From Gracilaria domingensis (lineage: Eukaryota; Rhodophyta; Florideophyceae; Gracilariales; Gracilariaceae), in NCBI GenBank assembly GCA_022539475.1, contig VCMS01000041.1, forward strand, positions 62,001 through 126,000: a stretch of 64,000 nucleotides of DNA, read 5' to 3'. A program made the position numbers and the translations under genes. This document shows positions 1 to 64,000 of the stretch, piece by piece (the first letter of the stretch is position 1; each line of letters opens with the position of its first letter). The notes beneath the pieces are model-generated. The model was given only the letters and a program-made list of their open reading frames with translations, had not been told where the DNA came from and did not search any database.

Positions 1-2034
1 ATCCAATCTGTACATTAGAAACGTTAGTGTCCAAAATTTATGGTTTATCCAGCTTCGGTAATGCCAGTACGGAAGGATTCAGTAGTATATACTTCAAGGT
101 TTGAAATGATTCGTACTGTTTGTCCGTCAGGCAGTCATATTCCGGTGGCGTACCCTTCTTAAGCATTTCATTGAGAGGTGCTGCAATCTTCGAGAACCCT
201 TGGACAAACCTACGGTAGACGTTACAAAGCTCAAGGAAAGAGAGCAACTCTGTGTGAGTTCGGGATGGTTTTGCCAGTCGGATTGCGTCCGTAGTCCTCT
301 TGGCAACCTGAAGCTTCCCAGGGTGAACCAAATGGCCAAGATAATTCGCTGAGGCCTGGGAAAAGAAGCATTTTGGTAGCTTCAGAGTTATTCCAGCCTC
401 AAGGAGAATCCTCAGAATTGACCTCACATGGGTAAAATGTTCCCGAATGGTCTTCGAAAATATAATTACGTCATCTAGATAAACTAAGGCAAACTTCCAA
501 TTGACCTTAGATGGGATTATATCCATTTCCCGTTGGAAAGTCGCCTGTGCGTTCATCAAACCAAATGGCATCTGTGTGAAACGGAATAGTCCGTCATGGG
601 TTGTGAACGTCGTCAGGGGCTTTGCGTCGTCGTCCAATGGTATCGGCCAATAGCCCCAATTGGCATCCAGCGTGGTGAATACCGTTGCTTCGCCTAAAGA
701 ATCGAGACAATAATCCATTCTGGGAATCGGATATTTGTCCTGTTTGGTCATTGCGTTCAGCCTTCCGTAGTCTATGCAAAACCTTACTTACCTGTCCTTC
801 TTCGCTGCGAGAACGAAAGGACTTGCGCATTGGGATTCATGCGGTGGTGCTGGCTCGATGACGCTAGCCGTGCTCATCTTCGCCAGTTGCTCCCCTACGA
901 TCTCGCGTCCCTTAAGGCCTATACGGTACGGGTGTTTGTACGCCGGCTTAGCGTCATCCTTAAGGTCTATTTGATGTTCCGTAGCCCGAATCTTCCCCAA
1001 TTGGCCAGACCACACGGATTTAAAATCTCGGAGAAGCTCGATAACCTGTGGGAGGGACGATTTTAATTTCTCTCCAAAGTTTATCTGCCCCTCCCAAGTA
1101 TCGATGTCCTCGTCGTCATTGGGGGTGAGTTCATTCCATGAGGTTTCCGTGATAGCCATTGGAGCTTGTAGTGCAATACCAATGACAGTACCCTTTGGTA
1201 AGCGAAAAATGCGGTCCCGGAAGCTACTCATATTAACCAAGAAAAGAACCTTCGGTCTGCAGTCCATGATTCTATTGGCCATTAAGGAAAGATGACGCTG
1301 ATTCGTCCTCGGATGATTCTGAAGCGTCACAAGACCAGCGGTTTCGCAGTGAGCCAGAGCAGCAGTCTGCGTCATGGGCGGTATTCTTACCGCCCGTGAT
1401 AACCGAACCTTATTGGAAACGGTACTCTTCGCGAGTGGAGGGCGACGTGGGTCGGCGTCGGGACCAGATTTGGAACCGATAATCGCCACGAGACAGGTGC
1501 GGTAGAAGGAAACCTTCCGGAGACCGGGGTAAATTGCATTCAAGTATCGGTCGATAAAATACTTCCCAAGGAGACATTCGGCACCTAAGGTACGACAAAC
1601 AAGGAACCAAGTACGGACCCGAAGGTCGCCAATCTGTAAGCAGAGAGGAATGATTCCTTTAAAATCTATTGGTCGTTTTGACGCATCAGTTACCCTTGGA
1701 GCCCTTTTAACCTTCACCTCGTCCTCACAACTAGCCGGTAAAACCTTCGGATGGACCAAGTTTGGCTCTGGTCTACTTTCTAGGACGCTGGTAACGGCCC
1801 GTGACCTTGAGGCAGTTAAACCAATGGTGTGCCTTGCTTTGTAATTCTCCTTCCGTAGAATACATATTGGAGAATCCGCTTCGCTCTCCAGTTCGTCAAA
1901 TTATCGTGCCAAACGTCTGTCTTCCTTAGGTGGCATCGACGCTTGAGTATTCGAATGCTTCTGAAATTCCCTTGGACGAATTTCTTCACCTTCGTCGATG
2001 AGGCTAGATTCCTGAGAGGGGCGCCGCGCTTCAA
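1..2034 (-). pseudogene. pol: gypsy pol remnant: protease, RT
   Basis: Two main open stretches carry pol. The 788-1759 stretch holds the end of the protease and the N-terminal RT linker (IDLK, then YKHPYR). The 38-751 stretch holds the RT palm, including TLDAN, MPFGL and the catalytic YLDD box, followed by the thumb with GHLVHPGKL and the CNVYRRF motif. A single in-frame stop near 788 separates them, and another at about 38 precedes the start of RNase H, which continues off the window. The expected protease motif D-T/S-G is degraded: around 1760-1780 the reading is LESRPEPNLV, so the catalytic Asp appears replaced by Glu. The enzyme would be inactive as read. 1816-2034 is the gag-pol junction in a shifted frame. 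Confidence 0.85.
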
Positions 2035-2043
2035 GTCGCTCCT

Positions 2044-4560
2044 CTACGCGTTTTCCGACTGAGTTCTTCTACCGGTGGTGTACGTGTGACCACTGGCCTG
2101 CAGTTCTTCTGAAACATCTGTCGGGTGTTCTGAGGTACAATCATCTACTGGATTCGAAACTGCATTAACTGTTGGAGCCTTTACTGGCGTTTCCATTAGT
2201 GTGGCGAACCTCGACGTGCCAGGGGACGATGTATACCGCGGATCCTGACGGGTGAACATTACTTCGGATCGACGTGCTTAGTAGTTCTCGTCAAGGTCAT
2301 GAGTTTGTCCTTCGTTTTCTTCGGTAAGAACTTCATGCAATCGCATGGAGCAACCTTTGACAGGAAAATGTCGCAGGCCTGACAGGAGCGTTGGAAGACA
2401 TCCCTTCGAGGTTGGGTCGGAGAATAATTCGGTGTAGACTGTTCAGAAGGGGTTGTTATTCCAGTCGACGGTATGGAGGGCGCGCCTGAGGGAGCTGAAC
2501 CGAAAGAAACGGCAAGAACGTTTCCGTCGCTCTCGTATGAACCTGAGGCACTGCTTTCCGAACTCTGCACCACATGGGCCTGGGAGATTTTCCCCACAGG
2601 TGTCGTACTTCCCCTCGCCTCATAATCAGTTGACCGGCGGGATCCTAACTTCCCGGGGAGTTATATAGGTTTTTCCGTAGTCTTCGGCATAATTCACCAA
2701 CTGCTTATAGGAGAGGTTGGAATGGTCCATATGGCGATTTCGAACGTGCGGCTTAATTGCAGGCAGCAATGCAGCGTTGAAGTGCTGCTTCAGCCGATTC
2801 TTGGAGAACACATTACCGCCCCTATAGGCCTTTCTCCAAAGCTGGTAGGCGTAATATTTCTCGGTTACGTTCGAACCCTGCCTGTAGGATATGACTTCCT
2901 GATGGCGTCCATAATGACTTCGTCGGTCGCATATGTTTGCAGACGGTAGAGCGCAACCTCTGGATAAGACCTAAGCAGTTCTCGATCGGTTACATTGATG
3001 GGGTCCGTAGTTCCAGAGATCTTAGAAACCACATGGTCGTGCGCTTGCTCATGGAGAAGAAAGCTGAAAAAGATACAGAGCGACGCCCTCGCGGACGCCG
3101 TTCTAATCACAGGCCGTGCGGAACAGACTGAGAAACCTAAAGATAGAAATGGGATCGGATCCCGAAAACGTTTCTGCTATAGTTAGCTGCATCCATTTGG
3201 CCCACCTGGAGAGGCTAGGCGATACGTGCGGTGGTTCAATACTCTCTTGAAGAGTTCATTGGTTACTACTAGCGGTTTGAGGCGTCAAACAGCCGCTTCA
3301 TCCGTCTCTGAGCCACTGGAACTCGACAAATCTCCTATGAACCCCGGTTATGTCCGAAATATGGTCCATATGTGACCGAAATGTTGGCGTATAAGTCAAA
3401 GTTTGTGAGAACGCTTATCTCACCAAGATCTTTATTTCTGGTTTTTCAATGCGGCCAAATATGCGCTATATTTTGGCCATATTTTGATCAGATGCATGAA
3501 AACGAAAACTTCCTTATCTTGACTAGATATATGCTTTCACGAGTTTCCGACTTTTACGCCATCATTTCGGTCACATATCGGCCATATTTCGGCCATAACC
3601 GGAGTTCATAGGGATCCGAATCGGACTCGCTACCGCTGGAGTTCCTCCGGATTTTTCTCTGGTTCTTCGACTTTTTCCTTCTTCCACTTCTCTTCATCCT
3701 ACGGTCAGAACTTCTAGCTTCCAATGGCAGCTCTTCATCTCCAGGCTCTAAACCAATGGGTGCTCGCGGGCCCTGGGCCGTGGTATACCTCATGGGTAGC
3801 ACGGCCATTAGGCCATCCGGGCGAGGAACGTCTTTATTGTCCCCTGGACGTGCGCCAGATTGGTCTACCTGTGGTTGAAATCCTCGAGGGGCTGGCAAAG
3901 CAGATGTTCTCGGTGGTTCGCAAGAGTGTTGGCATACAGATAGAAATGAATTACTTTGCATTCCATCCACGGAGGGCGGCGGGCCTACCTGGCGAGTCAC
4001 CTCATGGCGGATACCTAAGGCATGCGAGTCGACGAAAGCGTCAGACTCGAGAATCTTTGGTAGGACACGTTCAGCTGGTTGGTCGGAGTGCTCCGCGAGA
4101 GCGACTGAGACTCGGAGATTCACAAGGGTTTTGAGTCGAGCGTTGAGCATCTCTCGAACCTTCGGGCTTAAGACATCGGCAAGTCCATCGGTAGTTACTG
4201 AACCAACGGTTTCCTGCGGTGCTGCTTGTGGTGTGTTGAGCTGCGAGCAGTACTCGTCGAGCCGTTCTCGGAGTCTTTAAGGCAAAGAGGCGTCAGGATT
4301 AATCCTCTCGAGATTATCCACTCATGTGAGGAGATTAACCTGTGGTTGCGACCGGGTACTTCGGCGGTCACTCACGTTGTTGCCAGAGGGTCCGGCGACA
4401 TCAGCGAGCGGTGGAGGAGTTCCAGTAGCTTGAGCCACGAGTGTACGAGGGTCTTCTTGCATGGGTTGATTGTTATCCATGATAGCGGCTGCTTGATATA
4501 CCAGTCCGTCGGTAGTCCGGATCTAATGGTAGAATTCCGGTAGTTCGTCTTTCCTAGAGG
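2044..4560 (-). pseudogene. gag: gypsy gag remnant (element 1), interrupted by a MITE
   Basis: Minus-strand fragments match in order the gag of the element at 41269-53346. The N-terminal part is at 3554-4150, with a basic KKSKNQRK stretch followed by a Ser/Asp-rich tract. The tract resumes on the far side of the MITE at 3338-3608. The capsid-like part lies at about 2865-3110, with LQTYATDEVIMDA matching LETYATDEVIQEA in the other element, and at 2626-2811. A Cys-rich tail at 2259-2597 (CQACDIFL...APCD) looks like a degraded zinc knuckle. Several frameshifts and stops are present. 4150-4560 is a further N-terminal leader region with no clean frame. Confidence 0.75.
3338..3608. mobile_element. 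fold-back MITE with ~90 bp inverted repeats, TA flanks
   Basis: The left end TGAACCCCGGTTATGTCCG and the right end read back as TGAACTCCGGTTATGGCCG, and the similarity continues for about 90 bp on each side (both arms carry TGACCGAAATG and ATGGCGTA). TA dinucleotides flank it at 3336-3337 and 3609-3610, as expected for Tc1/mariner-type insertions. It splits the Ser/Asp-rich part of the gag of element 1, so it inserted after that element did. No coding capacity. Confidence 0.85.
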
Positions 4561-4582
4561 TCGTTCTTCACTTCCGTGCGGA

Positions 4583-4601
4583 ATTCTAGGTCGGGAGACC
4601 A
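4583..4601 (-). promoter_or_regulatory. tRNA primer binding site of element 1
   Basis: On the minus strand, TGGTCTCCCGACCTAGAAT begins five bases inside the LTR. Its complement ends in ACCA and reads like a tRNA 3' end (T-loop side, acceptor stem, discriminator base, CCA). Element 2 has the same arrangement: a five-base spacer, then TGGTCTCC. The family therefore seems to prime from one tRNA type. The tRNA identity cannot be named from this. Confidence 0.8.
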
Positions 4602-4606
4602 GAAAA

Positions 4607-5031
4607 TGTATTATAGTGGCACGGGTTTATACCCACCGGAGGAACGGTCCGAAGGATGAGGAGCCAACTGCGAGACCACTGGTAAAGAGGTGCAATGGGC
4701 TGGCGCTATCGGTCGTGCCTACAGGAGACGGCGAGCGACATAGAGATGGCTTGGAACCTTAAGGTCTTTGGTACTTGCTAATCTATGGGGTCAGATAGTG
4801 GCCAAGGGGCCCCTTATTACCACAGGGGGGAGGAGCAGCTCGAACAGCCTACGTATCGGCCGCGAGGCGCCTCGACCTCGACCGTGGTGCACTGTAAGAC
4901 AGTCTACTAGATAAAAATTAGAGAACCATTGGGGGCCAAGCAAAGCACACGTATTCCACCTCTTTTACTTCAACACAGCACCCAGTAATGACAGGCCACC
5001 AGGAGTCTATCAAAAGGCTCAATATACTACA
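4607..5031 (-). repeat. 5' LTR of element 1
   Basis: Read on the minus strand, the segment begins TGTAGTATATTGAGCC at 5031 and ends ACTATAATACA at 4607. These termini match the element 2 LTR (TGTARTATAGCTCGGCC ... TTATACCACA). It is 425 bp long and keeps the AT-rich patch found mid-LTR in the other family members. The inner edge is fixed by the primer binding site five bases away. The outer edge rests on the TGTAGTATA match, so it is slightly less certain. Confidence 0.8.
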
Positions 5032-5138
5032 AAGATTGATCACGACTTCGAATTGAAGGATGTCATGAGATCATCGAGTGAGACTTAGACAGGCGCGATT
5101 TGGTCATTTGAAACGTCAGCGTACGAAGCGAATCTATG

Positions 5139-6235
5139 CTAGCCTTCCGACTTTCCTGACACCAAGCTCCGGTCTTCAGGAAGCCGGAAATGATGTTCTT
5201 TTTTCGTAAATGCTTGCTCGTATGCATTAGATATGCAATCTAACACATCGAACACATCCCATCTTGCAACTGTACCTGCAAGAGCATGCAGTTTCTTCTG
5301 CAAATAAGAGTTAAGCGGCGAAAAGGCTCCAATGTCTAACAGTTGTAGGACATGCGAAGTGTGCGAGAGGAGGCTATCGAGGATGAATTTACCTTCCTTC
5401 ATGGCGAACAAGGAGTTGCAATGACCATGGCTCTTATATCCTGTTAAATATCAGCTGAGTATTCCGTACTTTTTCCGCAGCTCCTCTGTCTCTTCGATAA
5501 AGTACTTAACCCAGTCAAAGAAGACCGCCTTTTCAACTCTCCCTGGGTCTAGGTGGTACACGCAGAAGTCGGGCAGATGCTTGTGCACCGTTTCATTTTT
5601 CCGTTTACGTGACCAAACCTTGCATTACTGCCAGGAAATAGGACAACGGGTTTAAATATGTGACCTGTCGCATTGACAACACCCATCACTGTGACACGGT
5701 CCAAGGACCTCTTGTTTTTTCCCAGATTTGTTTGCACCAGGCGCATGGTACTTGGTCCGATACCTTTGTGAGAAGAACGACCGGACACGCGTCCAAAACT
5801 GACGCCAACCTCGTCAATGCTGAAGACTTGTTCGGCGCTCTTAATATTAATGCGTTTCATCAAGGCATTAGGACGAAATATGTCTTCCGCGATGGTTCCT
5901 TGTGATACGGCAAAAATGTCTTTGTCTTCGATGATCTGAATTGATTTGATCTCAACTTCGGGATGTCGTGTGTCAAAATTTGTAGCCCATGTGAGAGACA
6001 TCATTCCATTCTTCAGTTTTACTCTTGTCCTGCGGTATTATGGCATAAGTTCAATTAAATGGCCAACGAGCTGAGCTACACTCTCGTGATCGAGTGGGGT
6101 TTTGTTCAGTGCGCATTCCTTTATTGCTCCACAAATAAGCCTTTCTCCGTCCTTTTCCAGTATTCGCTGCCACCCTCTCGTTGGCAGATCATCAATATGA
6201 ATGTCTCTAGGTCCCGATGGTTGGCCGCCAGGCAT
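5139..6235 (-). pseudogene. pogo-like (Tc1/mariner superfamily) transposase relic
   Basis: Three minus-strand blocks line up as one broken DDE transposase. 6038-6235 resembles the N-terminal region before the CENP-B-type helix-turn-helix. 5549-6004 begins with a degraded WATNFDTRHPEV (compare the RHP element of CENP-B-type domains), then carries the first catalytic Asp in FSIDEVGV and the core strand region MGVVNATGHIFKPVV. 5139-5411 carries SHTSHVLQLLDIGAF, typical of the region after the second Asp. A frameshift and a stop (near 5450) lie between the blocks, so the gene is dead. No terminal inverted repeats were recognised. Confidence 0.75.
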
Positions 6236-6249
6236 GCATTCAGTCCACC

Positions 6250-6974
6250 ACGTGAAAGAGGGAAACAGGCGCGATTTAGAAAGAGAATATTGTTTGCTGA
6301 GTTTCTGCTTCAGAAGACTCTATCGTCCACGCTGATCAGAAAGAGACGATTTCTCTCCAAGATTGAAGCTTTGTATAACAAAGTGCACTGTTATGCGACC
6401 AGAAAAAGATCGCACACCGGATTGACTTCGGAACCGATTTTCTGTGATCACCAAGGAATACTTCGCATTCTCCCGTTGTTACTCGAAAGCAGCTAGAAAG
6501 AATTATTCGGGCTATAGTAGCGAGGTTATTGTTTGTATGGCGACCGCTTTTCGCAACTGAATCAGTATATCTGCAGTTGCCGAGGATTGTGGAAAACCAT
6601 TCAAGTTTATGGATGCCTGCAACGTTTTGAAAAAGACGAGAAAATTTTCGATGAACCGCTGTGAGAACAGTTTCGTAAACCCTGGCGACGAACCTTGTGA
6701 AAAGTCTACAGGAAACGATGGCATAGAAAAAACAGAGAACAAAAAGAACAGGAAAGAACAAAATGCATCTGCAAAAATTGAAAAGTCTCAGAGACCTTTC
6801 GGAAAACGTAAAGCTTTAGAACAGAGCTGGATCATGAAATTGAAACAGCCAAAACTTGTTCTCATGGCGAAGTCCCTTAAGCTGCAACAAGAGAAAGCGT
6901 CTACAATGAAGAAGATGTTCTATCTTAAACTGTTTACGAAAGGAGGTTCTGTTGATGCCAAAGATAAGGGATAA
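6250..6974 (+). pseudogene. Myb/SANT-like accessory protein relic of a PIF/Harbinger element
   Basis: The C-terminal part (6609-6974) reads KPFKFMDACNVLKKTRKF, then RPFGKRKALEQ and a Lys-rich helical tail ending LKLFTKGGS. This pattern is known from plant-type NAM-associated/Myb-like proteins that accompany Harbinger transposases (GKKPAK/RPxGxKxAK followed by a long charged helix). The upstream part (6250-6496) is in another frame and carries stops. It converges with the Harbinger transposase relic at 7175-8359, the usual two-gene arrangement of that superfamily. Family assignment is by eye. Confidence 0.55.
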
Positions 6975-7174
6975 TTCTTTTCTTTAATGAGGTTCCAAGC
7001 ATTAGCTGATATAAGAACGGGTGGCGAAATTGCTTCTTCTATGGTGCCGCCGGAGAACAGTAATACTAAAATCATTCTAAGTACAATTCATCAACCGAGA
7101 AACTGTCCCCTCCACTTCCAGACGTGCTGTCGTAACAGAGATCTTGTACAGTAGTATTCATCTTGCTTTTGTTT

Positions 7175-8359
7175 TCAACAACGGGTTTCACACAATGCCG
7201 CTACTGTTCCAACCGGTGAAACCAGCACAGAATTGTCTTTCATTCTTCCAAACCCATACACAGGATGCTGCGCATGAACGAGAGCCTCGCTCGCCGTTTC
7301 CTCGCTCTCGTAAACCACTGTACTATGCTCCTTTTTTCTACGCACATGTTGTGCAAACGTATGCAAGCCTTCATTATAACAGTCATGTGCTCGGTGTTCC
7401 ATAACCTCGACAGTCTTGCAACAATATGAAAACGAGCTTGCTAAACTCCGATTGCCTTTCTACGTCCTTATGAGACCTTTCTTGTTTCATGGCCTTGAAC
7501 TCCTCTATTTTGTTCTTCGGTTACAAGAATGTTTGAACAAATAGCGGCCATTTCAGATACACAACTTCCGCCAACCAGTACGAAATATGTATCTTGACGC
7601 CATTTAATTTGTAATCTACAACTGATGGATACATGCCACTTGCAACGGCATTTGTTACCGAAAATGCATGGAGCACGTTCTAATCGTTCGCGCTGCCCGC
7701 CATACCAGAAACGACATGCCAAATCCATAACCGATCTTCCGCGATTGCGTCGAGTGTTTCTCAAGGCTCTCCTTCCCTGCTTTGATATTGTCCTTGCCAG
7801 GCAAGCAGACATCTTTTCGAACGCCACTTGCAAAAATCAATGGAGCCAATCATACCTGGAAACCACCGTTCCTAAGAGCGCGCAATTATATCTGGAAGAT
7901 CTCTTTCGGTCGGATGACGCCGGTATACGTCCCCGAAACATTCGATCACAGCTGCACAAAAGCGTTTTAGGTAGAGCAGGGCTGTAGATTCACTGATACG
8001 TACATACGCACTCACTGCATCTGCTGTATGGCCATAATTTATTTGTCGTAATGCCGCAGTGATCTTCTGATACGGAATTAGGCCATTCACGCCTATGGCA
8101 GAGGGTCCTTGCAAAAAATGTTTGTCGTTGCTCATAACGGCATCATGACCACGTTGCGATATCGCTCGTGATATCGAAAGCGGCTGTAAAATTGCTCTGG
8201 TATGTAGACTGGGCTTTCACAACAGTAGTCATTGAAAAGTCGCTTGGCTCCGTCCAACTGACCTATGTTAATCTTTCGGGCACGTCCAGGAAGAGATTCT
8301 ACCACTTGGTGCTGGTCGGTCTCTTCATCGTTGCTCCTTTCTAGCAAATCAACAGTCAA
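7175..8359 (-). pseudogene. PIF/Harbinger transposase relic
   Basis: The N-terminal block (8132-8359) has LFNDYCCESPVYIPEQF and RFRYHERY, and the next block (7872-8135) has INYGHTADAVSAYVRISE and LKRFCAAVIECFG. Both are hallmark segments of the plant-type Harbinger transposase family (PF04827-like). Reading on through frameshifts gives PGMIGSID, a W-GQ box, LWIWHVVSGMAGSANDLNVL and KDVERQSEF near 7470, which is the order expected in the DDE nuclease core. Frameshifts at about 7870 and 7650, with stops near 7460 and 7380, inactivate it. The tail to 7175 is weak. Confidence 0.8.
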
Positions 8360-9389
8360 TTCCTACAAAGAATGATGGTCAAAATGAAAGAAATGTAGAT
8401 TCATCTTGAAGCAGATATCTTCAGACGACTGTTGGCTGCGCTGTGCACTTGCTAAGTATTCTGTTGTATCAATAGAGCTCTGCACCACTTTTTTTTTCTC
8501 CCAGCAGAACTTAAGGCACTCACGACATATGTAAACAGTTCACAAATAAAAATAGTAGACAAAGTCAGATGATTGCAGCCGAACAAACATGGATGAGGTG
8601 ATCGACACCAGGTATAAATGCCAAGAAGTCCGTACTGAGAGCGAAAGAATCATAGTTTTAGCAGAAGGTTGGAAGTTGTAACGAAACTCTCACAACAGAG
8701 CAAGACGTTTTGACTTTTTGCTAGCTCTTGCGTTTTCTGAGATTCTTCTTTGGACGAGAAAGATATATGTAAAAAAATTGGTTTGAACACAGTCGCGGAC
8801 ACGTGCACCCTAAAGAGCAACGTATCAATCAGAGCAAGATACTAGAATCGGGAGAACATCCTTGCACAGACGGACAGCGATGGCTTTACTAGCCTGATGC
8901 TGGCTTGAGGGTCAAGATATTGGGCAAAATGACCAGAAGGGCAGTTTATGTGCACATAAAGCGAGAGAAAACACAAGGCAGAAGCTTGAGTCGAAAGCAA
9001 TAACAGCCCACATCAAACGAAAACCTTCCCTGGGGAGCTGAAAGCTCGTGCCAAGAGCGGGGACCGAGAAACCCAACGCGAAGCAAGCTGCTTGCTCACG
9101 ATATCAAGTGCTCGCTGTCGTCCACACAAGACTTTGAGAAGAGTATTTGGATTTTTTGGTAGCGGTGAACGTTGGTGGAAGATAGCAGATCATTATATTC
9201 CAAGTATATAGAACGCCCTATGTCTGCTTGACCAATTTTATGTGTATCCAGCACTTTTCGGGATTTGGTGCCAGGACGATGGGGATGGTCTTACCCAAGC
9301 GGAACTTTCTGTCATTAGGTTTTCAACCAGATTTCTATATATATAGCGATATTTTCGTTTTCCAATATCTTTCCAATGCCACTTTTCTG
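8360..9389. other. no gene recognised
   Basis: About 1 kb between the Harbinger relic and the next ORF. It is moderately AT-rich and has no open frame with family resemblance on either strand. It may hold the terminus of the Harbinger element, but no matching inverted repeat was found. Confidence 0.5.
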
Positions 9390-9719
9390 TCAAATTTGTT
9401 CGCTTGCCATCTCTCTATAGAAATGCAATAAATTGCCGTTCTCATCATATAACAGAGAATCTAACGAGTTCTCTTTCGGACGCGAATGAAATCTTAATGA
9501 TAGACGCACTCCAGCTTTTCCGGCTGGGTTAATGAAGACAGGCAAACGCCAATCGATAGGTTTTTTTCTTAACGATATCATAATGTAAAACAAATGGCCA
9601 TTGCGACGTCGGTTGTGCACTCTCAGAATCCATGAGCATTCCCGCTCCATTGCTCGCATTGCAGTGCCATACCGGCAATCCTGTCCTCTACCGAAACCAA
9701 GAACCACGGTTGGCAGCAC
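9390..9719 (-). CDS. 109-codon ORF with a peptide also present at 51413-51514
   Basis: The C-terminal half reads GVRLSLRFHSRPKENSLD, then LLYDENGNLLHFYREMA. A clearly related peptide is encoded on the plus strand inside element 2 (GVLLSLRFHSRFKKNPLG ... ENDNILNFY). Nucleotide similarity extends over about 200 bp, so this is a dispersed repeat that carries a coding-like motif. The LRF-S-x(n)-LLY pattern faintly recalls the start of laminin-G-like domains, but that is too weak to name. The N-terminal half is unrelated and may not be coding. Confidence 0.3.
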   Translation of the reverse strand: MLPTVVLGFGRGQDCRYGTAMRAMERECSWILRVHNRRRNGHLFYIMISLRKKPIDWRLPVFINPAGKAGVRLSLRFHSRPKENSLDSLLYDENGNLLHFYREMASEQI

Positions 9720-9831
9720 AATGAACTCACCAATACTTCTTCTTCTCCTCGAACTTGAACAAAAGACAATAATGATCTGGCTAATTTAGTTCACATTGAA
9801 GTAGATGCGATCCCTGCTTTCCTGACGCCAA

Positions 9832-10284
9832 CCCAGAGAGGTGAATTGATGTCCGGATGATAACCCCCAGATAACCCATATTAGAACTACGAAACCTGAA
9901 CATGTCCATTTGATCTCCTTAAGACGTCCACAAGATATACGTAAAAGATGCTCAGGTGATGCATGAAGTATATGCAAATGATAAACGCCCGATATGCGTA
10001 TGATGTACGAAGAGATGTCCATTGAATTTTGTGATGTCCAAATGATGCACGATGGATTTCCGGATATCCATCCGACATATTTTCGTGCATCATATGAGTA
10101 TCCCTGGAATAGTTTTTGTACATCCGAAGGACATATGAAGGGCATCAATTAGCGCATCCAACGGGGTACCAAGGTATATCATTCGGATATCCTAGATGCG
10201 CAGGAATATACGACTGATATCTCATATATGTCCGAAATTTTCATCGGATGGACATCCACCGCGCATCACTTTATCTTCCACTTA
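9832..10284 (-). repeat. dispersed ~455 bp MITE-like repeat, copy A
   Basis: This copy matches the reverse complement of 56686-57141 across its length. Shared landmarks are CCCAGARAGGTGAATTGATG at one end, TGATGTCCAAATGATGCACG in the middle and CATCRCTTTATCT at the other end. Many internal ATCC/GGAT motifs make it partly self-complementary. No convincing protein is encoded. Copy A is older or less well defined at its right edge than copy B, and its target duplication is not evident. Confidence 0.8.
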
Positions 10285-10285
10285 A

Positions 10286-10672
10286 TTGAAACTTGCAGGA
10301 GTTTTAAATTTGGACAATGAGCAAGAGCTAGTTCCTGGAACACCACCCTTAGCACCATTGAAAACCGTCACATTTGACAGTACAGTTTGCGATTTGCACT
10401 TAGAGTTAGAACAATGCACTGGAGCAATTGAGATCATCCAAAATTTGGATACTCCAACAGATATGAGCGTACGCAACCAACCATCCGCTACCATATGTAG
10501 CGGAAGACAAAAGGAATTGTCCGAAATATGTCGAAGTGCGGCGGGTCAGGGAAACTGGCTTTTGCATAGCACTTGGTTAGCAAATGTAAGTTCTTTGCAA
10601 GCGCTTTTTTTACCTCATAATCACAGCTCAAAGCGCTATTCTGACCAAACTACGCATCCCAACCGTGTGTAG
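10286..10672 (+). CDS. 128-codon ORF, unidentified
   Basis: An open frame starts at the edge of repeat copy A. It has no recognisable domain, signal peptide or membrane segment, and no motif linking it to the surrounding transposon relics. It may be chance. It is listed because it is the longest frame in this stretch and precedes a block of decayed coding sequence on the other strand. Confidence 0.15.
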   Translation: MKLAGVLNLDNEQELVPGTPPLAPLKTVTFDSTVCDLHLELEQCTGAIEIIQNLDTPTDMSVRNQPSATICSGRQKELSEICRSAAGQGNWLLHSTWLANVSSLQALFLPHNHSSKRYSDQTTHPNRV

Positions 10673-10682
10673 CGCGACGCGC

Positions 10683-12400
10683 TCATCGGCCGCACTCGCT
10701 ATGGATTGTGAAGATTGTCTTAAAGTCATGGTGACCATTTTCTTGGTTCAGATATTCGCAGCTCAAATGAACTTCTCTCTCGCGCTCCTCACTCCACAAA
10801 AATGTCAACGTCGGTTGAACAAATCGCAAAAATTCGAACGAGCTAAACTCCAGCTGCCGCTGAGTAGAACCATACCATGGCATGTCATTCTCTGCTGGCA
10901 GCCAAACGATGACTTCGTCACCACTTTCGGAATCAATCTTACTGTGTTTTTCATGCATCTCCTTCCCGCATTCTCCGAGTTACGGGACAAATCACTGGGC
11001 ATGAGTCCTTTCCGAATAAAGCAAGCGAATATGCGTCGGAAGCCGAATCTCCAAACAGTTGACCTTCTCGGTGTCGCGCTATGGTACATCCGCATAATGG
11101 AAGTTATGTACATGTTATACCCTATATTTGGGCTGTTTCATCGTCATTGGGCCACTGGTTATCGTACAGAACACAGCTCCTGCGCCTCGTTCGAACGTCA
11201 GATATGATTCCCAGAGCTGAAATCAGATGGCTAACTGTAACCGAAATGGCGAGTAGTGCAGCGCGTCTTCGTGTGGCGAAAACGGAAACCGCTACACTTC
11301 TCGACAAACATTTGTGGTAATTGATGGTGGGAGATTTGGCAGCGCTTCTTATGAAGACGCAGATTTGCAGAACGCGTGCTTTGAGAGATTATCTCTTTGT
11401 GTTCAATATCTTTGGCGATCTCATGCACTGCGCCATCAACTACCCAGGATCGTAGCACGACAGCCCTCTTACCTGAGTATCGGGGGTATACTGGCCGAGG
11501 CTGAGTGACGATATCACACCACCAGGTTTCAGAAATTTTGGATACACAGCATTCTGTGATAACGTGCAGGTAACAACTGGTAAGATATTGCGATGCCGAA
11601 AGTCAAACGAGAAACCGCTTTACAAAGACAAGTTCGTAGTCGATATTGTAGACGTACTACTACAAAGCGAGTACCCAGTGGGAAGGCAAAGCCTTGACTG
11701 GGGAGTCGAAGCCTTAAAAGCGCCCTTTTGGAGATTGCGGTCCGTATTGCCGGCGGACGCGACGAAGCGTTTTGATATAATCAGCATCGCGTGCCATCTT
11801 CGCAACATGAGAACTTAACTGATGGGTCATTACCAGATTTCCAGTGTTAACGAGGGTCGCAATGGCAGTGCCGAGAGCTGGCGTTCCAGAATTCTGCTCT
11901 AATTCCTGCACCGAGGATTGGCTTTCATGGAGAGACCGCAGGTTAAAAACTACTTCATTTCGAAGCTGCATAGTGGCGTCGCGAAAGTATGTCAGATTTC
12001 GCTGCTTCCCTGCTCTCAGTTTGGCTCTAACAATTTATCGGAAGTCCTCTCCAGTAAACGTGTTGTCTTGCGATGGAGCTTCTTTGTTAAATTTCACCTG
12101 CGATGCCCAATACACCATCTTCTTAACGTCTTTGCTGGTCAGCTCCATGTGCTCGACGATCTGATGTCGAAATCTTTTCGCAACTGGAAGCCCTATGGGG
12201 GCAAGGTTTCGCTTTTTCTTACGCTCTCCCACTAGTCCTGTCTTCTCACGTGCCTTTTGCAGTTCTTCATCTGATGGATTGATCCAATCATCATGTTTTC
12301 CTAAAACTCTCGCAGTGACCTTTGCTTGTATGTCCTTGTTTATTTGCTTAGCCCTCCTGACTAACGGCGGACAGCAAAGATCTCCAGTGGGCTTTTTCAT
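10683..12400 (-). pseudogene. unidentified decayed coding region
   Basis: A chain of minus-strand open stretches (12035-12400, 11714-11971, 11231-11458, 10805-11113, 10683-10958) in changing frames has the look of one decayed multi-domain protein. The first is rich in Lys and Glu (a run such as ERKKKRNLAP). The second is helical (LRNEVVFNLRSLHESQ). The last contains EVIVWLPAENDMPWYG. The setting, between a repeat and a Crypton relic, suggests a transposon gene. I do not recognise the family, and no catalytic motif is clear. Confidence 0.35.
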
Positions 12401-12600
12401 CTAAATGAGGTGATCAAAATTTGTCTTTAAGACTCTTTGCAGTTCGCACTGCTCTGTCAGTGAGGCTGACATCGTTGTTGAACTCGCGTACCCCAGCGCC
12501 CAGTCGTTGGCTCCCGTCAGCTCCTATTTCGCTACGATATCGAGAAGAAAGCTGACGTCATCGACAGTATACTCGCTTGTCCCATCCTGAACTTGGTCGG

Positions 12601-12650
12601 CTTTGGTGGCTCGGGTTGCTTTGGTGGCTTGGGTTGCTTTGGTGGCTTCT
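12601..12650. repeat. 18 bp direct repeat, ~2.8 copies
   Basis: CTTTGGTGGCTCGGGTTG repeats at 12601, 12619 and 12637 with one substitution. Confidence 0.85.
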
Positions 12651-13133
12651 TTTTCGTGTTTGTCGCACTACGGCTCGAATAGTTGGATTAGAGACTGTTT
12701 TCTGCGTTGCGTTGCTTCGGTATTTCAACTTCGGTTCGCTGGTTTGTGGCTACGTTGTGTTGAGATGGTTGGTTAGAAGGTTCTGGGGACTGCTGCGTCT
12801 GAATTGCTGATGGTTGTTTGTTGCTGGGTTCTCCATTACCTCGGACTTCGTTTTGTACAAAAAACCGAATTGAGCTGATTCAGTTACGGTAATGCAACAA
12901 CCTGTGTAGAGATGGAAACCACAAATGAAAACTGTAAGCATGAATGTCGCGGAATGTTTTCTCCGGGCGGAGCAGAACTCCATGCTGGCAGGAAGAGAAA
13001 GAGACGAGTTAGCTTACTTGGAGCATGATACTTCTGGGAGATATAGAAAGTTTCTGTTTCTGTTTCTGTTGTTGTCAGCAGCTATCGCATAAAGGGATTT
13101 TGTCTAGGCACGTAGTACCAGAGTAGAGAATTC

Positions 13134-14530
13134 TTGGTCGATACCAATGGCACCGTGCCCAATCATCCGGACAATCTCCCTCCTAATCAAGAGTTCGTGA
13201 CATTACCCGGGTTCTATGAGCAAATTGTGCTCGCCCTGGATAAGGAAAATGAACACTTCCCGCCTCACGAACACAAATCAGATGTAAAGCCCGCCATTCC
13301 TCCTCTTTCATACAGCGCAAAGGCACTAGTCGGCAACCGAGTTCCGAAATGCAACAGAAACAGCCTTGAATGCCCTTTATGACTTCATGGCTGAAGCGTA
13401 TAGCCTGCTTGACAGCAAAGCTGTAAAAGTTCTGAAGGATTCCAAGACGCTTGAATGGCAGCGTAAATCCTTGCGCGAATAGGGTATTGAGTTGGTTTAT
13501 AAGTTTTTGATTTCTGACAAATCTCGACAATCCTTATCACATGGTACCACACAGTAGATCGGCAAAACTCTGCAGCGAATCAACACCATTCTAATTGATT
13601 TTGTCGCCACTCGAAAGAGAACAGCTTGTCAGAAGGGACTCGCCCCGTCCACATTGAAATGGTACAATACCGGAGTGCAAAGAGGTTTCCCTGAGCGCCG
13701 GAATATAATCTGAACCTTCTATAAGGCCATCTTTTTGGGGATCCGCACAGGGGGCTGCTCACAGTTTTGGATAACGAGATTCGAGAAGAACAGTCTAAAG
13801 ATCGGTGTAGCAAAATACACACTGTGTTGACAGGAAACCAAATAAGCACTTTATATGAAGCCCTAGATCTCTCGAAGCGAACTGGACGGGGCTTTTTTTA
13901 CCAGAATTATCTACGATCTTTTCTTCATGACTGCTTTCTGTCAAAGCGAATTACACGAACTACGACTGGAGGACATTGTTACAGTCTTGGAGGGCGATGA
14001 GCGTGTTATTAGAATTGTAGTTCGAATTGAAATCTTGAATGGAGCTTCGAGAACCCAGAAAGAGGGACTGAAGTGGGTTAATTCGGGGCCCAAGAAGCTC
14101 TTCATTTGAAACCGAAATCAATTAGGTGGCCTGGTTTATGCCTTCAAAGACCTTCATGAGTATATGGCCCTCATCAAAGCGTTTCGTAAGCCTTTGGGTA
14201 AGTGCCAGTGTGGTGTGAATTACAAAAGCGTTAACCCTTAAAAGTTTTTTAAGCCCCAAAACACTGGAGTGGTAACCATTTCCCGATATGTCACGGAAGC
14301 ATGGGAAGCCAACAATATGACTGGCGCTGGGTTGCGTAAAGCCATGAGAACGCATGGAATACTTAGTACGGTAATTACTCAGCTTTTCAAGTCAGGATTC
14401 GACGACGCAAAGGTTGCGTTACGCTCTGAGCATCGCGATTACCGTTAGTTCCTGAATTATACCAATTTACGGAGAAGAACTGGAAAAAGAAAGCAGGAGA
14501 GCATTCCACGTAATTTCGGAGGATCGGACT
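13134..14530 (+). pseudogene. Crypton-type tyrosine recombinase relic (DUF3504-like)
   Basis: Several plus-strand frames read together as one recombinase. The middle part (13767-13920) has LDNEIREEQSKDRCSKIHTV, then LTGNQISTLYEALDL. This matches the 'LDAEM...LT..EE..LW' linker known from eukaryotic Crypton/DUF3504 proteins. Next comes FCQSELHELRLEDI, the segment that normally carries the first catalytic Arg; as read, Cys stands there. After 14300 it reads TGAGLRKAMRTHG, then LFKSGFDDAKVALRSEHRDY, corresponding to the H-x-x-R and G-H-R boxes. Stops and frameshifts (near 13480, 13920, 14240 and 14446) kill it. 13134-13382 may be its N-terminus. Confidence 0.6.
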
Positions 14531-17057
14531 TGAAGCGAGAGAAGCATGGTGCTATGGTTTGTACCGATTTTGTACTGGAGAAAAGTTTGATTCCTAGTTT
14601 GGTAATTCAGTGAAAAGTCAACGGATGGTACTGTGAGAGGAAGTGGTACATTTTTGGGAAATGAAAAGTAGAACCTGAAACTGAAAATGCGAGCTGTTCT
14701 GAACAACGTTGAGTCAATACATGGCAATGTGAACATTAACATGTACAAGAAGGCGTGGAAAGGGTATCAAAGGTATTTTTAGATCTCAGCAATACCCGCA
14801 ATAAGTGTTAATGTGAATGCTTGTGTTGCAATAAATATGTATTGCTTTTGGTTCTGTCACAATATCTAGTTATTGTGTTTGATCCTGTTAGACATCATAA
14901 GGTGCCCGAAACTGGAACAAGACCAGGGGTTCGCACAGTTTTTTTAATAATGAAAAGACTGCTTTCTTGACGATAGCAGATTTAAACAACACAAGTTGTG
15001 TTTGAGACGATATCTAGATACAATGAGCACTTATGACAAATCCGGCGCTCTTTTCGAACTTCCTACCATTTCCCCACCCTAATAACTATTTGAGAATTAT
15101 GTGGATACCAGTGCATGTCTTCGGCAGCATCTGGGGACGTCAAAAATCTGCTCAAGCGACATCAGTTACCTCACCTACACCAGAATGGCTTCAAGCCGTT
15201 ACACTGCCCCTTCCGATGACGGGACCAAGTACATGGCCTTCAAAGCCGCAAAGACGGTTAGCAACGCATCGAAACTCTCACTCTGCTGAATCGCGAATAT
15301 GTTAACTTTTCAAACTACCAGCTGCATCGCGCGAAAAAGAACCAAATCAAGTTTGAACACTCTCAGAGAGCAATATACTCCGCTTTGCTACTGGCTAGGT
15401 CGAGACTGTTTCCTGATGGTACGGCATATTTCTCAAACAAGGGCACTCTACTTTCTTGCAAATGCTTCAAAACCCTTGGATAGGTCTATATTGAGACAGT
15501 TAGACACATAAAAATACACGTTCCACACCAGCATGTACCATGGCCGCAGTCTCCTCTTCTCTGGGAAGCTCGGATCTGTCGTGCTCAGACCGTGGTTATT
15601 GAAGTTCTATAGAGAAACTTAAATCGCATGGTAATCGAGACGATGCGACTCATATAGTCAGCGTTGAGTATAAGAGGATGCACACTCAAGTTATGAGTTG
15701 GACCCAATTTTGGCGGTTACCTTTCGATGGATTTCCCAGAAACTACCTGTAATCAGGGGTGCCATTTCTCGCTGTTACCGCTGGGTGGAAGCGTGTACGA
15801 CACTGCTGTGTGTGCATAATATGGGAGAATAGGTGATGCAGATGAGGTGCCTGACACTGGACTAGCCACTTGTACGGACCCCTGCGGCTTTGCACCACGT
15901 ATACATAGTTATTTAGCATATCTCCTTACGTAAGTGCGTTCTCGCGGACGCAAGCGCCTTCGTAAACTCAACCAGAGCCCTCCCAAGTGTACTCGTTGTC
16001 GAGGAGCGCTCTTTAAAGTGGACTCTATACGAGAGAGGCTCTGGCTCGAACCTCCTACGTAAGTTATCGCTTTAATGAGTATAACTGCGCTTGGTCACGG
16101 TGGTCTCACCCTCTCGATACCCTTGAAGAACATTTGTCACTGATTTCAGGACTTGCGAGTCATACCGAGGAGGTATCAGACTAGATTACGATGTGGTCCG
16201 ACTCTGTATAGAGTTTAGCCGTGGTTACGGAACCTTATGCATTCCGTTGGGGATCTCGCCCGGTTCTTGCACAGTGCCGAGTAGGCCCTACCCGTCGTAT
16301 GTGGTTGTTCGTAGTTTGGTTTTGTTTGCCGCTGCCTGTTGATTTCCCTCTCGGGACTACAACTCTCATTGTTTCAGATTCATCGTCGCCGATATCACCC
16401 CATCTCTGAAGTCTCCCGCCGCCTCTCGGACGGCCTGGCCGAAGAACTCTCTAGGTATATCTAGTAGTCACTTCGGCTGTACACTCGAGTTACGGTGTTA
16501 CGGAGGGCTCTGTCACTGGTCTCTCATCTCTCAAAAAAGCAGATCTTCTGACATTCTGGTGGGTTTCACTTTCCCGTAGTTGCCCCACAAACTGGTCTTT
16601 CAATTTAGAACCTGGCTAGTTATAGGTCATGGATTTGGCTCCACTGTTGACTGATCACCGCTTTCTGACAACGTTTAGGAGATTCTTTGGAGTTTTGGAG
16701 ATTTGAAAAGTTTGAACGTGAATCGTCGAATTGGTGGTTACCAAGAAGGTTGTTGAGTTTTTTTGTTCTTTGAAGACTCTTGTGCGAGTTTAACTCGATC
16801 ATATGGATTGAGTTGTTTACCGTTTCTTAGTATGCCGCAACCGAATCGTGGTTCTCGAGCTAGGTGAGCGCAGTCGTCAACTGTGGAACACCCTTACTGC
16901 ACCGAAGCCACGGTCTGAACCAGATGAGGCGCCACCTCTTGAGGTCGAACCTAGTTCTCCAAGGCAAAACTTTCTAAACCAAAGATCAAAGACTTTTCAT
17001 TACATGTGCAAAGAGGAGTAGTCTGGTACTAAATGAAACAGTACCAACGTCATCGAG
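14531..17057. other. no firm gene; possible leader or LTR of the following gypsy relic
   Basis: Plus-strand open stretches at 15033-15511 have no recognised family. A GC-richer block at about 15850-16560 precedes the gag relic at 17058 and could be a decayed LTR and leader, because it sits where these are expected. No matching second LTR copy and no convincing primer binding site were found, so this is only positional inference. Confidence 0.3.
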
Positions 17058-18640
17058 TTGCAGGCAAGGGTCTCACTCACTGACATTTCCATGAGCGTGA
17101 TTTTTGAAAAAGTGAATTCCTCGAAAGTGCCTTTACATTATATTGACAGGCGTCAATTTCATTTACCGTCTCATGATGATTCAATGACAATTGGTTTTGC
17201 TAAGGACCTGGAGAGCATGCTCAGTTACGGAAGCACCCAGATGAAGCGTGGATTCCGCTCAACATGTAGATGAGACGCCATCCATGTGTTTACCCCTAAC
17301 GTTGCTACCGTAGCCAAGTTGGCTAAGTTAGAATCTCGCTTGGATATTAATCACGCTGCACATGTGGAACTCCTACAAGACGTTAGTACGCTGAGGATGC
17401 TTGTTGATGACGCTCAGGTGAGGGATGTCTCAGGCGACTTACGTCTTCTGAGAAAGACGTGAATTTCAATATGGAAAATCTGCGTCTCCAGACACCTTCG
17501 TTATGGAGTATCGGGCATTTGTAGGGAAAATGCGCACTGAAATGAGTTGAATTCATTCGCGTTCCGGAACGCTTGAGGATACAATCCGCATGAATAGAGC
17601 TGAGAACGCACAGGTTCCTCGAGAGAAATCATCTGCAGATGAAGACCACCGTTCGGTAAAGCAGAAAAGTCGAGAGCCAAAACGAGGTCACTATAACTCG
17701 GATTCGTCGAGATCTAGATCAAGCAATGTGACTAAAGACAGTTCGTCAAGCTCATCTGATAGTGAGGACGACCGTCACCGGTCTCGTTTGACAAGGCCGA
17801 AGGCGACGCAGTCTACTCAGGCGGTGATACGCTCACGGGTGAAAGGACGACTTCAGTCGGGACTCACAGAGTTAAAGCCCACGGACCCCCTTTACACGAA
17901 ACTGTGGTCGTACCGTTTCTATCGGTTGGAGGATGTCACTTTGGATCGCTCCTCGTGAGGAACCCATAAGGTCAAGGATTACATTAGGAAGATGAATGTT
18001 ACACTCGAAATGAGGAATTTTTCGGGAGAGGATCGTATCCTTATTCTGGACTTTCCTGCTAGGTTCGTGCAAGAGGCCGATATCATCGGTATGAGTGAAG
18101 CACAGGCATATGTTTCATTGCCGTAATTTCTGTCAGGATCTGTGGCAGATCAGCACAACTCACTCCGAGGAAGCTCGAGAGCTTCGGAAGGACGAGTCCA
18201 GTGTTGGCCCGAAGCTGTCAATTAACTTCTCCGGTCCTACCTCAGGCTCACTTCCAACGCGATTCACAGCACTAGCCTTGCTGTACGCGATACCTAACAG
18301 CTGATAACGACCACCTCATTGGAACTAACTCCGTGTTTTACGGATTCAAGAACCTCCGGTGAACCTCGATTCCAGGAACGGAAGGATAACCCGCATTTTA
18401 TGGACAAGGTGCCCGGGCTAACAATTCGTCGCTTCTGAACCGCCCAGGTTGGAAGGATACAACGCCACAACGTCGAGTGGACACTCTTCTCCGAGACAAA
18501 CCGGCCTCGGTTCTATGTACCCAGTGCTGCCTTACAGGTCACATATCGACGCAATGCGTATTTCTGCGTTCGCACATGCCGAAAACTATTGAGTACTACG
18601 AGGCCCTCAAGCACGAGGAAAAGTAATCCGTTCCAAGAAA
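17058..18640 (+). pseudogene. gag: gypsy gag relic (element 3)
   Basis: 17590-17958 carries a Ser/Arg/Asp-rich hinge, then WSYRFYRLEDVTLD, which parallels the YRTYSLENT segment that opens the capsid region of element 2. Reading on in shifted frames gives VTLEMRNFSGEDRILILDF and EADIIGMSEAQAYVSLP, the RFSGNDPIAIIDF / FSEAATMWLF region of that family. A CX2CX4HX4C zinc knuckle (CTQCCLTGHISTQC) lies at about 18516-18557. Stops and frameshifts are numerous, so it is not functional. Confidence 0.7.
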
Positions 18641-19039
18641 GGAATATGACAAGTCCAGAGCTGAACTGGGACTACCGGTTCCGGTCTATGCTCAGCCTGC
18701 CGTACCGGCGCAGGCATGTTTGAACCAGGAACAATGCAACGTACCGGGCTTGGAGTTCATTTTGGCCCTCAGAACGGAGTTCCAGCAGCAAATGCGGTGA
18801 GCCCCATTCAAAAACAACTGAGTTCGGGAGCTTCCCTTACGGTAGCGCCCTCCGAGACGAGGCTCAGGACGCCTGGAGCGCAACAACTTCGCTCCCTAGA
18901 TGTTTAAATCATTTCTAGAATAGCAGCTAAAAAAGGTGTGAACTCAAATCTTCTTGCAGTGCTTCGCCGTCCGTGGATATGGTCCCGCAATCCCCGTGGT
19001 CCGGAAAGAGTTCTTGTGATGGCCAAGAGAGTGTATAAA

Positions 19040-20230
19040 GTTTATGCCGATCTTGGCCTGTCTAACCAGTTCATCGTTCGAGAGTTTTATGGGGATGGGC
19101 AAAGGAGCTGCGCCGAACCTGATTCAGCTTGTGCTGGTACCACCCGCGTTACGGAGTAAAATTCGCCAGGGTCCAGGTTTGGACATCGCGGATGCCAATA
19201 AGAACCCGTTGCGTAGTTTTAGGTACATATCTCTCATGGTACGATTAGAAACCGATATCGCTTAGTAGATTTTGTGCTTTTTAAAAGCATTGCTGCACCT
19301 TCAATACTCGGTTGTGACTTTTGTGATCGATTTGTTGAAAGTCCTCGATCTCGATTTGTTACTATGGATGTTGACTTAGAAATACCGATTGTGGCGAAGC
19401 CCCTGGCCCGAGGTACACGCAAATGCCTCCCGTTCTCCGTTGCATAGGAATTCCCGACCTTCAGTCCGGTATCATATGAACTCCGCGTGGCAAAGTCTAT
19501 CGCAATCCGAATGCCGAGTTTGGGTTACCATAACTACAAAAGAGCCGCGTCTACGTGTGGCACAACCTCTCCCATAATTTTATGATCAACAGCAACTCCT
19601 CTGGAGAATGGGGTCGTATCGGTTGAGATCGACAAACCATTCAAGATGTTCGTCAAACTATTCAAGGTGTTGGTGGCTAGCTTTTGCGAAATGCAACAGC
19701 GGTTAGCTAAAAAACAAATTCTTGGTACCACTCTTCCAAACTCTGCTGGCATCGTGCCAACGAAGATACTCGTTGCGGATGCGCCCTGTATAACCGATGC
19801 TAAGGAAGGAGAAGGATCGGCGGAGAACCCTTTGATCGCATCGGCTAACTTGGTGAACTCAATGGACGAGTTCCTGGCACCCTACGAGTGTACAGCGTTA
19901 CCTCTAGAAACAGCAGATAGAGACCGTGTTAAAAACTGGAACAGTTGAATTTAGATCACGTACGGGAATCTCATAGAGATAAGTTGAGAGAATTGTGAAG
20001 GAAATTCACGTTCATGTGGGAGGGATCGCTTCAGACTATTAGAAACACGGAATACCGTATTAACCTATTTCTAGTTAGTAGTACCATATCACACTACTTA
20101 TACCTGGCTAGTCCTACGACTAGAGTAGAAAAACGATCGCAGATCAAAAAGAGGTTATGCGCTGGTGTCATTGAAACGTTCTAATCCGCTTGGGCCTTAC
20201 CGGTGGTGCTATATTGAAATTCGAATTGAT
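19040..20230 (+). pseudogene. pol: gypsy protease and N-terminal RT relic (element 3)
   Basis: The GAAPNLIQLV segment at about 19098 corresponds to the protease active-site loop, but the D-S/T-G triad is lost. Later, ILGCDFCDRFVESPRSR (about 19290-19350) matches the LGxxFxDRxV end of gypsy proteases. TWVTITTKEPRLRVAQP-like residues at 19510-19575 match the linker before RT. After 19940 comes DHVRESHRDKLRELL, then an I-N-TEYRINL segment and CAGVIETF at about 20160-20180, the start of RT. The RT palm is missing: the relic stops near 20230. Heavily mutated. Confidence 0.65.
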
Positions 20231-20399
20231 TATGGCGTTTCTGTATCGATTACCGTCGTCTTAATTCAGTCAACTTCGAAAGCGTGTATTCTATACCCAG
20301 GATTGACGAGTACATGGACTGACTTGCGAGTGCCCCAGTGTGCACTGCCTTAGGTGCCAATTGGGGTATTGGAAAGTTCCAAGTCGTGAACAGTTAAGC

Positions 20400-21589
20400 A
20401 AAGAACCGCTTTTGTATGTCACTAAATTTGTTTGGGTTTGAAAGAATGCCGTTCAAATAAACCAGTACTCAAGCTACGTTTTCACATGCTAGCCTTAGTA
20501 TCATTCATGAGCACGAGACACAGCCGTGTTGTAGATGTGTAGTGACACTGTAGAAAATATGACGGTTCTGATTCCAGGTAATGTTAAGCACAATTGTTAT
20601 TCTAGAGTCGAATATACCCCACCCATCTGCATAAAACGCAGCCCAATCTCTTTCGGCCACCAGAACTCTCTTGCCGAATACATTTTACACCAAGTGAGAC
20701 TTTCAAACGCAAAAACAAAGCGAGAGATGTATGTTCTCGGTTGTGCGATGCAAGGTCACAACCGTTTGGTGTGCGCCTCAAAGTTGCGGTCGTTTTTTGA
20801 ACGTCAATACGAACCTTTTTATTGGGCGTCTCCTGAAAACACAAATGGAAAACGCTCTTTTCCAGAAAAATGCGCGTTTGCGTCCGACAGACAATCTGAA
20901 AATCGCAAGCGCGCATTCGGCAGCACCAAGCGCAAAAACCCGAGAGAGAGTATGCACTCTTCTACATTGTTTTCTTCCTTTTAACAGAGGCAACTCCTTT
21001 GCGAATGGAACTTTGGCCATCTTTTAAAGCCTTTTTGATGACTTTTGCTTTTTATGGCTATGATGCTGCTAGGGAAAGTCCCAGAGCAAGCACGGTGCAA
21101 GGCGATTAATGAGCACTACTAGTACGTTGGGGCTGTTTCTTGCTCCGTGAGCATGGCTTACACGCACCGCAATGATAGATTCTCTTGTAAGATAGACGTA
21201 GCTATGGTGCTAGGTTCATGCCGCAACGCATTGAGCTTCTCGGGCGCGCTGCATTTTTCCTTCGCGCGGTGAAGGGAAAGGCGGGACTTTTTTTTGTCCG
21301 CGGGATATGCGGTTGGGGAGGGACATGCAAGAGCAAATGAGAGTTTGCGTGGTGCGCACAAGAGCTTTGCACGTCTCTGCGCGTCGAGCGAAATCGATGA
21401 CACATGTCACGGAAAGTGCACGAATCGTGACGGTTTGCGTGCACACAAAAAGCGCTTTTGTATTTTCAGGAGATGCCCACTATTTCGCAAAAAATGCGAA
21501 TTGCGAATTGGTAGTTCTGGATATGCCCACTTTTGCCATTTCCCGCTCTTCCCTGGAAATAAGCCGTTTCCAGTCTTCCATGCCAAGCC
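20400..21589. other. intergenic, no gene recognised
   Basis: This stretch lies between the gypsy relic and the metallopeptidase gene. Overlapping short ORFs on both strands are mutual shadows and have no family resemblance. An eight-T run (about 21289) and GC-rich stretches such as TTCGCGCGGTGAAGGGAAAG are present but undiagnostic. Confidence 0.5.
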
Positions 21590-22525
21590 TCATGGACAAG
21601 CAAACAACTCTCGGTGCCTCAATTCGTATTCATCAAACGAGTGTATCGCACCCGGGCTTTCCTCCAAGACGTGCCACATTTGAGCGGCACTGCTGTCACA
21701 GCTGTCCTGTAGCGCTCGAAGCGCGGCAGCCACGTTGCCCTCAACCGTATACGATCCCAGCGCATCCGAATCGGGGCAGGCATTCTCCCAGTACAAGGCC
21801 CATCCTTCATTGAACGCAAAGCCCTCCGAAGTGTCCGTGGAGCACTCGTGGTCAGTAAACAGTGTAGAGCCGTATTTGTTCTCGTCAAGATTGAAATGCG
21901 CCCCGTCTCCATCGTAGTAGTGCCGAATCACGTGCGCCAGCTCGTGCTTTGCTACGTTCGTAGTCCATTCAAAGCTACCATCATAGATAACCTCTGTGTA
22001 CCGGACGTACGGAGTTGTCACCGGAGTTTGCGCGATCTGAATAAAGAAACGCTCAGGGTTACGCTGTCCGACACGACTGTGGTAATCTATTGTGGCGTTA
22101 TAAAATGACGTATACGCGTTGCACCGGTTCGACTCAACTTCCACGTCACCTATATCCGTCATAATGCCGCTGTACTCCACAGGGATGTCGTCACCTTGCC
22201 TCACCCGAAAAGTTGCTCTTCCCGAGATGTGTGAGTACTCCATCCTGATAGATAACACCGGGCTCTGTCCACCAGGCAAGAAGTGTAGCACGCCTGTCAT
22301 GGTAAAGGAGCCGTCTTGCTTCGTTTTGACTTTGTCGATGAAGTTGTCTACAAATCCAATCTTTTGCTCCAGAACGATGGATGTCTCCGCAATGCTCTCG
22401 CCAAAGCACAAAAGCCTCCCTTTCACCGTGACAGGCTGTCTATTTTGGCATTGTGAGTCTGCGCTCGATGAAATAATAGGGAAGAAGAGGAGCATCAAAA
22501 GAAAGCACACAGCGGAGAACCTCAT
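21590..22525 (-). CDS. secreted protein: transthyretin-like domain fused to HExxH zinc metallopeptidase
   Basis: This is an intact 311-residue ORF. Residues 1-22 are a signal peptide (MRFSAVCFLLMLLFFPIISS). Residues about 31-136 resemble the nematode-type transthyretin-like domain: VTVKGRLLCFGE, K-T-x-DGSF-x-x-G, and the closing IGDVEVESNRC, with Cys40 and Cys135 placed to pair. The C-terminal half carries KHELAHVIRHYYD, a zincin HExxH motif (His194, Glu195, His198), and 42 residues after His198 FNEGWALYWE, whose Glu240 would be the third zinc ligand of a gluzincin. Five further Cys suggest disulfides outside the cell. Expected role: secreted or wall-space zinc peptidase with an N-terminal binding module; the substrate is unknown. 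No frameshift or intron is visible, and the start is set by the signal peptide. Confidence 0.85.
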   Translation of the reverse strand: MRFSAVCFLLMLLFFPIISSSADSQCQNRQPVTVKGRLLCFGESIAETSIVLEQKIGFVDNFIDKVKTKQDGSFTMTGVLHFLPGGQSPVLSIRMEYSHISGRATFRVRQGDDIPVEYSGIMTDIGDVEVESNRCNAYTSFYNATIDYHSRVGQRNPERFFIQIAQTPVTTPYVRYTEVIYDGSFEWTTNVAKHELAHVIRHYYDGDGAHFNLDENKYGSTLFTDHECSTDTSEGFAFNEGWALYWENACPDSDALGSYTVEGNVAAALRALQDSCDSSAAQMWHVLEESPGAIHSFDEYELRHRELFACP

Positions 22526-22714
22526 GGGGTGCTACTGCATGAAAAGCCCGATTTGAAAGAGAAGCTATGAAATACTCGCGTTGACTTTGTCTCTCCAGGA
22601 GCGAAACGAACGTTGCAGGCGCTACTGTCCAAACAAGTAGATGTTCAGTTGCCCCGAAGCAGCGCCGAACAGTATATCATTTCTCAGCACTGTCCCGCAA
22701 GACTCGAACGAGTA

Positions 22715-23145
22715 CAACTAACAGCACATGTGACACTGTTGCAGTCATTGTACGGGAGGATTTGTAATGCGGCATGGTAAGTTTAACCTGTATGCTTCTT
22801 TGCTACTAATCTCTTGACCCAATAAAGTAGTGGTCCAGTTTGCGTGTTGCAATCGCTACAACTAAGCACCACATGTGACACTGTTGCAGTCATTGTACAT
22901 GACGATTTGTAACGCGGCATGGTAGGTTTAACCTGTATGCTTCTTTGCTACTTATCTCTTGACCCAATAAAGTAATGGTCAAGTTTGCGTGTTGCAATCG
23001 CTACAACTAAGCACCACATGTGACACTGTTGCAGTCATTGTACATGACGATTTGTAACGCGGCATGGTAGGTTTAACCTGTATGCTTCTTTGCTACTTAT
23101 CTCTTGACCCAATAAAGTAGTGGTCAAGTTTGCGTATTGCTATCT
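22715..23145. repeat. three tandem copies of a 145 bp unit
   Basis: CACATGTGACACTGTTGCAG recurs at 22725, 22870 and 23015, a spacing of exactly 145 bp. Copies differ by a few substitutions (for example TACGGGAGGA against TACATGACGA). Each unit contains CCCAATAAAGTA, which includes an AATAAA polyadenylation-like hexamer. The array lies just upstream of the metallopeptidase start and has no coding capacity. Confidence 0.95.
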
Positions 23146-23267
23146 CGCCCATTGTTAACTGGCTACGAGCGATATCGGGGGAAGATATCGATATTTCCCC
23201 CCAAAACTAGGAAGTCGTATTTCTAAACAGCTTCCAAGGTTGCTTCTAGCCTGTTGACAAGCGTGTT

Positions 23268-23384
23268 ATTGACTGGCTTTGGTCTGGAAATTTTCAATCC
23301 CTCGGGATGGTTATTTTCCCTCGGCTTCGCCTTCGGGAAAATAACCCACCCTCGGGCTTGAAAGTTCCCTCCCAGCCAATCAAT
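23268..23384. repeat. long imperfect hairpin (fold-back)
   Basis: The stretch opens ATTGACTGGC and closes GCCAATCAAT. Inside, GGTTATTTTCCC pairs exactly with GGGAAAATAACC around a short TCGGCTTCGCCTTC centre. The whole 117 bp can fold on itself. It could be a tiny fold-back element or a structured RNA or terminator; nothing in the sequence decides between them. Confidence 0.75.
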
Positions 23385-23727
23385 AGCCATTAAATATCTA
23401 AACTCAGATCTGCGTGCATGAAAATTCACCACAAGATGTTAACCTTATCTAAAGGATACTCCTATCGAATTCTCACAGCGGACGTGAGAATGTCGCCTTA
23501 CTCCGCCAGAAGTCCCTGCTGGTTGCGACACCCCATCGCCCTCGCCACTGTGCCATGCGATTTTCTCTCTCGACAAATAGAGTAAGGGGTCTGGGGTTAT
23601 GGAATGAAGCGGGGATTTCAGTCCTCGTTGAGTTCAGATGCCTACCATCATAGCCAACAAGAAATATAAATCCACGTCATTTTGTTTCACCTTCTTGTAG
23701 AAAGAAGTTCACCTATCGACATTTTCA

Positions 23728-23736
23728 TATAAAAAG
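23728..23736 (+). promoter_or_regulatory. TATA box upstream of the secreted 146-residue protein
   Basis: TATAAAAAG lies 60 bp before the ATG at 23788, a spacing that allows a start site and a short leader. Confidence 0.5.
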
Positions 23737-23787
23737 GTTCTCCTAGGAGAATCCATTGCAATCCAGACTCAATGATCGTCGCCCGCC

Positions 23788-24228
23788 ATGTCTCTTACGA
23801 TAGTGTTTCTGCTCTTGGCTGTCTCGACTTCGTGGCGGCACACTTCAGCCTTAACCATCACTTGCATCATTTCCAAACGCTCGAGAAGTTGTTTTACCCA
23901 ATATGGGCACAATGCCCTCTGCCGGGGTCCCCTTGGAAATGAAGGTGCCACAGCTGTATTGACTGTAGAGGGCAATGAAGAAGATTTCATGAGAGCCACT
24001 AATCTTTTCATACTTCACGAAGAAGGAGGGAGTTCAATGTGCTTTGAAACCTCTGGAACCCTGACGATTTTGAGCAAGTCAGATGGAGGCGTGGATCCAT
24101 CTAAAGTGACGTGTGCCATCACTCAAGTCCCGAGAGGGGATGATGAAGGAGGTTTCTCTGGGATCAACAGATCAGGGTTCAATCGGTGTGGGAAAGACTG
24201 TGAAGTGTGTCGCAGACGTTCGGCCTAA
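23788..24228 (+). CDS. small secreted cysteine-containing protein, unknown
   Basis: This 146-residue ORF starts in a good context (GCCCGCCATGTC) 60 bp after a TATA box. Residues 1-22 form a signal peptide (MSLTIVFLLLAVSTSWRHTS). The mature part has eight Cys, two of them in a C-terminal CGKDCEVC cluster, and no membrane segment, so a secreted disulfide-linked protein is likely. No known family is recognised. It could also be a young or lineage-specific gene. The tail after residue 120 is basic and may be less conserved. Confidence 0.5.
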   Translation: MSLTIVFLLLAVSTSWRHTSALTITCIISKRSRSCFTQYGHNALCRGPLGNEGATAVLTVEGNEEDFMRATNLFILHEEGGSSMCFETSGTLTILSKSDGGVDPSKVTCAITQVPRGDDEGGFSGINRSGFNRCGKDCEVCRRRSA

Positions 24229-24239
24229 GTGGGTACGGT

Positions 24240-25075
24240 TTTGGTCCTCCGGGTGCGCAGAACCGTTGCATTAGCCCCGACATAGCATTGTAAATTATAA
24301 CCAGTCGCCCATGGATAATACAAGTGGACGCCAGCATTTCCTTCTCATTGACCGGTATTCTCTACTAAAACGAGCCTCTTTCTATGACTGACGGAATACG
24401 GTAGAAAAGAAATGACTTCGACTACCTGAGTTCGCAGTATCGCAGAAGTAGTCAAGAAATAAGTCACGTTTCTAGAAAGCAGATTTTTGGGGGTACAGAA
24501 AAGGCAATATTCTCCCAGAGATGATCGCGGAACAATAAGAGTTCAATATTCTATTCCATGCTTCGACCAATCGTGGCATTGTTCTACAGTACCTTCTCAT
24601 CGTAGGCCACTCTTTATCACGACGTTCACGCCCTAAATTGATTTCTTCTATCAGACACAGTACCATCCTGTGATAACATGCTGAGGCGTACAACTGCCCT
24701 TGGTGAAACGCATGTAGAGATGTCAGGTGATGAAGTATAGGGACAATTTTGGATAGTCTTTCTGTATCATGCGATGTTGACTAACGATTCTCTGTAACTC
24801 GCCAGACTTTCAGCTGAAAATATACATGTTTCTGTTTTTGGGCATGATGCCTCATTTACTTGGGGCTGGCTCAAATGGATTTGCGAGAATAGTCTCTCCG
24901 AGTGATGCACTCGACAAAAACCATGAGCTTCGTCATTAATTGGACAGTAATCGTTATCACGAAGTTGAAGTAAAGCCTGAAACGAAGCTTTCTCTCTGCA
25001 AAAAGGCCAAAATCTGTGTGGTTCGTTTCTAATAGAAAATTTGGACTCACTCTTTTGCTTCACATGGCTGACCTG

Positions 25076-25107
<32 letters not shown>

Positions 25108-25462
25108 TGGGTACACTGCTAACACCTGTCTCCTTGAGATGCTTGTCACAACGCAGTGTAACATGCCCAAAGAGTTTCTTTTACGTCCGTTCTGCAATTG
25201 CAAGCTGTGAGTTTGCGCGTTCGTGGCTGAAAGCTTCTTCTTCTTTCTTCTTTAGTTCGGACAACAACATTTAATTTCTAGGTCGAAGTAGAACTTTCGT
25301 TGCAGAAAGTTCACTCTCGTAGGAAGGCCAACAACCTATGCTGGAGTTGTCTATTCAGTTCTTGGAGACTCGGATTTTGTCGTGTGGTTAATCCGGCGAG
25401 AGGCGTTCGTCAGAGAGCATCTCAGCACTTGGCTGAGAGCAGCCTGTCGAGACATACTCTAT
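24240..25462. other. intergenic; contains a (CT)n microsatellite
   Basis: No gene is supported on either strand. A CT dinucleotide run of about 14 units lies at 25076-25103. Short ORFs here are not family-like. Confidence 0.6.
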
Positions 25463-26848
25463 TTACTCTTCACTCTCTACAACACAGTTTTTCAAAGTGA
25501 TACGTGCATGAAGACGCTTGCTATTGTCTTCCGGTATGGCGTTGTAAGCGGACCATATCGCAGAGATGCCGTTCACAGTGTTAGGCATCTGGATAACTTT
25601 TCCGTTTCGCCGAGTGTACCAAACGTAAACAAACATGCTTAACCCGAAAAACATTATAACGCACACTTGAACGGAAGCAATGACGACCCACCTGACGCTT
25701 ATTGCAGTTCGACTGCCCGATGTGCTTGGTAATTCGAGAGTAATGTTATCCGCTCTAGTGTACAGCAACGAAATCACATCGGAGTAGAGATTCTGGCGGC
25801 GCTGAATGTATTCAGATTTAATGGTACGAAGCCCTAACGAGTTGGTTAGGTGCTTTGCAGTAATCAATATCTTGTCTTCGAATTCTAAGCTTTCATCATA
25901 ACCAAACGAACATCTGATGATCCTGTTTCCTTTTGTGAACAAGCTTGAACTGCCATTGCTCCATGTAAACTCCGACAGGATGTCACATGATTTAGAGTGG
26001 TAGTAGTCCACAGTAAGTCCTCTCGGCCTCTCGCACTTAATTACAAGCGTTGTCGAACTAAGCGCTCCGCCAATGCCGTTGTGTCCTTCACAGACTTTCA
26101 CGGCTCCAAAGAATGCGGAGCACGTCATATTGATACCACTCATGGTTTCGATACGTTCTATTTGAAACGCCCTTGAAGTTTCAGCACAATACGGTGAAGT
26201 GATTCCAGAAAATGATGTGTTCGGGCCTTCTACCCACGAAATGTTCAAATCGATTCGTTGTAGAGTTGTAGAGTTGTGAAAAGCACCTGTCATACCAGCG
26301 CTTCGAAACATTTTCTTCTCCGTGCTTTCGAAGCAATGCACTTCCTGCAGTTGACCGTCCGCACCATACGAAACATTAGCCCAAGATGCTTTCCGCCAAC
26401 CGTGCTCGTCTACCCATGTACATCGGCGATACACCCTTTCAGCATCCTCCAGAAGATAGTTGCCATTTTCGCTAAATTGAGATTGGTAAGAGAGCCAGTT
26501 CTCTTTTGGGAGAGGTGCAAACGCGTGTCGAAAGGTGGTAGGCACTAGAGCTCGTCGAGACTCAAGCGCAGCTCCCAGAAAAACTGGAATGGCCACGAAC
26601 ACGATTCGGATAATAAGGACAATCAGATGTGGCCATTGAGCGTGCAGAAGGCCCTCGCTCCAAAGAGGAAATTTGATGCTTCGCACGAGCACTTGATTGC
26701 CCCTTCGGGCGTATGGATATATGAGGATGGCCGCAAGTGCACAAGTAGAGTAACTGAGAACGGGGAAAACGACGATTTCATACACGAGAAAGAGAAAGGC
26801 AGCGACGACTCCAGTGCTAAACGGGATCTCCACCATTGTGCGGAGCAA
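25463..26848 (-). CDS. multi-pass membrane protein with large extracytoplasmic domain, unknown
   Basis: This is an intact 461-residue ORF. There are hydrophobic segments at roughly residues 10-50 (probably two spans with a short turn) and 72-93, then about 290 mostly hydrophilic residues with several N-x-S/T sites (such as NVSY, NSTT, NISW, NMTC, NGSS, NITL) and about ten Cys. A final span lies at roughly 385-410 (VVIASVQVCVIMFFGLSMF), followed by a tail of about 50 residues. The glycosylation sites and cysteines argue that the central domain is lumenal or outside the cell. No enzyme motif is seen and no family is recognised. Met5 is an alternative start. The uninterrupted 1.4 kb frame in repeat-rich DNA supports a real gene. 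Confidence 0.75.
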   Translation of the reverse strand: MLRTMVEIPFSTGVVAAFLFLVYEIVVFPVLSYSTCALAAILIYPYARRGNQVLVRSIKFPLWSEGLLHAQWPHLIVLIIRIVFVAIPVFLGAALESRRALVPTTFRHAFAPLPKENWLSYQSQFSENGNYLLEDAERVYRRCTWVDEHGWRKASWANVSYGADGQLQEVHCFESTEKKMFRSAGMTGAFHNSTTLQRIDLNISWVEGPNTSFSGITSPYCAETSRAFQIERIETMSGINMTCSAFFGAVKVCEGHNGIGGALSSTTLVIKCERPRGLTVDYYHSKSCDILSEFTWSNGSSSLFTKGNRIIRCSFGYDESLEFEDKILITAKHLTNSLGLRTIKSEYIQRRQNLYSDVISLLYTRADNITLELPSTSGSRTAISVRWVVIASVQVCVIMFFGLSMFVYVWYTRRNGKVIQMPNTVNGISAIWSAYNAIPEDNSKRLHARITLKNCVVESEE

Positions 26849-26859
26849 CTGAGGAGATG

Positions 26860-28185
26860 TTAAGTGCGTGACGCATCCATCCTATGTTGCGGGCTATGAA
26901 GGTAAAATGGACGCTGTTCTGCAATAGTTGAACTTGCCAAAGCTTCAGAAATGGATCAAGATGCCCATCAGCACAAATAGAACGGTGTTTACGAGTGGTA
27001 CTGACTAGTTGTGTTATTTGACAGCTCATTGACGAAGATCCTTGTCTCTTCTTGTTGCCCCGTGAACTGGAGCGAAACAAACTACGAAGGGAAAAGTAGC
27101 ACTGTAAACACAAGGCTTAGCTTCTCCAGTAGGTGATCGAGTAGACATGGTCTTTGTGTATGAGAGTTTCTCTTCCGCTGTTGACTGCGTTTTGTTTTGT
27201 TTAGTGAGGATGCTATTAACTATGGCTTGAAGAGCGATGGCATCAGGCTGTTGCCAACTTTCAGGTCCTGTTGCAGCAAATAAACCGCAGTTATCACAAC
27301 AGGGGTACAGCTAATAAATTCAGACTGACAGCACGGTAGAGCTGTTCTCTTACATGTACTCGTGCGCGTGGTGATGTCTTGTTTACGCATGGCTGTCATG
27401 CATGCAACATAACTACCGAAGGTAAACATAACTACCGAAGGTAAGTTAGCTCCTGCCATGCCGCAACAGTTCACGACGTGTGTCGACGGTCAGTGCCCCA
27501 TGCAGGAGCGACCGAGGGGTTGAACACCCCCATCGGAAGTCAGATCACGATCGATACTCAGACTGTACCTACGTTTGAGAGTAGTGGCCAATCTTCTGAG
27601 CATCCGCAAGAGGTGACTGAATGCTCATCGGCATGTCGTAGCGGAGCCGAAAGTCAAAGCAATGTACACACCGCAGGAACGGTAACTGGGCAGAAAGAAG
27701 TTGCAGAGAGCTCAGAAACGAAGGACCTGTTGGGAATCCAGCAGGTCAAAATTCCAGGCCCCTGCAAAATTCCCCACCGAAATGAGTGATTCATCGACAA
27801 GCGAAGAGGCAGGATATCACACAGGGCTAAGGGTTAGGTAGGAAGTGGTGAAAGGACGGTCAAACATGAGGGCATGGCAAAACGTGCTCATGAGAAGGTG
27901 AGATCCACTGGGAGTTTCGTTTTTGACAAGCCACGCTCTGCGAACAATCACAAACGAGAAACCCCGTGCGATGCTCCTTCTTAGCCAGACCGAGCCTCCC
28001 ATCTGGTTTTGACAAGTCTGCAGGTGCATTCTAGGGGCACCGTTTGCTAGGTATGACGAAGTAAACATATGGATGGGTGCGTCGACCCTGTGAAGGCATC
28101 TGGTCCAAACTATGGGTATTGAGGTAATCAAAAAGAGACCAGGCATGGAGTCAGATTCAAAACTTGTGCCTGCTGATTATGTCAT
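26860..28185. other. intergenic with one weak ORF
   Basis: The longest plus-strand frame is 27478-27789 (103 codons, Ser/Thr/Glu-rich, no motif), which I do not trust as a gene. 27817-28146 on the minus strand is also unsupported. No repeat or RNA gene was recognised. Confidence 0.4.
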
Positions 28186-28357
28186 CTGGGGATGCGAAAC
28201 GTCTACGGAGCTTGTTTGAGGATGATTCTGCATACATCCTTGCCGATCCGATCACCCAGAGGACACCACGCCTGGGGATGTGCAATGTCTTGGGAGCTTG
28301 TTCGATGATGATTCTACAGTCACCCTTGCCAATGCTATCGCCCACAGGACACCACAA
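28186..28357. repeat. tandem duplication of ~86 bp
   Basis: CTGGGGATGYG..., GGAGCTTGTT and CAGAGGACACCAC / CACAGGACACCAC recur 86 bp apart (starts at 28186 and 28272). The copies are about 80% alike by eye. Confidence 0.8.
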
Positions 28358-28943
28358 AGAGAGGGAGAAATCGTCAAAGATGACAGCTTATGTACGACAT
28401 CTTCAGTTTCGATAAGTTCCTCGATGCTGCATCCGCGGTGGCGCATATCGACCGAGGGAGGACGCGAAGGATGACAGCCAAACGCAAAGGGATTGCTACG
28501 GATGGTTACCTTCTATTTGCACTACGAGTGGTGGTAGTCACCGTCTGCTGTGCCTTCGTGACCCGTGTACCCTTGGATTGGTTTCGATCCATTCAAGTGG
28601 AAGAGCTCGTGGCTAGCAAGATACTTGACAGCGTCCGCTCGATTTATCCCGGACCGTTGTTGGTTTCCAAGAAAGCTCGAGCGCACGATGTGACCACAAA
28701 GACGTTCAGTAGCCGCACCGAGGGTATCCAAGGCAGCAATCAGTGCTGTGCTGAATGGAGTTTGCCCACTAAACTCCTCCATAACCCTTTTCTACCAGCG
28801 TTTCGGTGCGCATTAGAGTTACGCAGAGCTGACGCCTCTGCCCAAGGCTGGCGGAAGAGTGGGTGAGTGACGCAGCATCACCCACTCGCCCCTCCGACAG
28901 CGGCTTTCCGTTCCATTCCACGCGCAACAAGCAATTGGTGCAT

Positions 28944-29312
28944 TTATCCGCTTCGAACCACCTCGTCGGCGTCCGCCTGCCCCGCCGCATCATGGCCGTG
29001 TGTAGAAACCACCGCGCCGTCATGCGCGCTCCACTCGTGGCGTCGAAACAATTGGTCCCTATCGACTCGCTTGTTGCCGTGGTACCACCACACCAGCAAC
29101 AGTATGGCGGAGATGACGCAAAGCGCCACCGTCGTATAGACCGCGCGCGTCACGGCATCGGCTGAGGCCGCTTTGTTCTCGTTGGTGGGGTCATTGAAGA
29201 TGGTCTCTGTCTCGCCGCGTTTGTGCGACACGGGCGCGAGAGATGGCAGCTGCAGGAGGTGCAGCAGCGGCGGGAGAAGGCGGTCGATCATGAGCGGCAA
29301 TGAATCCCCCAT
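28944..29312 (-). CDS. 122-residue single-span membrane protein, unknown
   Basis: Residues 57-78 (AVYTTVALCVISAILLLVWW) form one convincing transmembrane helix, followed by a basic YHGNKRVDR stop-transfer segment. The N-terminal 50 residues have a weak hydrophobic Leu-rich start (LLPPLLHLLQLP) and a polar stretch. The C-terminus is His/Asp-rich. Composition and GC content match the neighbouring genes at 29671 and 36947. Overlapping frames downstream (28769-29023) contain CTNCLLRVEWNGKPL, so the true 3' end could lie in another frame through an intron or a frameshift. Function unknown. Confidence 0.45.
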   Translation of the reverse strand: MGDSLPLMIDRLLPPLLHLLQLPSLAPVSHKRGETETIFNDPTNENKAASADAVTRAVYTTVALCVISAILLLVWWYHGNKRVDRDQLFRRHEWSAHDGAVVSTHGHDAAGQADADEVVRSG

Positions 29313-29670
29313 GATTCGTTTCGTGAACGGTGCAGAGGTTGGGCGGGGGGGTGGCTAGCAGCGAGCACAAGCACATGAAGTGCGGCGCACTGTAATTTAC
29401 GGCATTTCATGCATAGTCAACAATTGAACTGTAGCACGAAGAAGACAGCAGGACCGCAGATTCAGGGATTGATCTTCGGTAGGTTAGCTCATGGCGGAAA
29501 ATAACGGCGGACGCTTCGGTTGACGAGACATACCGCCAACATCACGCGCCCCAAGCGTGCTAGCAAAGCGAGCAGAAAGTAATGTACGTTTGTACGATGT
29601 TTTATACAAGCTATTCTAACAACAAATGTTAAAAGCAATTCACAAGGGAAGCGTAGCGAGTCGACAAGCG

Positions 29671-30429
29671 CTATCTATTGTTCTCCTTCTCCGTCTTAGC
29701 GACGGTCGAGTTGGCGGCCTCGTTTTCCACCGCACGATTATGGTCGGTGACAACGCGATGAATGTCCGAAAGCTCGGCGCGATAGCGCCTCGCAAGCCGC
29801 GACTTCAAGACTGCATCGCGTCGCTTACATGCGTCGCCCTCGTCCACATCCAGCCAATGCACATGCGACGAATCCAACACCCAGCCCGGCAGCAGGACGC
29901 ACTCAAAGCCCGCCAGACGATGCTCCACCAGCGTGAAGTACGACGCCGGCAACACGCAGCCGCATTGAAACAGGGCCATCGAAATATTGGCGTTCAACAC
30001 GGACGGCTTTAGTATACGTTCCGCGGCATGCACCCAGCCATCGGTGAGAAACACCGGCAGATCATCCCACACAAACGCCACCAAATCAATGCCGGCGCTG
30101 ATGCGCTGCCAGTCGTGTTTCGACAGCACGTTGAGCAACGCCTCCGGGCGGCCCACCTCCACAATGTACACGGTAGAGTTGGACAGAAACTGCGATCGCC
30201 GCTCGTACTCGGCCAGCTGCGCGGTGTTGAGCGAGAGATGCGTGTCGCGCAGCGACAGGAACGTGAACGCCGTGAGCAGAAACGCCAGCAACAGCCAGAA
30301 GAACGCCGAGTCCAAGTCCAGCTTGGTCGCGAGCGGGCTATGCGCGGGGTGCGGCGAGCGGCGGCGCGCAGGCGCCGCGGGTGACGGCGAAGAGTTCGGC
30401 CGCGGCGGCCGCTTCGTCTTGGACGGCAT
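29671..30429 (-). CDS. type II single-span membrane protein, unknown
   Basis: The chosen start (MPSKTKRPPR) gives 252 residues; an upstream in-frame Met at 30471 would add 14. Residues 1-36 are Pro/Ser/Arg-rich and basic, and 41-60 form a transmembrane helix (SAFFWLLLAFLLTAFTFLSL). The rest is a compact globular part with VYIVEVGRPEALL, LVAFVWDDLPVFL and WLDVDEGDACKRR. Positive residues before the span suggest a cytoplasmic N-terminus and a lumenal C-terminal domain, as in Golgi-resident enzymes. No glycosyltransferase DxD context is convincing. No known family is recognised, but the intact frame, high GC and domain-like pattern support a gene. Confidence 0.7.
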   Translation of the reverse strand: MPSKTKRPPRPNSSPSPAAPARRRSPHPAHSPLATKLDLDSAFFWLLLAFLLTAFTFLSLRDTHLSLNTAQLAEYERRSQFLSNSTVYIVEVGRPEALLNVLSKHDWQRISAGIDLVAFVWDDLPVFLTDGWVHAAERILKPSVLNANISMALFQCGCVLPASYFTLVEHRLAGFECVLLPGWVLDSSHVHWLDVDEGDACKRRDAVLKSRLARRYRAELSDIHRVVTDHNRAVENEAANSTVAKTEKENNR

Positions 30430-30471
30430 CGTAGCGCGCACGAGACGCGCCGACGACAGCGCACAGCGCAC

Positions 30472-30956
30472 TCGTCCGCGTCCGACACCGCCGCGCGCTC
30501 AAATGGAATGTAAAGTTTAATCGAACTGCGCCGCAGGACGCACCCCTTCTCGCTGTAATCCCCGCTTACACCCTCACGTGAGCATGCTTACGCGTTGTGC
30601 ACGTGGCCACGGCGCCCGGCGTCGGCGCGCTCCCCCTCGCCACGGCGCGTGCGCATTCCCGGACCCGCGAGCTGAATTCGAAGCGCCGCGTCATCGGCGC
30701 CGCGCGGCCGCGTTGCTACGGGCGTTCACCTCTCCCCCGCCTGCTCGCTTCGCTCACTCTGTGAGCGGCGTGTCGTGACGCTACGTACAGCTTCGTCACA
30801 ACCACCTCTCCTATCAGCCGAAATGCTCACGCGGCGCGCCTCTCGCGCGCTTCGCCCTCTCCTCGCGCGCCTCTCGCGCGCCCGCGCGCCTCAATTCGAG
30901 CTGCGAGAGCGCGCACTTCCAGCGCCCGCCGCGATGAGCCCGCCTGCCCGCCGCGG
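30472..30956. promoter_or_regulatory. GC-rich, CpG-dense intergenic promoter region
   Basis: This is very GC-rich DNA with many GCGCGC and CGCGC runs between the minus-strand gene at 29671-30429 and a TATA box facing right at 30957. It has the placement of a divergent promoter. Open frames here are a by-product of the GC content. Confidence 0.45.
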
Positions 30957-30965
30957 TATAAAAGG
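30957..30965 (+). promoter_or_regulatory. TATA box facing right
   Basis: TATAAAAGG sits in an otherwise GC-rich stretch (GCCGCGGTATAAAAGGCGCC). It implies a plus-strand transcript starting at about 30990. Confidence 0.6.
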
Positions 30966-31058
30966 CGCCCACTCTCACTGCTGCCCTCGTCCCTCGCCTT
31001 CAGTCTCTCAACCTTCATCAACAACTCAACTGTCGTCTTCGCGTCTGAATCCTCTATA

Positions 31059-31550
31059 TTGTACGTTGTCAGCCTTCTGCCGTCGTCCTTCTTCTGCACC
31101 TGTTCCAGGCCACAATTCTCACCGCTTTTTCTTGGTTGTCTTGCGTATCGCAGTTTTTCTCTCTCTCGTCGCTGGACTTTTCCGATGTCCAGGGGGTTTC
31201 CTCTCCACTTTTGTACTCAACCGTGGGCCTGTCACTGCACGCACTCTGGGAGGGATGTGGCAGGAGTCTCGGCGGTGGTCGGAGAGGTGCCCCATCGGTT
31301 CCAATTTGGAGCCGTCGACTCAAAGGGCCATCGTCGGGCTGGATTTCAAAGTACATCACTGATCAACCAACTGCGATCATGTCTTTTATCTGTTCTTTTT
31401 GGCTACGTTCATCAATCTTGCGCACCTCGCTCGCTCGCTCTGGACGGCATGTTTCCGGAATATGCTGCTCTACAATTCACTATAACCAGCGAGCAAAACC
31501 GCATATCATCGTTTCACCTTGGACATTATACAACAATAACAATAGTCTGA
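31059..31550 (+). CDS. 163-codon ORF downstream of a TATA box, uncertain
   Basis: The first longer ORF after the TATA box at 30957. It has no domain, no clear signal peptide and an unremarkable composition. Alternative frames (31136-31579 and 30775-31362) overlap it, so the coding frame is not settled. The transcript implied by the TATA box may be noncoding or spliced. Confidence 0.2.
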   Translation: MYVVSLLPSSFFCTCSRPQFSPLFLGCLAYRSFSLSRRWTFPMSRGFPLHFCTQPWACHCTHSGRDVAGVSAVVGEVPHRFQFGAVDSKGHRRAGFQSTSLINQLRSCLLSVLFGYVHQSCAPRSLALDGMFPEYAALQFTITSEQNRISSFHLGHYTTITIV

Positions 31551-32149
31551 AGCAAGGAATTGGCTTGGACGAGCTTTGAGCGAATCACTGCCCCAATTGG
31601 TGCACAGCCTGCGCCTGTATCTCCCGTCATCTCGTGGACCTCGTGTAATCGTGTTTTGACCATGTCGGGCTTATGTGAATGATGGCCGAAATCAATCAAG
31701 CCACCTTTCGCGCTTTTGAGATGGTACACGATCCACCATTTGGTCTACACCGACGGTACCGCACGAACTGATACTCGCATGGCTCATGGTGTAACCGGCG
31801 CACCGCATCTGCTACTTCTTTCACACACTAGTTCCTGGAAGACGAACTGCACCGAATGTAATTAGAATATGCTGGGCACAGCAATAGACGACGGGTGTGG
31901 CATTTGCTGCCCACCTTACGGCCGAAATGAACATCTCTGTACGCTGACAAAAGACTTGGAAAAACACCCATCGCACTCTCTTGATGTACAAAGTAGAACA
32001 AAACGGAAACATCTGGGACACCTCTTTAAACAAACAACTTGGGTTGCACAAAACGAGACGAATACACGGTATGCCAAAGTGGATGTGTTTGTATTATATG
32101 GAACTCTCTCACTGGATACCCGCTCACTCTAACTTACACGTCTGATGAA

Positions 32150-33540
32150 CTTGCAATCCTGCTTTTCAGAGGATTCAAGAGCATCTCGTACGCTTGCAAT
32201 CTAACCCGCGCGATCACTAACTAACGAATTTGCAATCTCACTTTGCAATACTCATGGACATCACATCTCAATCAATAGAACGTTTAACCTCACTTGCTGG
32301 CCATCATGCAATCTCATTTTTTTCCGGGGAACGCGAGAGTATCACGCAAAGGAACCCCTTAATGAATCGAACGTTTACTCTCACTTACCGACAAACTTGC
32401 ACTTTTTCCGGAGCATGCAAGTATTTATGGACATATCCTCATTCAAACCACCGTCTATCATAACTTACTGGCAAACTTGCAAACTGTTTTTTCGGAGCAT
32501 GCAAGAACTTGGTGCACGTAACGTCACCTATACTAACACTTGCTTAAACTAACCTGCGAACTTGCCAACTCATTTTTTTCGGAGCAGCAAAACCACATCA
32601 TGCACAGAACCGCAGAACCGCAGTCTTACCAGCTTGAGCCGTGACTTCCTGCCGAACGTGCGATCTCACCATTCGGATCATTCGTTGACTATATCTTCCA
32701 TCATGCTATCGTTTACTGTCACTTATTGACCACCTTGCTGTCTCAACTTTTTCGGAGGGGGCAAGGACACCATGTACATTACCTCAATTGAACTAACGTC
32801 TACTTTAACTTGCTGGCAAACTTGTATCATTTTTCGGAGGATGCATATCATTCACAAAGCTTCACCCATACTAACGTTTATTATTACTTGCTGGCAATCT
32901 TGCGATCTCATTTTTTTCGGAGCAGCAAACCACATCATGCACAAAACCGCAGAACCGTTGTCTTACGAACTTACTGCCGAACGTGCGATCTCACCATTCG
33001 GATCATTCGTTGACTATATCTTCCATCATGTTATCGTTTACTGTCACTTATTGGCCACCTTGCGGTCTCAACTTTTTCGGAGGGGGCAAGGACACCATGT
33101 ACATTACCTCAATTGAACTAACGTCTACTTTAACTTACTGGCAAACGTGTTGTATCTTTTTTTCGGAGGATGCACATCATTCACAGAGCTTCACCCATAC
33201 TAAGTTAGTATTACTAACGTTTATCATTACTTACTGGCAATCTTGCGATCTCATTTTTTTCGGAGCAGTCAAGATGATCATGTACAGAATCGCAGTCGAA
33301 CGGACTCAACCACACTTAACTGACGAACTTGAAATCACTTTAGGGGGCATTCATGGACATTATGCACGTTATCTCAAACAAGCAAACGTTTACCGCAATT
33401 TACTTGCCGACTTGCACACATCTTTTTCGGAGGATGCGAGAACTTCAATGAACCTGGTACATAAGAAACTGACGAGCTTGAGTGCGCACTTTTCGGAGCA
33501 TTCTAGTTCACTGAGTACCATAGCCAGTTAACACATTTGC
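32150..33540. repeat. decayed tandem array of ~80 bp units (TTTTTCGGAG motif)
   Basis: A motif close to CTTGCNNTCTCATTTTTTTC GGAG(C/G) recurs about 14 times, for example at 32487, 32574, 32750, 32829, 32911, 33071, 33157, 33254 and 33420, spaced mostly 70-100 bp. Each copy is preceded by a TTACTGGCAAACTTGC-like segment. A higher-order unit is visible: 32560-32890 and 32900-33220 share the same order of submotifs (AGCAGCAAA, GGGGGCAAGGACACC, GGATGCA). No coding. It resembles a satellite in decay. Confidence 0.9.
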
Positions 33541-35700
33541 AATCTCACTTTTAGACAGATCAGATCACTTACCCCTAAACAACCTTCCCGCAACAAACGC
33601 AACACAATAAACAACCCTGCTTTGTTGCCCCTAACACTCGTTTCTCTCTACTGCCCTCACAATGAGGCAGCTTATTAGCAGCCCAGCAGCATCTTACTCA
33701 TTGCTTCACCAAGACAAAGGGCAATGTTGAGGTGGAGAACATATCGGAAGCGTGGTGTTTAGATGACGCTTGCGCATTCTTGTTTGATATGCAAGTGCTT
33801 TTCAGGTTCGGGAAACCACGCTCATTGTTCTTCCATCTCACCGCAACGCTATGACTTCCATCTATCACCCTGCTTTCGAAGATGAAACTCCCTGCCATGC
33901 GTATCCCATAAAGTTGGGGCCAGTAGGTCCAAGGAATATAACGTTCACTGCAATACTGAAGCTGTCGTCATGACCGCGATTCCGGATTATTGATACTCCT
34001 GGGGTGCAAGCTAGAATCAGGTTAATCGCGTATCCGCTCGCGTGCAGGTTCTAGAGCATTTTGCACACCGAGAAGAACTTGACAGATCGGGCGCAAGTAA
34101 GCCGGATTTGTCAGGGTTCTAAAGTTCAGAGCGGCGGCAACGTCGAGCAAGCGGTGTTGGTTGTTTCCATCGTATAGCATGCGCGGGATTTCGAGCATAA
34201 GCTCTTCAAAGAAGAGGATCTGCTGGCATTGTTCGCAGAGTCAGCGTGAAGCGCATGAACGCAAATCTGCATAGGAAGGATCTGCCTGGCACGGGCGGCT
34301 TGAGGCCTGTGCGCCCAAAGAACGATTCTCAAGTCCGGTATCTACAGTCGGGGATCTCGATTGTAGATACCGGGACACAGCAAGCAGAACACTGTTCGAA
34401 GCCAATTAAGCCGAAAATCTATGAAACGAAGCTCTTTTGATCGTAATAGATACAGGGGTATAACAGTGCGTGGAAATCGATGGGGAAGCGGGGAACTTGA
34501 ATCTGGAGATGTTCGAGAGCTCTGGCTAGAGGTTGCTACAACAGGGCCTTTAGAACAAACCGAAGCTAAACGTCATCATGACGCAGAATGTGGGAAAAGT
34601 GAAAAAAGTGCTGGCCATTCAAAACAACAGTCTGTCTCTCAGCTTTCAGTGGATTCTACGAAGGTAGACACCAATGAGATGTTCTCAAGGCGATGGCTGT
34701 TGCGAAAGCAGTTTGGACTGCACCGGAGATGAAGTTTCGATCGTTCTCGTTTCCACATGCAAGCGTTCACAAGGAAGGTAGCCACTTGGTGTCGCTGCCT
34801 TTTCGGCTTGCTGCGGTCAAAGTTCGAACTTCACCGCTGGTGTGCGTTTCTTTGACGGGCACTCGGCCATGGAAGCTTGGGAATGTCGCTGCTGGTTACG
34901 AATCACGGAGGAACTAGAAATGATGGATCAAACGAGGAGGTGGCTCGCCTCGTAAATGAAGAACGCGTTAGCGAAGAGACCGAAGAAGGTTTCAGGTGCG
35001 CCTCATAGACAGGGTTGAATGCTCTGCGAACAGCTCTGTTGTTAAGGGGTAGGACGCGTTGTGCACGGTCCCACGATGAAGATGTTGATGGCTGATGTGT
35101 TGCCGGTGCGTACTGGGGTTTGGCAGTGATGTCTGCCACAAGGAATTTCCACGCCAGCTGTTCGTTGAGAGTCGCTTCGTGCACAGGGTCAGAATGCATT
35201 CAGAATGGTCACATGGCGCAGAATGGGGAAATGATGGAATGAAGTTGATTAGAACAGTATCTCTACTGAGATTGACAGGTATCATTTCGTTTAATGTTTC
35301 TCTATCTGGGATGAAAGCGTTTGATGATACTATTGGAATGATAGGCTTGAGCCTTTGAGATGAGTCTTCTACTGTACGAAACTTACTGGCCTCCGTTTGA
35401 CCGATCTCGCGCAAGACTTGACTCTTATTCAGGCCTGACACCGGACGCTGTGTTGAGATGTGGAAGAAGGAGCTGATGCTTTTGTGTTTGGCAGGAACTA
35501 CTCAACCAAACGCGTGGAAAGACGGCAGTTATTCGTGTACAACTTGTGACTACCAGGTGGCCTTGTTTTCCATATCGCGCTCAGTCAGTCTCATAACGGA
35601 AGTTGAAGTGGGCCGTTGGAGACGATCACCGCTGTGGTGCTGAGCTGCGGCTGCTACGTATACAAGTTTCTAGATACTTTTGCGAGGACAATTCAAAAGT
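33541..35700. other. no gene firmly recognised
   Basis: Open stretches at 34421-34917 (plus) and 34903-35441 (minus) have no family resemblance and shift frame often. They could be fragments of a decayed gene. No repeat structure was noticed. Confidence 0.4.
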
Positions 35701-36007
35701 ATCGGAAGTATCTGCGCAATCTATCTACAAGGGCACCAACAGGGTCGGCAACTCGCCGTGAGTGGTGGATTCGCGGCAACCAGGTCAGCCGGCAGGGCGT
35801 GGGGGGACTAAGAGGGCTAAGCCGCGCACAGCTGTGCCACGTGGTGTCACGCGCGGTTTACAACAAAAACGGGGCGCACAGCGAGTGCAGCGCGGACCGA
35901 ACTTCGGACCATCCCCCTTGTACGGCCGCGCCGCGCCCTGTCTCTCTTCGAAGCCGCCCGCCGTCGCGTGTACTGCCGGCACCTTGGCGGAGAGCGCGCA
36001 CCGCCAC

Positions 36008-36865
36008 ATGGACGACGGAGGCTGGGGCTTCGGCGGCGACGACGACTATACGCCCTGGAAGGACGACGGCGGCCGCCGCGGCGGCCACCGCCGTGCGCGT
36101 CGCGAGCGGCGCCGCGACAGGCCGCGCTCGCACTCCAGGTCCAGTTCTACAGAGTCGTTCTATTCCATGCGTGACCGCAGGAAGAAAAAGAACAAGCACG
36201 GCAAGAAGAAAAGGAGGTCGCGTGGCGACGAGCGCGAGCGCGACATGGATGCGTGGGACGCGGGCGGCTGGGGCGGCAGCGCGTGGAACGGAGGGGGGTG
36301 GGGCGGCGACGGTGCGGCCAAGAAGAAGAAGCCCAAGAAGGACAGGGACAAGGACAAGCGTGAACGAAAGCGCGCGGTCGCCTTCTCAGAGCCGTGGCAC
36401 TGGGGCAGCTCTTCTTCGTCGTCGTCGTCGCGCAACGACGACTGGCCCGCATTCGACAAAAAGAAGAAGAAAAACAAGAGGAAAGGGAAGCGCAGTCGCG
36501 ACAACGACGCGTGGGGCGCCGCCGAGACCGGAGAATGGGGCGGCAATTGGGGCGGCAGTTGGGGCGAGGCGTCGGAACGACGCAGTGGAAAACGTCGCCG
36601 CCGTGATCGCCGGCGCTCACCTCGCGGCGGCAGGTGGGACATGAGCTCGCGCCGGTCGTCGTCGTCGTCGTCCACCAGGCCAAGACGCGCGCGCCAACGG
36701 AACAAGAGCCGCACGGCGCTGGCCACGGCCGGCTCGTTCGACGCCAAGCGGGAGGCGGCGCGGCTGGAGCGATGGACGCACGACAGCGACCGGAAGCACA
36801 AGAAGAAGAGGAAGAAGAAGAAGAGCGGCGGCTTTATGTGGCTGTTCACCGCGTGCTTCAAGTGA
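36008..36865 (+). CDS. basic low-complexity protein with WG/GW repeats
   Basis: Starting at the ATG in a good context (CCGCCACATGG) gives 285 residues; the frame is open upstream to 35762 but that part looks noncoding. It alternates three kinds of tract: Lys/Arg blocks (RRKKKNKHGKKKRR, KKKKKNKRKGKR), Ser runs (HWGSSSSSSSS) and Trp-Gly clusters (GGWGFGG, GGWGGSAWNGGGWGG, EWGGNWGGSWGEA). It ends in KKKKSGGFMWLFTACFK. No globular domain. The basic tracts suggest nuclear or nucleic-acid binding, and the reiterated WG/GW dipeptides are the kind that bind Argonaute in other eukaryotes. That link is inference only. The C-terminal Cys near the end is a possible lipid or membrane contact. Confidence 0.6.
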   Translation: MDDGGWGFGGDDDYTPWKDDGGRRGGHRRARRERRRDRPRSHSRSSSTESFYSMRDRRKKKNKHGKKKRRSRGDERERDMDAWDAGGWGGSAWNGGGWGGDGAAKKKKPKKDRDKDKRERKRAVAFSEPWHWGSSSSSSSSRNDDWPAFDKKKKKNKRKGKRSRDNDAWGAAETGEWGGNWGGSWGEASERRSGKRRRRDRRRSPRGGRWDMSSRRSSSSSSTRPRRARQRNKSRTALATAGSFDAKREAARLERWTHDSDRKHKKKRKKKKSGGFMWLFTACFK

Positions 36866-36946
36866 TCGACCGAATACAGTGCTATACACAGTCACGTTCA
36901 GTACGTACGTAATGTAAAGCGATCTTCGTTATCTCCCTACACCTCA

Positions 36947-38257
36947 CTACCGCCGCGCGCCGCCCATGGGCGCGTGCGGCGCCGCGTGCGCCGCTTGCTG
37001 CTGCTGAGCCGCCGCGTGCGCCGCCGCCGCGTGCGGCGGCGGCGGCGGCGGCACGCCGAGGTACCGCGCCACATGGCCGCCCATCCCATACGCGCCATTC
37101 GCAACAGCGCCGCCGCCGCCAGCGCCGCCCATCTCGTGCACGGACGGCGCCAGCACGCCCATATTATACGCGTACGGCACCGAATGATATGCCTGCGCCG
37201 CCGCGGTGGGCGGCGCCATGTACACCAGCATCGACGGCTGCTGCTGCGTGGCGTACATGCCGTACGCGCCGTACGACGTGTGCGCGGCCGGCGCCGCCGG
37301 CGCCGCGCCGTACGGTGAGTACGGCGAGTGCGGGTGCAGCTTGTTGGCCACTTCGTACATGAGCTGCTGCGGCTGCGGCTGCTGCGCGCGCTGTGGCTGC
37401 ACCGGCTGCACCGGCTGCACCGCGTCCCGTCGTTGCGCGCCCGCTATCGTGGAAGGCAGTCTCAGTTCGCCCATGCCCACGCTCAGCGGCGTGCGCGTGG
37501 CCAACGGATCCGTAAATGCCTCTCTCTGCGACGCCACACTTCGTGCCGGGCTGCTCGGCGCAGAATTGCGTGCAGCGCCATCGGAGGCGGTTTGTCCGCG
37601 TGCCTCGCCTTTCGAGCGGCGGAAGGCGCGCATGCGACGTCGAAACGCCTCGAGCTCGTGCGCGTAGCGCTGCTCCGGATCGATGGCGCGCAATTTGTGA
37701 GACGACATGCGTAGCGAGTGCGCCACAAAGTGCTCGAGGTGGTACTCCGCTTCGCGACGTTCGCGCAGCCGGTACGCGCGCGACACGGCGCGCTGCCAGT
37801 CGGAGCGGTTGGTCTGCGGAGTCAGCGGTTCGTGCGGGTGCCGCAACGAGCCGGCCACAAGAGACTCGAACTGGCCAAATTGTCGCGTCAGCTGCGAGGG
37901 CGCGTCCACCAGCAGCGCGCGGAGACTGTTGAGGGAGAGCGGGCGCAAGATGCGGCGAACGTGTGCGGTGTTCTCCAGGTTGCACGTCTGTCGCAGGTAT
38001 GCACGCATGCTATGCAGCGTCTCCAGCGCGCGTAGCGAGTCACGCGGGCGCGAAACGGCGGCGGGAAGGGAGGAGCGTCGCCGGGGCACGTTGGGCGAGG
38101 CCGGCGCGGCGTGCTGCGCATCATGTAGCGGAGGTGGCGTGGGCGGCGGGCGCAGAATGGACGGGGGGCGCATTGGCGAGCGGGGCGGCGAGTTGGTGGG
38201 CAGGTTGAAGCGCACTTTCCTCACGGACGCGTTGAGCTGAGTGCCCGGAGACGACAT
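36947..38257 (-). CDS. Pro/Ala/Gln/Tyr-rich protein with a conserved-looking helical core, unknown
   Basis: The start at MSSPGTQLNAS gives 436 residues; the frame stays open to 38524 but the upstream part has GC-driven composition. Residues about 1-75 are Pro/Ser/Arg-rich (RPPSILRPPPTPPPLH). A helical core at about 85-215 (TLHSMRAYLRQTCNLENTAH, then HLEHFVAHSLRMSSHKLRAI) looks domain-like. The C-terminal half is a low-complexity tail (QPVQPVQPQRAQQPQPQQ, PYSPYGAAPAAPAAH, HAAAAHAAAQQQQAAHAA) of the prion-like or transactivator kind. It converges with the WG/GW gene at 36008-36865, with 81 bp between their stops. A nuclear regulatory role is plausible; no family is recognised. Confidence 0.65.
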   Translation of the reverse strand: MSSPGTQLNASVRKVRFNLPTNSPPRSPMRPPSILRPPPTPPPLHDAQHAAPASPNVPRRRSSLPAAVSRPRDSLRALETLHSMRAYLRQTCNLENTAHVRRILRPLSLNSLRALLVDAPSQLTRQFGQFESLVAGSLRHPHEPLTPQTNRSDWQRAVSRAYRLRERREAEYHLEHFVAHSLRMSSHKLRAIDPEQRYAHELEAFRRRMRAFRRSKGEARGQTASDGAARNSAPSSPARSVASQREAFTDPLATRTPLSVGMGELRLPSTIAGAQRRDAVQPVQPVQPQRAQQPQPQQLMYEVANKLHPHSPYSPYGAAPAAPAAHTSYGAYGMYATQQQPSMLVYMAPPTAAAQAYHSVPYAYNMGVLAPSVHEMGGAGGGGAVANGAYGMGGHVARYLGVPPPPPPHAAAAHAAAQQQQAAHAAPHAPMGGARR

Positions 38258-38529
38258 TTTGACGAGCGTGGCGGTGCCGTGCCGGCGCGCGGTGTCGTTG
38301 GCGACGGCGATAGGAAGGGCGGCGCAATGCTTTTGAGGGCGTGGCGCGCATGCGTGTCCGACACAGCGCTGCCAGGAAGGATATAAGGATACTCTGTACC
38401 GTCGGTACCCTACACGACGTGTACACGTACCCTTCAGATATCGCACCAAGGATAGAAGCCTTCTAGCTACACGTTCACACACTCCTTGGCGCCAATTCTG
38501 TTCCACGTCGTCGTCGCCGTTCACCAGCT

Positions 38530-40250
38530 GAGAAGCTGAGAAGAGCTGTCAATCGTAGGTGACAATCTTCGTTATGCATTGAAGTGAAAATACTGGTGAT
38601 TTTCCTTAATCCGTGTAATTTTTATTTACGCATTCTGAAAGTTCAGAGAAAATCCTTCATAAACGATTCGCCCCAAAAAACACACACTGTAGATATATTG
38701 ACCAAAACGTTCATAACCAAACCGCTCCAACGCATCCCTTGCAAAGCTCTCTAAGGTTACTAATCTACAACACTACTGCACAATTTCTCTTCCTCACATA
38801 CTCACAAAGCCCTTTTCATTATGTTAGATAATCTTTCAGTGGCAGAAAAAAATGAAAATTTCAATCTAGTTTCTGTAGCTGCACCCAACTTGTGAATGAT
38901 TTTTGTATCGCAAGTTGCAATTGCTAACTCGTTAATGTATTTATTGATTGTATTGTTATATGCGTTACGGTGGTCTACTGCTGACAATAAGCGCGGAAAA
39001 CGTAGAGTTTGCAGGTGATGTGTCCCTTCATCCGCTACATAACGCGTCTAATTGGCAGCACATCGCGTGGAACTGTCTGAGCTATCGTCGATTGTAGAAG
39101 TGTTGTTTCTCTGCAACTTGTGTCCTTGTCAACTTTGCTCTGTCCTGTGACAGATCACTTATATAAAGATGGTGGTTGTAATTGGGCTTAAATGAACTCT
39201 ATTTATAGACCAGAGCGAGTTCTATCCCTTTCATACTACTTACAAAAGGCAAAGAGGACCGCATAATAATTTGGTAGCCACGTATTTAACCATGTTATAG
39301 TCAAAGCATAATAATTAAATATATATATAAAGAGAGGTTGGTAACTAGATAGTCATAGTAATATTTCACTACTTAGCTCCGACAACGCGATCGCAATTGC
39401 CATGATCGACAAAACTGGCCATCTTCCCTGTCGTATCCGCAAACAATATGATTGGTTGATCTTATTTTAAGCGTCTCAGGCGTTTCGTAAACATCTACTA
39501 CATTGCCGGAAATAAACTCTAAGCTTCTACTGTGACATTGTCTGGTCTTAAACAAAGAAATGATCATACCACAGCTCTTATACTACTTTAAAAGATGTAA
39601 GCTGCTACATACAGATCAAATTTGCCCCTCAAAAACCTAATGAAATATATCTTTTACTTCTTGTACTAAACTGACAAAATACAAGAATTTCATTGTTCGA
39701 TCTAACCAAACAGAGCAAAAATCCGTATTACGACGTTACAACCTTCACATCATTCATTCAAAAAAGTTCTTAGTCCAGATGTGATAATGATAATAAATAT
39801 AAATATCTCTATAAAAAACTTCTTTTTGAGAAATTGCGAGAACGCCATAATCATAAGTCTAGCCATCAACGTTTTGGTGGGTCTTGTTTTCTTGTTGTAA
39901 TCAATATTGAGCTGATGAAGACAAAAACCATCTGACAAGAGAGATTTAAGCCAGTAGTCAAAAGTCCAAATAAAACACTACTGTTAAATTATAAACATAA
40001 AGGTTAAAATGAGGAGCGTTGCAAGATGCTTCTACGTCTCGAAATATTTATGTAAAAAACTCAAGCAAGATTCTAGTTTGGTTTTTCATTCATTACATAT
40101 CAGAGCGAGACACCTTGATGAGCACGTCTTTCTGTAGTTTCTTTGATAACTTTTTCTTATTTGTTTATGTCTGTTTCGCAGCATTTTGTAGTATCGCACA
40201 CCATTGCAGTGATAGCTGTATCAGGGACCAAATACTGACGTTACACATCC
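38530..40250. other. AT-rich stretch without recognisable genes
   Basis: The base composition shifts abruptly from the GC-rich gene to AT-rich DNA with runs such as ATATATATATAAAGAGAG (near 39320). No ORF is convincing on either strand. It borders the composite inverted repeat. Confidence 0.6.
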
Positions 40251-40261
40251 TTTAGCAAGGG

Positions 40262-40400
40262 GTTGAGGTGTATCACGCGTATGGTGTATGTGTCTGCCAA
40301 GCAAGGCCTAATTAGATTAATAACGGTAATTCTAGATTTAATGATTACAAAGTAGAAGTGTAAATTCGTGGGCGGCGCGGTCCACTTTGAGTGCAATTCT
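40262..40400 (+). repeat. LTR-like remnant
   Basis: The segment with GCAAGGCCTAATTAGATTAA and then AAAGTAGAAGTGTAAATTC and GCGCGGTCCAC parallels the element 2 LTR part GGCAAGGACTAATTAGTTTA ... AAGTAGTGTAGATATG ... GGTGGGCCAC. It is strongly diverged. Only the middle of the LTR is recognisable. Confidence 0.4.
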
Positions 40401-40479
40401 TAAGTGCCTACGAATCAATAAACCCATAACCGCCAAAAAAAGCTCAGCAATACAAAAAAGGCAGAACGCCATACTTCAC

Positions 40480-41237
40480 ACCAAAATGATTAAACGTGGA
40501 CGCCATGTTTTATAACAAAACAAAACGGCGACGGTAGTGAAAATTCCAAGGATAGCAACTCAATTAATGCCCGTACGTACCAGCCTAAAAGGCGAAAAAA
40601 AAATACGGTAGCTCAGCAATAAACTCAAAAACCAAACAACAAAACTAAAGCAACACGGCATGTTTCAATGTTCACGTCCAAACCAACAACTAACGACAGA
40701 GACTAAGGCCAAGTGGCCATTGAATGCACTGCACGTCTCATGTTTGTGGGTAAAACAAGAACGTCGGTACTACAAAAACCGTCGGAGTAAGCACATGAGC
40801 TCAACATAAGGCAACGCACTGCAGCTTCAGCAAAACGAGAATTAAAGACCAAACTGTCCATAGAAAAAGAGAAAAAGAGAACTAAAAAACGTTGATGGTA
40901 AAGAGTCAAAGACCGTGCTAAAGTAAAGTAGAGATGCCAAAGTAGAAGGTCGACGATAGGGACGGAAACAATACAAAGAAGGTTAGAGGTTCGTATTGGT
41001 AGAAACATTGGTCCGACCGAATTCGTTTGCTGCAAAGCGTCAAACTCAGGGGTTTATATCTCAACTTTTTGTGGTTCATATATTCTAAATTGTTATTTGC
41101 TCAACGTACAGTCTTAAAAATTCTAGTGCTGCTCACCATCCATATCATGTAGTGATGTGGACGTACGGCTCTCAGTTTTCTAGGTCGTTGGCTATATGCA
41201 GTTGATCTGGTTTGTCAATTACCCAGGGCTTCTTCGC
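40480..41237. repeat. outer part of left arm of the large inverted repeat
   Basis: This block matches the reverse complement of 60701-61905, with gaps. Landmarks are GTGGACGCCATG at 40497, CCAGCCTAAAAGGCGAAA at about 40583, ATGCCAAAGTAG at about 40933, GTGCTGCTCACCATCCAT at about 41130 and CCCAGGGCTTCTTCG at 41223. The match is only about 80-85% by eye, and the left copy is shifted towards A and T at many differing sites. It also lacks an internal duplication present on the right. Confidence 0.85.
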
Positions 41238-41268
41238 TGTGGTATAAAACCAGGCGATGGTAGCAGTG
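41238..41268 (-). repeat. 3' end of the left-arm solo LTR, cut by element 2
   Basis: TGTGGTATAAAACCAGGCG is the reverse complement of the end of the LTR at 60139-60700. The LTR resumes at 53347 after the element 2 insertion. 41264-41268 is one copy of the CAGTG target duplication. Confidence 0.85.
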
Positions 41269-41838
41269 TGTAATATAGCTCGGCCGTATCAACGGGGGCT
41301 CTCCAAGAAAAAGTGGTGATGTCACTGGCTCTCGGGTACGTGTGTCTACTGTATCACGTGGGACGATAAGCGCAGGCTTGGCAAGGACTAATTAGTTTAT
41401 TTTCATTAATTTAGAGTTAATATTTACTAAGTAGTGTAGATATGTGGCCGGGGTGGTGGGCCACAAATGCACCTCCCGGTGGCCCACGTGGCATTAGGCC
41501 TGTGAGAGCCGGAAGGGCCGCTCGGGTGTACTCAACCCCTAGACGCCAATCTACCACACCAAATGGAACATCAAGCACCAACTAGGCTGCTTCGACACCA
41601 GTTCGGTTCCACAGTCACCAATTGGTAAGTCTAGTAGTCCTCGATTACTTTTGCTGACCTCGAGGGTGATATGTGCCTGCCGCACACCAGTGTAGGCCTA
41701 TTTACCACTTGGTCACCGTGCAATATAGGCAACGGCGGGTGCTGCCGACCTACTAGGTGTCACGCGTTTCATTCCTCCGCAGGGTCGAGCCCACGCAGGG
41801 CTCCCCACTCACAGCTCGCACCGATCGGTTATACCACA
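41269..41838 (+). repeat. 5' LTR of element 2
   Basis: 570 bp, from TGTAATATAGCTCGGCCG to GATCGGTTATACCACA. It contains an AT-rich patch (ACTAATTAGTTTATTTTC) and two exact ACCANNTGGT palindromes. Confidence 0.95.
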
Positions 41839-41843
41839 TATTT

Positions 41844-41859
41844 TGGTCTCCTGACTAAG
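41844..41859 (+). promoter_or_regulatory. tRNA primer binding site of element 2
   Basis: TGGTCTCCTGACTAAG begins five bases after the LTR. It differs at a few positions from the site of element 1 (TGGTCTCCCGACCTAG), consistent with the same primer tRNA plus decay. Confidence 0.8.
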
Positions 41860-41970
41860 AATTTGTGGATTACCAAGTGGTTTTGGAAAGGGAGTATTTG
41901 GAAGTCACGAGATACCCGAGTGGTTTGATTCCCGTTTCCGAAGCTATTTATTCCGACACCAGTTACCTAA

Positions 41971-44237
41971 ATGGAGAAACGGGGCGTGCGTCACCCAAAA
42001 AGGGCGCCGAGCGCTCCACCAAGTGGCCACCCCATACGGGGTTCAGTGTCCTATCCGGTGTTGGATAACCCGGAGGATCTGATTCGGAAGGAACGCCCAC
42101 CGAGGGGGAAGAAGGTAGACCGAGAGGCTGGAGGCCCCTCGACCCTTCCCCGGGCTGACCAAGTGGACGGAGGAGCAGGCTCCGCAATGGAGGAGCCCGC
42201 TTCTGTAACAATCCCAGTGGAAGACCAAATGGAGGTGCCAGTCGGGCGGCGACTGACCCTGGACGACGTCACCCGAGTGGTAGTTGATCGAGCCTCCCAG
42301 GAGGTCCTCGACAAGGTACCCGTGGTGGTGTTACAGTACCTAGAGAACGAGGTACGAGGACACATCGACCGATTGGTTATGCTGGCTCTGCAGCAGCAGG
42401 GGGCTAAGCTTCAACCTGAGATGGTGGCCCAGGCCGCGCTCATGAAGCAAGCTCCCCTGCCGGCAGTGGAAGCCACCAAACCACTTGGTATTCTCCATCC
42501 TAACCTTCCTACACAACCGGTTTGTGAAGGATTTATCTACCGCATCGGGAAAGGGGCAGAGCCTCCTGGCATGGAGGGCCCGAGGTACGTATACCTCCCC
42601 CAACCCACTGGTGTAGCTCCGTCAGGACCAAGTGGTGGAGACCCTGATGGAGATTCGTCAAGCTCAGGAGACGAGCGTCGACGTAAACCAAATGGTAAGA
42701 AAAAGAAAACCAAAAGGGGAAAGAGAAAGAGTCGCCGGTCGAACTCGGACTGTTCGTCCTCAGGCACCGATTCGGATTCGTCAGGAGACGACAACCATAA
42801 AGGTTCACGACGCAAGAGAAAGGATTCTCACCAGAAGAAAGGAAAGAATACCCGCAAGGGTAAGACCGAAAGTTACAATGATTCGGACTCAACTGCCGAC
42901 GAAGAGACTGACCTGGAGGTGCTTACACCGCTTAACGATCTATCACAAAAGCGGTTGACTATCGTACCTATAGTTTGGAGAACACGCAGGCTAAGTATAC
43001 CAAAGAGGGAGCTCAGAAGATAACGAAGCATCACAGGAAGCTTCGTTTCCAACTGGGTGAGACTCGCTTTAGCGGGAATGACCCTATTGCGATCATTGAT
43101 TTCCTTCAAAGGTTCAAGATCGCTTGTGACCAGAATGGGTTTTCAGAGGCAGCGACCATGTGGTTGTTCCAATTCTACCTAACTGGTAAAGCTGGAGCGT
43201 TGCTCCATAGCCGCCTCCAAGGAAACACCATGGCAGTGGACGAAGACTAAACGGAAATGTTGACGACATACCCACAGGTGGTTAACTTTCTACTGGAAAC
43301 CTACGCGACCGATGAGGTAATTCAGGAGGCGTACGCAGAGGTGCTTGCGTACCGCCAGCGCGCGGGACAAACCGAATTGGAATTCGCTCGCTCCCTGTGG
43401 GCATTAGCCTCCCGCTGTGGAAGTGACTTTACTACCAAGAGGTTGAAATCGATATACGCCGACAACGTGGCGAAATCTATCCGATCACAGGTTCGTAACT
43501 ACCTAGCGACCAACCTCACGGTCGACTACAACGCACTAGCCAGACATGCACAGGGACTAGGCGACACCGTCCGGTCAGGGGCCATGAAAGACTCCGCACC
43601 ACTTGTCAAACCATCGAAGGAGAAAAGAAAAACCAGGCGGTCAGTGTTTGACGTAGAGGAAGAAGAGACCACTACGGATGAAGCATCCACACAATACGCC
43701 TCGCAGGGTCACCCAGTCCACTTGGTGCATGCAGAACCGACAACTCGATCGCACGGTAACACCCCCTGGTCCAGCTCGCTATACAGCGAGCCACCCTCGG
43801 GGCAAACCTCAGCTCCACCATCACAGGTATCCGTAGCGGTCAGTCCGGTGCTAGTGGTGCCATTCAACCAATATGGTGATAGAGAACCGCCACCGCAGCA
43901 ACGGAGTGTAGCACCGGCTGGGGGTCGCCCCCCATCACGCGCGCCGTCGCTCGCGATGAAGGACCCCACAACCGGTAATCTCCTATGTTGGTTCTGTTTA
44001 TCGCCTCACCACTTGGCAACAGCTTGCCCGAGTGTGGCTCCGCAGAACAGGAACGCTCTCCTGACTGCTCGCCAGCAGAACCATCAGGATATATTTGGAC
44101 CTACAGCGCGGAGCGCAGGCACGGGACACGCAAATGCGCGCCCCAAAGCAGCCACACCTCATCAGGTACACATCATTACGGAGCAGGACCAAACGGAGCC
44201 CGCCCCGCATGCGGAAAACGCCGAACAGTTGGGATAG
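41971..44237 (+). pseudogene. gag: gypsy gag (element 2), frameshifted and with one stop
   Basis: The N-terminal part (41971-42950) is a proline-rich leader, then a helical stretch (TLDDVTRVVVDRASQEVLDK) and a hinge of basic and Ser/Asp runs (GKKKKTKRGKRKSRR). The frame then shifts. The capsid region (about 42950-43600) has YRTYSLENTQAKYTKEGAQK, RFSGNDPIAIIDF and LLETYATDEVIQEA. A zinc knuckle, CWFCLSPHHLATAC (CX2CX4HX4C), lies at about 43986-44028. There is a TAA at about 43248, where CAA (Gln) would fit. Gag ends at 44237 and pol overlaps it in the -1 frame, the usual relation for frameshift expression of pol. The structural role is assembly of the retroelement particle. Confidence 0.85.
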
Positions 44238-46515
44238 ATGCCTCCCCCAACTGTCCGAATGTGGAAGGCCTTCCAGAACCAAGTGGTGCAAGTATGGACA
44301 ATTACCCATTGGTTACAGGGGAGGAGAGCCTCATGGATGGCACCGAACCCATATGCTTCCTCAAGCATAGTAACTGTCACCGTCACCCTCGGGTTACGTC
44401 CAACGACTTTGTACCATGCGTCACTGTCCTGGACACTGGGGCAGGACCTAATCTGGTTAATGCCAAACTACTAACTAACAGACAACTTAATAAGCTTCAG
44501 CCATGTACATTAACTAACCCTCTGATTGACGCCAATAACAGACCATTAACCGTCATGGGCGCGCTTACCATAATGGTATTGATTGACACCATGAAGGTCC
44601 GAGTCCGTTTCATAGTCGTGAACCAACTGGCAACAGACTGTATCCTCGGGACGACCTTTCTAGACCAGCACGTCAGGGCGATTTTCCCAGGCTCTGAGAC
44701 GGTGGTGTTCCACAATGGTCACCGTATCGCCATCGTTGGTAACCACAAGGGTGCCTCTCCCACGGAGAAAAGCATTCTCCACCAACCCGTTCCGGAAAAT
44801 ACACTCTCGAACAAGGTGCGACTGGCAAAAGCGGTAACGATACCGCCTATGAACCACTTGGTAGTGAAGGTGACATGCCAACGACCTGGTTTGTTATCTA
44901 TTCAGAACCACTCACGGTTGGCCGAACGACATATAACATTAATTGCAAATGGTATAGTCGATAACATACCGACAAAACCGTTTCAGGTCTACCTGAGTAA
45001 CTCCAGCAACCGCCCGGTTAAGTTGCCAAAGCACACCGCAATTGGTCTGGCCCTATCTGCTCCTCGCACGATCTTTACGATCAAACCACAATGGTCCCAC
45101 GAGGTCGTGGACGCTAAGGGCGGGGGAAGCAGTGCTAATTCGCCGCAAACAGACCATATGGTCCAGCGACTAGCTGAGCGAGAAGACCCGAAACTGCAGC
45201 TCGACCCAGCGCCGAATTGGAAAACGGAAGTGAATATAAGACTTGAAGGGGAAGAGCTCAGAGCCCGGAACCTCGGACTCCTGGAGCCATTCAGTACCAT
45301 GTGGTCTGCTAAGCTGGGAGCGATTAAGGCCACCCGGCATAGGATTGACCTCAAACCGGACTCCCGTCCCATCCACCAACAGCCATACCGCGCGGGGCAT
45401 AAGGCCCGTGAGGTAGAGCTGGAGAAGGTGGAGCGGATGTTCCGCGAGGGGGTTATAGAGCCGACAAACTCGGAATGGGCTAGCCCTGTAGTGCTAGTCC
45501 AAAAACGAGGAGAGACCCGTATGAGGTTTTGTATTGACTACAGAAAACTCAACGTCGTAACGGTGAGGGACTCGTATCCCATCCCGAGGATGGATGAATG
45601 CATCAACTCCCTAGGAGATGCGAACATATTCACCACATTGGACGCGAACTGCGGCTATTTGCAGATCGAAATACCAGAGGGTGATCGTTATAAGACTGCG
45701 TTTATATGCCACGCAGGCCTGTATCGCTTCTTACGTATGCCGTTCGGTTTGCGAAACGCCCGAGCTACCTTCCAAAGATCATTAGACATCATACTGTCTA
45801 AGGTGAAGAGGAAAACCGCATTGGTATATATAGATGATGTAGTCATCTACTCGCGATCCATTGAGGAACACTTCTCACACGTCCAAGTGGTATTGTGGTT
45901 GCTACAGGAGGCAGGCGTGACCCTCAAACTACGAAAGTGTATGTTCTTCAACCAAGAGGTAGAGTATCTAGGGCATACGATAAGCCCCGGTAAACTCTAA
46001 GTGGCCAAACGGAATATCCGAGCGGTACAGGAAGCGAAGCTCCCTACGTCGCAGACGGATATACGATCCTTTAGAGGTCTATGTAACGTCTAACGGAGGT
46101 TCATTAAGGGTTTTGCAAAGATAGCTGCACCGCTGAACCGGAGTTTGCAGAAGGAGCAACCCACACACTTCGACCACTTGGAAGAAGACGAGGTAGAGGC
46201 TTTCCACACATTGAAAGCAGCGCTTCTCTCCCCGCCGGTACTGGCACTGCCCAAAACGGGACTCCCGTATACCCTGGACACAGACCCGTCGGACGCCCAA
46301 ATAGGTTGCTGCCTCATGCACGAACAGGAGGACGGCACGCTCGCACCAATTTGTTACTGGAGTAGAGCTCTGAACCAAGCAAAGCAGAACTATACCGTAA
46401 CGGAGAAAGAATGCCTAGCGGTTATTTGGAGTATGCTCATGCTACGTCCTTACCTATATGGTGTGCGCTCCACGCTTCGAACGGATCATGACTCCTTGGG
46501 GTGGATACTAGGTTT
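43985..46515 (+). pseudogene. pol: gypsy pol, first part: protease, RT, start of RNase H
   Basis: The frame is open from 43985 to 46000. The protease active site reads VLDTGAGPNLV (about 44430-44460), with both residues of the triad intact. The RT has RHRIDLK, FCIDYRKLN, IPRMDECINSLGD, FTTLDANCGY, MPFGLRNA and the catalytic YIDDVVIYS box (about 45825-45851). A TAA at 45998-46000 interrupts the thumb (GKL-stop-VAK), where element 1 has Gln, so it is a C-to-T nonsense change. Another stop lies in the CNV-x-RRF motif at about 46090. RNase H begins with LDTDPSDAQIGC (about 46275) and is cut at 46515 by a MITE. Confidence 0.9.
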
Positions 46516-46880
46516 CCCTGGTAATCATTTGGGTGGTATATGGACTATCTGTGCCTCACAAAAGGGTTCAAGTGTCTACTATGTGGCTGTTATGGGCGAA
46601 AGACTGATGTACGCCGTATGTGTGTCGTATCTATGGCGTGCGCATGGTTGGTTTATGGATGGTATTCGCACACAACAGGCATAGTGCAAATCTCAAAAAA
46701 TTAAGTTTTTTTCTTCCGTTACATCTGCCATCATCCGTCATGCACCAGGCACTCATACGGCACATATGCGACGCAGATACGACTTACATACGACATTTTG
46801 CCAAACATGGCACAAAGTAGGCACCTGAACCCCCATATCAGACATGAAGCGTACATACACTACCCAAATGTTCACCTGGG
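46516..46880. mobile_element. fold-back MITE in the RNase H domain
   Basis: The left end CCCTGGTAATCATTTGGGTG and the right end, read back, CCCAGGTGAACATTTGGGTA begin inverted repeats that stay similar for about 150 bp each, so nearly the whole 365 bp folds back. TTT flanks both sides (46513-46515 and 46881-46883). Deleting the insert plus one TTT brings the RNase H frame back together between WILG and ADASGR. The 3 bp duplication is compatible with a PIF/Harbinger-type origin, but no source transposase can be assigned. Confidence 0.9.
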
Positions 46881-48769
46881 TTTGGCGGACGCATCGGGTC
46901 GTCTGGCCCGATGGCGCCTGAGACTCTCGGAGTTTGACTATGATGTGCAGTACCGCCTCGAGGTCAAGCACCGAGTGGCGGATGCAATGTCCCGGTTGAA
47001 TACCGAAGGATTGGACACTGACCCAGTGGACGACGACATTCCATCTTTTACAATAAAATCAGCGAACCACGAGGTCAAGGACGTTCTGAAGGGATACTGG
47101 CATGATGAAAGTACGTACCAAGTAATAGTGGAGACTCTTCTCCCTGTGGAAGAGGGAGAACACCCTCCAATGACCCGTGAAAAATTTCTACACGAATAGT
47201 CGGCCGATAGGTTGTGCAAAACGCTCGCGGACGTACTAGGAAAGAAGGATTCTCAGTTCGACGTCGACCACAATGGGTACCTCTTTAGACGCTCACCTCT
47301 AGACCGAGCTCTCCAGAAGGTTGTACCTGAGTCATTAAGACAAAGGATGTTGTATCTGTCACATAACCCACGGCTTTCGGGACACCCGGAGGCCACGCGG
47401 TTGTACTATACCCTTCGGAGGCAATCCTACTGGCCGCACACGGCTAACGACGTATATACCTATGTGGCTCATTGCAATTCGTGCATTAAAACCGGAGGTC
47501 ATGTGAGGAAGCACTGGAAGTACCTGAAGTTATTCCCGGCGGCGGGGCCCCTGGAATTCGTCGCGATCGACATACTGGGGCCCCTACCAAAGACCTCGGA
47601 GGGTTTTCGATTTGCAGTAGTCATAACCGATAGGTTCACGAAGCTCACCAGGGCCATACCCCTGAAGAACCAAACGGCAACGACACTGGCGACAGCCTTC
47701 TTGGAGAACTGGGTCTACCCATACGGTGCTCCTATGTACCTACTGACCGATAATGGTTCGAACTTAGCTTCTAAGTTCTTTGAGGCGGTTTGCACCATGC
47801 TAGGGATCAAGCACTACTTTACAACGGCCTATCATCCGCAAACAAACGACCAAGTGGAACGGTTCAATAAGACCCTAGTGTCACGCCTACGGCACTACGT
47901 CGAAGAGCACCAAGCCACATGTTCAAGCCACATGGTCGGAATTTGTCCAACCATTGACATATGCGTACAACCTCCAGGTCCACAGGGTCACCTAAACAAC
48001 CCCGTTTGACCTCGTACTTTCACGAACACCACACGGCATTATCGTCCAGCCCGCACCCGACCGCTCGGAAGCGGCAGGAACACTCACACCTGCGAAGATC
48101 AAGCGAAACATACTCCGGAAGATACGCGCCGCTTTGGCTGCTGCTAAAGTCAAAATGACAGCAGCCCAAGAACGGTATAAAGCAGATTATGACCGAACGG
48201 TGAGCAGAGTAACTAAAGTGGTAGCAGGAGACATGGTCTTCATCGACGTACCACCAAAAGGTAAGCGACCGACCCCAGCGGACATGGAGGAAGACATCCG
48301 CATTGAGGAGGATATCAATTATAAACTACTACCCAAGTCGACGGGACCATATAAGGTGATTCGCTCCGATGAGCATACCGCTACGGTCATAATGGATGGC
48401 TTGGAGAACACCGTCTACATCGAAAGGATTGCCAAGGCCGCACAAACGACGGCACCGCATACACAACCAATAGGTGAGCCAACTCAGAGGAAAGAGCAAA
48501 GGGGAGGAACGTCTCCCATAGCCCCTCCTCTGACGAGTCGGCCGAGCGGTCAACCTTCCATCAGAGCCGTAACGGCTGACTCTACTACCCAAGCGGCACA
48601 GGAGATCGAGCCACGGCGAGACCAACAGGTCACACCACCCACGGTAAGCCACGCACCCCACGACCAAACGGAAGAGTCTTACCCTCAAGTAGACACTCAA
48701 GAGTGCGCTATTGACACCATTGTAGGTCACGAACACACCACAAAGGGTATCCGCTACAGGGTAGGATAG
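46881..48769 (+). pseudogene. pol: gypsy pol, second part: RNase H end and integrase
   Basis: After the MITE, RNase H ends with FDYDVQYRLEVKHRVADAMS. A TAG at 47197-47199 interrupts the linker. The integrase N-terminal zinc finger is HNPRLSGHPEATR...HCNSCIK (HHCC pattern, about 47360-47490). The core has AIDILGPLP (first Asp), LLTDNGSNL (second Asp) and NDQVERFNKTL (Glu), so the DDE triad is intact. A frameshift follows at about 47925. The C-terminal part (48134-48769) has GDMVFIDVP, YKLLPKSTGPYKVI and a long hydrophilic tail. It would insert the cDNA into the genome; as read it is broken. Confidence 0.9.
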
Positions 48770-48902
48770 TACGGATGGTCGCCAGAGTACGACTCTATGG
48801 AACCAGCTGGTCATATCCCTAACAACTTCATCATCCGATACTGGCGCAAACAGGGGCGAACGCCCCCACCAACTGGTACTGCTTCGCGTGGTACGCGTCG
48901 CT

Positions 48903-48919
48903 AAGGAGCGGGGGGGGGG
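48903..48919 (+). promoter_or_regulatory. purine tract just after pol (possible former or second PPT)
   Basis: AAGGAGCGGGGGGGGGG, one C in 17, lies 134 bp after the pol stop. That is where the 3' polypurine tract would lie if the extra 3.8 kb were absent. It may be a second plus-strand priming site or a vestige. Confidence 0.4.
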
Positions 48920-49056
48920 TTGTCTAAGCAGTTGAACGCCAAACGCCACATGGAATGCTAACTAACCTAACAGGAAAATGGAACCAGATCAAAACGCACA
49001 ACGCAAGACATTTTATTAGTCCAAGACGGGCCCACAAGCGATAACCACGAGGTAAC

Positions 49057-51396
49057 CTAGGAGGCCTTGGAAGACCCATGGCCACGTCCGCGCCCACGGG
49101 AGGTCCCGCAAGAGGAAGCGAAACCCCCACGACCAGAGGACACCGATATAGGTCCGGCGGAGCTTCCGCCCACGCCCCTAGCCGCGCTCGCTGGCGCACC
49201 ATCACTTGGTAATGGAGCAGAAGCAGCAGGCCTCGCGGGGTTACCGCTGCTAACTACCGGCAAGGTGTTCGCAGGACCAGTGGGTGGATGGAAGGAAGGC
49301 GGCAAGCTAGTCGGAGGAATACCACCAGAGTCCGGTTTAGAAGCAAGACCGCTGGACGGCCCTGCACCAAAGGCCAGACCAGGAGGCGCTCCAACTCCCA
49401 AAGGTCCAGGACCAGCAGGTGTCATCCGAGCGCTGGACGACGACGGAAGCGGAGCCGAACGGAAACCAGTTGGGAAACCAGTTGGTGCTCCCACGCCAGT
49501 ACTTGCTGGAGAAACAGAAACGTTATGAGGACCAAGCGGTGTACGGAAGGGTGCCGAAGGATTGGCACCAGGAGGTCCACCAGGCGGTTGATACGTATCA
49601 AAGCCACCAAAGCCTCCCATCGGGGTCGCAGTCTGTGCGACGCAGCAGCGTACGGGTTGAAACTTTCTACAGGGGGTCGATGTAAGGGCGCGTGACCTTT
49701 CACGAGGTTGCTCAACTGACCAACATAGGCTGTCACCTCACGGTAGAGATTGCGATGAAAGTAGTCGCGGAACTGCCACAGCTCACTAGTGCGCCGCTCG
49801 TGGTGAGCGACCACCGGGAGCAAGTTGGTGAGAGTATCCACAACGGTGAGGATGTCATTTGGACCAGGACGGTTGAGGTGCACCATCGAGGCGTGGTTGA
49901 GACCAGCCAGGGGGCTTCGTATCGCGCCACTATCACCACCAGGGGGTACCGGGTTCACCGGAAGCCACTGGAAACCAACCCGAAGAGGCCCCTGGGCGGC
50001 CCGTTCGGGAGAATGAGCAGCTGCCTGAGAGTTTTCTGGAGCATTTGGGACAGGCGCAGCCACGCTGGTCGGAGGAGTGGCCTGTACGAGCGCCGACGGA
50101 GGCAACGCGGGGGACTCATAGTTCTCGGCAGCCACCATTACGGTATCGTCATTACCAAATGGGTCTTCGCCAGCCATGTGCTGCTGTTGGAGAGGCACGA
50201 TGGTATGAACCTCCGAGTCGTAGACATTCCAACCCTGTTCAGGCGCCCAACTGTGGTTACTTACCGCCGTGAGTTAGCTGTCCAATTGCTGCGCCGTATA
50301 CTTGGTGCCCTCCACGATCTTGGAGAGCCCCATGGCACGAATGTCGCCGACCACATCGTTGGGAATGTTGAAGATGCGACCAACTGGTTGAGTTCTGCTG
50401 ATCCCAACAGACTTGTCACGGCAGCGCGTGTCCCAAGTCACACCTTCCACGGACGCCTGGAGGGCGAGGATAGCCACCATAACGGTCCACTCGCTGCGCG
50501 CGACCGACCAAACGGCATATGCGTTGTTCCTCTCGAGGAAGATGCTACTAGCAAAGTACGCAAGTACCAGCGGGGTCGGCAGTTACAGCCCCTGACATAC
50601 TTCAAAGTGGTCCCACCAAGAAGGTCGATTGACATACCATGCCCGGCGGTTCTGGTCGCTCTATGACCAATACTCAACGTTGTGGAACAGGGACATTGTC
50701 CGCGTACGGTTGTTACGGTGACGAACACGGCTCTCGGCCATCGCGTTGGTCTCCAGTGTAGCACGTAGCAGGCTCGTCCAAGCCGTGAAAGATATCTACC
50801 AAACGGCGGAAGTAGTGGACCTCCTTATCGCAGCGGATGAAGGGGAGATCCGACGGTATGGCCACGGGGATGTAGTATAGAAACTTCGTGTGCCGCTGCC
50901 GTGCGTGGAAACACTGTTTTCGACCGAACCGGCTCTGCTTCTCGCCCTTGCGCGGTAGAGGAGGCGCCATAGGCACCGCTTCCAACCGGCGACAATTCCA
51001 ACGGGCAATCGTAGTATACTGCGTGAGACCCATGTGGCAGAACCGCATGGGACAGAAGAAGGAACTGATGTGGAAAGGCCAGTTCCCCAGAGCGACCAAT
51101 TCGGTAGAGATATCGGCAAAGCGTGCACCATAGTGGGCATGCGGCTCCCCGTGCGTCCTGTTAAGGTCATGATGATTCAGCTGTTGAGCTTCCACCGTAC
51201 CGGCGACCGCAGGAGGGTTAACGTTGCTCGGACCGGCGACGGCTGCATAAGGATCATACCCATTGCCACCGTAAGGGTCTTGACGAGAGCGTGTACTCGA
51301 CCGCGTGTTAGGCTTGAAGATGCCACTGCCACGGCCACGCGCTACCCCAGCTGTGGTAGGGCGCGGCCGTGGCAGTGGCATCTTCAAGCCTAACAC
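49057..51396 (-). pseudogene. antisense ORF set inside element 2, unknown protein
   Basis: Minus-strand frames at 50713-51396 (227 codons), 50274-50480, 49422-50198 (258 codons) and 49057-49620 (187 codons) follow one another and read like one protein of about 700 residues broken by two or three frameshifts. The first part starts MLGLKMPLPRPR and has HYFRRLVDIFHGLDEP. The middle has IFNIPNDVVGDIRAMGLSKI, LTNLLPVVAHHERRT and FRDYFHRNLYREVTAYVGQL. The end is Gly/Pro/Ser-rich and closes with SRGRGRGHGSSKAS, an RG-type basic tail. No domain is recognised. Position and orientation match the antisense extra ORFs known from some large plant Ty3/gypsy elements. A nucleic-acid-binding role is only a guess. 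Confidence 0.5.
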
Positions 51397-51398
51397 GC
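51303..51398. repeat. perfect 34 bp inverted repeat (hairpin) at the antisense ORF start
   Basis: 51303-51336 and 51365-51398 are exact reverse complements (outer end GCGTGTTAGGCTTGAAGATG), separated by 28 bp that can pair further (CTACCCCAGCTGTGGTAG). The arm encodes the start of the antisense protein. Because of the symmetry, the plus strand also opens with MLGLKMPLPRPR. Confidence 0.95.
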
Positions 51399-51412
51399 GC
51401 CCAGGCGGAAAT

Positions 51413-51600
51413 ACTGGAGTGCTTCTGTCATTAAGATTTCATTCACGTTTCAAGAAGAATCCTTTAGGAACTCTGTTAATTGAAGAAAACGATAACATAT
51501 TGAATTTCTATTGAGAGATGGCAACCCAAAAAATTTGACATGTAATTGCCATTGAAAAGATATTGAAGTACTAAGAAAAAATTGGCACATATAAGAATCG
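51413..51600 (+). repeat. second copy of the ~200 bp repeat seen at 9390-9530
   Basis: CTGGAGTGCTTCTGTCATTAAGATTTCATTC and what follows match the reverse complement of 9350-9530 (CTGGAGTGCGTCTATCATTAAG in that copy). The frame encodes GVLLSLRFHSRFKKNPLG, then ENDNILNFY. It lies between two antisense ORFs of element 2 and may be an insertion. Confidence 0.7.
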
Positions 51601-52341
51601 GATTGAAAAGCTAATTACAGATAGTTCCGCCTCGGCAGGGGTCTTACCAGACATCCTCGACCGGGTGACAGCAGTTTCGCGGATCGAGCGGTTGGCCTCC
51701 GGTGAGGGGGAAACTTCAGAAGCGGAATACCCCTTTATAGGGTCGTAGTGCGGCTCCTCCAGTACCAAGTGGTTGGGTACCACGAGGGTATCAGCGTCCG
51801 ATGGAAAGGACACTGGTGTACCGGTCGTGGAGGGCAGACAGGGCTGTGAAGAATCTACCACGCGGTAACTCGGTTGAAACGGCGCCGTCCCACCACCGCG
51901 GTCTATCACATCGGGAAGGGCGGGAGCGACACTCACTTCAGCACCACCTTCACGGCGTTCGAACGTCATTGACCACCCCGTTGGGGAAGCTGGTCGATCA
52001 CCCATGGGGTATGAAAGGAGCGAGGCGGAGCAGAGCGTGCCACGGAGGATACCAACCGCGAGGGAGAAACCGGAGCGAAGGTAAGACAGACGGCAGAAAA
52101 CGAAAACATTACCAATTGGGACGACTGAACGAAACCTGAAAGGCCACAGAGGAAGGACAAGCCGCTCGAGCGAGCTGACACACAGTGAGAAGGACCAGAT
52201 TGATGCGCCGATTAGGCGGGTTCCGTGAACAAGAGAGGCCACAACCACCCCAGAGGGAGCCTCAGGGACAAAAGAGGACCAAGCGGGTAACGAATGATAG
52301 GAGCGATACCACGAGGGGGCGGCGTGCCGATCAGTTGACAA
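51571..52341 (-). CDS. second antisense ORF in element 2, unknown
   Basis: 256 codons on the minus strand between the hairpin and the 3' LTR. Residues about 50-110 are hydrophobic (LCVSSLERLVLPLWPFRF; LAVGILRGTLCSASLLSY), and the C-terminal half is polar with Pro/Ser. It could be an upstream exon or domain of the same antisense gene, since the ORF at 50713-51396 follows it after the 200 bp repeat. No known family. A plus-strand shadow frame is also open here, so coding status is uncertain. Confidence 0.35.
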   Translation of the reverse strand: MSTDRHAAPSWYRSYHSLPAWSSFVPEAPSGVVVASLVHGTRLIGASIWSFSLCVSSLERLVLPLWPFRFRSVVPIGNVFVFCRLSYLRSGFSLAVGILRGTLCSASLLSYPMGDRPASPTGWSMTFERREGGAEVSVAPALPDVIDRGGGTAPFQPSYRVVDSSQPCLPSTTGTPVSFPSDADTLVVPNHLVLEEPHYDPIKGYSASEVSPSPEANRSIRETAVTRSRMSGKTPAEAELSVISFSIRFLYVPIFS

Positions 52342-52760
52342 CCGCGAACCCCACCGACGGGAAGCACGAGACCAAATGGTAAGCCGGGACTAACCCGCCC
52401 AGGGAGAGGACGGGTAGGCGGAGGTGAGACGAAGGGCTCCTCCAGTAGGAGCCAAAGGGGTGAAGACAACCACGTGGTACCGGGCGCTCGACAGGATCAG
52501 CTTGAATGGTCGCGTTTCGCGGTTTGGCCTTCCAATACCACAAGGACGGTAAGGGACGATCGCACACACCGCACACCGCACGAGGGGCCACTGCCGCGCG
52601 AGTAATTGCGCTGCAGTGCATGTTGAGAACCGCGTCAAACGCCGCGCCATATTCGCGTCATCGCGAGACGCGCCGTGCGCCAGGCGATGTGCGCCGACGA
52701 CCGTTTGGTGAAAAGGCGGCAAACGCCGTGAGGACTCTACAGCCACGGGGCGTGCCTGTC

Positions 52761-52773
52761 GGTAGGAGGGGGG
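52761..52773 (+). promoter_or_regulatory. 3' polypurine tract of element 2
   Basis: GGTAGGAGGGGGG ends two bases before the 3' LTR, the expected place for plus-strand priming. Confidence 0.8.
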
Positions 52774-52775
52774 TC

Positions 52776-53346
52776 TGTAGTATAGCTCGGCCGGATCAAC
52801 GGGGGCTCTTTGAGACCAAGTGGTGATATCACGGGCTTTCGGGTACGTGTGTATACTGTACCACGTGGGACGATAAGCGCAGGCTTGGCAAGGACTAATT
52901 AGTTTATTTTCATTAATTTAGAATCAATATTTACTAGATAGTGTAGAAATGTGGCCGGGGTGGTGCACCACAAATGCACCTCCCGGTGGCCCACGTGGCA
53001 CTAGGCCCGTGAGAGCCGGAGGGGCGCTCGAGTGTACTAAACCCCCGAGACGCCAACCTCCCACACCAAATGGTAAAGTCAAGCACCAACTAGGCTAATT
53101 CGACACCAGTTCGGTTCTACAGTCACCAATTGGTAAGTCTAGTAGTCCTCGATTAGTTTTGCTGACCTCGAGGGTGATACGTGCCTGCCGCACACCAGTG
53201 CAGGCGTACTTACCACTTGGTCACCGTGCACTACAGGCAACGGCGGGTGCTGCCCACCTACTAGGTGTCACGCGTTTCATTCCTCCGCAGGGTCGAGCCC
53301 ACGCAGGGCTCCCCACTCACAGCTCGCACCGATCGGTTATACAACA
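52776..53346 (+). repeat. 3' LTR of element 2
   Basis: 571 bp, TGTAGTATAGCTCGGCCG to GATCGGTTATACAACA. It carries four exact ACCANNTGGT palindromes against two in the 5' LTR, so some were lost or gained since insertion. Confidence 0.95.
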
Positions 53347-53892
53347 CAGTGGCTGTGAATTGGTAACCAACTCGGTTCTAGGGAGCGCCTTGGGGTGCTC
53401 AACCTAAGAGGAGAGGATGTGAGATCGGCCTGTAAGGTGTGGCAGCACCAGCCACTGGAGGGTGCAATGCGGACGGCGCGCTGACTATAACCATCTGGTA
53501 GAGTGCGATGTATAGCGCTCACGGTCCGGTATCACTTAATAATACTACACTAACCACTTGGTTGACTGTAGAAACCTTATGGTCAAGATCTAGCGTAGTA
53601 GGTGCTTGACTTTACCATTATGGTGCGAGGGGCTTCCACCCCCAGTATATGGTGTGGTGGGAGCCCCGGCACGTCGTGGGAAAATAGCCTCGTGTGCCAC
53701 GGGAGGTGCGGCCGAGGTGCGGCACCTCTCCCCCGTGCCCTGTCGAACTATTCTAAAATAAAGGCTACAAATTAAAATTAAAATTACAAGTTAGTCCTCA
53801 ATGGTGATTGCCACCTGTCATTCTTGTCCACCGTGTGGTTTGATCTCCATTACCGACATTGGTCTCCTTGTACTATACGACGTTCCGGTGTT
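53347..53892 (-). repeat. main part of left-arm solo LTR (continues 41238-41268)
   Basis: This is the reverse complement of 60139-60684, nearly identical. It ends TACTATACGACG, one base off the TACTATACGACA expected from the right arm. The first five bases repeat the CAGTG target site of element 2. Confidence 0.9.
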
Positions 53893-54005
53893 GCCCATGT
53901 TTGACATTTTGTCGCTTTGATCCTATCTCGTTGTACATCACTTGCCAACAAGGCTAAAAGCCGATGGTCTTGTGTATTCGTGCATGATCAAATGTTGCAG
54001 CTATC

Positions 54006-54410
54006 ATGTTTGTTCATAACAATATCTTCTTACATGCGAGGCCACTCCTGCCCTCGTCACCAAAGCTACCCCGTATGCCTTCACCATCTTCTTCTAAAAT
54101 CTTCGCCACGATGTTGACTGCGAAAGAAGTACTGGCTCACGTTACGGACGATGACACCGAACGATCCGATGTTCCGACCGCAAGGTCGACTTTCGTTATT
54201 GAATACGAAGCGAAGGAGGTCACGACGGATTCCATGAAAGACGGAGAGCTCGCGGCGCTCGCAGAGAAAGATGAAGAGGCAGCCAAAGAACGTGTTGAAG
54301 CACAGTTGTTGGCATGCAAAGACGCGTTGCACGACTTCCTGCTTAAGCGTGGAATCAACTTGGAGGAACTAAAAGAGATTTTTGAGGATACGCTTGAGCA
54401 TTTATTGTAA
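54006..54410 (+). CDS. 134-residue ORF, left-arm copy, unknown
   Basis: MFVHNNIFLHARPLLPSS starts an ORF whose C-terminal 90 residues are acidic and helical (LAALAEKDEEAAKERVEAQL), ending FLLKRGINLEELKEIFED. A likely alternative start is MPSPSSSKIFATMLTAKEV at 54075. The right-arm copy at 59611-60015 differs at only two codons I can see (G/E and T/M). It starts 114 bp from the outer (start) end of the solo LTR and reads away from it. No family is recognised. It may be a small coiled-coil protein or a passenger of the repeat. Confidence 0.5.
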   Translation: MFVHNNIFLHARPLLPSSPKLPRMPSPSSSKIFATMLTAKEVLAHVTDDDTERSDVPTARSTFVIEYEAKEVTTDSMKDGELAALAEKDEEAAKERVEAQLLACKDALHDFLLKRGINLEELKEIFEDTLEHLL

Positions 54411-54619
54411 GGTATTGGTGTTGGTCTCGCTTTGTTCATGATGTGCTTGAGATCGCCTTTTCGTTCGTTGACCCCTCGTCTGGTTCATAACGCGGTTCAG
54501 GCTATCCTTTCAGGCTGACTTACATTTTTCACCCCTGCACCTAGCCCTCTTGCCATGACGGGTCTGACTTGCATCCAGTAAGACCTAGCTTCTTTTCGCA
54601 TCCCGTTATGCACGTGCTC

Positions 54620-55070
54620 ATCGTGACGCCGTGGCGGCAGCGACGTTCCCTTGCAAGGCGGCGCGCTGTCAGCGACGCTTCATTGCGTGACGGCGCGGCG
54701 GCGGCGACGCTTTCTTCCGTGGCAACGCGGTGCTGCTCCAATTCGTCCCTGCGGCGTCGCGCAAGGGCGGCGCGACGCGCGCTCTAAGTCTTCTCTGCAG
54801 CGTCGCGCTCCGTGGCAATGCGGTGCCGCTCTAATTCGTCCCTGCGGCGTCGCGCAAGGGCGGCGCGACGCGCGCTCCAAGTCTTCTCTGCAGCGTCGCG
54901 CCAGCGCGGCGCGAAGCGCGTTACAATTCTTCTCTGCGGCGTTGCGCCAGCGTGGCGTGACGCGCGCTGTAATTCATCTCTGCGGCTTGGCGCCAGCGCG
55001 GCGCGATGGGCGCTCCAAGGCTTTTCGGCGTCGCCGCGTCAGCGCGGCGCGGCGGCGGTGACGAGGCGAG
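54620..55070. repeat. 46 bp GC-rich minisatellite, left-arm copy
   Basis: A unit close to TCTTCTCTGCGGCGTCGCGC + CAGCGCGGCGCGACGCGCGC + TCCAAT repeats at 46 bp intervals with substitutions and some shortened copies, about nine units. The many Arg/Ala-rich open frames here are by-products. The right arm has the matching array at 58930-59400. Confidence 0.9.
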
Positions 55071-55195
55071 AGAGGGAGAAGGGAAGCGCAGGTTCCACGC
55101 TGCGCTTCCTTTATCTCCTCTCGGAGATATGAAAAAAATATCTGGCGCGGAGGCGTCCCAGCGCATTCAAGGACACCCCCATCAGAATCGCCTCC

Positions 55196-56318
55196 ACACA
55201 AATCCCCACTCAGCGGCGCTACGCCTGGGTCACCAAGAATGTAGCCTATGAAAGCGTAGGAATAGGTCCTTCCCGGGAGACTTCTTCGGTCGTATACCTG
55301 AAAGGATACAAAGGTTCTGGGTACTCCGGATCCGGGTCAAACTTCACAGAGATGTCTTCATGTCGTTCAATACGACGTACGTACTAGTCGACTTGTTCTT
55401 CATGTGTTGCTGGGGGGCGTGTAAATATCCATATTTTCCAATAACATAGTCTTAGATAAAGAAGATCGTCCTATCCGCGCCAAGCCTGTTCATCTGCGGA
55501 TGCAATCTTCTGACCAGTGTACCTAACATTACGTATGCATATTGCGTAAAGTATTGGCCGTAGATTAAGCGGATGCTCAAGCAGAGGTGAAAACAATTCC
55601 AGACAATACAATGCTTCTCTCAGTCCTCACAATCTAGTGGGGAGAGCCAATTCTCAAGTGTACGCCCACCAATTTCTATTTCCAAGTAGTTTGCGTCCTG
55701 ATTGTGGACTTTTTAGTCAACAATTACTGGCAGTGCAAGAAGAGCTGGAGTAACTGCGGTGTTGTCTTCAATCTGGAGTAGAGGAGGTACGTCACCGCGA
55801 TCTTGATCATATGCCATATCGATCTCGAAAGCCTCTTCAGGTTCAATCCGCTACAGGAAGCTCGACACCTCCATTCCGTAAGTCCTTTGTGAGGGAAAAT
55901 GTCCATATCAAGCGACTGCAAAGTGATAGTAGTAAAAGACAAATAGCTGACCTACAAGCAGTCTAATGAACTGGTTCACTCTTCCTGTCAACGAGACCAG
56001 CTTTGTAAGAAGACCATCGTTTATGTAGGGTCCATATCGTTTGAAAGTTCCAAAGTAAACATGTAATAGGTTCCATGCGATCTTCTGTGGATCGTTTGTA
56101 CTCGTGCTGAATGAGGAAAGCCATTCAAGGAGTCTCCATCCAGCCACAATTATCTTCAGAAAGTCAGCAGGGAGTCTGCTTGGATTTGACCCCCCTTGTA
56201 GCATAACCGAACATGCCGCTTGGGGCTGATCATTCCTCTCATGTCGTACTGCTATAGAGATCAGATGCCTCGGTCTAGGATGGTAAGGTCTTAAGCGTCT
56301 TGCATGAATGTCTCTTCT
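55196..56318. other. spacer of the inverted repeat, no recognised gene
   Basis: 55908-56204 (minus, 98 codons) contains FKRYGPYINDGLLTKLVSL and could belong to the gypsy relic to its right, but no domain is recognised. The rest has no convincing ORF. Confidence 0.4.
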
Positions 56319-58870
56319 CTACATACGTCGGTGTAGAGAAACCAACATGTACCGAGGATGATTGGCTCGAGCGACGTGACACGGTCCATAGAACTTTGAT
56401 TTGAATGAAATCCATTTGACCGAAGAATTAAGGGCTTCACCACGCATTACCACTACCTGGTCTCCAAAAGCGAACCGATGTCCACGGCGCTCATCGTCTT
56501 GAAGGTGAAGCTTCTGCAATACCCTTGTGGCCCTCCCAAGAATAGAGGCTTGTAGTTCGACCTCACGATGATCAAGTGACGGCATGGCTATCAGGGAAGA
56601 AGGATCTGATGGATCCATTCGGGGCCGTACTCTATACATGAGCTGAAATGGAGAATATCTTTCGGCCATCGGTCGAGTGCGATAATTATCGCAGAGATAA
56701 AGCGATGCGCAATGGATGTCCATCGGATGAAATTTTGGGACATCTATAGGATGTCTGTCGGATATTTTCTGCGCATCCAGGATATCCCAATGATATGCCG
56801 TGGTACCCCGTTAGATGCGCCTAATTGATGCCCTTTACATGTCCTTTGGATATACAAAAACTATTCCAAAGATATTAATATGATGCACGAAGATATGTCC
56901 CATGGATTTCCGGAAATCCACGCTGTATCATTTGGACATCACAAAATCCAATGGGCATCTCCTCGTACATCATATGCGTATCAGGCGGTTATCATTTGGG
57001 TATACTTCATGCATCATCCCAGCATCATTTACGTACATCACATGAACATGTTGAGGAGATCAAATAGACATCTTCAGGTTTCGTAATTCTAACGTGGGTT
57101 ATCTTGAGAATGTCATCCGGACATCAATTCACCTTTCTGGGTAACCATAGAGAACCTCGCGGAGTGTTTCGTCCCAATCAGAGTTCTGATCACGAATCGT
57201 TCTCGCGATCGCCCTCTTGATCGTTCTTACCATTCTTTCTGCGCGTCCATTAGACATAGATGCGTATGCGAGCACTGGCTTGAGAGTGATATCATGACGC
57301 ATTAGATAAGCTTGAGGGCTTGACGCGTGAAAGGAGGTAGCGTTATCGGAGACAATCTTGCGGGGATAGCCGTAGGGTGCGACAATCTCCCTTCTTATAA
57401 AGTTAACTACGTCGACTGCAGTAGATGTTCGAGTTGCCACTGCGACCGGCGATCACGGGAGGTGCTCGACCCCGATGAGCAAGAATCGGCAACCGTTCCT
57501 CGTCACCCGGAGGGGTCCAGCGAAATCAATTGAAAACGTGTGGAAGATATCCGTCAGTGGGGCTCGTTGCCCCGCTCGATAGGCAAGAAAAGTTCCCATG
57601 AACTGGCAGCCATCACAACTCTTGACGCAGGTTGTGACATTAGAGTGAATTTTAGGCCACCAGAACCGATCAATGACGTGCCTTCTGGTCGCCCTGACAT
57701 CCCAGTTTCCCACATCGTCATGAAATGTCTTCAAGAGTTTGCGCCTTTCATCGACGTTAGGAAGGAGCCGTAGCCCGGAACTCTTTCTGCGATACAACTG
57801 CCCATTCCATACCATGAACTTCTTAGAATTTCTTTTGATCGCCCCTCAGAGGCTTTAGTTGGGCTCATCGACAAAAAAGTCGCTCAGATATCGACCAATA
57901 TTTTCATAATAATGTTCGAGGCCTGAGAAAGCTTCCCATGTAGGGGAAGAAATACTAGTCGCCACTTCTGGAGCATGATGCTCCGTTTTTGTGGAGTAGC
58001 GAGAAAGATAATCGGCAGCACAATTCTTATCCCCTGAACCCTAAAACAACCTCGAACCCTTATTCAGCTAGGCAATCGAGCCATCTGGCCAGTCGCCAAT
58101 GTACGTCCCTCTTCTGAAACGCATACTTCACCACCTGATGGTCTGTAATCAACTGAAATGGCTCTGATCCAAGAAGGTATAGTCAAAATTTCTTGAACGC
58201 GAAGATGACGGCAAGCACTCCCTGCTCACAAACCACATCGTTCCTTTCAGCTGCAGTCATAGTCCGTCTGGCACATTGGATTGGATGAAACATGCCATCA
58301 GATTTCTTCTGAGCGAGAACGGCGCCTAAAGCAGCTGAAGAAGCATCTGTTTCGACTCGAAATGGACAGTTGAAGTCGGGAAAGGCCAACACTGGTGGAC
58401 TGGCTGGATTTTTCTTCAGTTCTTTGAAGGCTCCAATCATCTCATCGTTGAACTCCAGTTTCCGATTTATGGACGTTGTTGCATGGAGAACTGCCGAAGT
58501 TTTGGCGAAGTGCGTGATAAACCGGCGGTAGTAGCCAGCAAAGCCAAGGAAGCTTCTCAGTTCATTGGTTGTCTTCGGGATCGGAGCCGCCTTGATGCCC
58601 GCGATTTTCTACACGTCCACTGCAACTCCGTTTCGGTCGACAACATGTCCGAGCAGTTCAATCTTGGGATGAGCAAAGTCACAATTAGAAATCTTCAGCT
58701 CCAACCCATGAGAGGAAACTGTCCTTCGTACCAACTTGATATGCTTAACCTGGTCTTCCAACGTTTTTCAGTAGATGACCACGTCGTCCAGATAAACTAT
58801 CACAAAGAGATATTTTTTGAGGATAGAATCTTGTGAAGGCGTTTCTGATTGGGGTGTTCTCGCACGCCCT
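56319..58870 (-). pseudogene. pol: truncated gypsy pol (element 4): RT palm end to integrase
   Basis: The relic enters on the minus strand inside RT with FVIVYLDDVVIY (about 58790-58825). It continues through LGHVVDRNG, ELRSFLGFAGYYRRFI, the RNase H start FRVETDASSAALGAVLAQKK and TDHQVVKYAFQKRD. The integrase zinc finger is around 57620-57760 (H..H..CVKSCDGCQ), the first core Asp is in SIDFAGPL, the second in VSDNATSF, and the Glu is in SNGRAERMVRTIK. 56319-56690 is the integrase C-terminus (YSPFQLMYRVRPRM). Repeat copy B interrupts it. Everything before the RT palm is missing, cut at the inverted-repeat boundary. Stops at about 58770, 58610, 58181 and 58070 inactivate it. It is a different gypsy clade from elements 1-3. 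Confidence 0.85.
56686..57141 (+). mobile_element. dispersed ~455 bp MITE-like repeat, copy B, with TAA duplication
   Basis: 456 bp, nearly the same length as copy A (9832-10284) and in opposite orientation. Its ends are TTATCGCAGAGATAAAGCG and, on the other side, CACCTTTCTGGG. TAA flanks it at 56683-56685 and 57142-57144. Taking out the insert and one TAA rejoins the integrase frame of element 4 without loss, so the boundaries are precise. A 3 bp TWA duplication is the PIF/Harbinger signature. Confidence 0.85.
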
Positions 58871-58929
58871 GGGACACACCCGATTTTTCTTATATCTCCG
58901 AGAGAAGATAAAGGAAGCGCAGCGCGGAA

Positions 58930-59400
58930 CCTGCGCTTCCCTTGTAACTCTCTTTCCTCGTCGCCGCCGCCACGCCGCGCTGGCGCGGCGACGCCGAGAA
59001 GCCTTGGAGCGCCCATCGCGCCGCGCTGGCGCGACGCCGCAGAGAAGAATTGGAGCGCGCGTCACGCCGCGCTGGCGCGACGCCGCAGAGAAAACTTGGA
59101 GCGCGCATCGCGTCGCGCTGGCGCGAAGCCGCAGAGACGAATTACAGCGCGCGTCACGCCACGCTGGCGCAACGCCGCAGAGAAGAATTGAAACGCGCTT
59201 CGCGCCGCGCTGGCGCGAGGTTGCAGAGAAGACTTGGAGCGCGCGTCGCGCCGCCCTTGCGCGACGCCGCAGGGACGAATTGGAGCAGCACCGCGTTGCC
59301 ACGGAAGAAAGCGTCGCCGCCGCCGCGCCGCCGCGCAATGAAGCGTCGCTGCCAGCGCGCCGCCTTGCAAGGGAACGTCGCTGCCGCCACGGCGCCACGA
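58930..59400. repeat. 46 bp GC-rich minisatellite, right-arm copy
   Basis: Unit CGCCGCGCTGGCGCGACGCC + GCAGAGAAGAATTGGAGCGC + GCGTCA in 46 bp steps. It matches the left-arm array in reverse, with small copy-number and base differences. Confidence 0.9.
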
Positions 59401-59610
59401 TGAGCACGTGCATAACGGGATGCGAAAAGAAGCTAGGTCTTACTGGATGCAAGTCAGACCCGTCATGGCAAGAGGGCTAGGTGCAGCGGTGAAAAATGTA
59501 AGTCAGCCTGAAAGGATAGCCTGAACCGCGTTATGAACCAGACGAGGGGTCAACGAACGAAAAGGCGATCCCAAGCACATCATGAACAAAGCGAGACCAA
59601 CACCAATACC

Positions 59611-60015
59611 TTACAGTAAATGCTCAAGCATATCCTCAAAAATCTCTTTTAGTTCCTCCAAGTTGATTCCACGCTTAAGCAGGAAGTCGTGCAACGCGTC
59701 TTTGCATGCCAACAACTGTGCTTCAACACGTTCTTTGGCTGCCTCTTCATCTTTCTCTGCGAGCGCCGCGAGCTCTTCGTCTTTCATGGAATCCGTCGTG
59801 ACCTCCTTCGCTTCGTATTCAATAACAAAAGTCGACCTTGCGGTCGGAACATCGGATCGTTCGGTGTCATCGTCCGTAACGTGAGCCAGTACTTCTTTCG
59901 CAGTCAACATCGTGGCGAAGATTTTAGAAGAAGATGGTGAAGGCATACGGGGGAGCTTTGGTGACGAGGGCAGGAGTGGCCTCGCATGTAAGAAGATATT
60001 GTTATGAACAAACAT
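59611..60015 (-). CDS. 134-residue ORF, right-arm copy, unknown
   Basis: Mirror copy of 54006-54410. The two proteins differ at two residues (KDEELAAL here against KDGELAAL, and EDMLEHLL against EDTLEHLL). Intact in both arms, which fits either a recent duplication or arm-to-arm conversion. The acidic helical C-terminus is the only notable property. Confidence 0.5.
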   Translation of the reverse strand: MFVHNNIFLHARPLLPSSPKLPRMPSPSSSKIFATMLTAKEVLAHVTDDDTERSDVPTARSTFVIEYEAKEVTTDSMKDEELAALAEKDEEAAKERVEAQLLACKDALHDFLLKRGINLEELKEIFEDMLEHLL

Positions 60016-60138
60016 GATAGCTGCAACATTTGATCATGCACGAATACACAAGACCATCGGCTTTTAGCCTTGTTGGCAAGTGATGTACGACGAGATAGGA
60101 TCAAAGCGACAAAATGTCAAACATGGGCAACACCGGAA

Positions 60139-60700
60139 TGTCGTATAGTACAAGGAGACCAATGTCGGTAATGGAGATCAAACCACACGGTGGACAAGAA
60201 TGACAGGTGGCAATCACCATTGAGGACTAACTTGTAATTTTAATTTTAATTTGTAGCCTTTATTTTAGAATAGTTCGACAGGGCACGGGGGAGAGGTGCC
60301 GCACCTCGGCCGCACCTCCCGTGGCACACGAGGCTATTTTCCCACGACGTGCCGGGGCTCCCACCACACCATATACTGGGGGTGGAAGCCCCTCGCACCA
60401 TAATGGTAAAGTCAAGCACCTACTACGCTAGATCTTGACCATAAGGTTTCTACAGTCAACCAAGTGGTTAGTGTAGTATTATTAAGTGATACCGGACCGT
60501 GAGCGCTATACATCGCACTCTACCAGATGGTTATAGTCAGCGCGCCGTCCGCATTGCACCCTCCAGTGGCTGGTGCTGCCACACCTTACAGGCCGATCTC
60601 ACATCCTCTCCTCTTAGGTTGAGCACCCCAAGGCGCTCCCTAGAACCGAGTTGGTAACCAATCTACAGCCACTGCTACCACCGCCTGGTTTTATACCACA
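60139..60700 (+). repeat. solo LTR, right-arm copy, related to element 2 LTR
   Basis: 562 bp, from TGTCGTATAGTACAAGG to CCTGGTTTTATACCACA. Mid-LTR segments align with the element 2 LTR (ATGGTAAAGTCAAGCACC in both). CGGAA precedes it and CCGAA follows, an imperfect 5 bp target duplication. No internal region is attached. Because both arms hold it at the same place, it was present before the inverted repeat formed. Confidence 0.85.
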
Positions 60701-61905
60701 CCGAAGAAGCCCTGGGCAATCGACCAACCAGATCAACAGCAACCAACCACCGACCTCCATAACGGAGAGCCGTACGTCAACATCACTACATGCTATGGAT
60801 GGTGAGCAGCACTAGGGTATTTACGACTAGACGGTGAGCAAGTTACAACTTAGGGTATACGAACCACAAGAAGTTTAGATATAAACCCCCGAGTTCGAGG
60901 CTTCGCAGCCAACTGATTCGGGCAGACCACTTCCCCCATCATGACGAACCCCGAATCCTCTCTCATCCCTTTCCGTCTCCGTCGTCGACCCTCTACTTTG
61001 GCATCCTCACTTCTCTTTAGCGCGGTCTGTGATTCCCTGCCATCAACCTTTCCTCCCCCCTTTCTCTTTCTCCCTACAGACGGCTCGGTCTCCCACCTCC
61101 TCGCTATGATCGGTCGACAGCAGCCACGTAGGTCAGTATTTACGTGATATCCTAGACACTCCGGTTGACGGCATAAGTTCTTACAAACTTAACGCAGGTA
61201 TCACCGAACCACCATCTTCGATCCCACACGATCTCCTCCAGTCACCAAGAACGTCTTTACAGAACAATAAACCCCCCCACGTTCGACTATCGCAGCCAAA
61301 CTGATTCGAGCGCGGACACCACTTCCCCGCATCACTGAATCGACTATCCCGCGCACATCCTCGCCTCACCGATTCCGGTCATTCTCGAGCTCGTCTCAGC
61401 AATCTCCTCCTACTGATGGCGCGCAAGTCCTCGACATTCTCCTGCCTTTTAAGCCAGTCAGCTGATCTTCCCCTGCCCCATTCTCAACCCTTTGTACCCT
61501 CCCTCCCTTTGCTCTTTCTCCCTAACAAGACGGCTCGGTCTTCCCAACCGTCCCCTCGCTCGAAGTTGTAGGTTTGCCCCTGATGTTGGGTCATGTGCCA
61601 TGCGACGTTTCGTCGTACCGACGTCCTTGTTCCACCTACAAACTTGGGACGTGCGGTGCATCTACTGGCTACTTGGCCTGCGTCTCTGTCGTCGGTTGTT
61701 GGTTTCGACGTGAATATTAAGACATGCCGTGTTGCTCCAGTTCTGTTGTTCGGCTGTTGCGTTTATCGCTGAGCTACCGTATTTTCTTTCGCCTTTTAGG
61801 CTGGTACTCTCGGGCATTTCTTGAGCTGCTCTCCTTCGGTTTTTTACCACCCGCGCCGTTCCGTCGGGTTATGAAAAATGGCGTCCACAATAAGCATTCA
61901 CCATG
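60701..61905. repeat. outer part of right arm, with an internal tandem duplication
   Basis: Diverged reverse complement of 40480-41237. A segment near 60885-61130 is repeated near 61268-61570: TAAACCCCC..., GCAGCCAA(A)CTGATTCG and CTCTTTCTCCCTA...GACGGCTCGGTCT occur in both. The left arm has one copy only. Open frames here (60941-61147 and others) have no family resemblance. Confidence 0.8.
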
Positions 61906-62289
61906 TCGTCCAAAATGAAACTAGTTTCGGTTGCAAGTCACTAATTAGTAGATCAAGACTTCAATTAGTTTTATTGGTTTTGCGACCTTTTGAGTCCTAT
62001 TTGCGTCAAAAAAAATTAAACCCAGAGTCCGCAATAGCTGTTGCCCGTGTTATAAACGGTAATTAAAATAAAGACAAAAGTATCACCAATAGTGTGGCCC
62101 ACAAAAATTAGGCTACCACACTACTTGTATATCAGAAACATATATTGTGAGCCACATTATTCATTCAAGAAGATATTGGTGTAGGTAGTTTTCTTAGTTG
62201 GAACGAGATCACACAACTCAGTTATAGACAACTGGTTCGCCCTCAAAGTGCTTACGTTTTTTTGACATAATCTTCTACAGAGCCGGGAA

Positions 62290-62760
62290 CCATTGACTCT
62301 TCTCCTACTGGCCGTTCAAGTTTAACGACAGACCAGTTCGAATCATTGTCTTGCAAGCGTAGGTGATACCATAAAAATTAATCTCTATCACAATATCCCT
62401 CACAGCATCGGCAGCAACCTCCAAGAAAAAACCTTTCCCTGGATCTATAACCTTCCCAAACGCTGACCATTCTCCTTTTGTCATCTTTTCCATCTTGAAT
62501 CGCTCCCAACGAACACCTTACGTGATTATTATCTTCTCAATAATGAATAAATTTGCAGGCTGCACAATGTTCGTAAGAGTTTTTGAAAAGTAATTTGTCG
62601 TCGTTCTCACATGTTGGTGGACTTCTTGCAACTCAGTGATGGGATTAAGCAGACTGCAATTGTCGACAGATAAAATACAATTGCGACTGTCCGGTAGAGC
62701 CAAAATTGCTCGCCTCTTTTTGAGCCATTGAGAAATAACAGTTGTCTCCATCTACCCTTT
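62290..62760 (-). pseudogene. pogo-like DDE transposase C-terminal relic
   Basis: 62518-62751 reads WLKKRRAILALPDSRNCILSVDNC and later NIVQPANLFIIEKI, matching the 'ILLFVDNCSxH ... PPNATxLxQPxDxFxI' core known from pogo-type transposases of oomycetes and fungi. 62305-62493 continues with PGKGFFLEVAADAVRDI and GITYACKTMIRTGLSLNLNG, the C-terminal helices of the same family. The catalytic Asp of VDN is present, but a frame break lies between the two parts. The N-terminal half is not recognisable. It is a different lineage from the relic at 5139-6235. Confidence 0.7.
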
Positions 62761-64000
62761 CAAGCCTGTCCTGCAACTCACTCCTGGTACATCGTCAGGC
62801 ACTCCTCGAATTGGATACGATCTGGAAGTGTTCTTGAAAACCATAAAAGCCGGTCAGATTCTACCGTTTTGCCCGCCACTAATGCAAACAACCATAATCA
62901 TTCTCTTACCATCTAAAACCATTTTGCAGTACTTCAATTCATTTTCACCGCAGAAACCCAATTTCTTTCCATTATCCATGTTTATGATGAAATGGGTTTT
63001 ATCCCCGTCTTTGATATCCTCTTCCCCCCATTCTGCACTTCGAAACGCTGGAACAGCTACGCTTAAATGACAGGCGACTTCGTTCTAAATCTCTTCTGTT
63101 TTCTGTGGTGACATCATGAGTTTCCCCGTGTGAGCCCGGCTCACAATTCTATAACGTTCCATAAACCCCTAAATCCAGCTGTGATCGATGCAGTTGGCGA
63201 TATACCTTTTTGATCACTCGTTCTTGGTTTCTTTGTTGAAATATATACTCGGTGATGCTTCTATTAAGATCAAGGCTAGTTCTGGCATGTTCTTTCAACT
63301 AAGCCTGACTCCAAGTTTTTGGGGTCTGTTAAACTCGCTGAGCATGCACATACGCAAGTATTGCACCAACAGTCGTGTTTTGCGACCACGCTACGACCTG
63401 GCCTTTAGGTTTTTTATTTTCAGTCCAATATGTGTAGCTCTCGATATGTTGGTACAGTCCCCTCTGCTTTTTTGTTTCCCTTCTTGGTCCATATAATCAT
63501 ATCTCCTGCGTCAGACACCTCTGGCTTTCATCAGGTTTGCCTTTTGTCCGCTGCGAAAAGGAGCAGGAAAGTGGTCTCGGTCTTTGGAAATGATGTGTTT
63601 GGGACTATTGATGGCTGCTTGTTTAGTCATCTAGGACCCGATTTTGTTTCTATTCAAAATAGGGAGCACATTGTTGACTTTCTGGGAACGATTTGTTGCT
63701 TCACTACTTGGCGAATCGAAGTTTTTGTTGCTCGGGGTTATTGTTAGGTTGGGCGATAGAGCTGCATTCACAAAATCTCTACGCTGTCCGGGACGTTGAA
63801 GCGCCGCTAAGATCGGTGGCGCTGTCAAAAAAGTAGTCACGATATTCTTGGGTTAAAGGGACCGACAAGGCTTCATCAAGCTTGTAACTGCAATCTGTGC
63901 CCGATTGATGTGTCATGCTCGCTTATTGGTGTTGTGCCAGGCGCCATTTGACCGTTTTGGTCTCAGTACTCACATATTGCTGAGCACGTTTTGGTACCGT
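62761..64000. other. no gene recognised; may hold decayed N-terminal part of the pogo-like gene
   Basis: Open stretches on both strands (63188-63747 plus, 63631-63840 minus) lack motifs. Given the minus-strand relic to the left, the missing transposase N-terminus would be expected here, but I could not identify it. Confidence 0.4.

Follow-up and report, generated by a model that had tools for sequence, protein, structure and literature searches.

The VANC proteins of the Arabidopsis VANDAL (Mutator-like) transposons are anti-silencing proteins that bind their motif and lower DNA methylation; this short motif is dense in an element's own copies and different in related families (PMC5735166). 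The Ty3/gypsy elements of the red alga Gracilaria domingensis described here are alike in this respect, and an extra element-encoded protein occurs in both systems, here as the predicted product of an antisense open reading frame (aORF). VANDAL elements are DNA transposons, whereas those of Gracilaria are LTR retrotransposons. The VANC21 motif YAGTATTAY is described as non-palindromic and mainly non-coding, with a single orientation and a spread through tandem repeats (PMC5735166); the Gracilaria sites, unlike it, are palindromic, lie in gag, pol and the aORF as well as in the LTRs, and have unrelated flanks. A Pfam comparison found no domain common to VANC and the aORFs.

Plants (Retand with a TRP28 domain, Grande gene23, RIRE2) and one fungal element have antisense ORFs in the interval from pol to the 3' LTR; their function is stated as unknown, and DNA binding is given as a prediction for TRP28 (PMC7264820, PMC11963269). 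The Retand-type aORF-3R is like the Gracilaria aORF in position, antisense orientation and conservation across families; Retand is of a non-chromovirus lineage, whereas the Gracilaria elements carry a chromodomain, and family-specific palindromes, present in the Gracilaria elements, are not mentioned in the passages on Retand consulted (PMC7264820, PMC11963269). TRP28 (PF04195) has no Pfam match in the A aORF, in part of the D aORF or in the five aORFs of D, C, E, F/G and C393 (capital letters denote element families).

Clusters of binding sites inside a Ty3/gypsy element have a precedent in the Su(Hw) insulator of Drosophila gypsy, a local cluster of host-protein sites. The likeness lies in the clustering of sites for a DNA-binding protein, putative for Gracilaria; the gypsy cluster is single, local and read by a host protein, whereas the Gracilaria sites are element-wide and take family-specific forms. 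Localised clustering is not what we find, as ACC-N4-GGT occurs at 3.1 to 8.7 per kb in every region (LTRs, gag, pol, aORF) of A_C4, the young C4 copy of family A. The bacterial DNA uptake sequences and Chi are short words scattered genome-wide over coding and non-coding DNA under selection. The Gracilaria words resemble them in this scatter and, unlike them, are enriched in retrotransposon families, one word each.

A palindromic 10-mer in a Ty3/gypsy element

The window, the whole 64-kb stretch of DNA that was analysed, holds 29 exact copies of ACCANNTGGT, against a mean of 0.89 and a largest value of 4 in 100 dinucleotide-preserving shuffles. A sequence-only reading had listed 24 sites in one retrotransposon; all 24 were found (the site listed at 43156 starts one base earlier, at 43155), and the observation as a whole is confirmed and larger than stated. 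Placement in a single element holds for the 22 sites in the Ty3/gypsy copy at 41269-53346, and fails for 53490 and 53553, which belong to an LTR-like stretch of the sister family A2. The copy at 31735, taken to be the only one outside, is joined by others at 3028 and 8301, and those at 60459 and 60522 mirror 53490 and 53553. The copy at 3028 lies inside "element 1" (family H), whose own motif is related; the motif peak of this family is CC-N3-GG.

The window element is an old, broken copy of family A (Table 1). Its two LTRs are 92.2% identical over 575 alignment columns, and its Ty3/gypsy assignment rests on the LTRs, the CAGTG duplication and Pfam matches to RVT_1, RNase H, Integrase_H2C2 and rve. 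The protease match in pol is weak, and no Pfam match was obtained in gag. In the C4 copy, gag is a single frame of 755 aa and pol a frame of 1414 aa. The Pfam Chromo domain scores above the cut-off in the D and F pol, and in the C pol reaches 22.3 bits, below the cut-off of 25.1; for family A it was read by eye only, in the C4 pol, and Pfam gave no Chromo match in the broken pol piece of the window. The element is inserted into an LTR-like stretch of A2, itself a motif-bearing family.

Table 1 Features of the window element and of its neighbours in the window.
Feature	Position	Strand	Remarks
Target site duplication CAGTG	left 41264..41268, right 53347-53351		Direct reading
5' LTR (TGT...ACA)	41269..41838	+	ACCANNTGGT at 41617, 41704
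gag, broken	41971..44237	+	Frames 41971-43023 and 43257-44237; named by position and eye
pol (RT, RNase H, integrase), broken	43985..48769	+	Pfam matches in 3/4 pieces
aORF, broken, pol-to-3' LTR interval	49066..52005	-	tblastn blocks 52005-51628, 51354-50764, 50780-49632, 49674-49066
3' LTR	52776..53346	+	ACCANNTGGT at 52815, 53065, 53125, 53212
22 exact ACCANNTGGT sites of the window element	41617..53221	.	Exact count
A2 LTR-like stretch at the insertion site	53347..53881	-	91% to A2_C260 3' LTR, reverse; sites 53490, 53553
Second, inverted A2 LTR-like stretch	60139..60674	+	Sites 60459, 60522
Part of "element 1" (family H)	1..5034	-	5' LTR about 4607-5034; runs past the left edge of the window

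When 2304 palindromes (256 four-base arms with nine spacers) were ranked in the window element, ACCA-N2-TGGT came first with 22 copies, against 5 for the runner-up, and it outnumbers every other 4+4 word at spacers 0-4. The wider form ACC-N4-GGT occurs 57 times in this element, and a younger copy of the family carries 29 sites. Genome-wide, the pattern was counted 4164 times and its backwards-read counterpart 1620 times. Inspection by eye of 12 bases on each side revealed no common flanks between sites, except from LTR to LTR and from one inverted arm to the other; the ACCANNTGGT copies are thus not otherwise internal duplications.

Each family examined carries its own form of the palindrome

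All 13 Ty3 elements analysed have an excess of CC...GG sites, which extends over coding and non-coding DNA. In every one of them the strongest palindrome is built of inward CC...GG halves, with a -log10 P of 8.7 to 46.3; 40 shuffles of the same element gave largest values of 3.7 to 7.5. None of five controls (two Copia pieces of 5 kb, three window slices of 11 kb) had an outstanding palindrome (values 2.5 to 3.7). The gap and the third base vary by family: ACC-N4-GGT, ACC-N5-GGT, CC-N3-GG, CCG-N4-CGG, CCG-N2-CGG (families D and E), CC-N6-GG and CCG-N7-CGG. For families A, C, D/E and F/G the forms are ACC-N4-GGT, CCG-N3/4-CGG, CCG-N2-CGG and CCG-N6/7-CGG, respectively. Taken together, the CC-to-GG gaps span about 3 to 9 bp and include odd and even lengths. 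Gap spectra show family-specific peaks for CC-N-GG and are nearly flat for the reversed GG-N-CC, where the one clear excess is CGG-N5-CCG in family G (25 vs 8.0). The expectation that related families would carry different palindromes is thus borne out by both the spectra and the best-palindrome test. Two elements, C393 and C182, were drawn from a list built for RT only; C393, chosen as an intended negative control, proved to carry the motif and then an aORF, and C182 carried both (CC-N6-GG, 121 vs 52 and 113 vs 45, respectively).

Evidence for selection on the DNA word

That the protein is not the cause of the sites, as the sequence-only reading held, agrees with codon-preserving shuffles. 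For 29 of 35 tests the observed count was reached in 0 of 500 synonymous-codon shuffles; examples, observed vs shuffled, are A gag (4 vs 0.2), A pol (10 vs 2.1), A aORF (4 vs 0.4) and E pol (32 vs 5.2). The six tests that are not clean are D aORF (66 of 500), the N3 form in C aORF (17), two generic forms in F gag (14 and 120), C gag (1) and G gag (1). These weak tests are what speaks for a composition bias, codon choice or a handful of internal duplications as the source of the words, an explanation that is extremely improbable, being contradicted by the dinucleotide and codon-preserving shuffles, the nearly flat reversed-order spectra and the unrelated flanks. Neither protein sequence nor composition nor duplication accounts for the sites.

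Half-sites diverge about one third to three quarters as much as spacers in the pairs compared: 0.18 and 0.28 vs 0.40 and 0.41 between D and E, and 0.045 and 0.024 vs 0.090 and 0.085 between A_C4 and the window element. D and E have 24 site positions in common, whereas each of five control patterns gave 0 to 1. The conservation controls are inseparable from the motif for B1/B2 and for some of the A/A2 patterns, and control counts are small. A function of the motif in RNA, as small hairpins or in dimerisation of the genomic RNA, is very unlikely. The palindromes could pair in RNA and the sense strand of family A is lopsided, with single-mismatch sites at 61 vs 29; composition predicts 22.6 vs 13.3 and accounts for this mostly but not wholly. 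The D/E form would require a loop of two bases, pairing beyond 10 bp is not seen in the flanks by eye, and G-U-compatible single mismatches have no excess over their mirror forms (58 vs 64, a hand sum over A_C4, the window element, B1 and B2). The codon shuffles, the conservation of half-sites above spacers and the lack of G-U wobble excess together point to selection on the sites as double-stranded DNA.

A conserved antisense ORF and the candidate reader

Like Retand-type elements, most of those examined carry an antisense ORF, placed after pol and, where LTRs are seen, ahead of the 3' LTR. Its relatives, whole or broken and of about 560-910 aa, follow pol in nine of the 13 elements, among them A, C, D and E, with LTRs seen, and G, C393 and C182, which have no known 3' LTR. 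The aORF was undetected in the other four sampled elements (B1, B2, H and F_C14), all of which have the palindrome. F_C14 looks recently active, with LTRs 99.9% identical; an aORF protein would therefore need to act in trans. The frame is open in many copies: it is 908 aa long in the C4 copy of A, and 24 of the 53 genome matches listed for the A aORF span residues 1-908 stop-free. The four comparisons that allowed a measurement gave a dN/dS of 0.22 to 0.27. No DNA-binding domain was recognised: with the A aORF and part of the D aORF as queries Pfam yielded nothing up to E 10, and with five aORFs (D, C, E, F/G, C393) nothing up to E 0.1; no sequence match was found in the PDB, and no Foldseek match of the models with E up to 0.001. 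The two AlphaFold models (A, C) are poor (mean pLDDT 38.7 and 44.0), and both predict, at low confidence, a long C-terminal helix.

That the binder is instead Gag or the integrase, whose C-terminus bears a chromodomain, is unlikely. The arrays would then be tethers or targets steering integration into, or assembly on, copies of the same family. Pol frames or pieces do occur in 13 of 13 elements (H by eye), including the four without an aORF, and the window element sits within LTR-like DNA of a sister family that has the motif as well; one nested insertion is, however, no statistic. The CC-GG gap varies, whereas the single target duplication read has 5 bp; the site is therefore no mere integration footprint, and this explanation leaves the conserved extra gene unaccounted for.

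Host DNA-binding proteins acting as activators, insulators or silencers are a rather improbable alternative. The CC...GG core common to all variants is as expected for targets of one host protein family, and arrays of host-factor sites are known within retrotransposons, as for gypsy and Su(Hw); the family-specific gap and third base, however, would require one matching host protein per family. Conservation of half-sites above their own spacer is not expected of a silencing target and makes this option of the sequence-only reading less likely. A classical, local insulator, its second option, is made less likely by sites throughout the LTRs, gag, pol and aORF.

Its remaining option, a dimer-site array read by an anti-silencing factor, is partly supported, by the DNA-level array of dimer-type sites; the binder and its anti-silencing effect are putative. 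Of the three options VANC-like anti-silencing is the best, given the family-specific form of the palindrome and the additional conserved gene, the aORF, in nine of the 13 elements. We consider it an evenly balanced proposition that the 10-mer represents one family's version of a mark common to a group of chromodomain-type Ty3/gypsy elements of G. domingensis, and that these elements encode a dimeric protein, in all probability the aORF product, which binds the sites of its own family and keeps chromatin open or escapes silencing. Such a protein would bind along the entire element; holding the chromatin open, or otherwise evading silencing, has less support than the binding step. Copies with more sites would spread better, and sites would accumulate by point mutation, a gain that may be likened to that of VANC/VANDAL targets, there proposed to occur through tandem repeats. 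The best reading would be an element-encoded reader that works like VANC and is unrelated to it.

A lineage-wide address system is a possibility that we raise tentatively. Each family would write its own palindromic word over its whole body, coding parts included, the antisense-encoded protein would read only that word, and changes of dimer spacing would create families without cross-reaction.

Implications

The antisense ORFs here accompany a strong DNA signal, which supplies a candidate target for every family and brings the idea within reach of a single binding experiment. If an element-encoded reader exists, these elements would be a second case of transposons with a private DNA word by which they recognise their kin, and would extend such recognition to another element class and to red algae. 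Coding DNA would then be under selection unrelated to the protein that it encodes, which bears on how selection is measured in retroelement genes. Were the address system real, reading the family word would be the function of the antisense ORFs in these LTR retrotransposons.

A palindrome array in family A

The sequence-only reading had described one 10-mer palindrome scattered through a single retrotransposon, interpreted as a dimer-binding array. The array is real: the window contains 29 copies of ACCANNTGGT, where 100 shuffles average 0.89, and within the element this word ranks first among 2304 palindromes, with 22 copies against 5 for the runner-up. It is not confined to one retrotransposon. 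While 22 copies lie in the Ty3/gypsy element of family A, four lie in two LTR-like stretches of the sister family A2. Copies elsewhere in the window are few, as proposed, but number three rather than one.

The two LTRs of the window element are 92.2% identical, and it is thus an old copy; its reading frames are broken. It is inserted in an A2 LTR-like stretch. The A2 sequence lies inside a near-perfect inverted repeat, with which it and the adjoining 46-bp units form a composite. A younger family A copy on contig C4 (LTRs of 576 bases, 99.8% identical) carries 29 copies of ACCANNTGGT, and shows them, as had been read in the window element, in the LTRs, gag, pol and the antisense open reading frame (aORF). 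Density is highest in the LTRs and lowest in and after the aORF. The searched assembly comprised 77.9 Mb in 680 contigs. FGB62_103g013, an annotated protein of G. domingensis, matches C103:61901-62467 in it at 100% identity over 189 residues, which makes this red alga, or a very close relative, the host.

Positions of the elements and repeats (window coordinates unless a contig is named)
Feature	Position	Description
Window	C41:62001-126000	
Family A element, Ty3/gypsy LTR retrotransposon	41269-53346	LTRs of 570 and 571 bases; TGT...ACA ends; target duplication CAGTG
A2 LTR-like stretch, two inverted copies	53347-53881 and 60139-60674	Sister-family sequence
Inverted repeat, 1462 bases, 99%	53347-54808 and 59213-60674	4.4 kb between arms
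46-bp tandem units	58927-59340	Adjoin the inverted repeat
145-bp unit	22722-23156	Three copies in tandem
H (element 1 of the window), decayed Ty3 element	1-5034	Part inside the window; about 9.8 kb in all
F_C14, Ty3 element	C14:354119-365075	LTRs 99.9% identical

Related families carry different palindromes

Thirteen Ty3 elements were sampled and all were kept: two of family A, eight from a list of its RT relatives (A2_C260, B1_C342, B2_C28, C_C198, D_C142, E_C113, F_C14 and G_C17), H, and two (C393 and C182) from a list built with the RVT_1 family. A trinucleotide-pair scan with spacers of 0–12 gave a palindrome as the top pair in 10 of 10 elements, and the peaks are family-specific, a positive outcome of the check proposed for related families.

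Palindromes of the Ty3 elements
Element	Palindrome	Observed	Expected
A_C4	ACC-N4-GGT	64	8.4
B1	ACC-N5-GGT	65	7.5
C	CCG-N4-CGG	48	7.5
D	CCG-N2-CGG	49	10.0
E	CCG-N2-CGG	79	8.0
F	CCG-N7-CGG	36	6.9
G	CCG-N7-CGG	35	8.0
H	CC-N3-GG	108	41.5
H	CCA-N1-TGG	23	4.3
C393	CC-N6-GG	121	52.1
C182	CC-N6-GG	113	44.8

A uniform test gave -log10 P of 8.7 to 46.3 in all 13 elements, with CC...GG halves every time; the largest values in 40 shuffles per element were 3.7 to 7.5, and two 5-kb Copia pieces and three 11-kb window slices stayed at 2.5 to 3.7 with no outlier. The gap peaks are multi-valued, the next gap or two being also raised in most families: F and G have broad peaks, at about 6 to 10, CC-N5-GG equals CC-N4-GG in D, and in H the uniform test ranks CCT-N2-AGG first, whose CC and GG stand one base further apart than in the CC-N3-GG peak. 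Spectra of the reversed order, GG-N-CC, show almost no peaks; the one clear departure is CGG-N5-CCG in element G, at 25 versus 8.0.

The sites are not explained by protein and probably not by RNA

Synonymous codons were shuffled within every frame of at least 430 residues in seven elements (35 tests, 500 shuffles each). The observed motif count was never reached in 29 of the 35 tests, so the encoded protein is rejected as the cause of the sites, in agreement with the sequence-only reading. The remaining six were the D aORF (66/500), the N3 form in the C aORF (17), generic forms in F gag (14 and 120), and C gag and G gag (1 each).

Half-sites diverged less than spacers in all compared element pairs, from about a third as much (window sites of family A versus the C4 copy) to about three quarters (F/G, A/B2). 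D and E have 24 site positions in common, where each of five control patterns has at most one; control counts are small, and for B1/B2 and the 9-base spacer control of A/A2 they do not separate from the motif. Many sites are private to single families. Action at the RNA level is unlikely, since G-U-compatible mismatch neighbours are not in excess (58 versus 64, hand sum). Mismatch neighbours in family A are lopsided (61 versus 29), which composition (22.6 versus 13.3 predicted) explains in part.

An antisense gene accompanies most of the elements

Frames of 755 aa (gag) and 1414 aa (pol) are present in the C4 copy, and a third, of 908 aa, lies antisense in the interval from pol to the 3' LTR. 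A genome search with the latter found residues 1–908 without a stop in 24 among the 53 matches listed (50 of 1094 candidates scored). Related antisense frames follow pol in D (790 aa), E (817 aa), F/G (610 aa), C393 (556 aa) and C (at least 683 aa, as the piece ends inside the frame). The D and E copies first sampled have one stop each, and about 46 among the 150 F/G matches listed (871 candidates, judged by eye) keep the 610-aa frame free of stops over the part that matched. The dN/dS of the aORF was 0.22 to 0.27 in four measurable comparisons (two A blocks, C17/C24, and A2/A, the last near saturation).

By tblastn the aORF is present, whole, cut or broken, in 9 of the 13 elements and not detected in B1, B2, H and F_C14. 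In F_C14, perhaps a non-autonomous lineage, the stretch that holds the aORF in relatives has no match to it, yet the palindrome runs on there. Two Copia pieces and the rest of the window gave no aORF trace. Copia-type RT (RVT_2) matches cluster on contigs C435, C447, C344, C354, C125, C426, C472 and C54, perhaps heterochromatic or centromeric regions.

The scanned aORFs have no Pfam match and no sequence relative in the PDB. AlphaFold models of two aORFs are of low quality (mean pLDDT 38.7 and 44.0); they hint at helices in the middle part and at one long helix at the C-terminus, an arrangement that would be compatible with a dimer. Three database proteins resemble the family C product (P0001, 43% identity over 59% of its length; P0003, 63% over 24%; P0004, 49% over 22%), and the gene may occur outside the G. 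domingensis assembly. P0004 begins with DnaA-like domains and perhaps stems from a chimeric contig.

Discussion

In sequence, a site resembles the target of a dimer: it consists of two CC/GG half-sites plus a gap and third base that the family sets, and of little more. As the families differ, whatever reads the sites must vary from family to family, and its simplest source would be the element itself. The aORF protein is the leading candidate, being conserved, additional to the enzymes and found in most of the sampled elements; the aORF was found in both families from the RT-only list, including C393, which had been meant to serve as a negative control. Four elements lack the aORF and count against this candidate, as they would need its protein in trans.

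For the effect of the putative binding, anti-silencing by analogy with VANC/VANDAL (PMC5735166) would be the nearest working model, followed by integration targeted to the element's own kind and by packing along the whole element. Retand antisense ORFs carry TRP28, a predicted DNA binder (PMC11963269). Family-specific palindromes along retrotransposons were not met in the open-licence literature (title and abstract openings, few queries aimed directly). A transposon recognising its own kind through a private DNA word is already known from VANDAL; the G. domingensis elements differ in element class, site type and spread, and in these respects the form is new. The phenomenon of family-specific palindromes is real, strong and unexpected, and the decisive point for its meaning is whether the candidate, the aORF protein, reads the sites.
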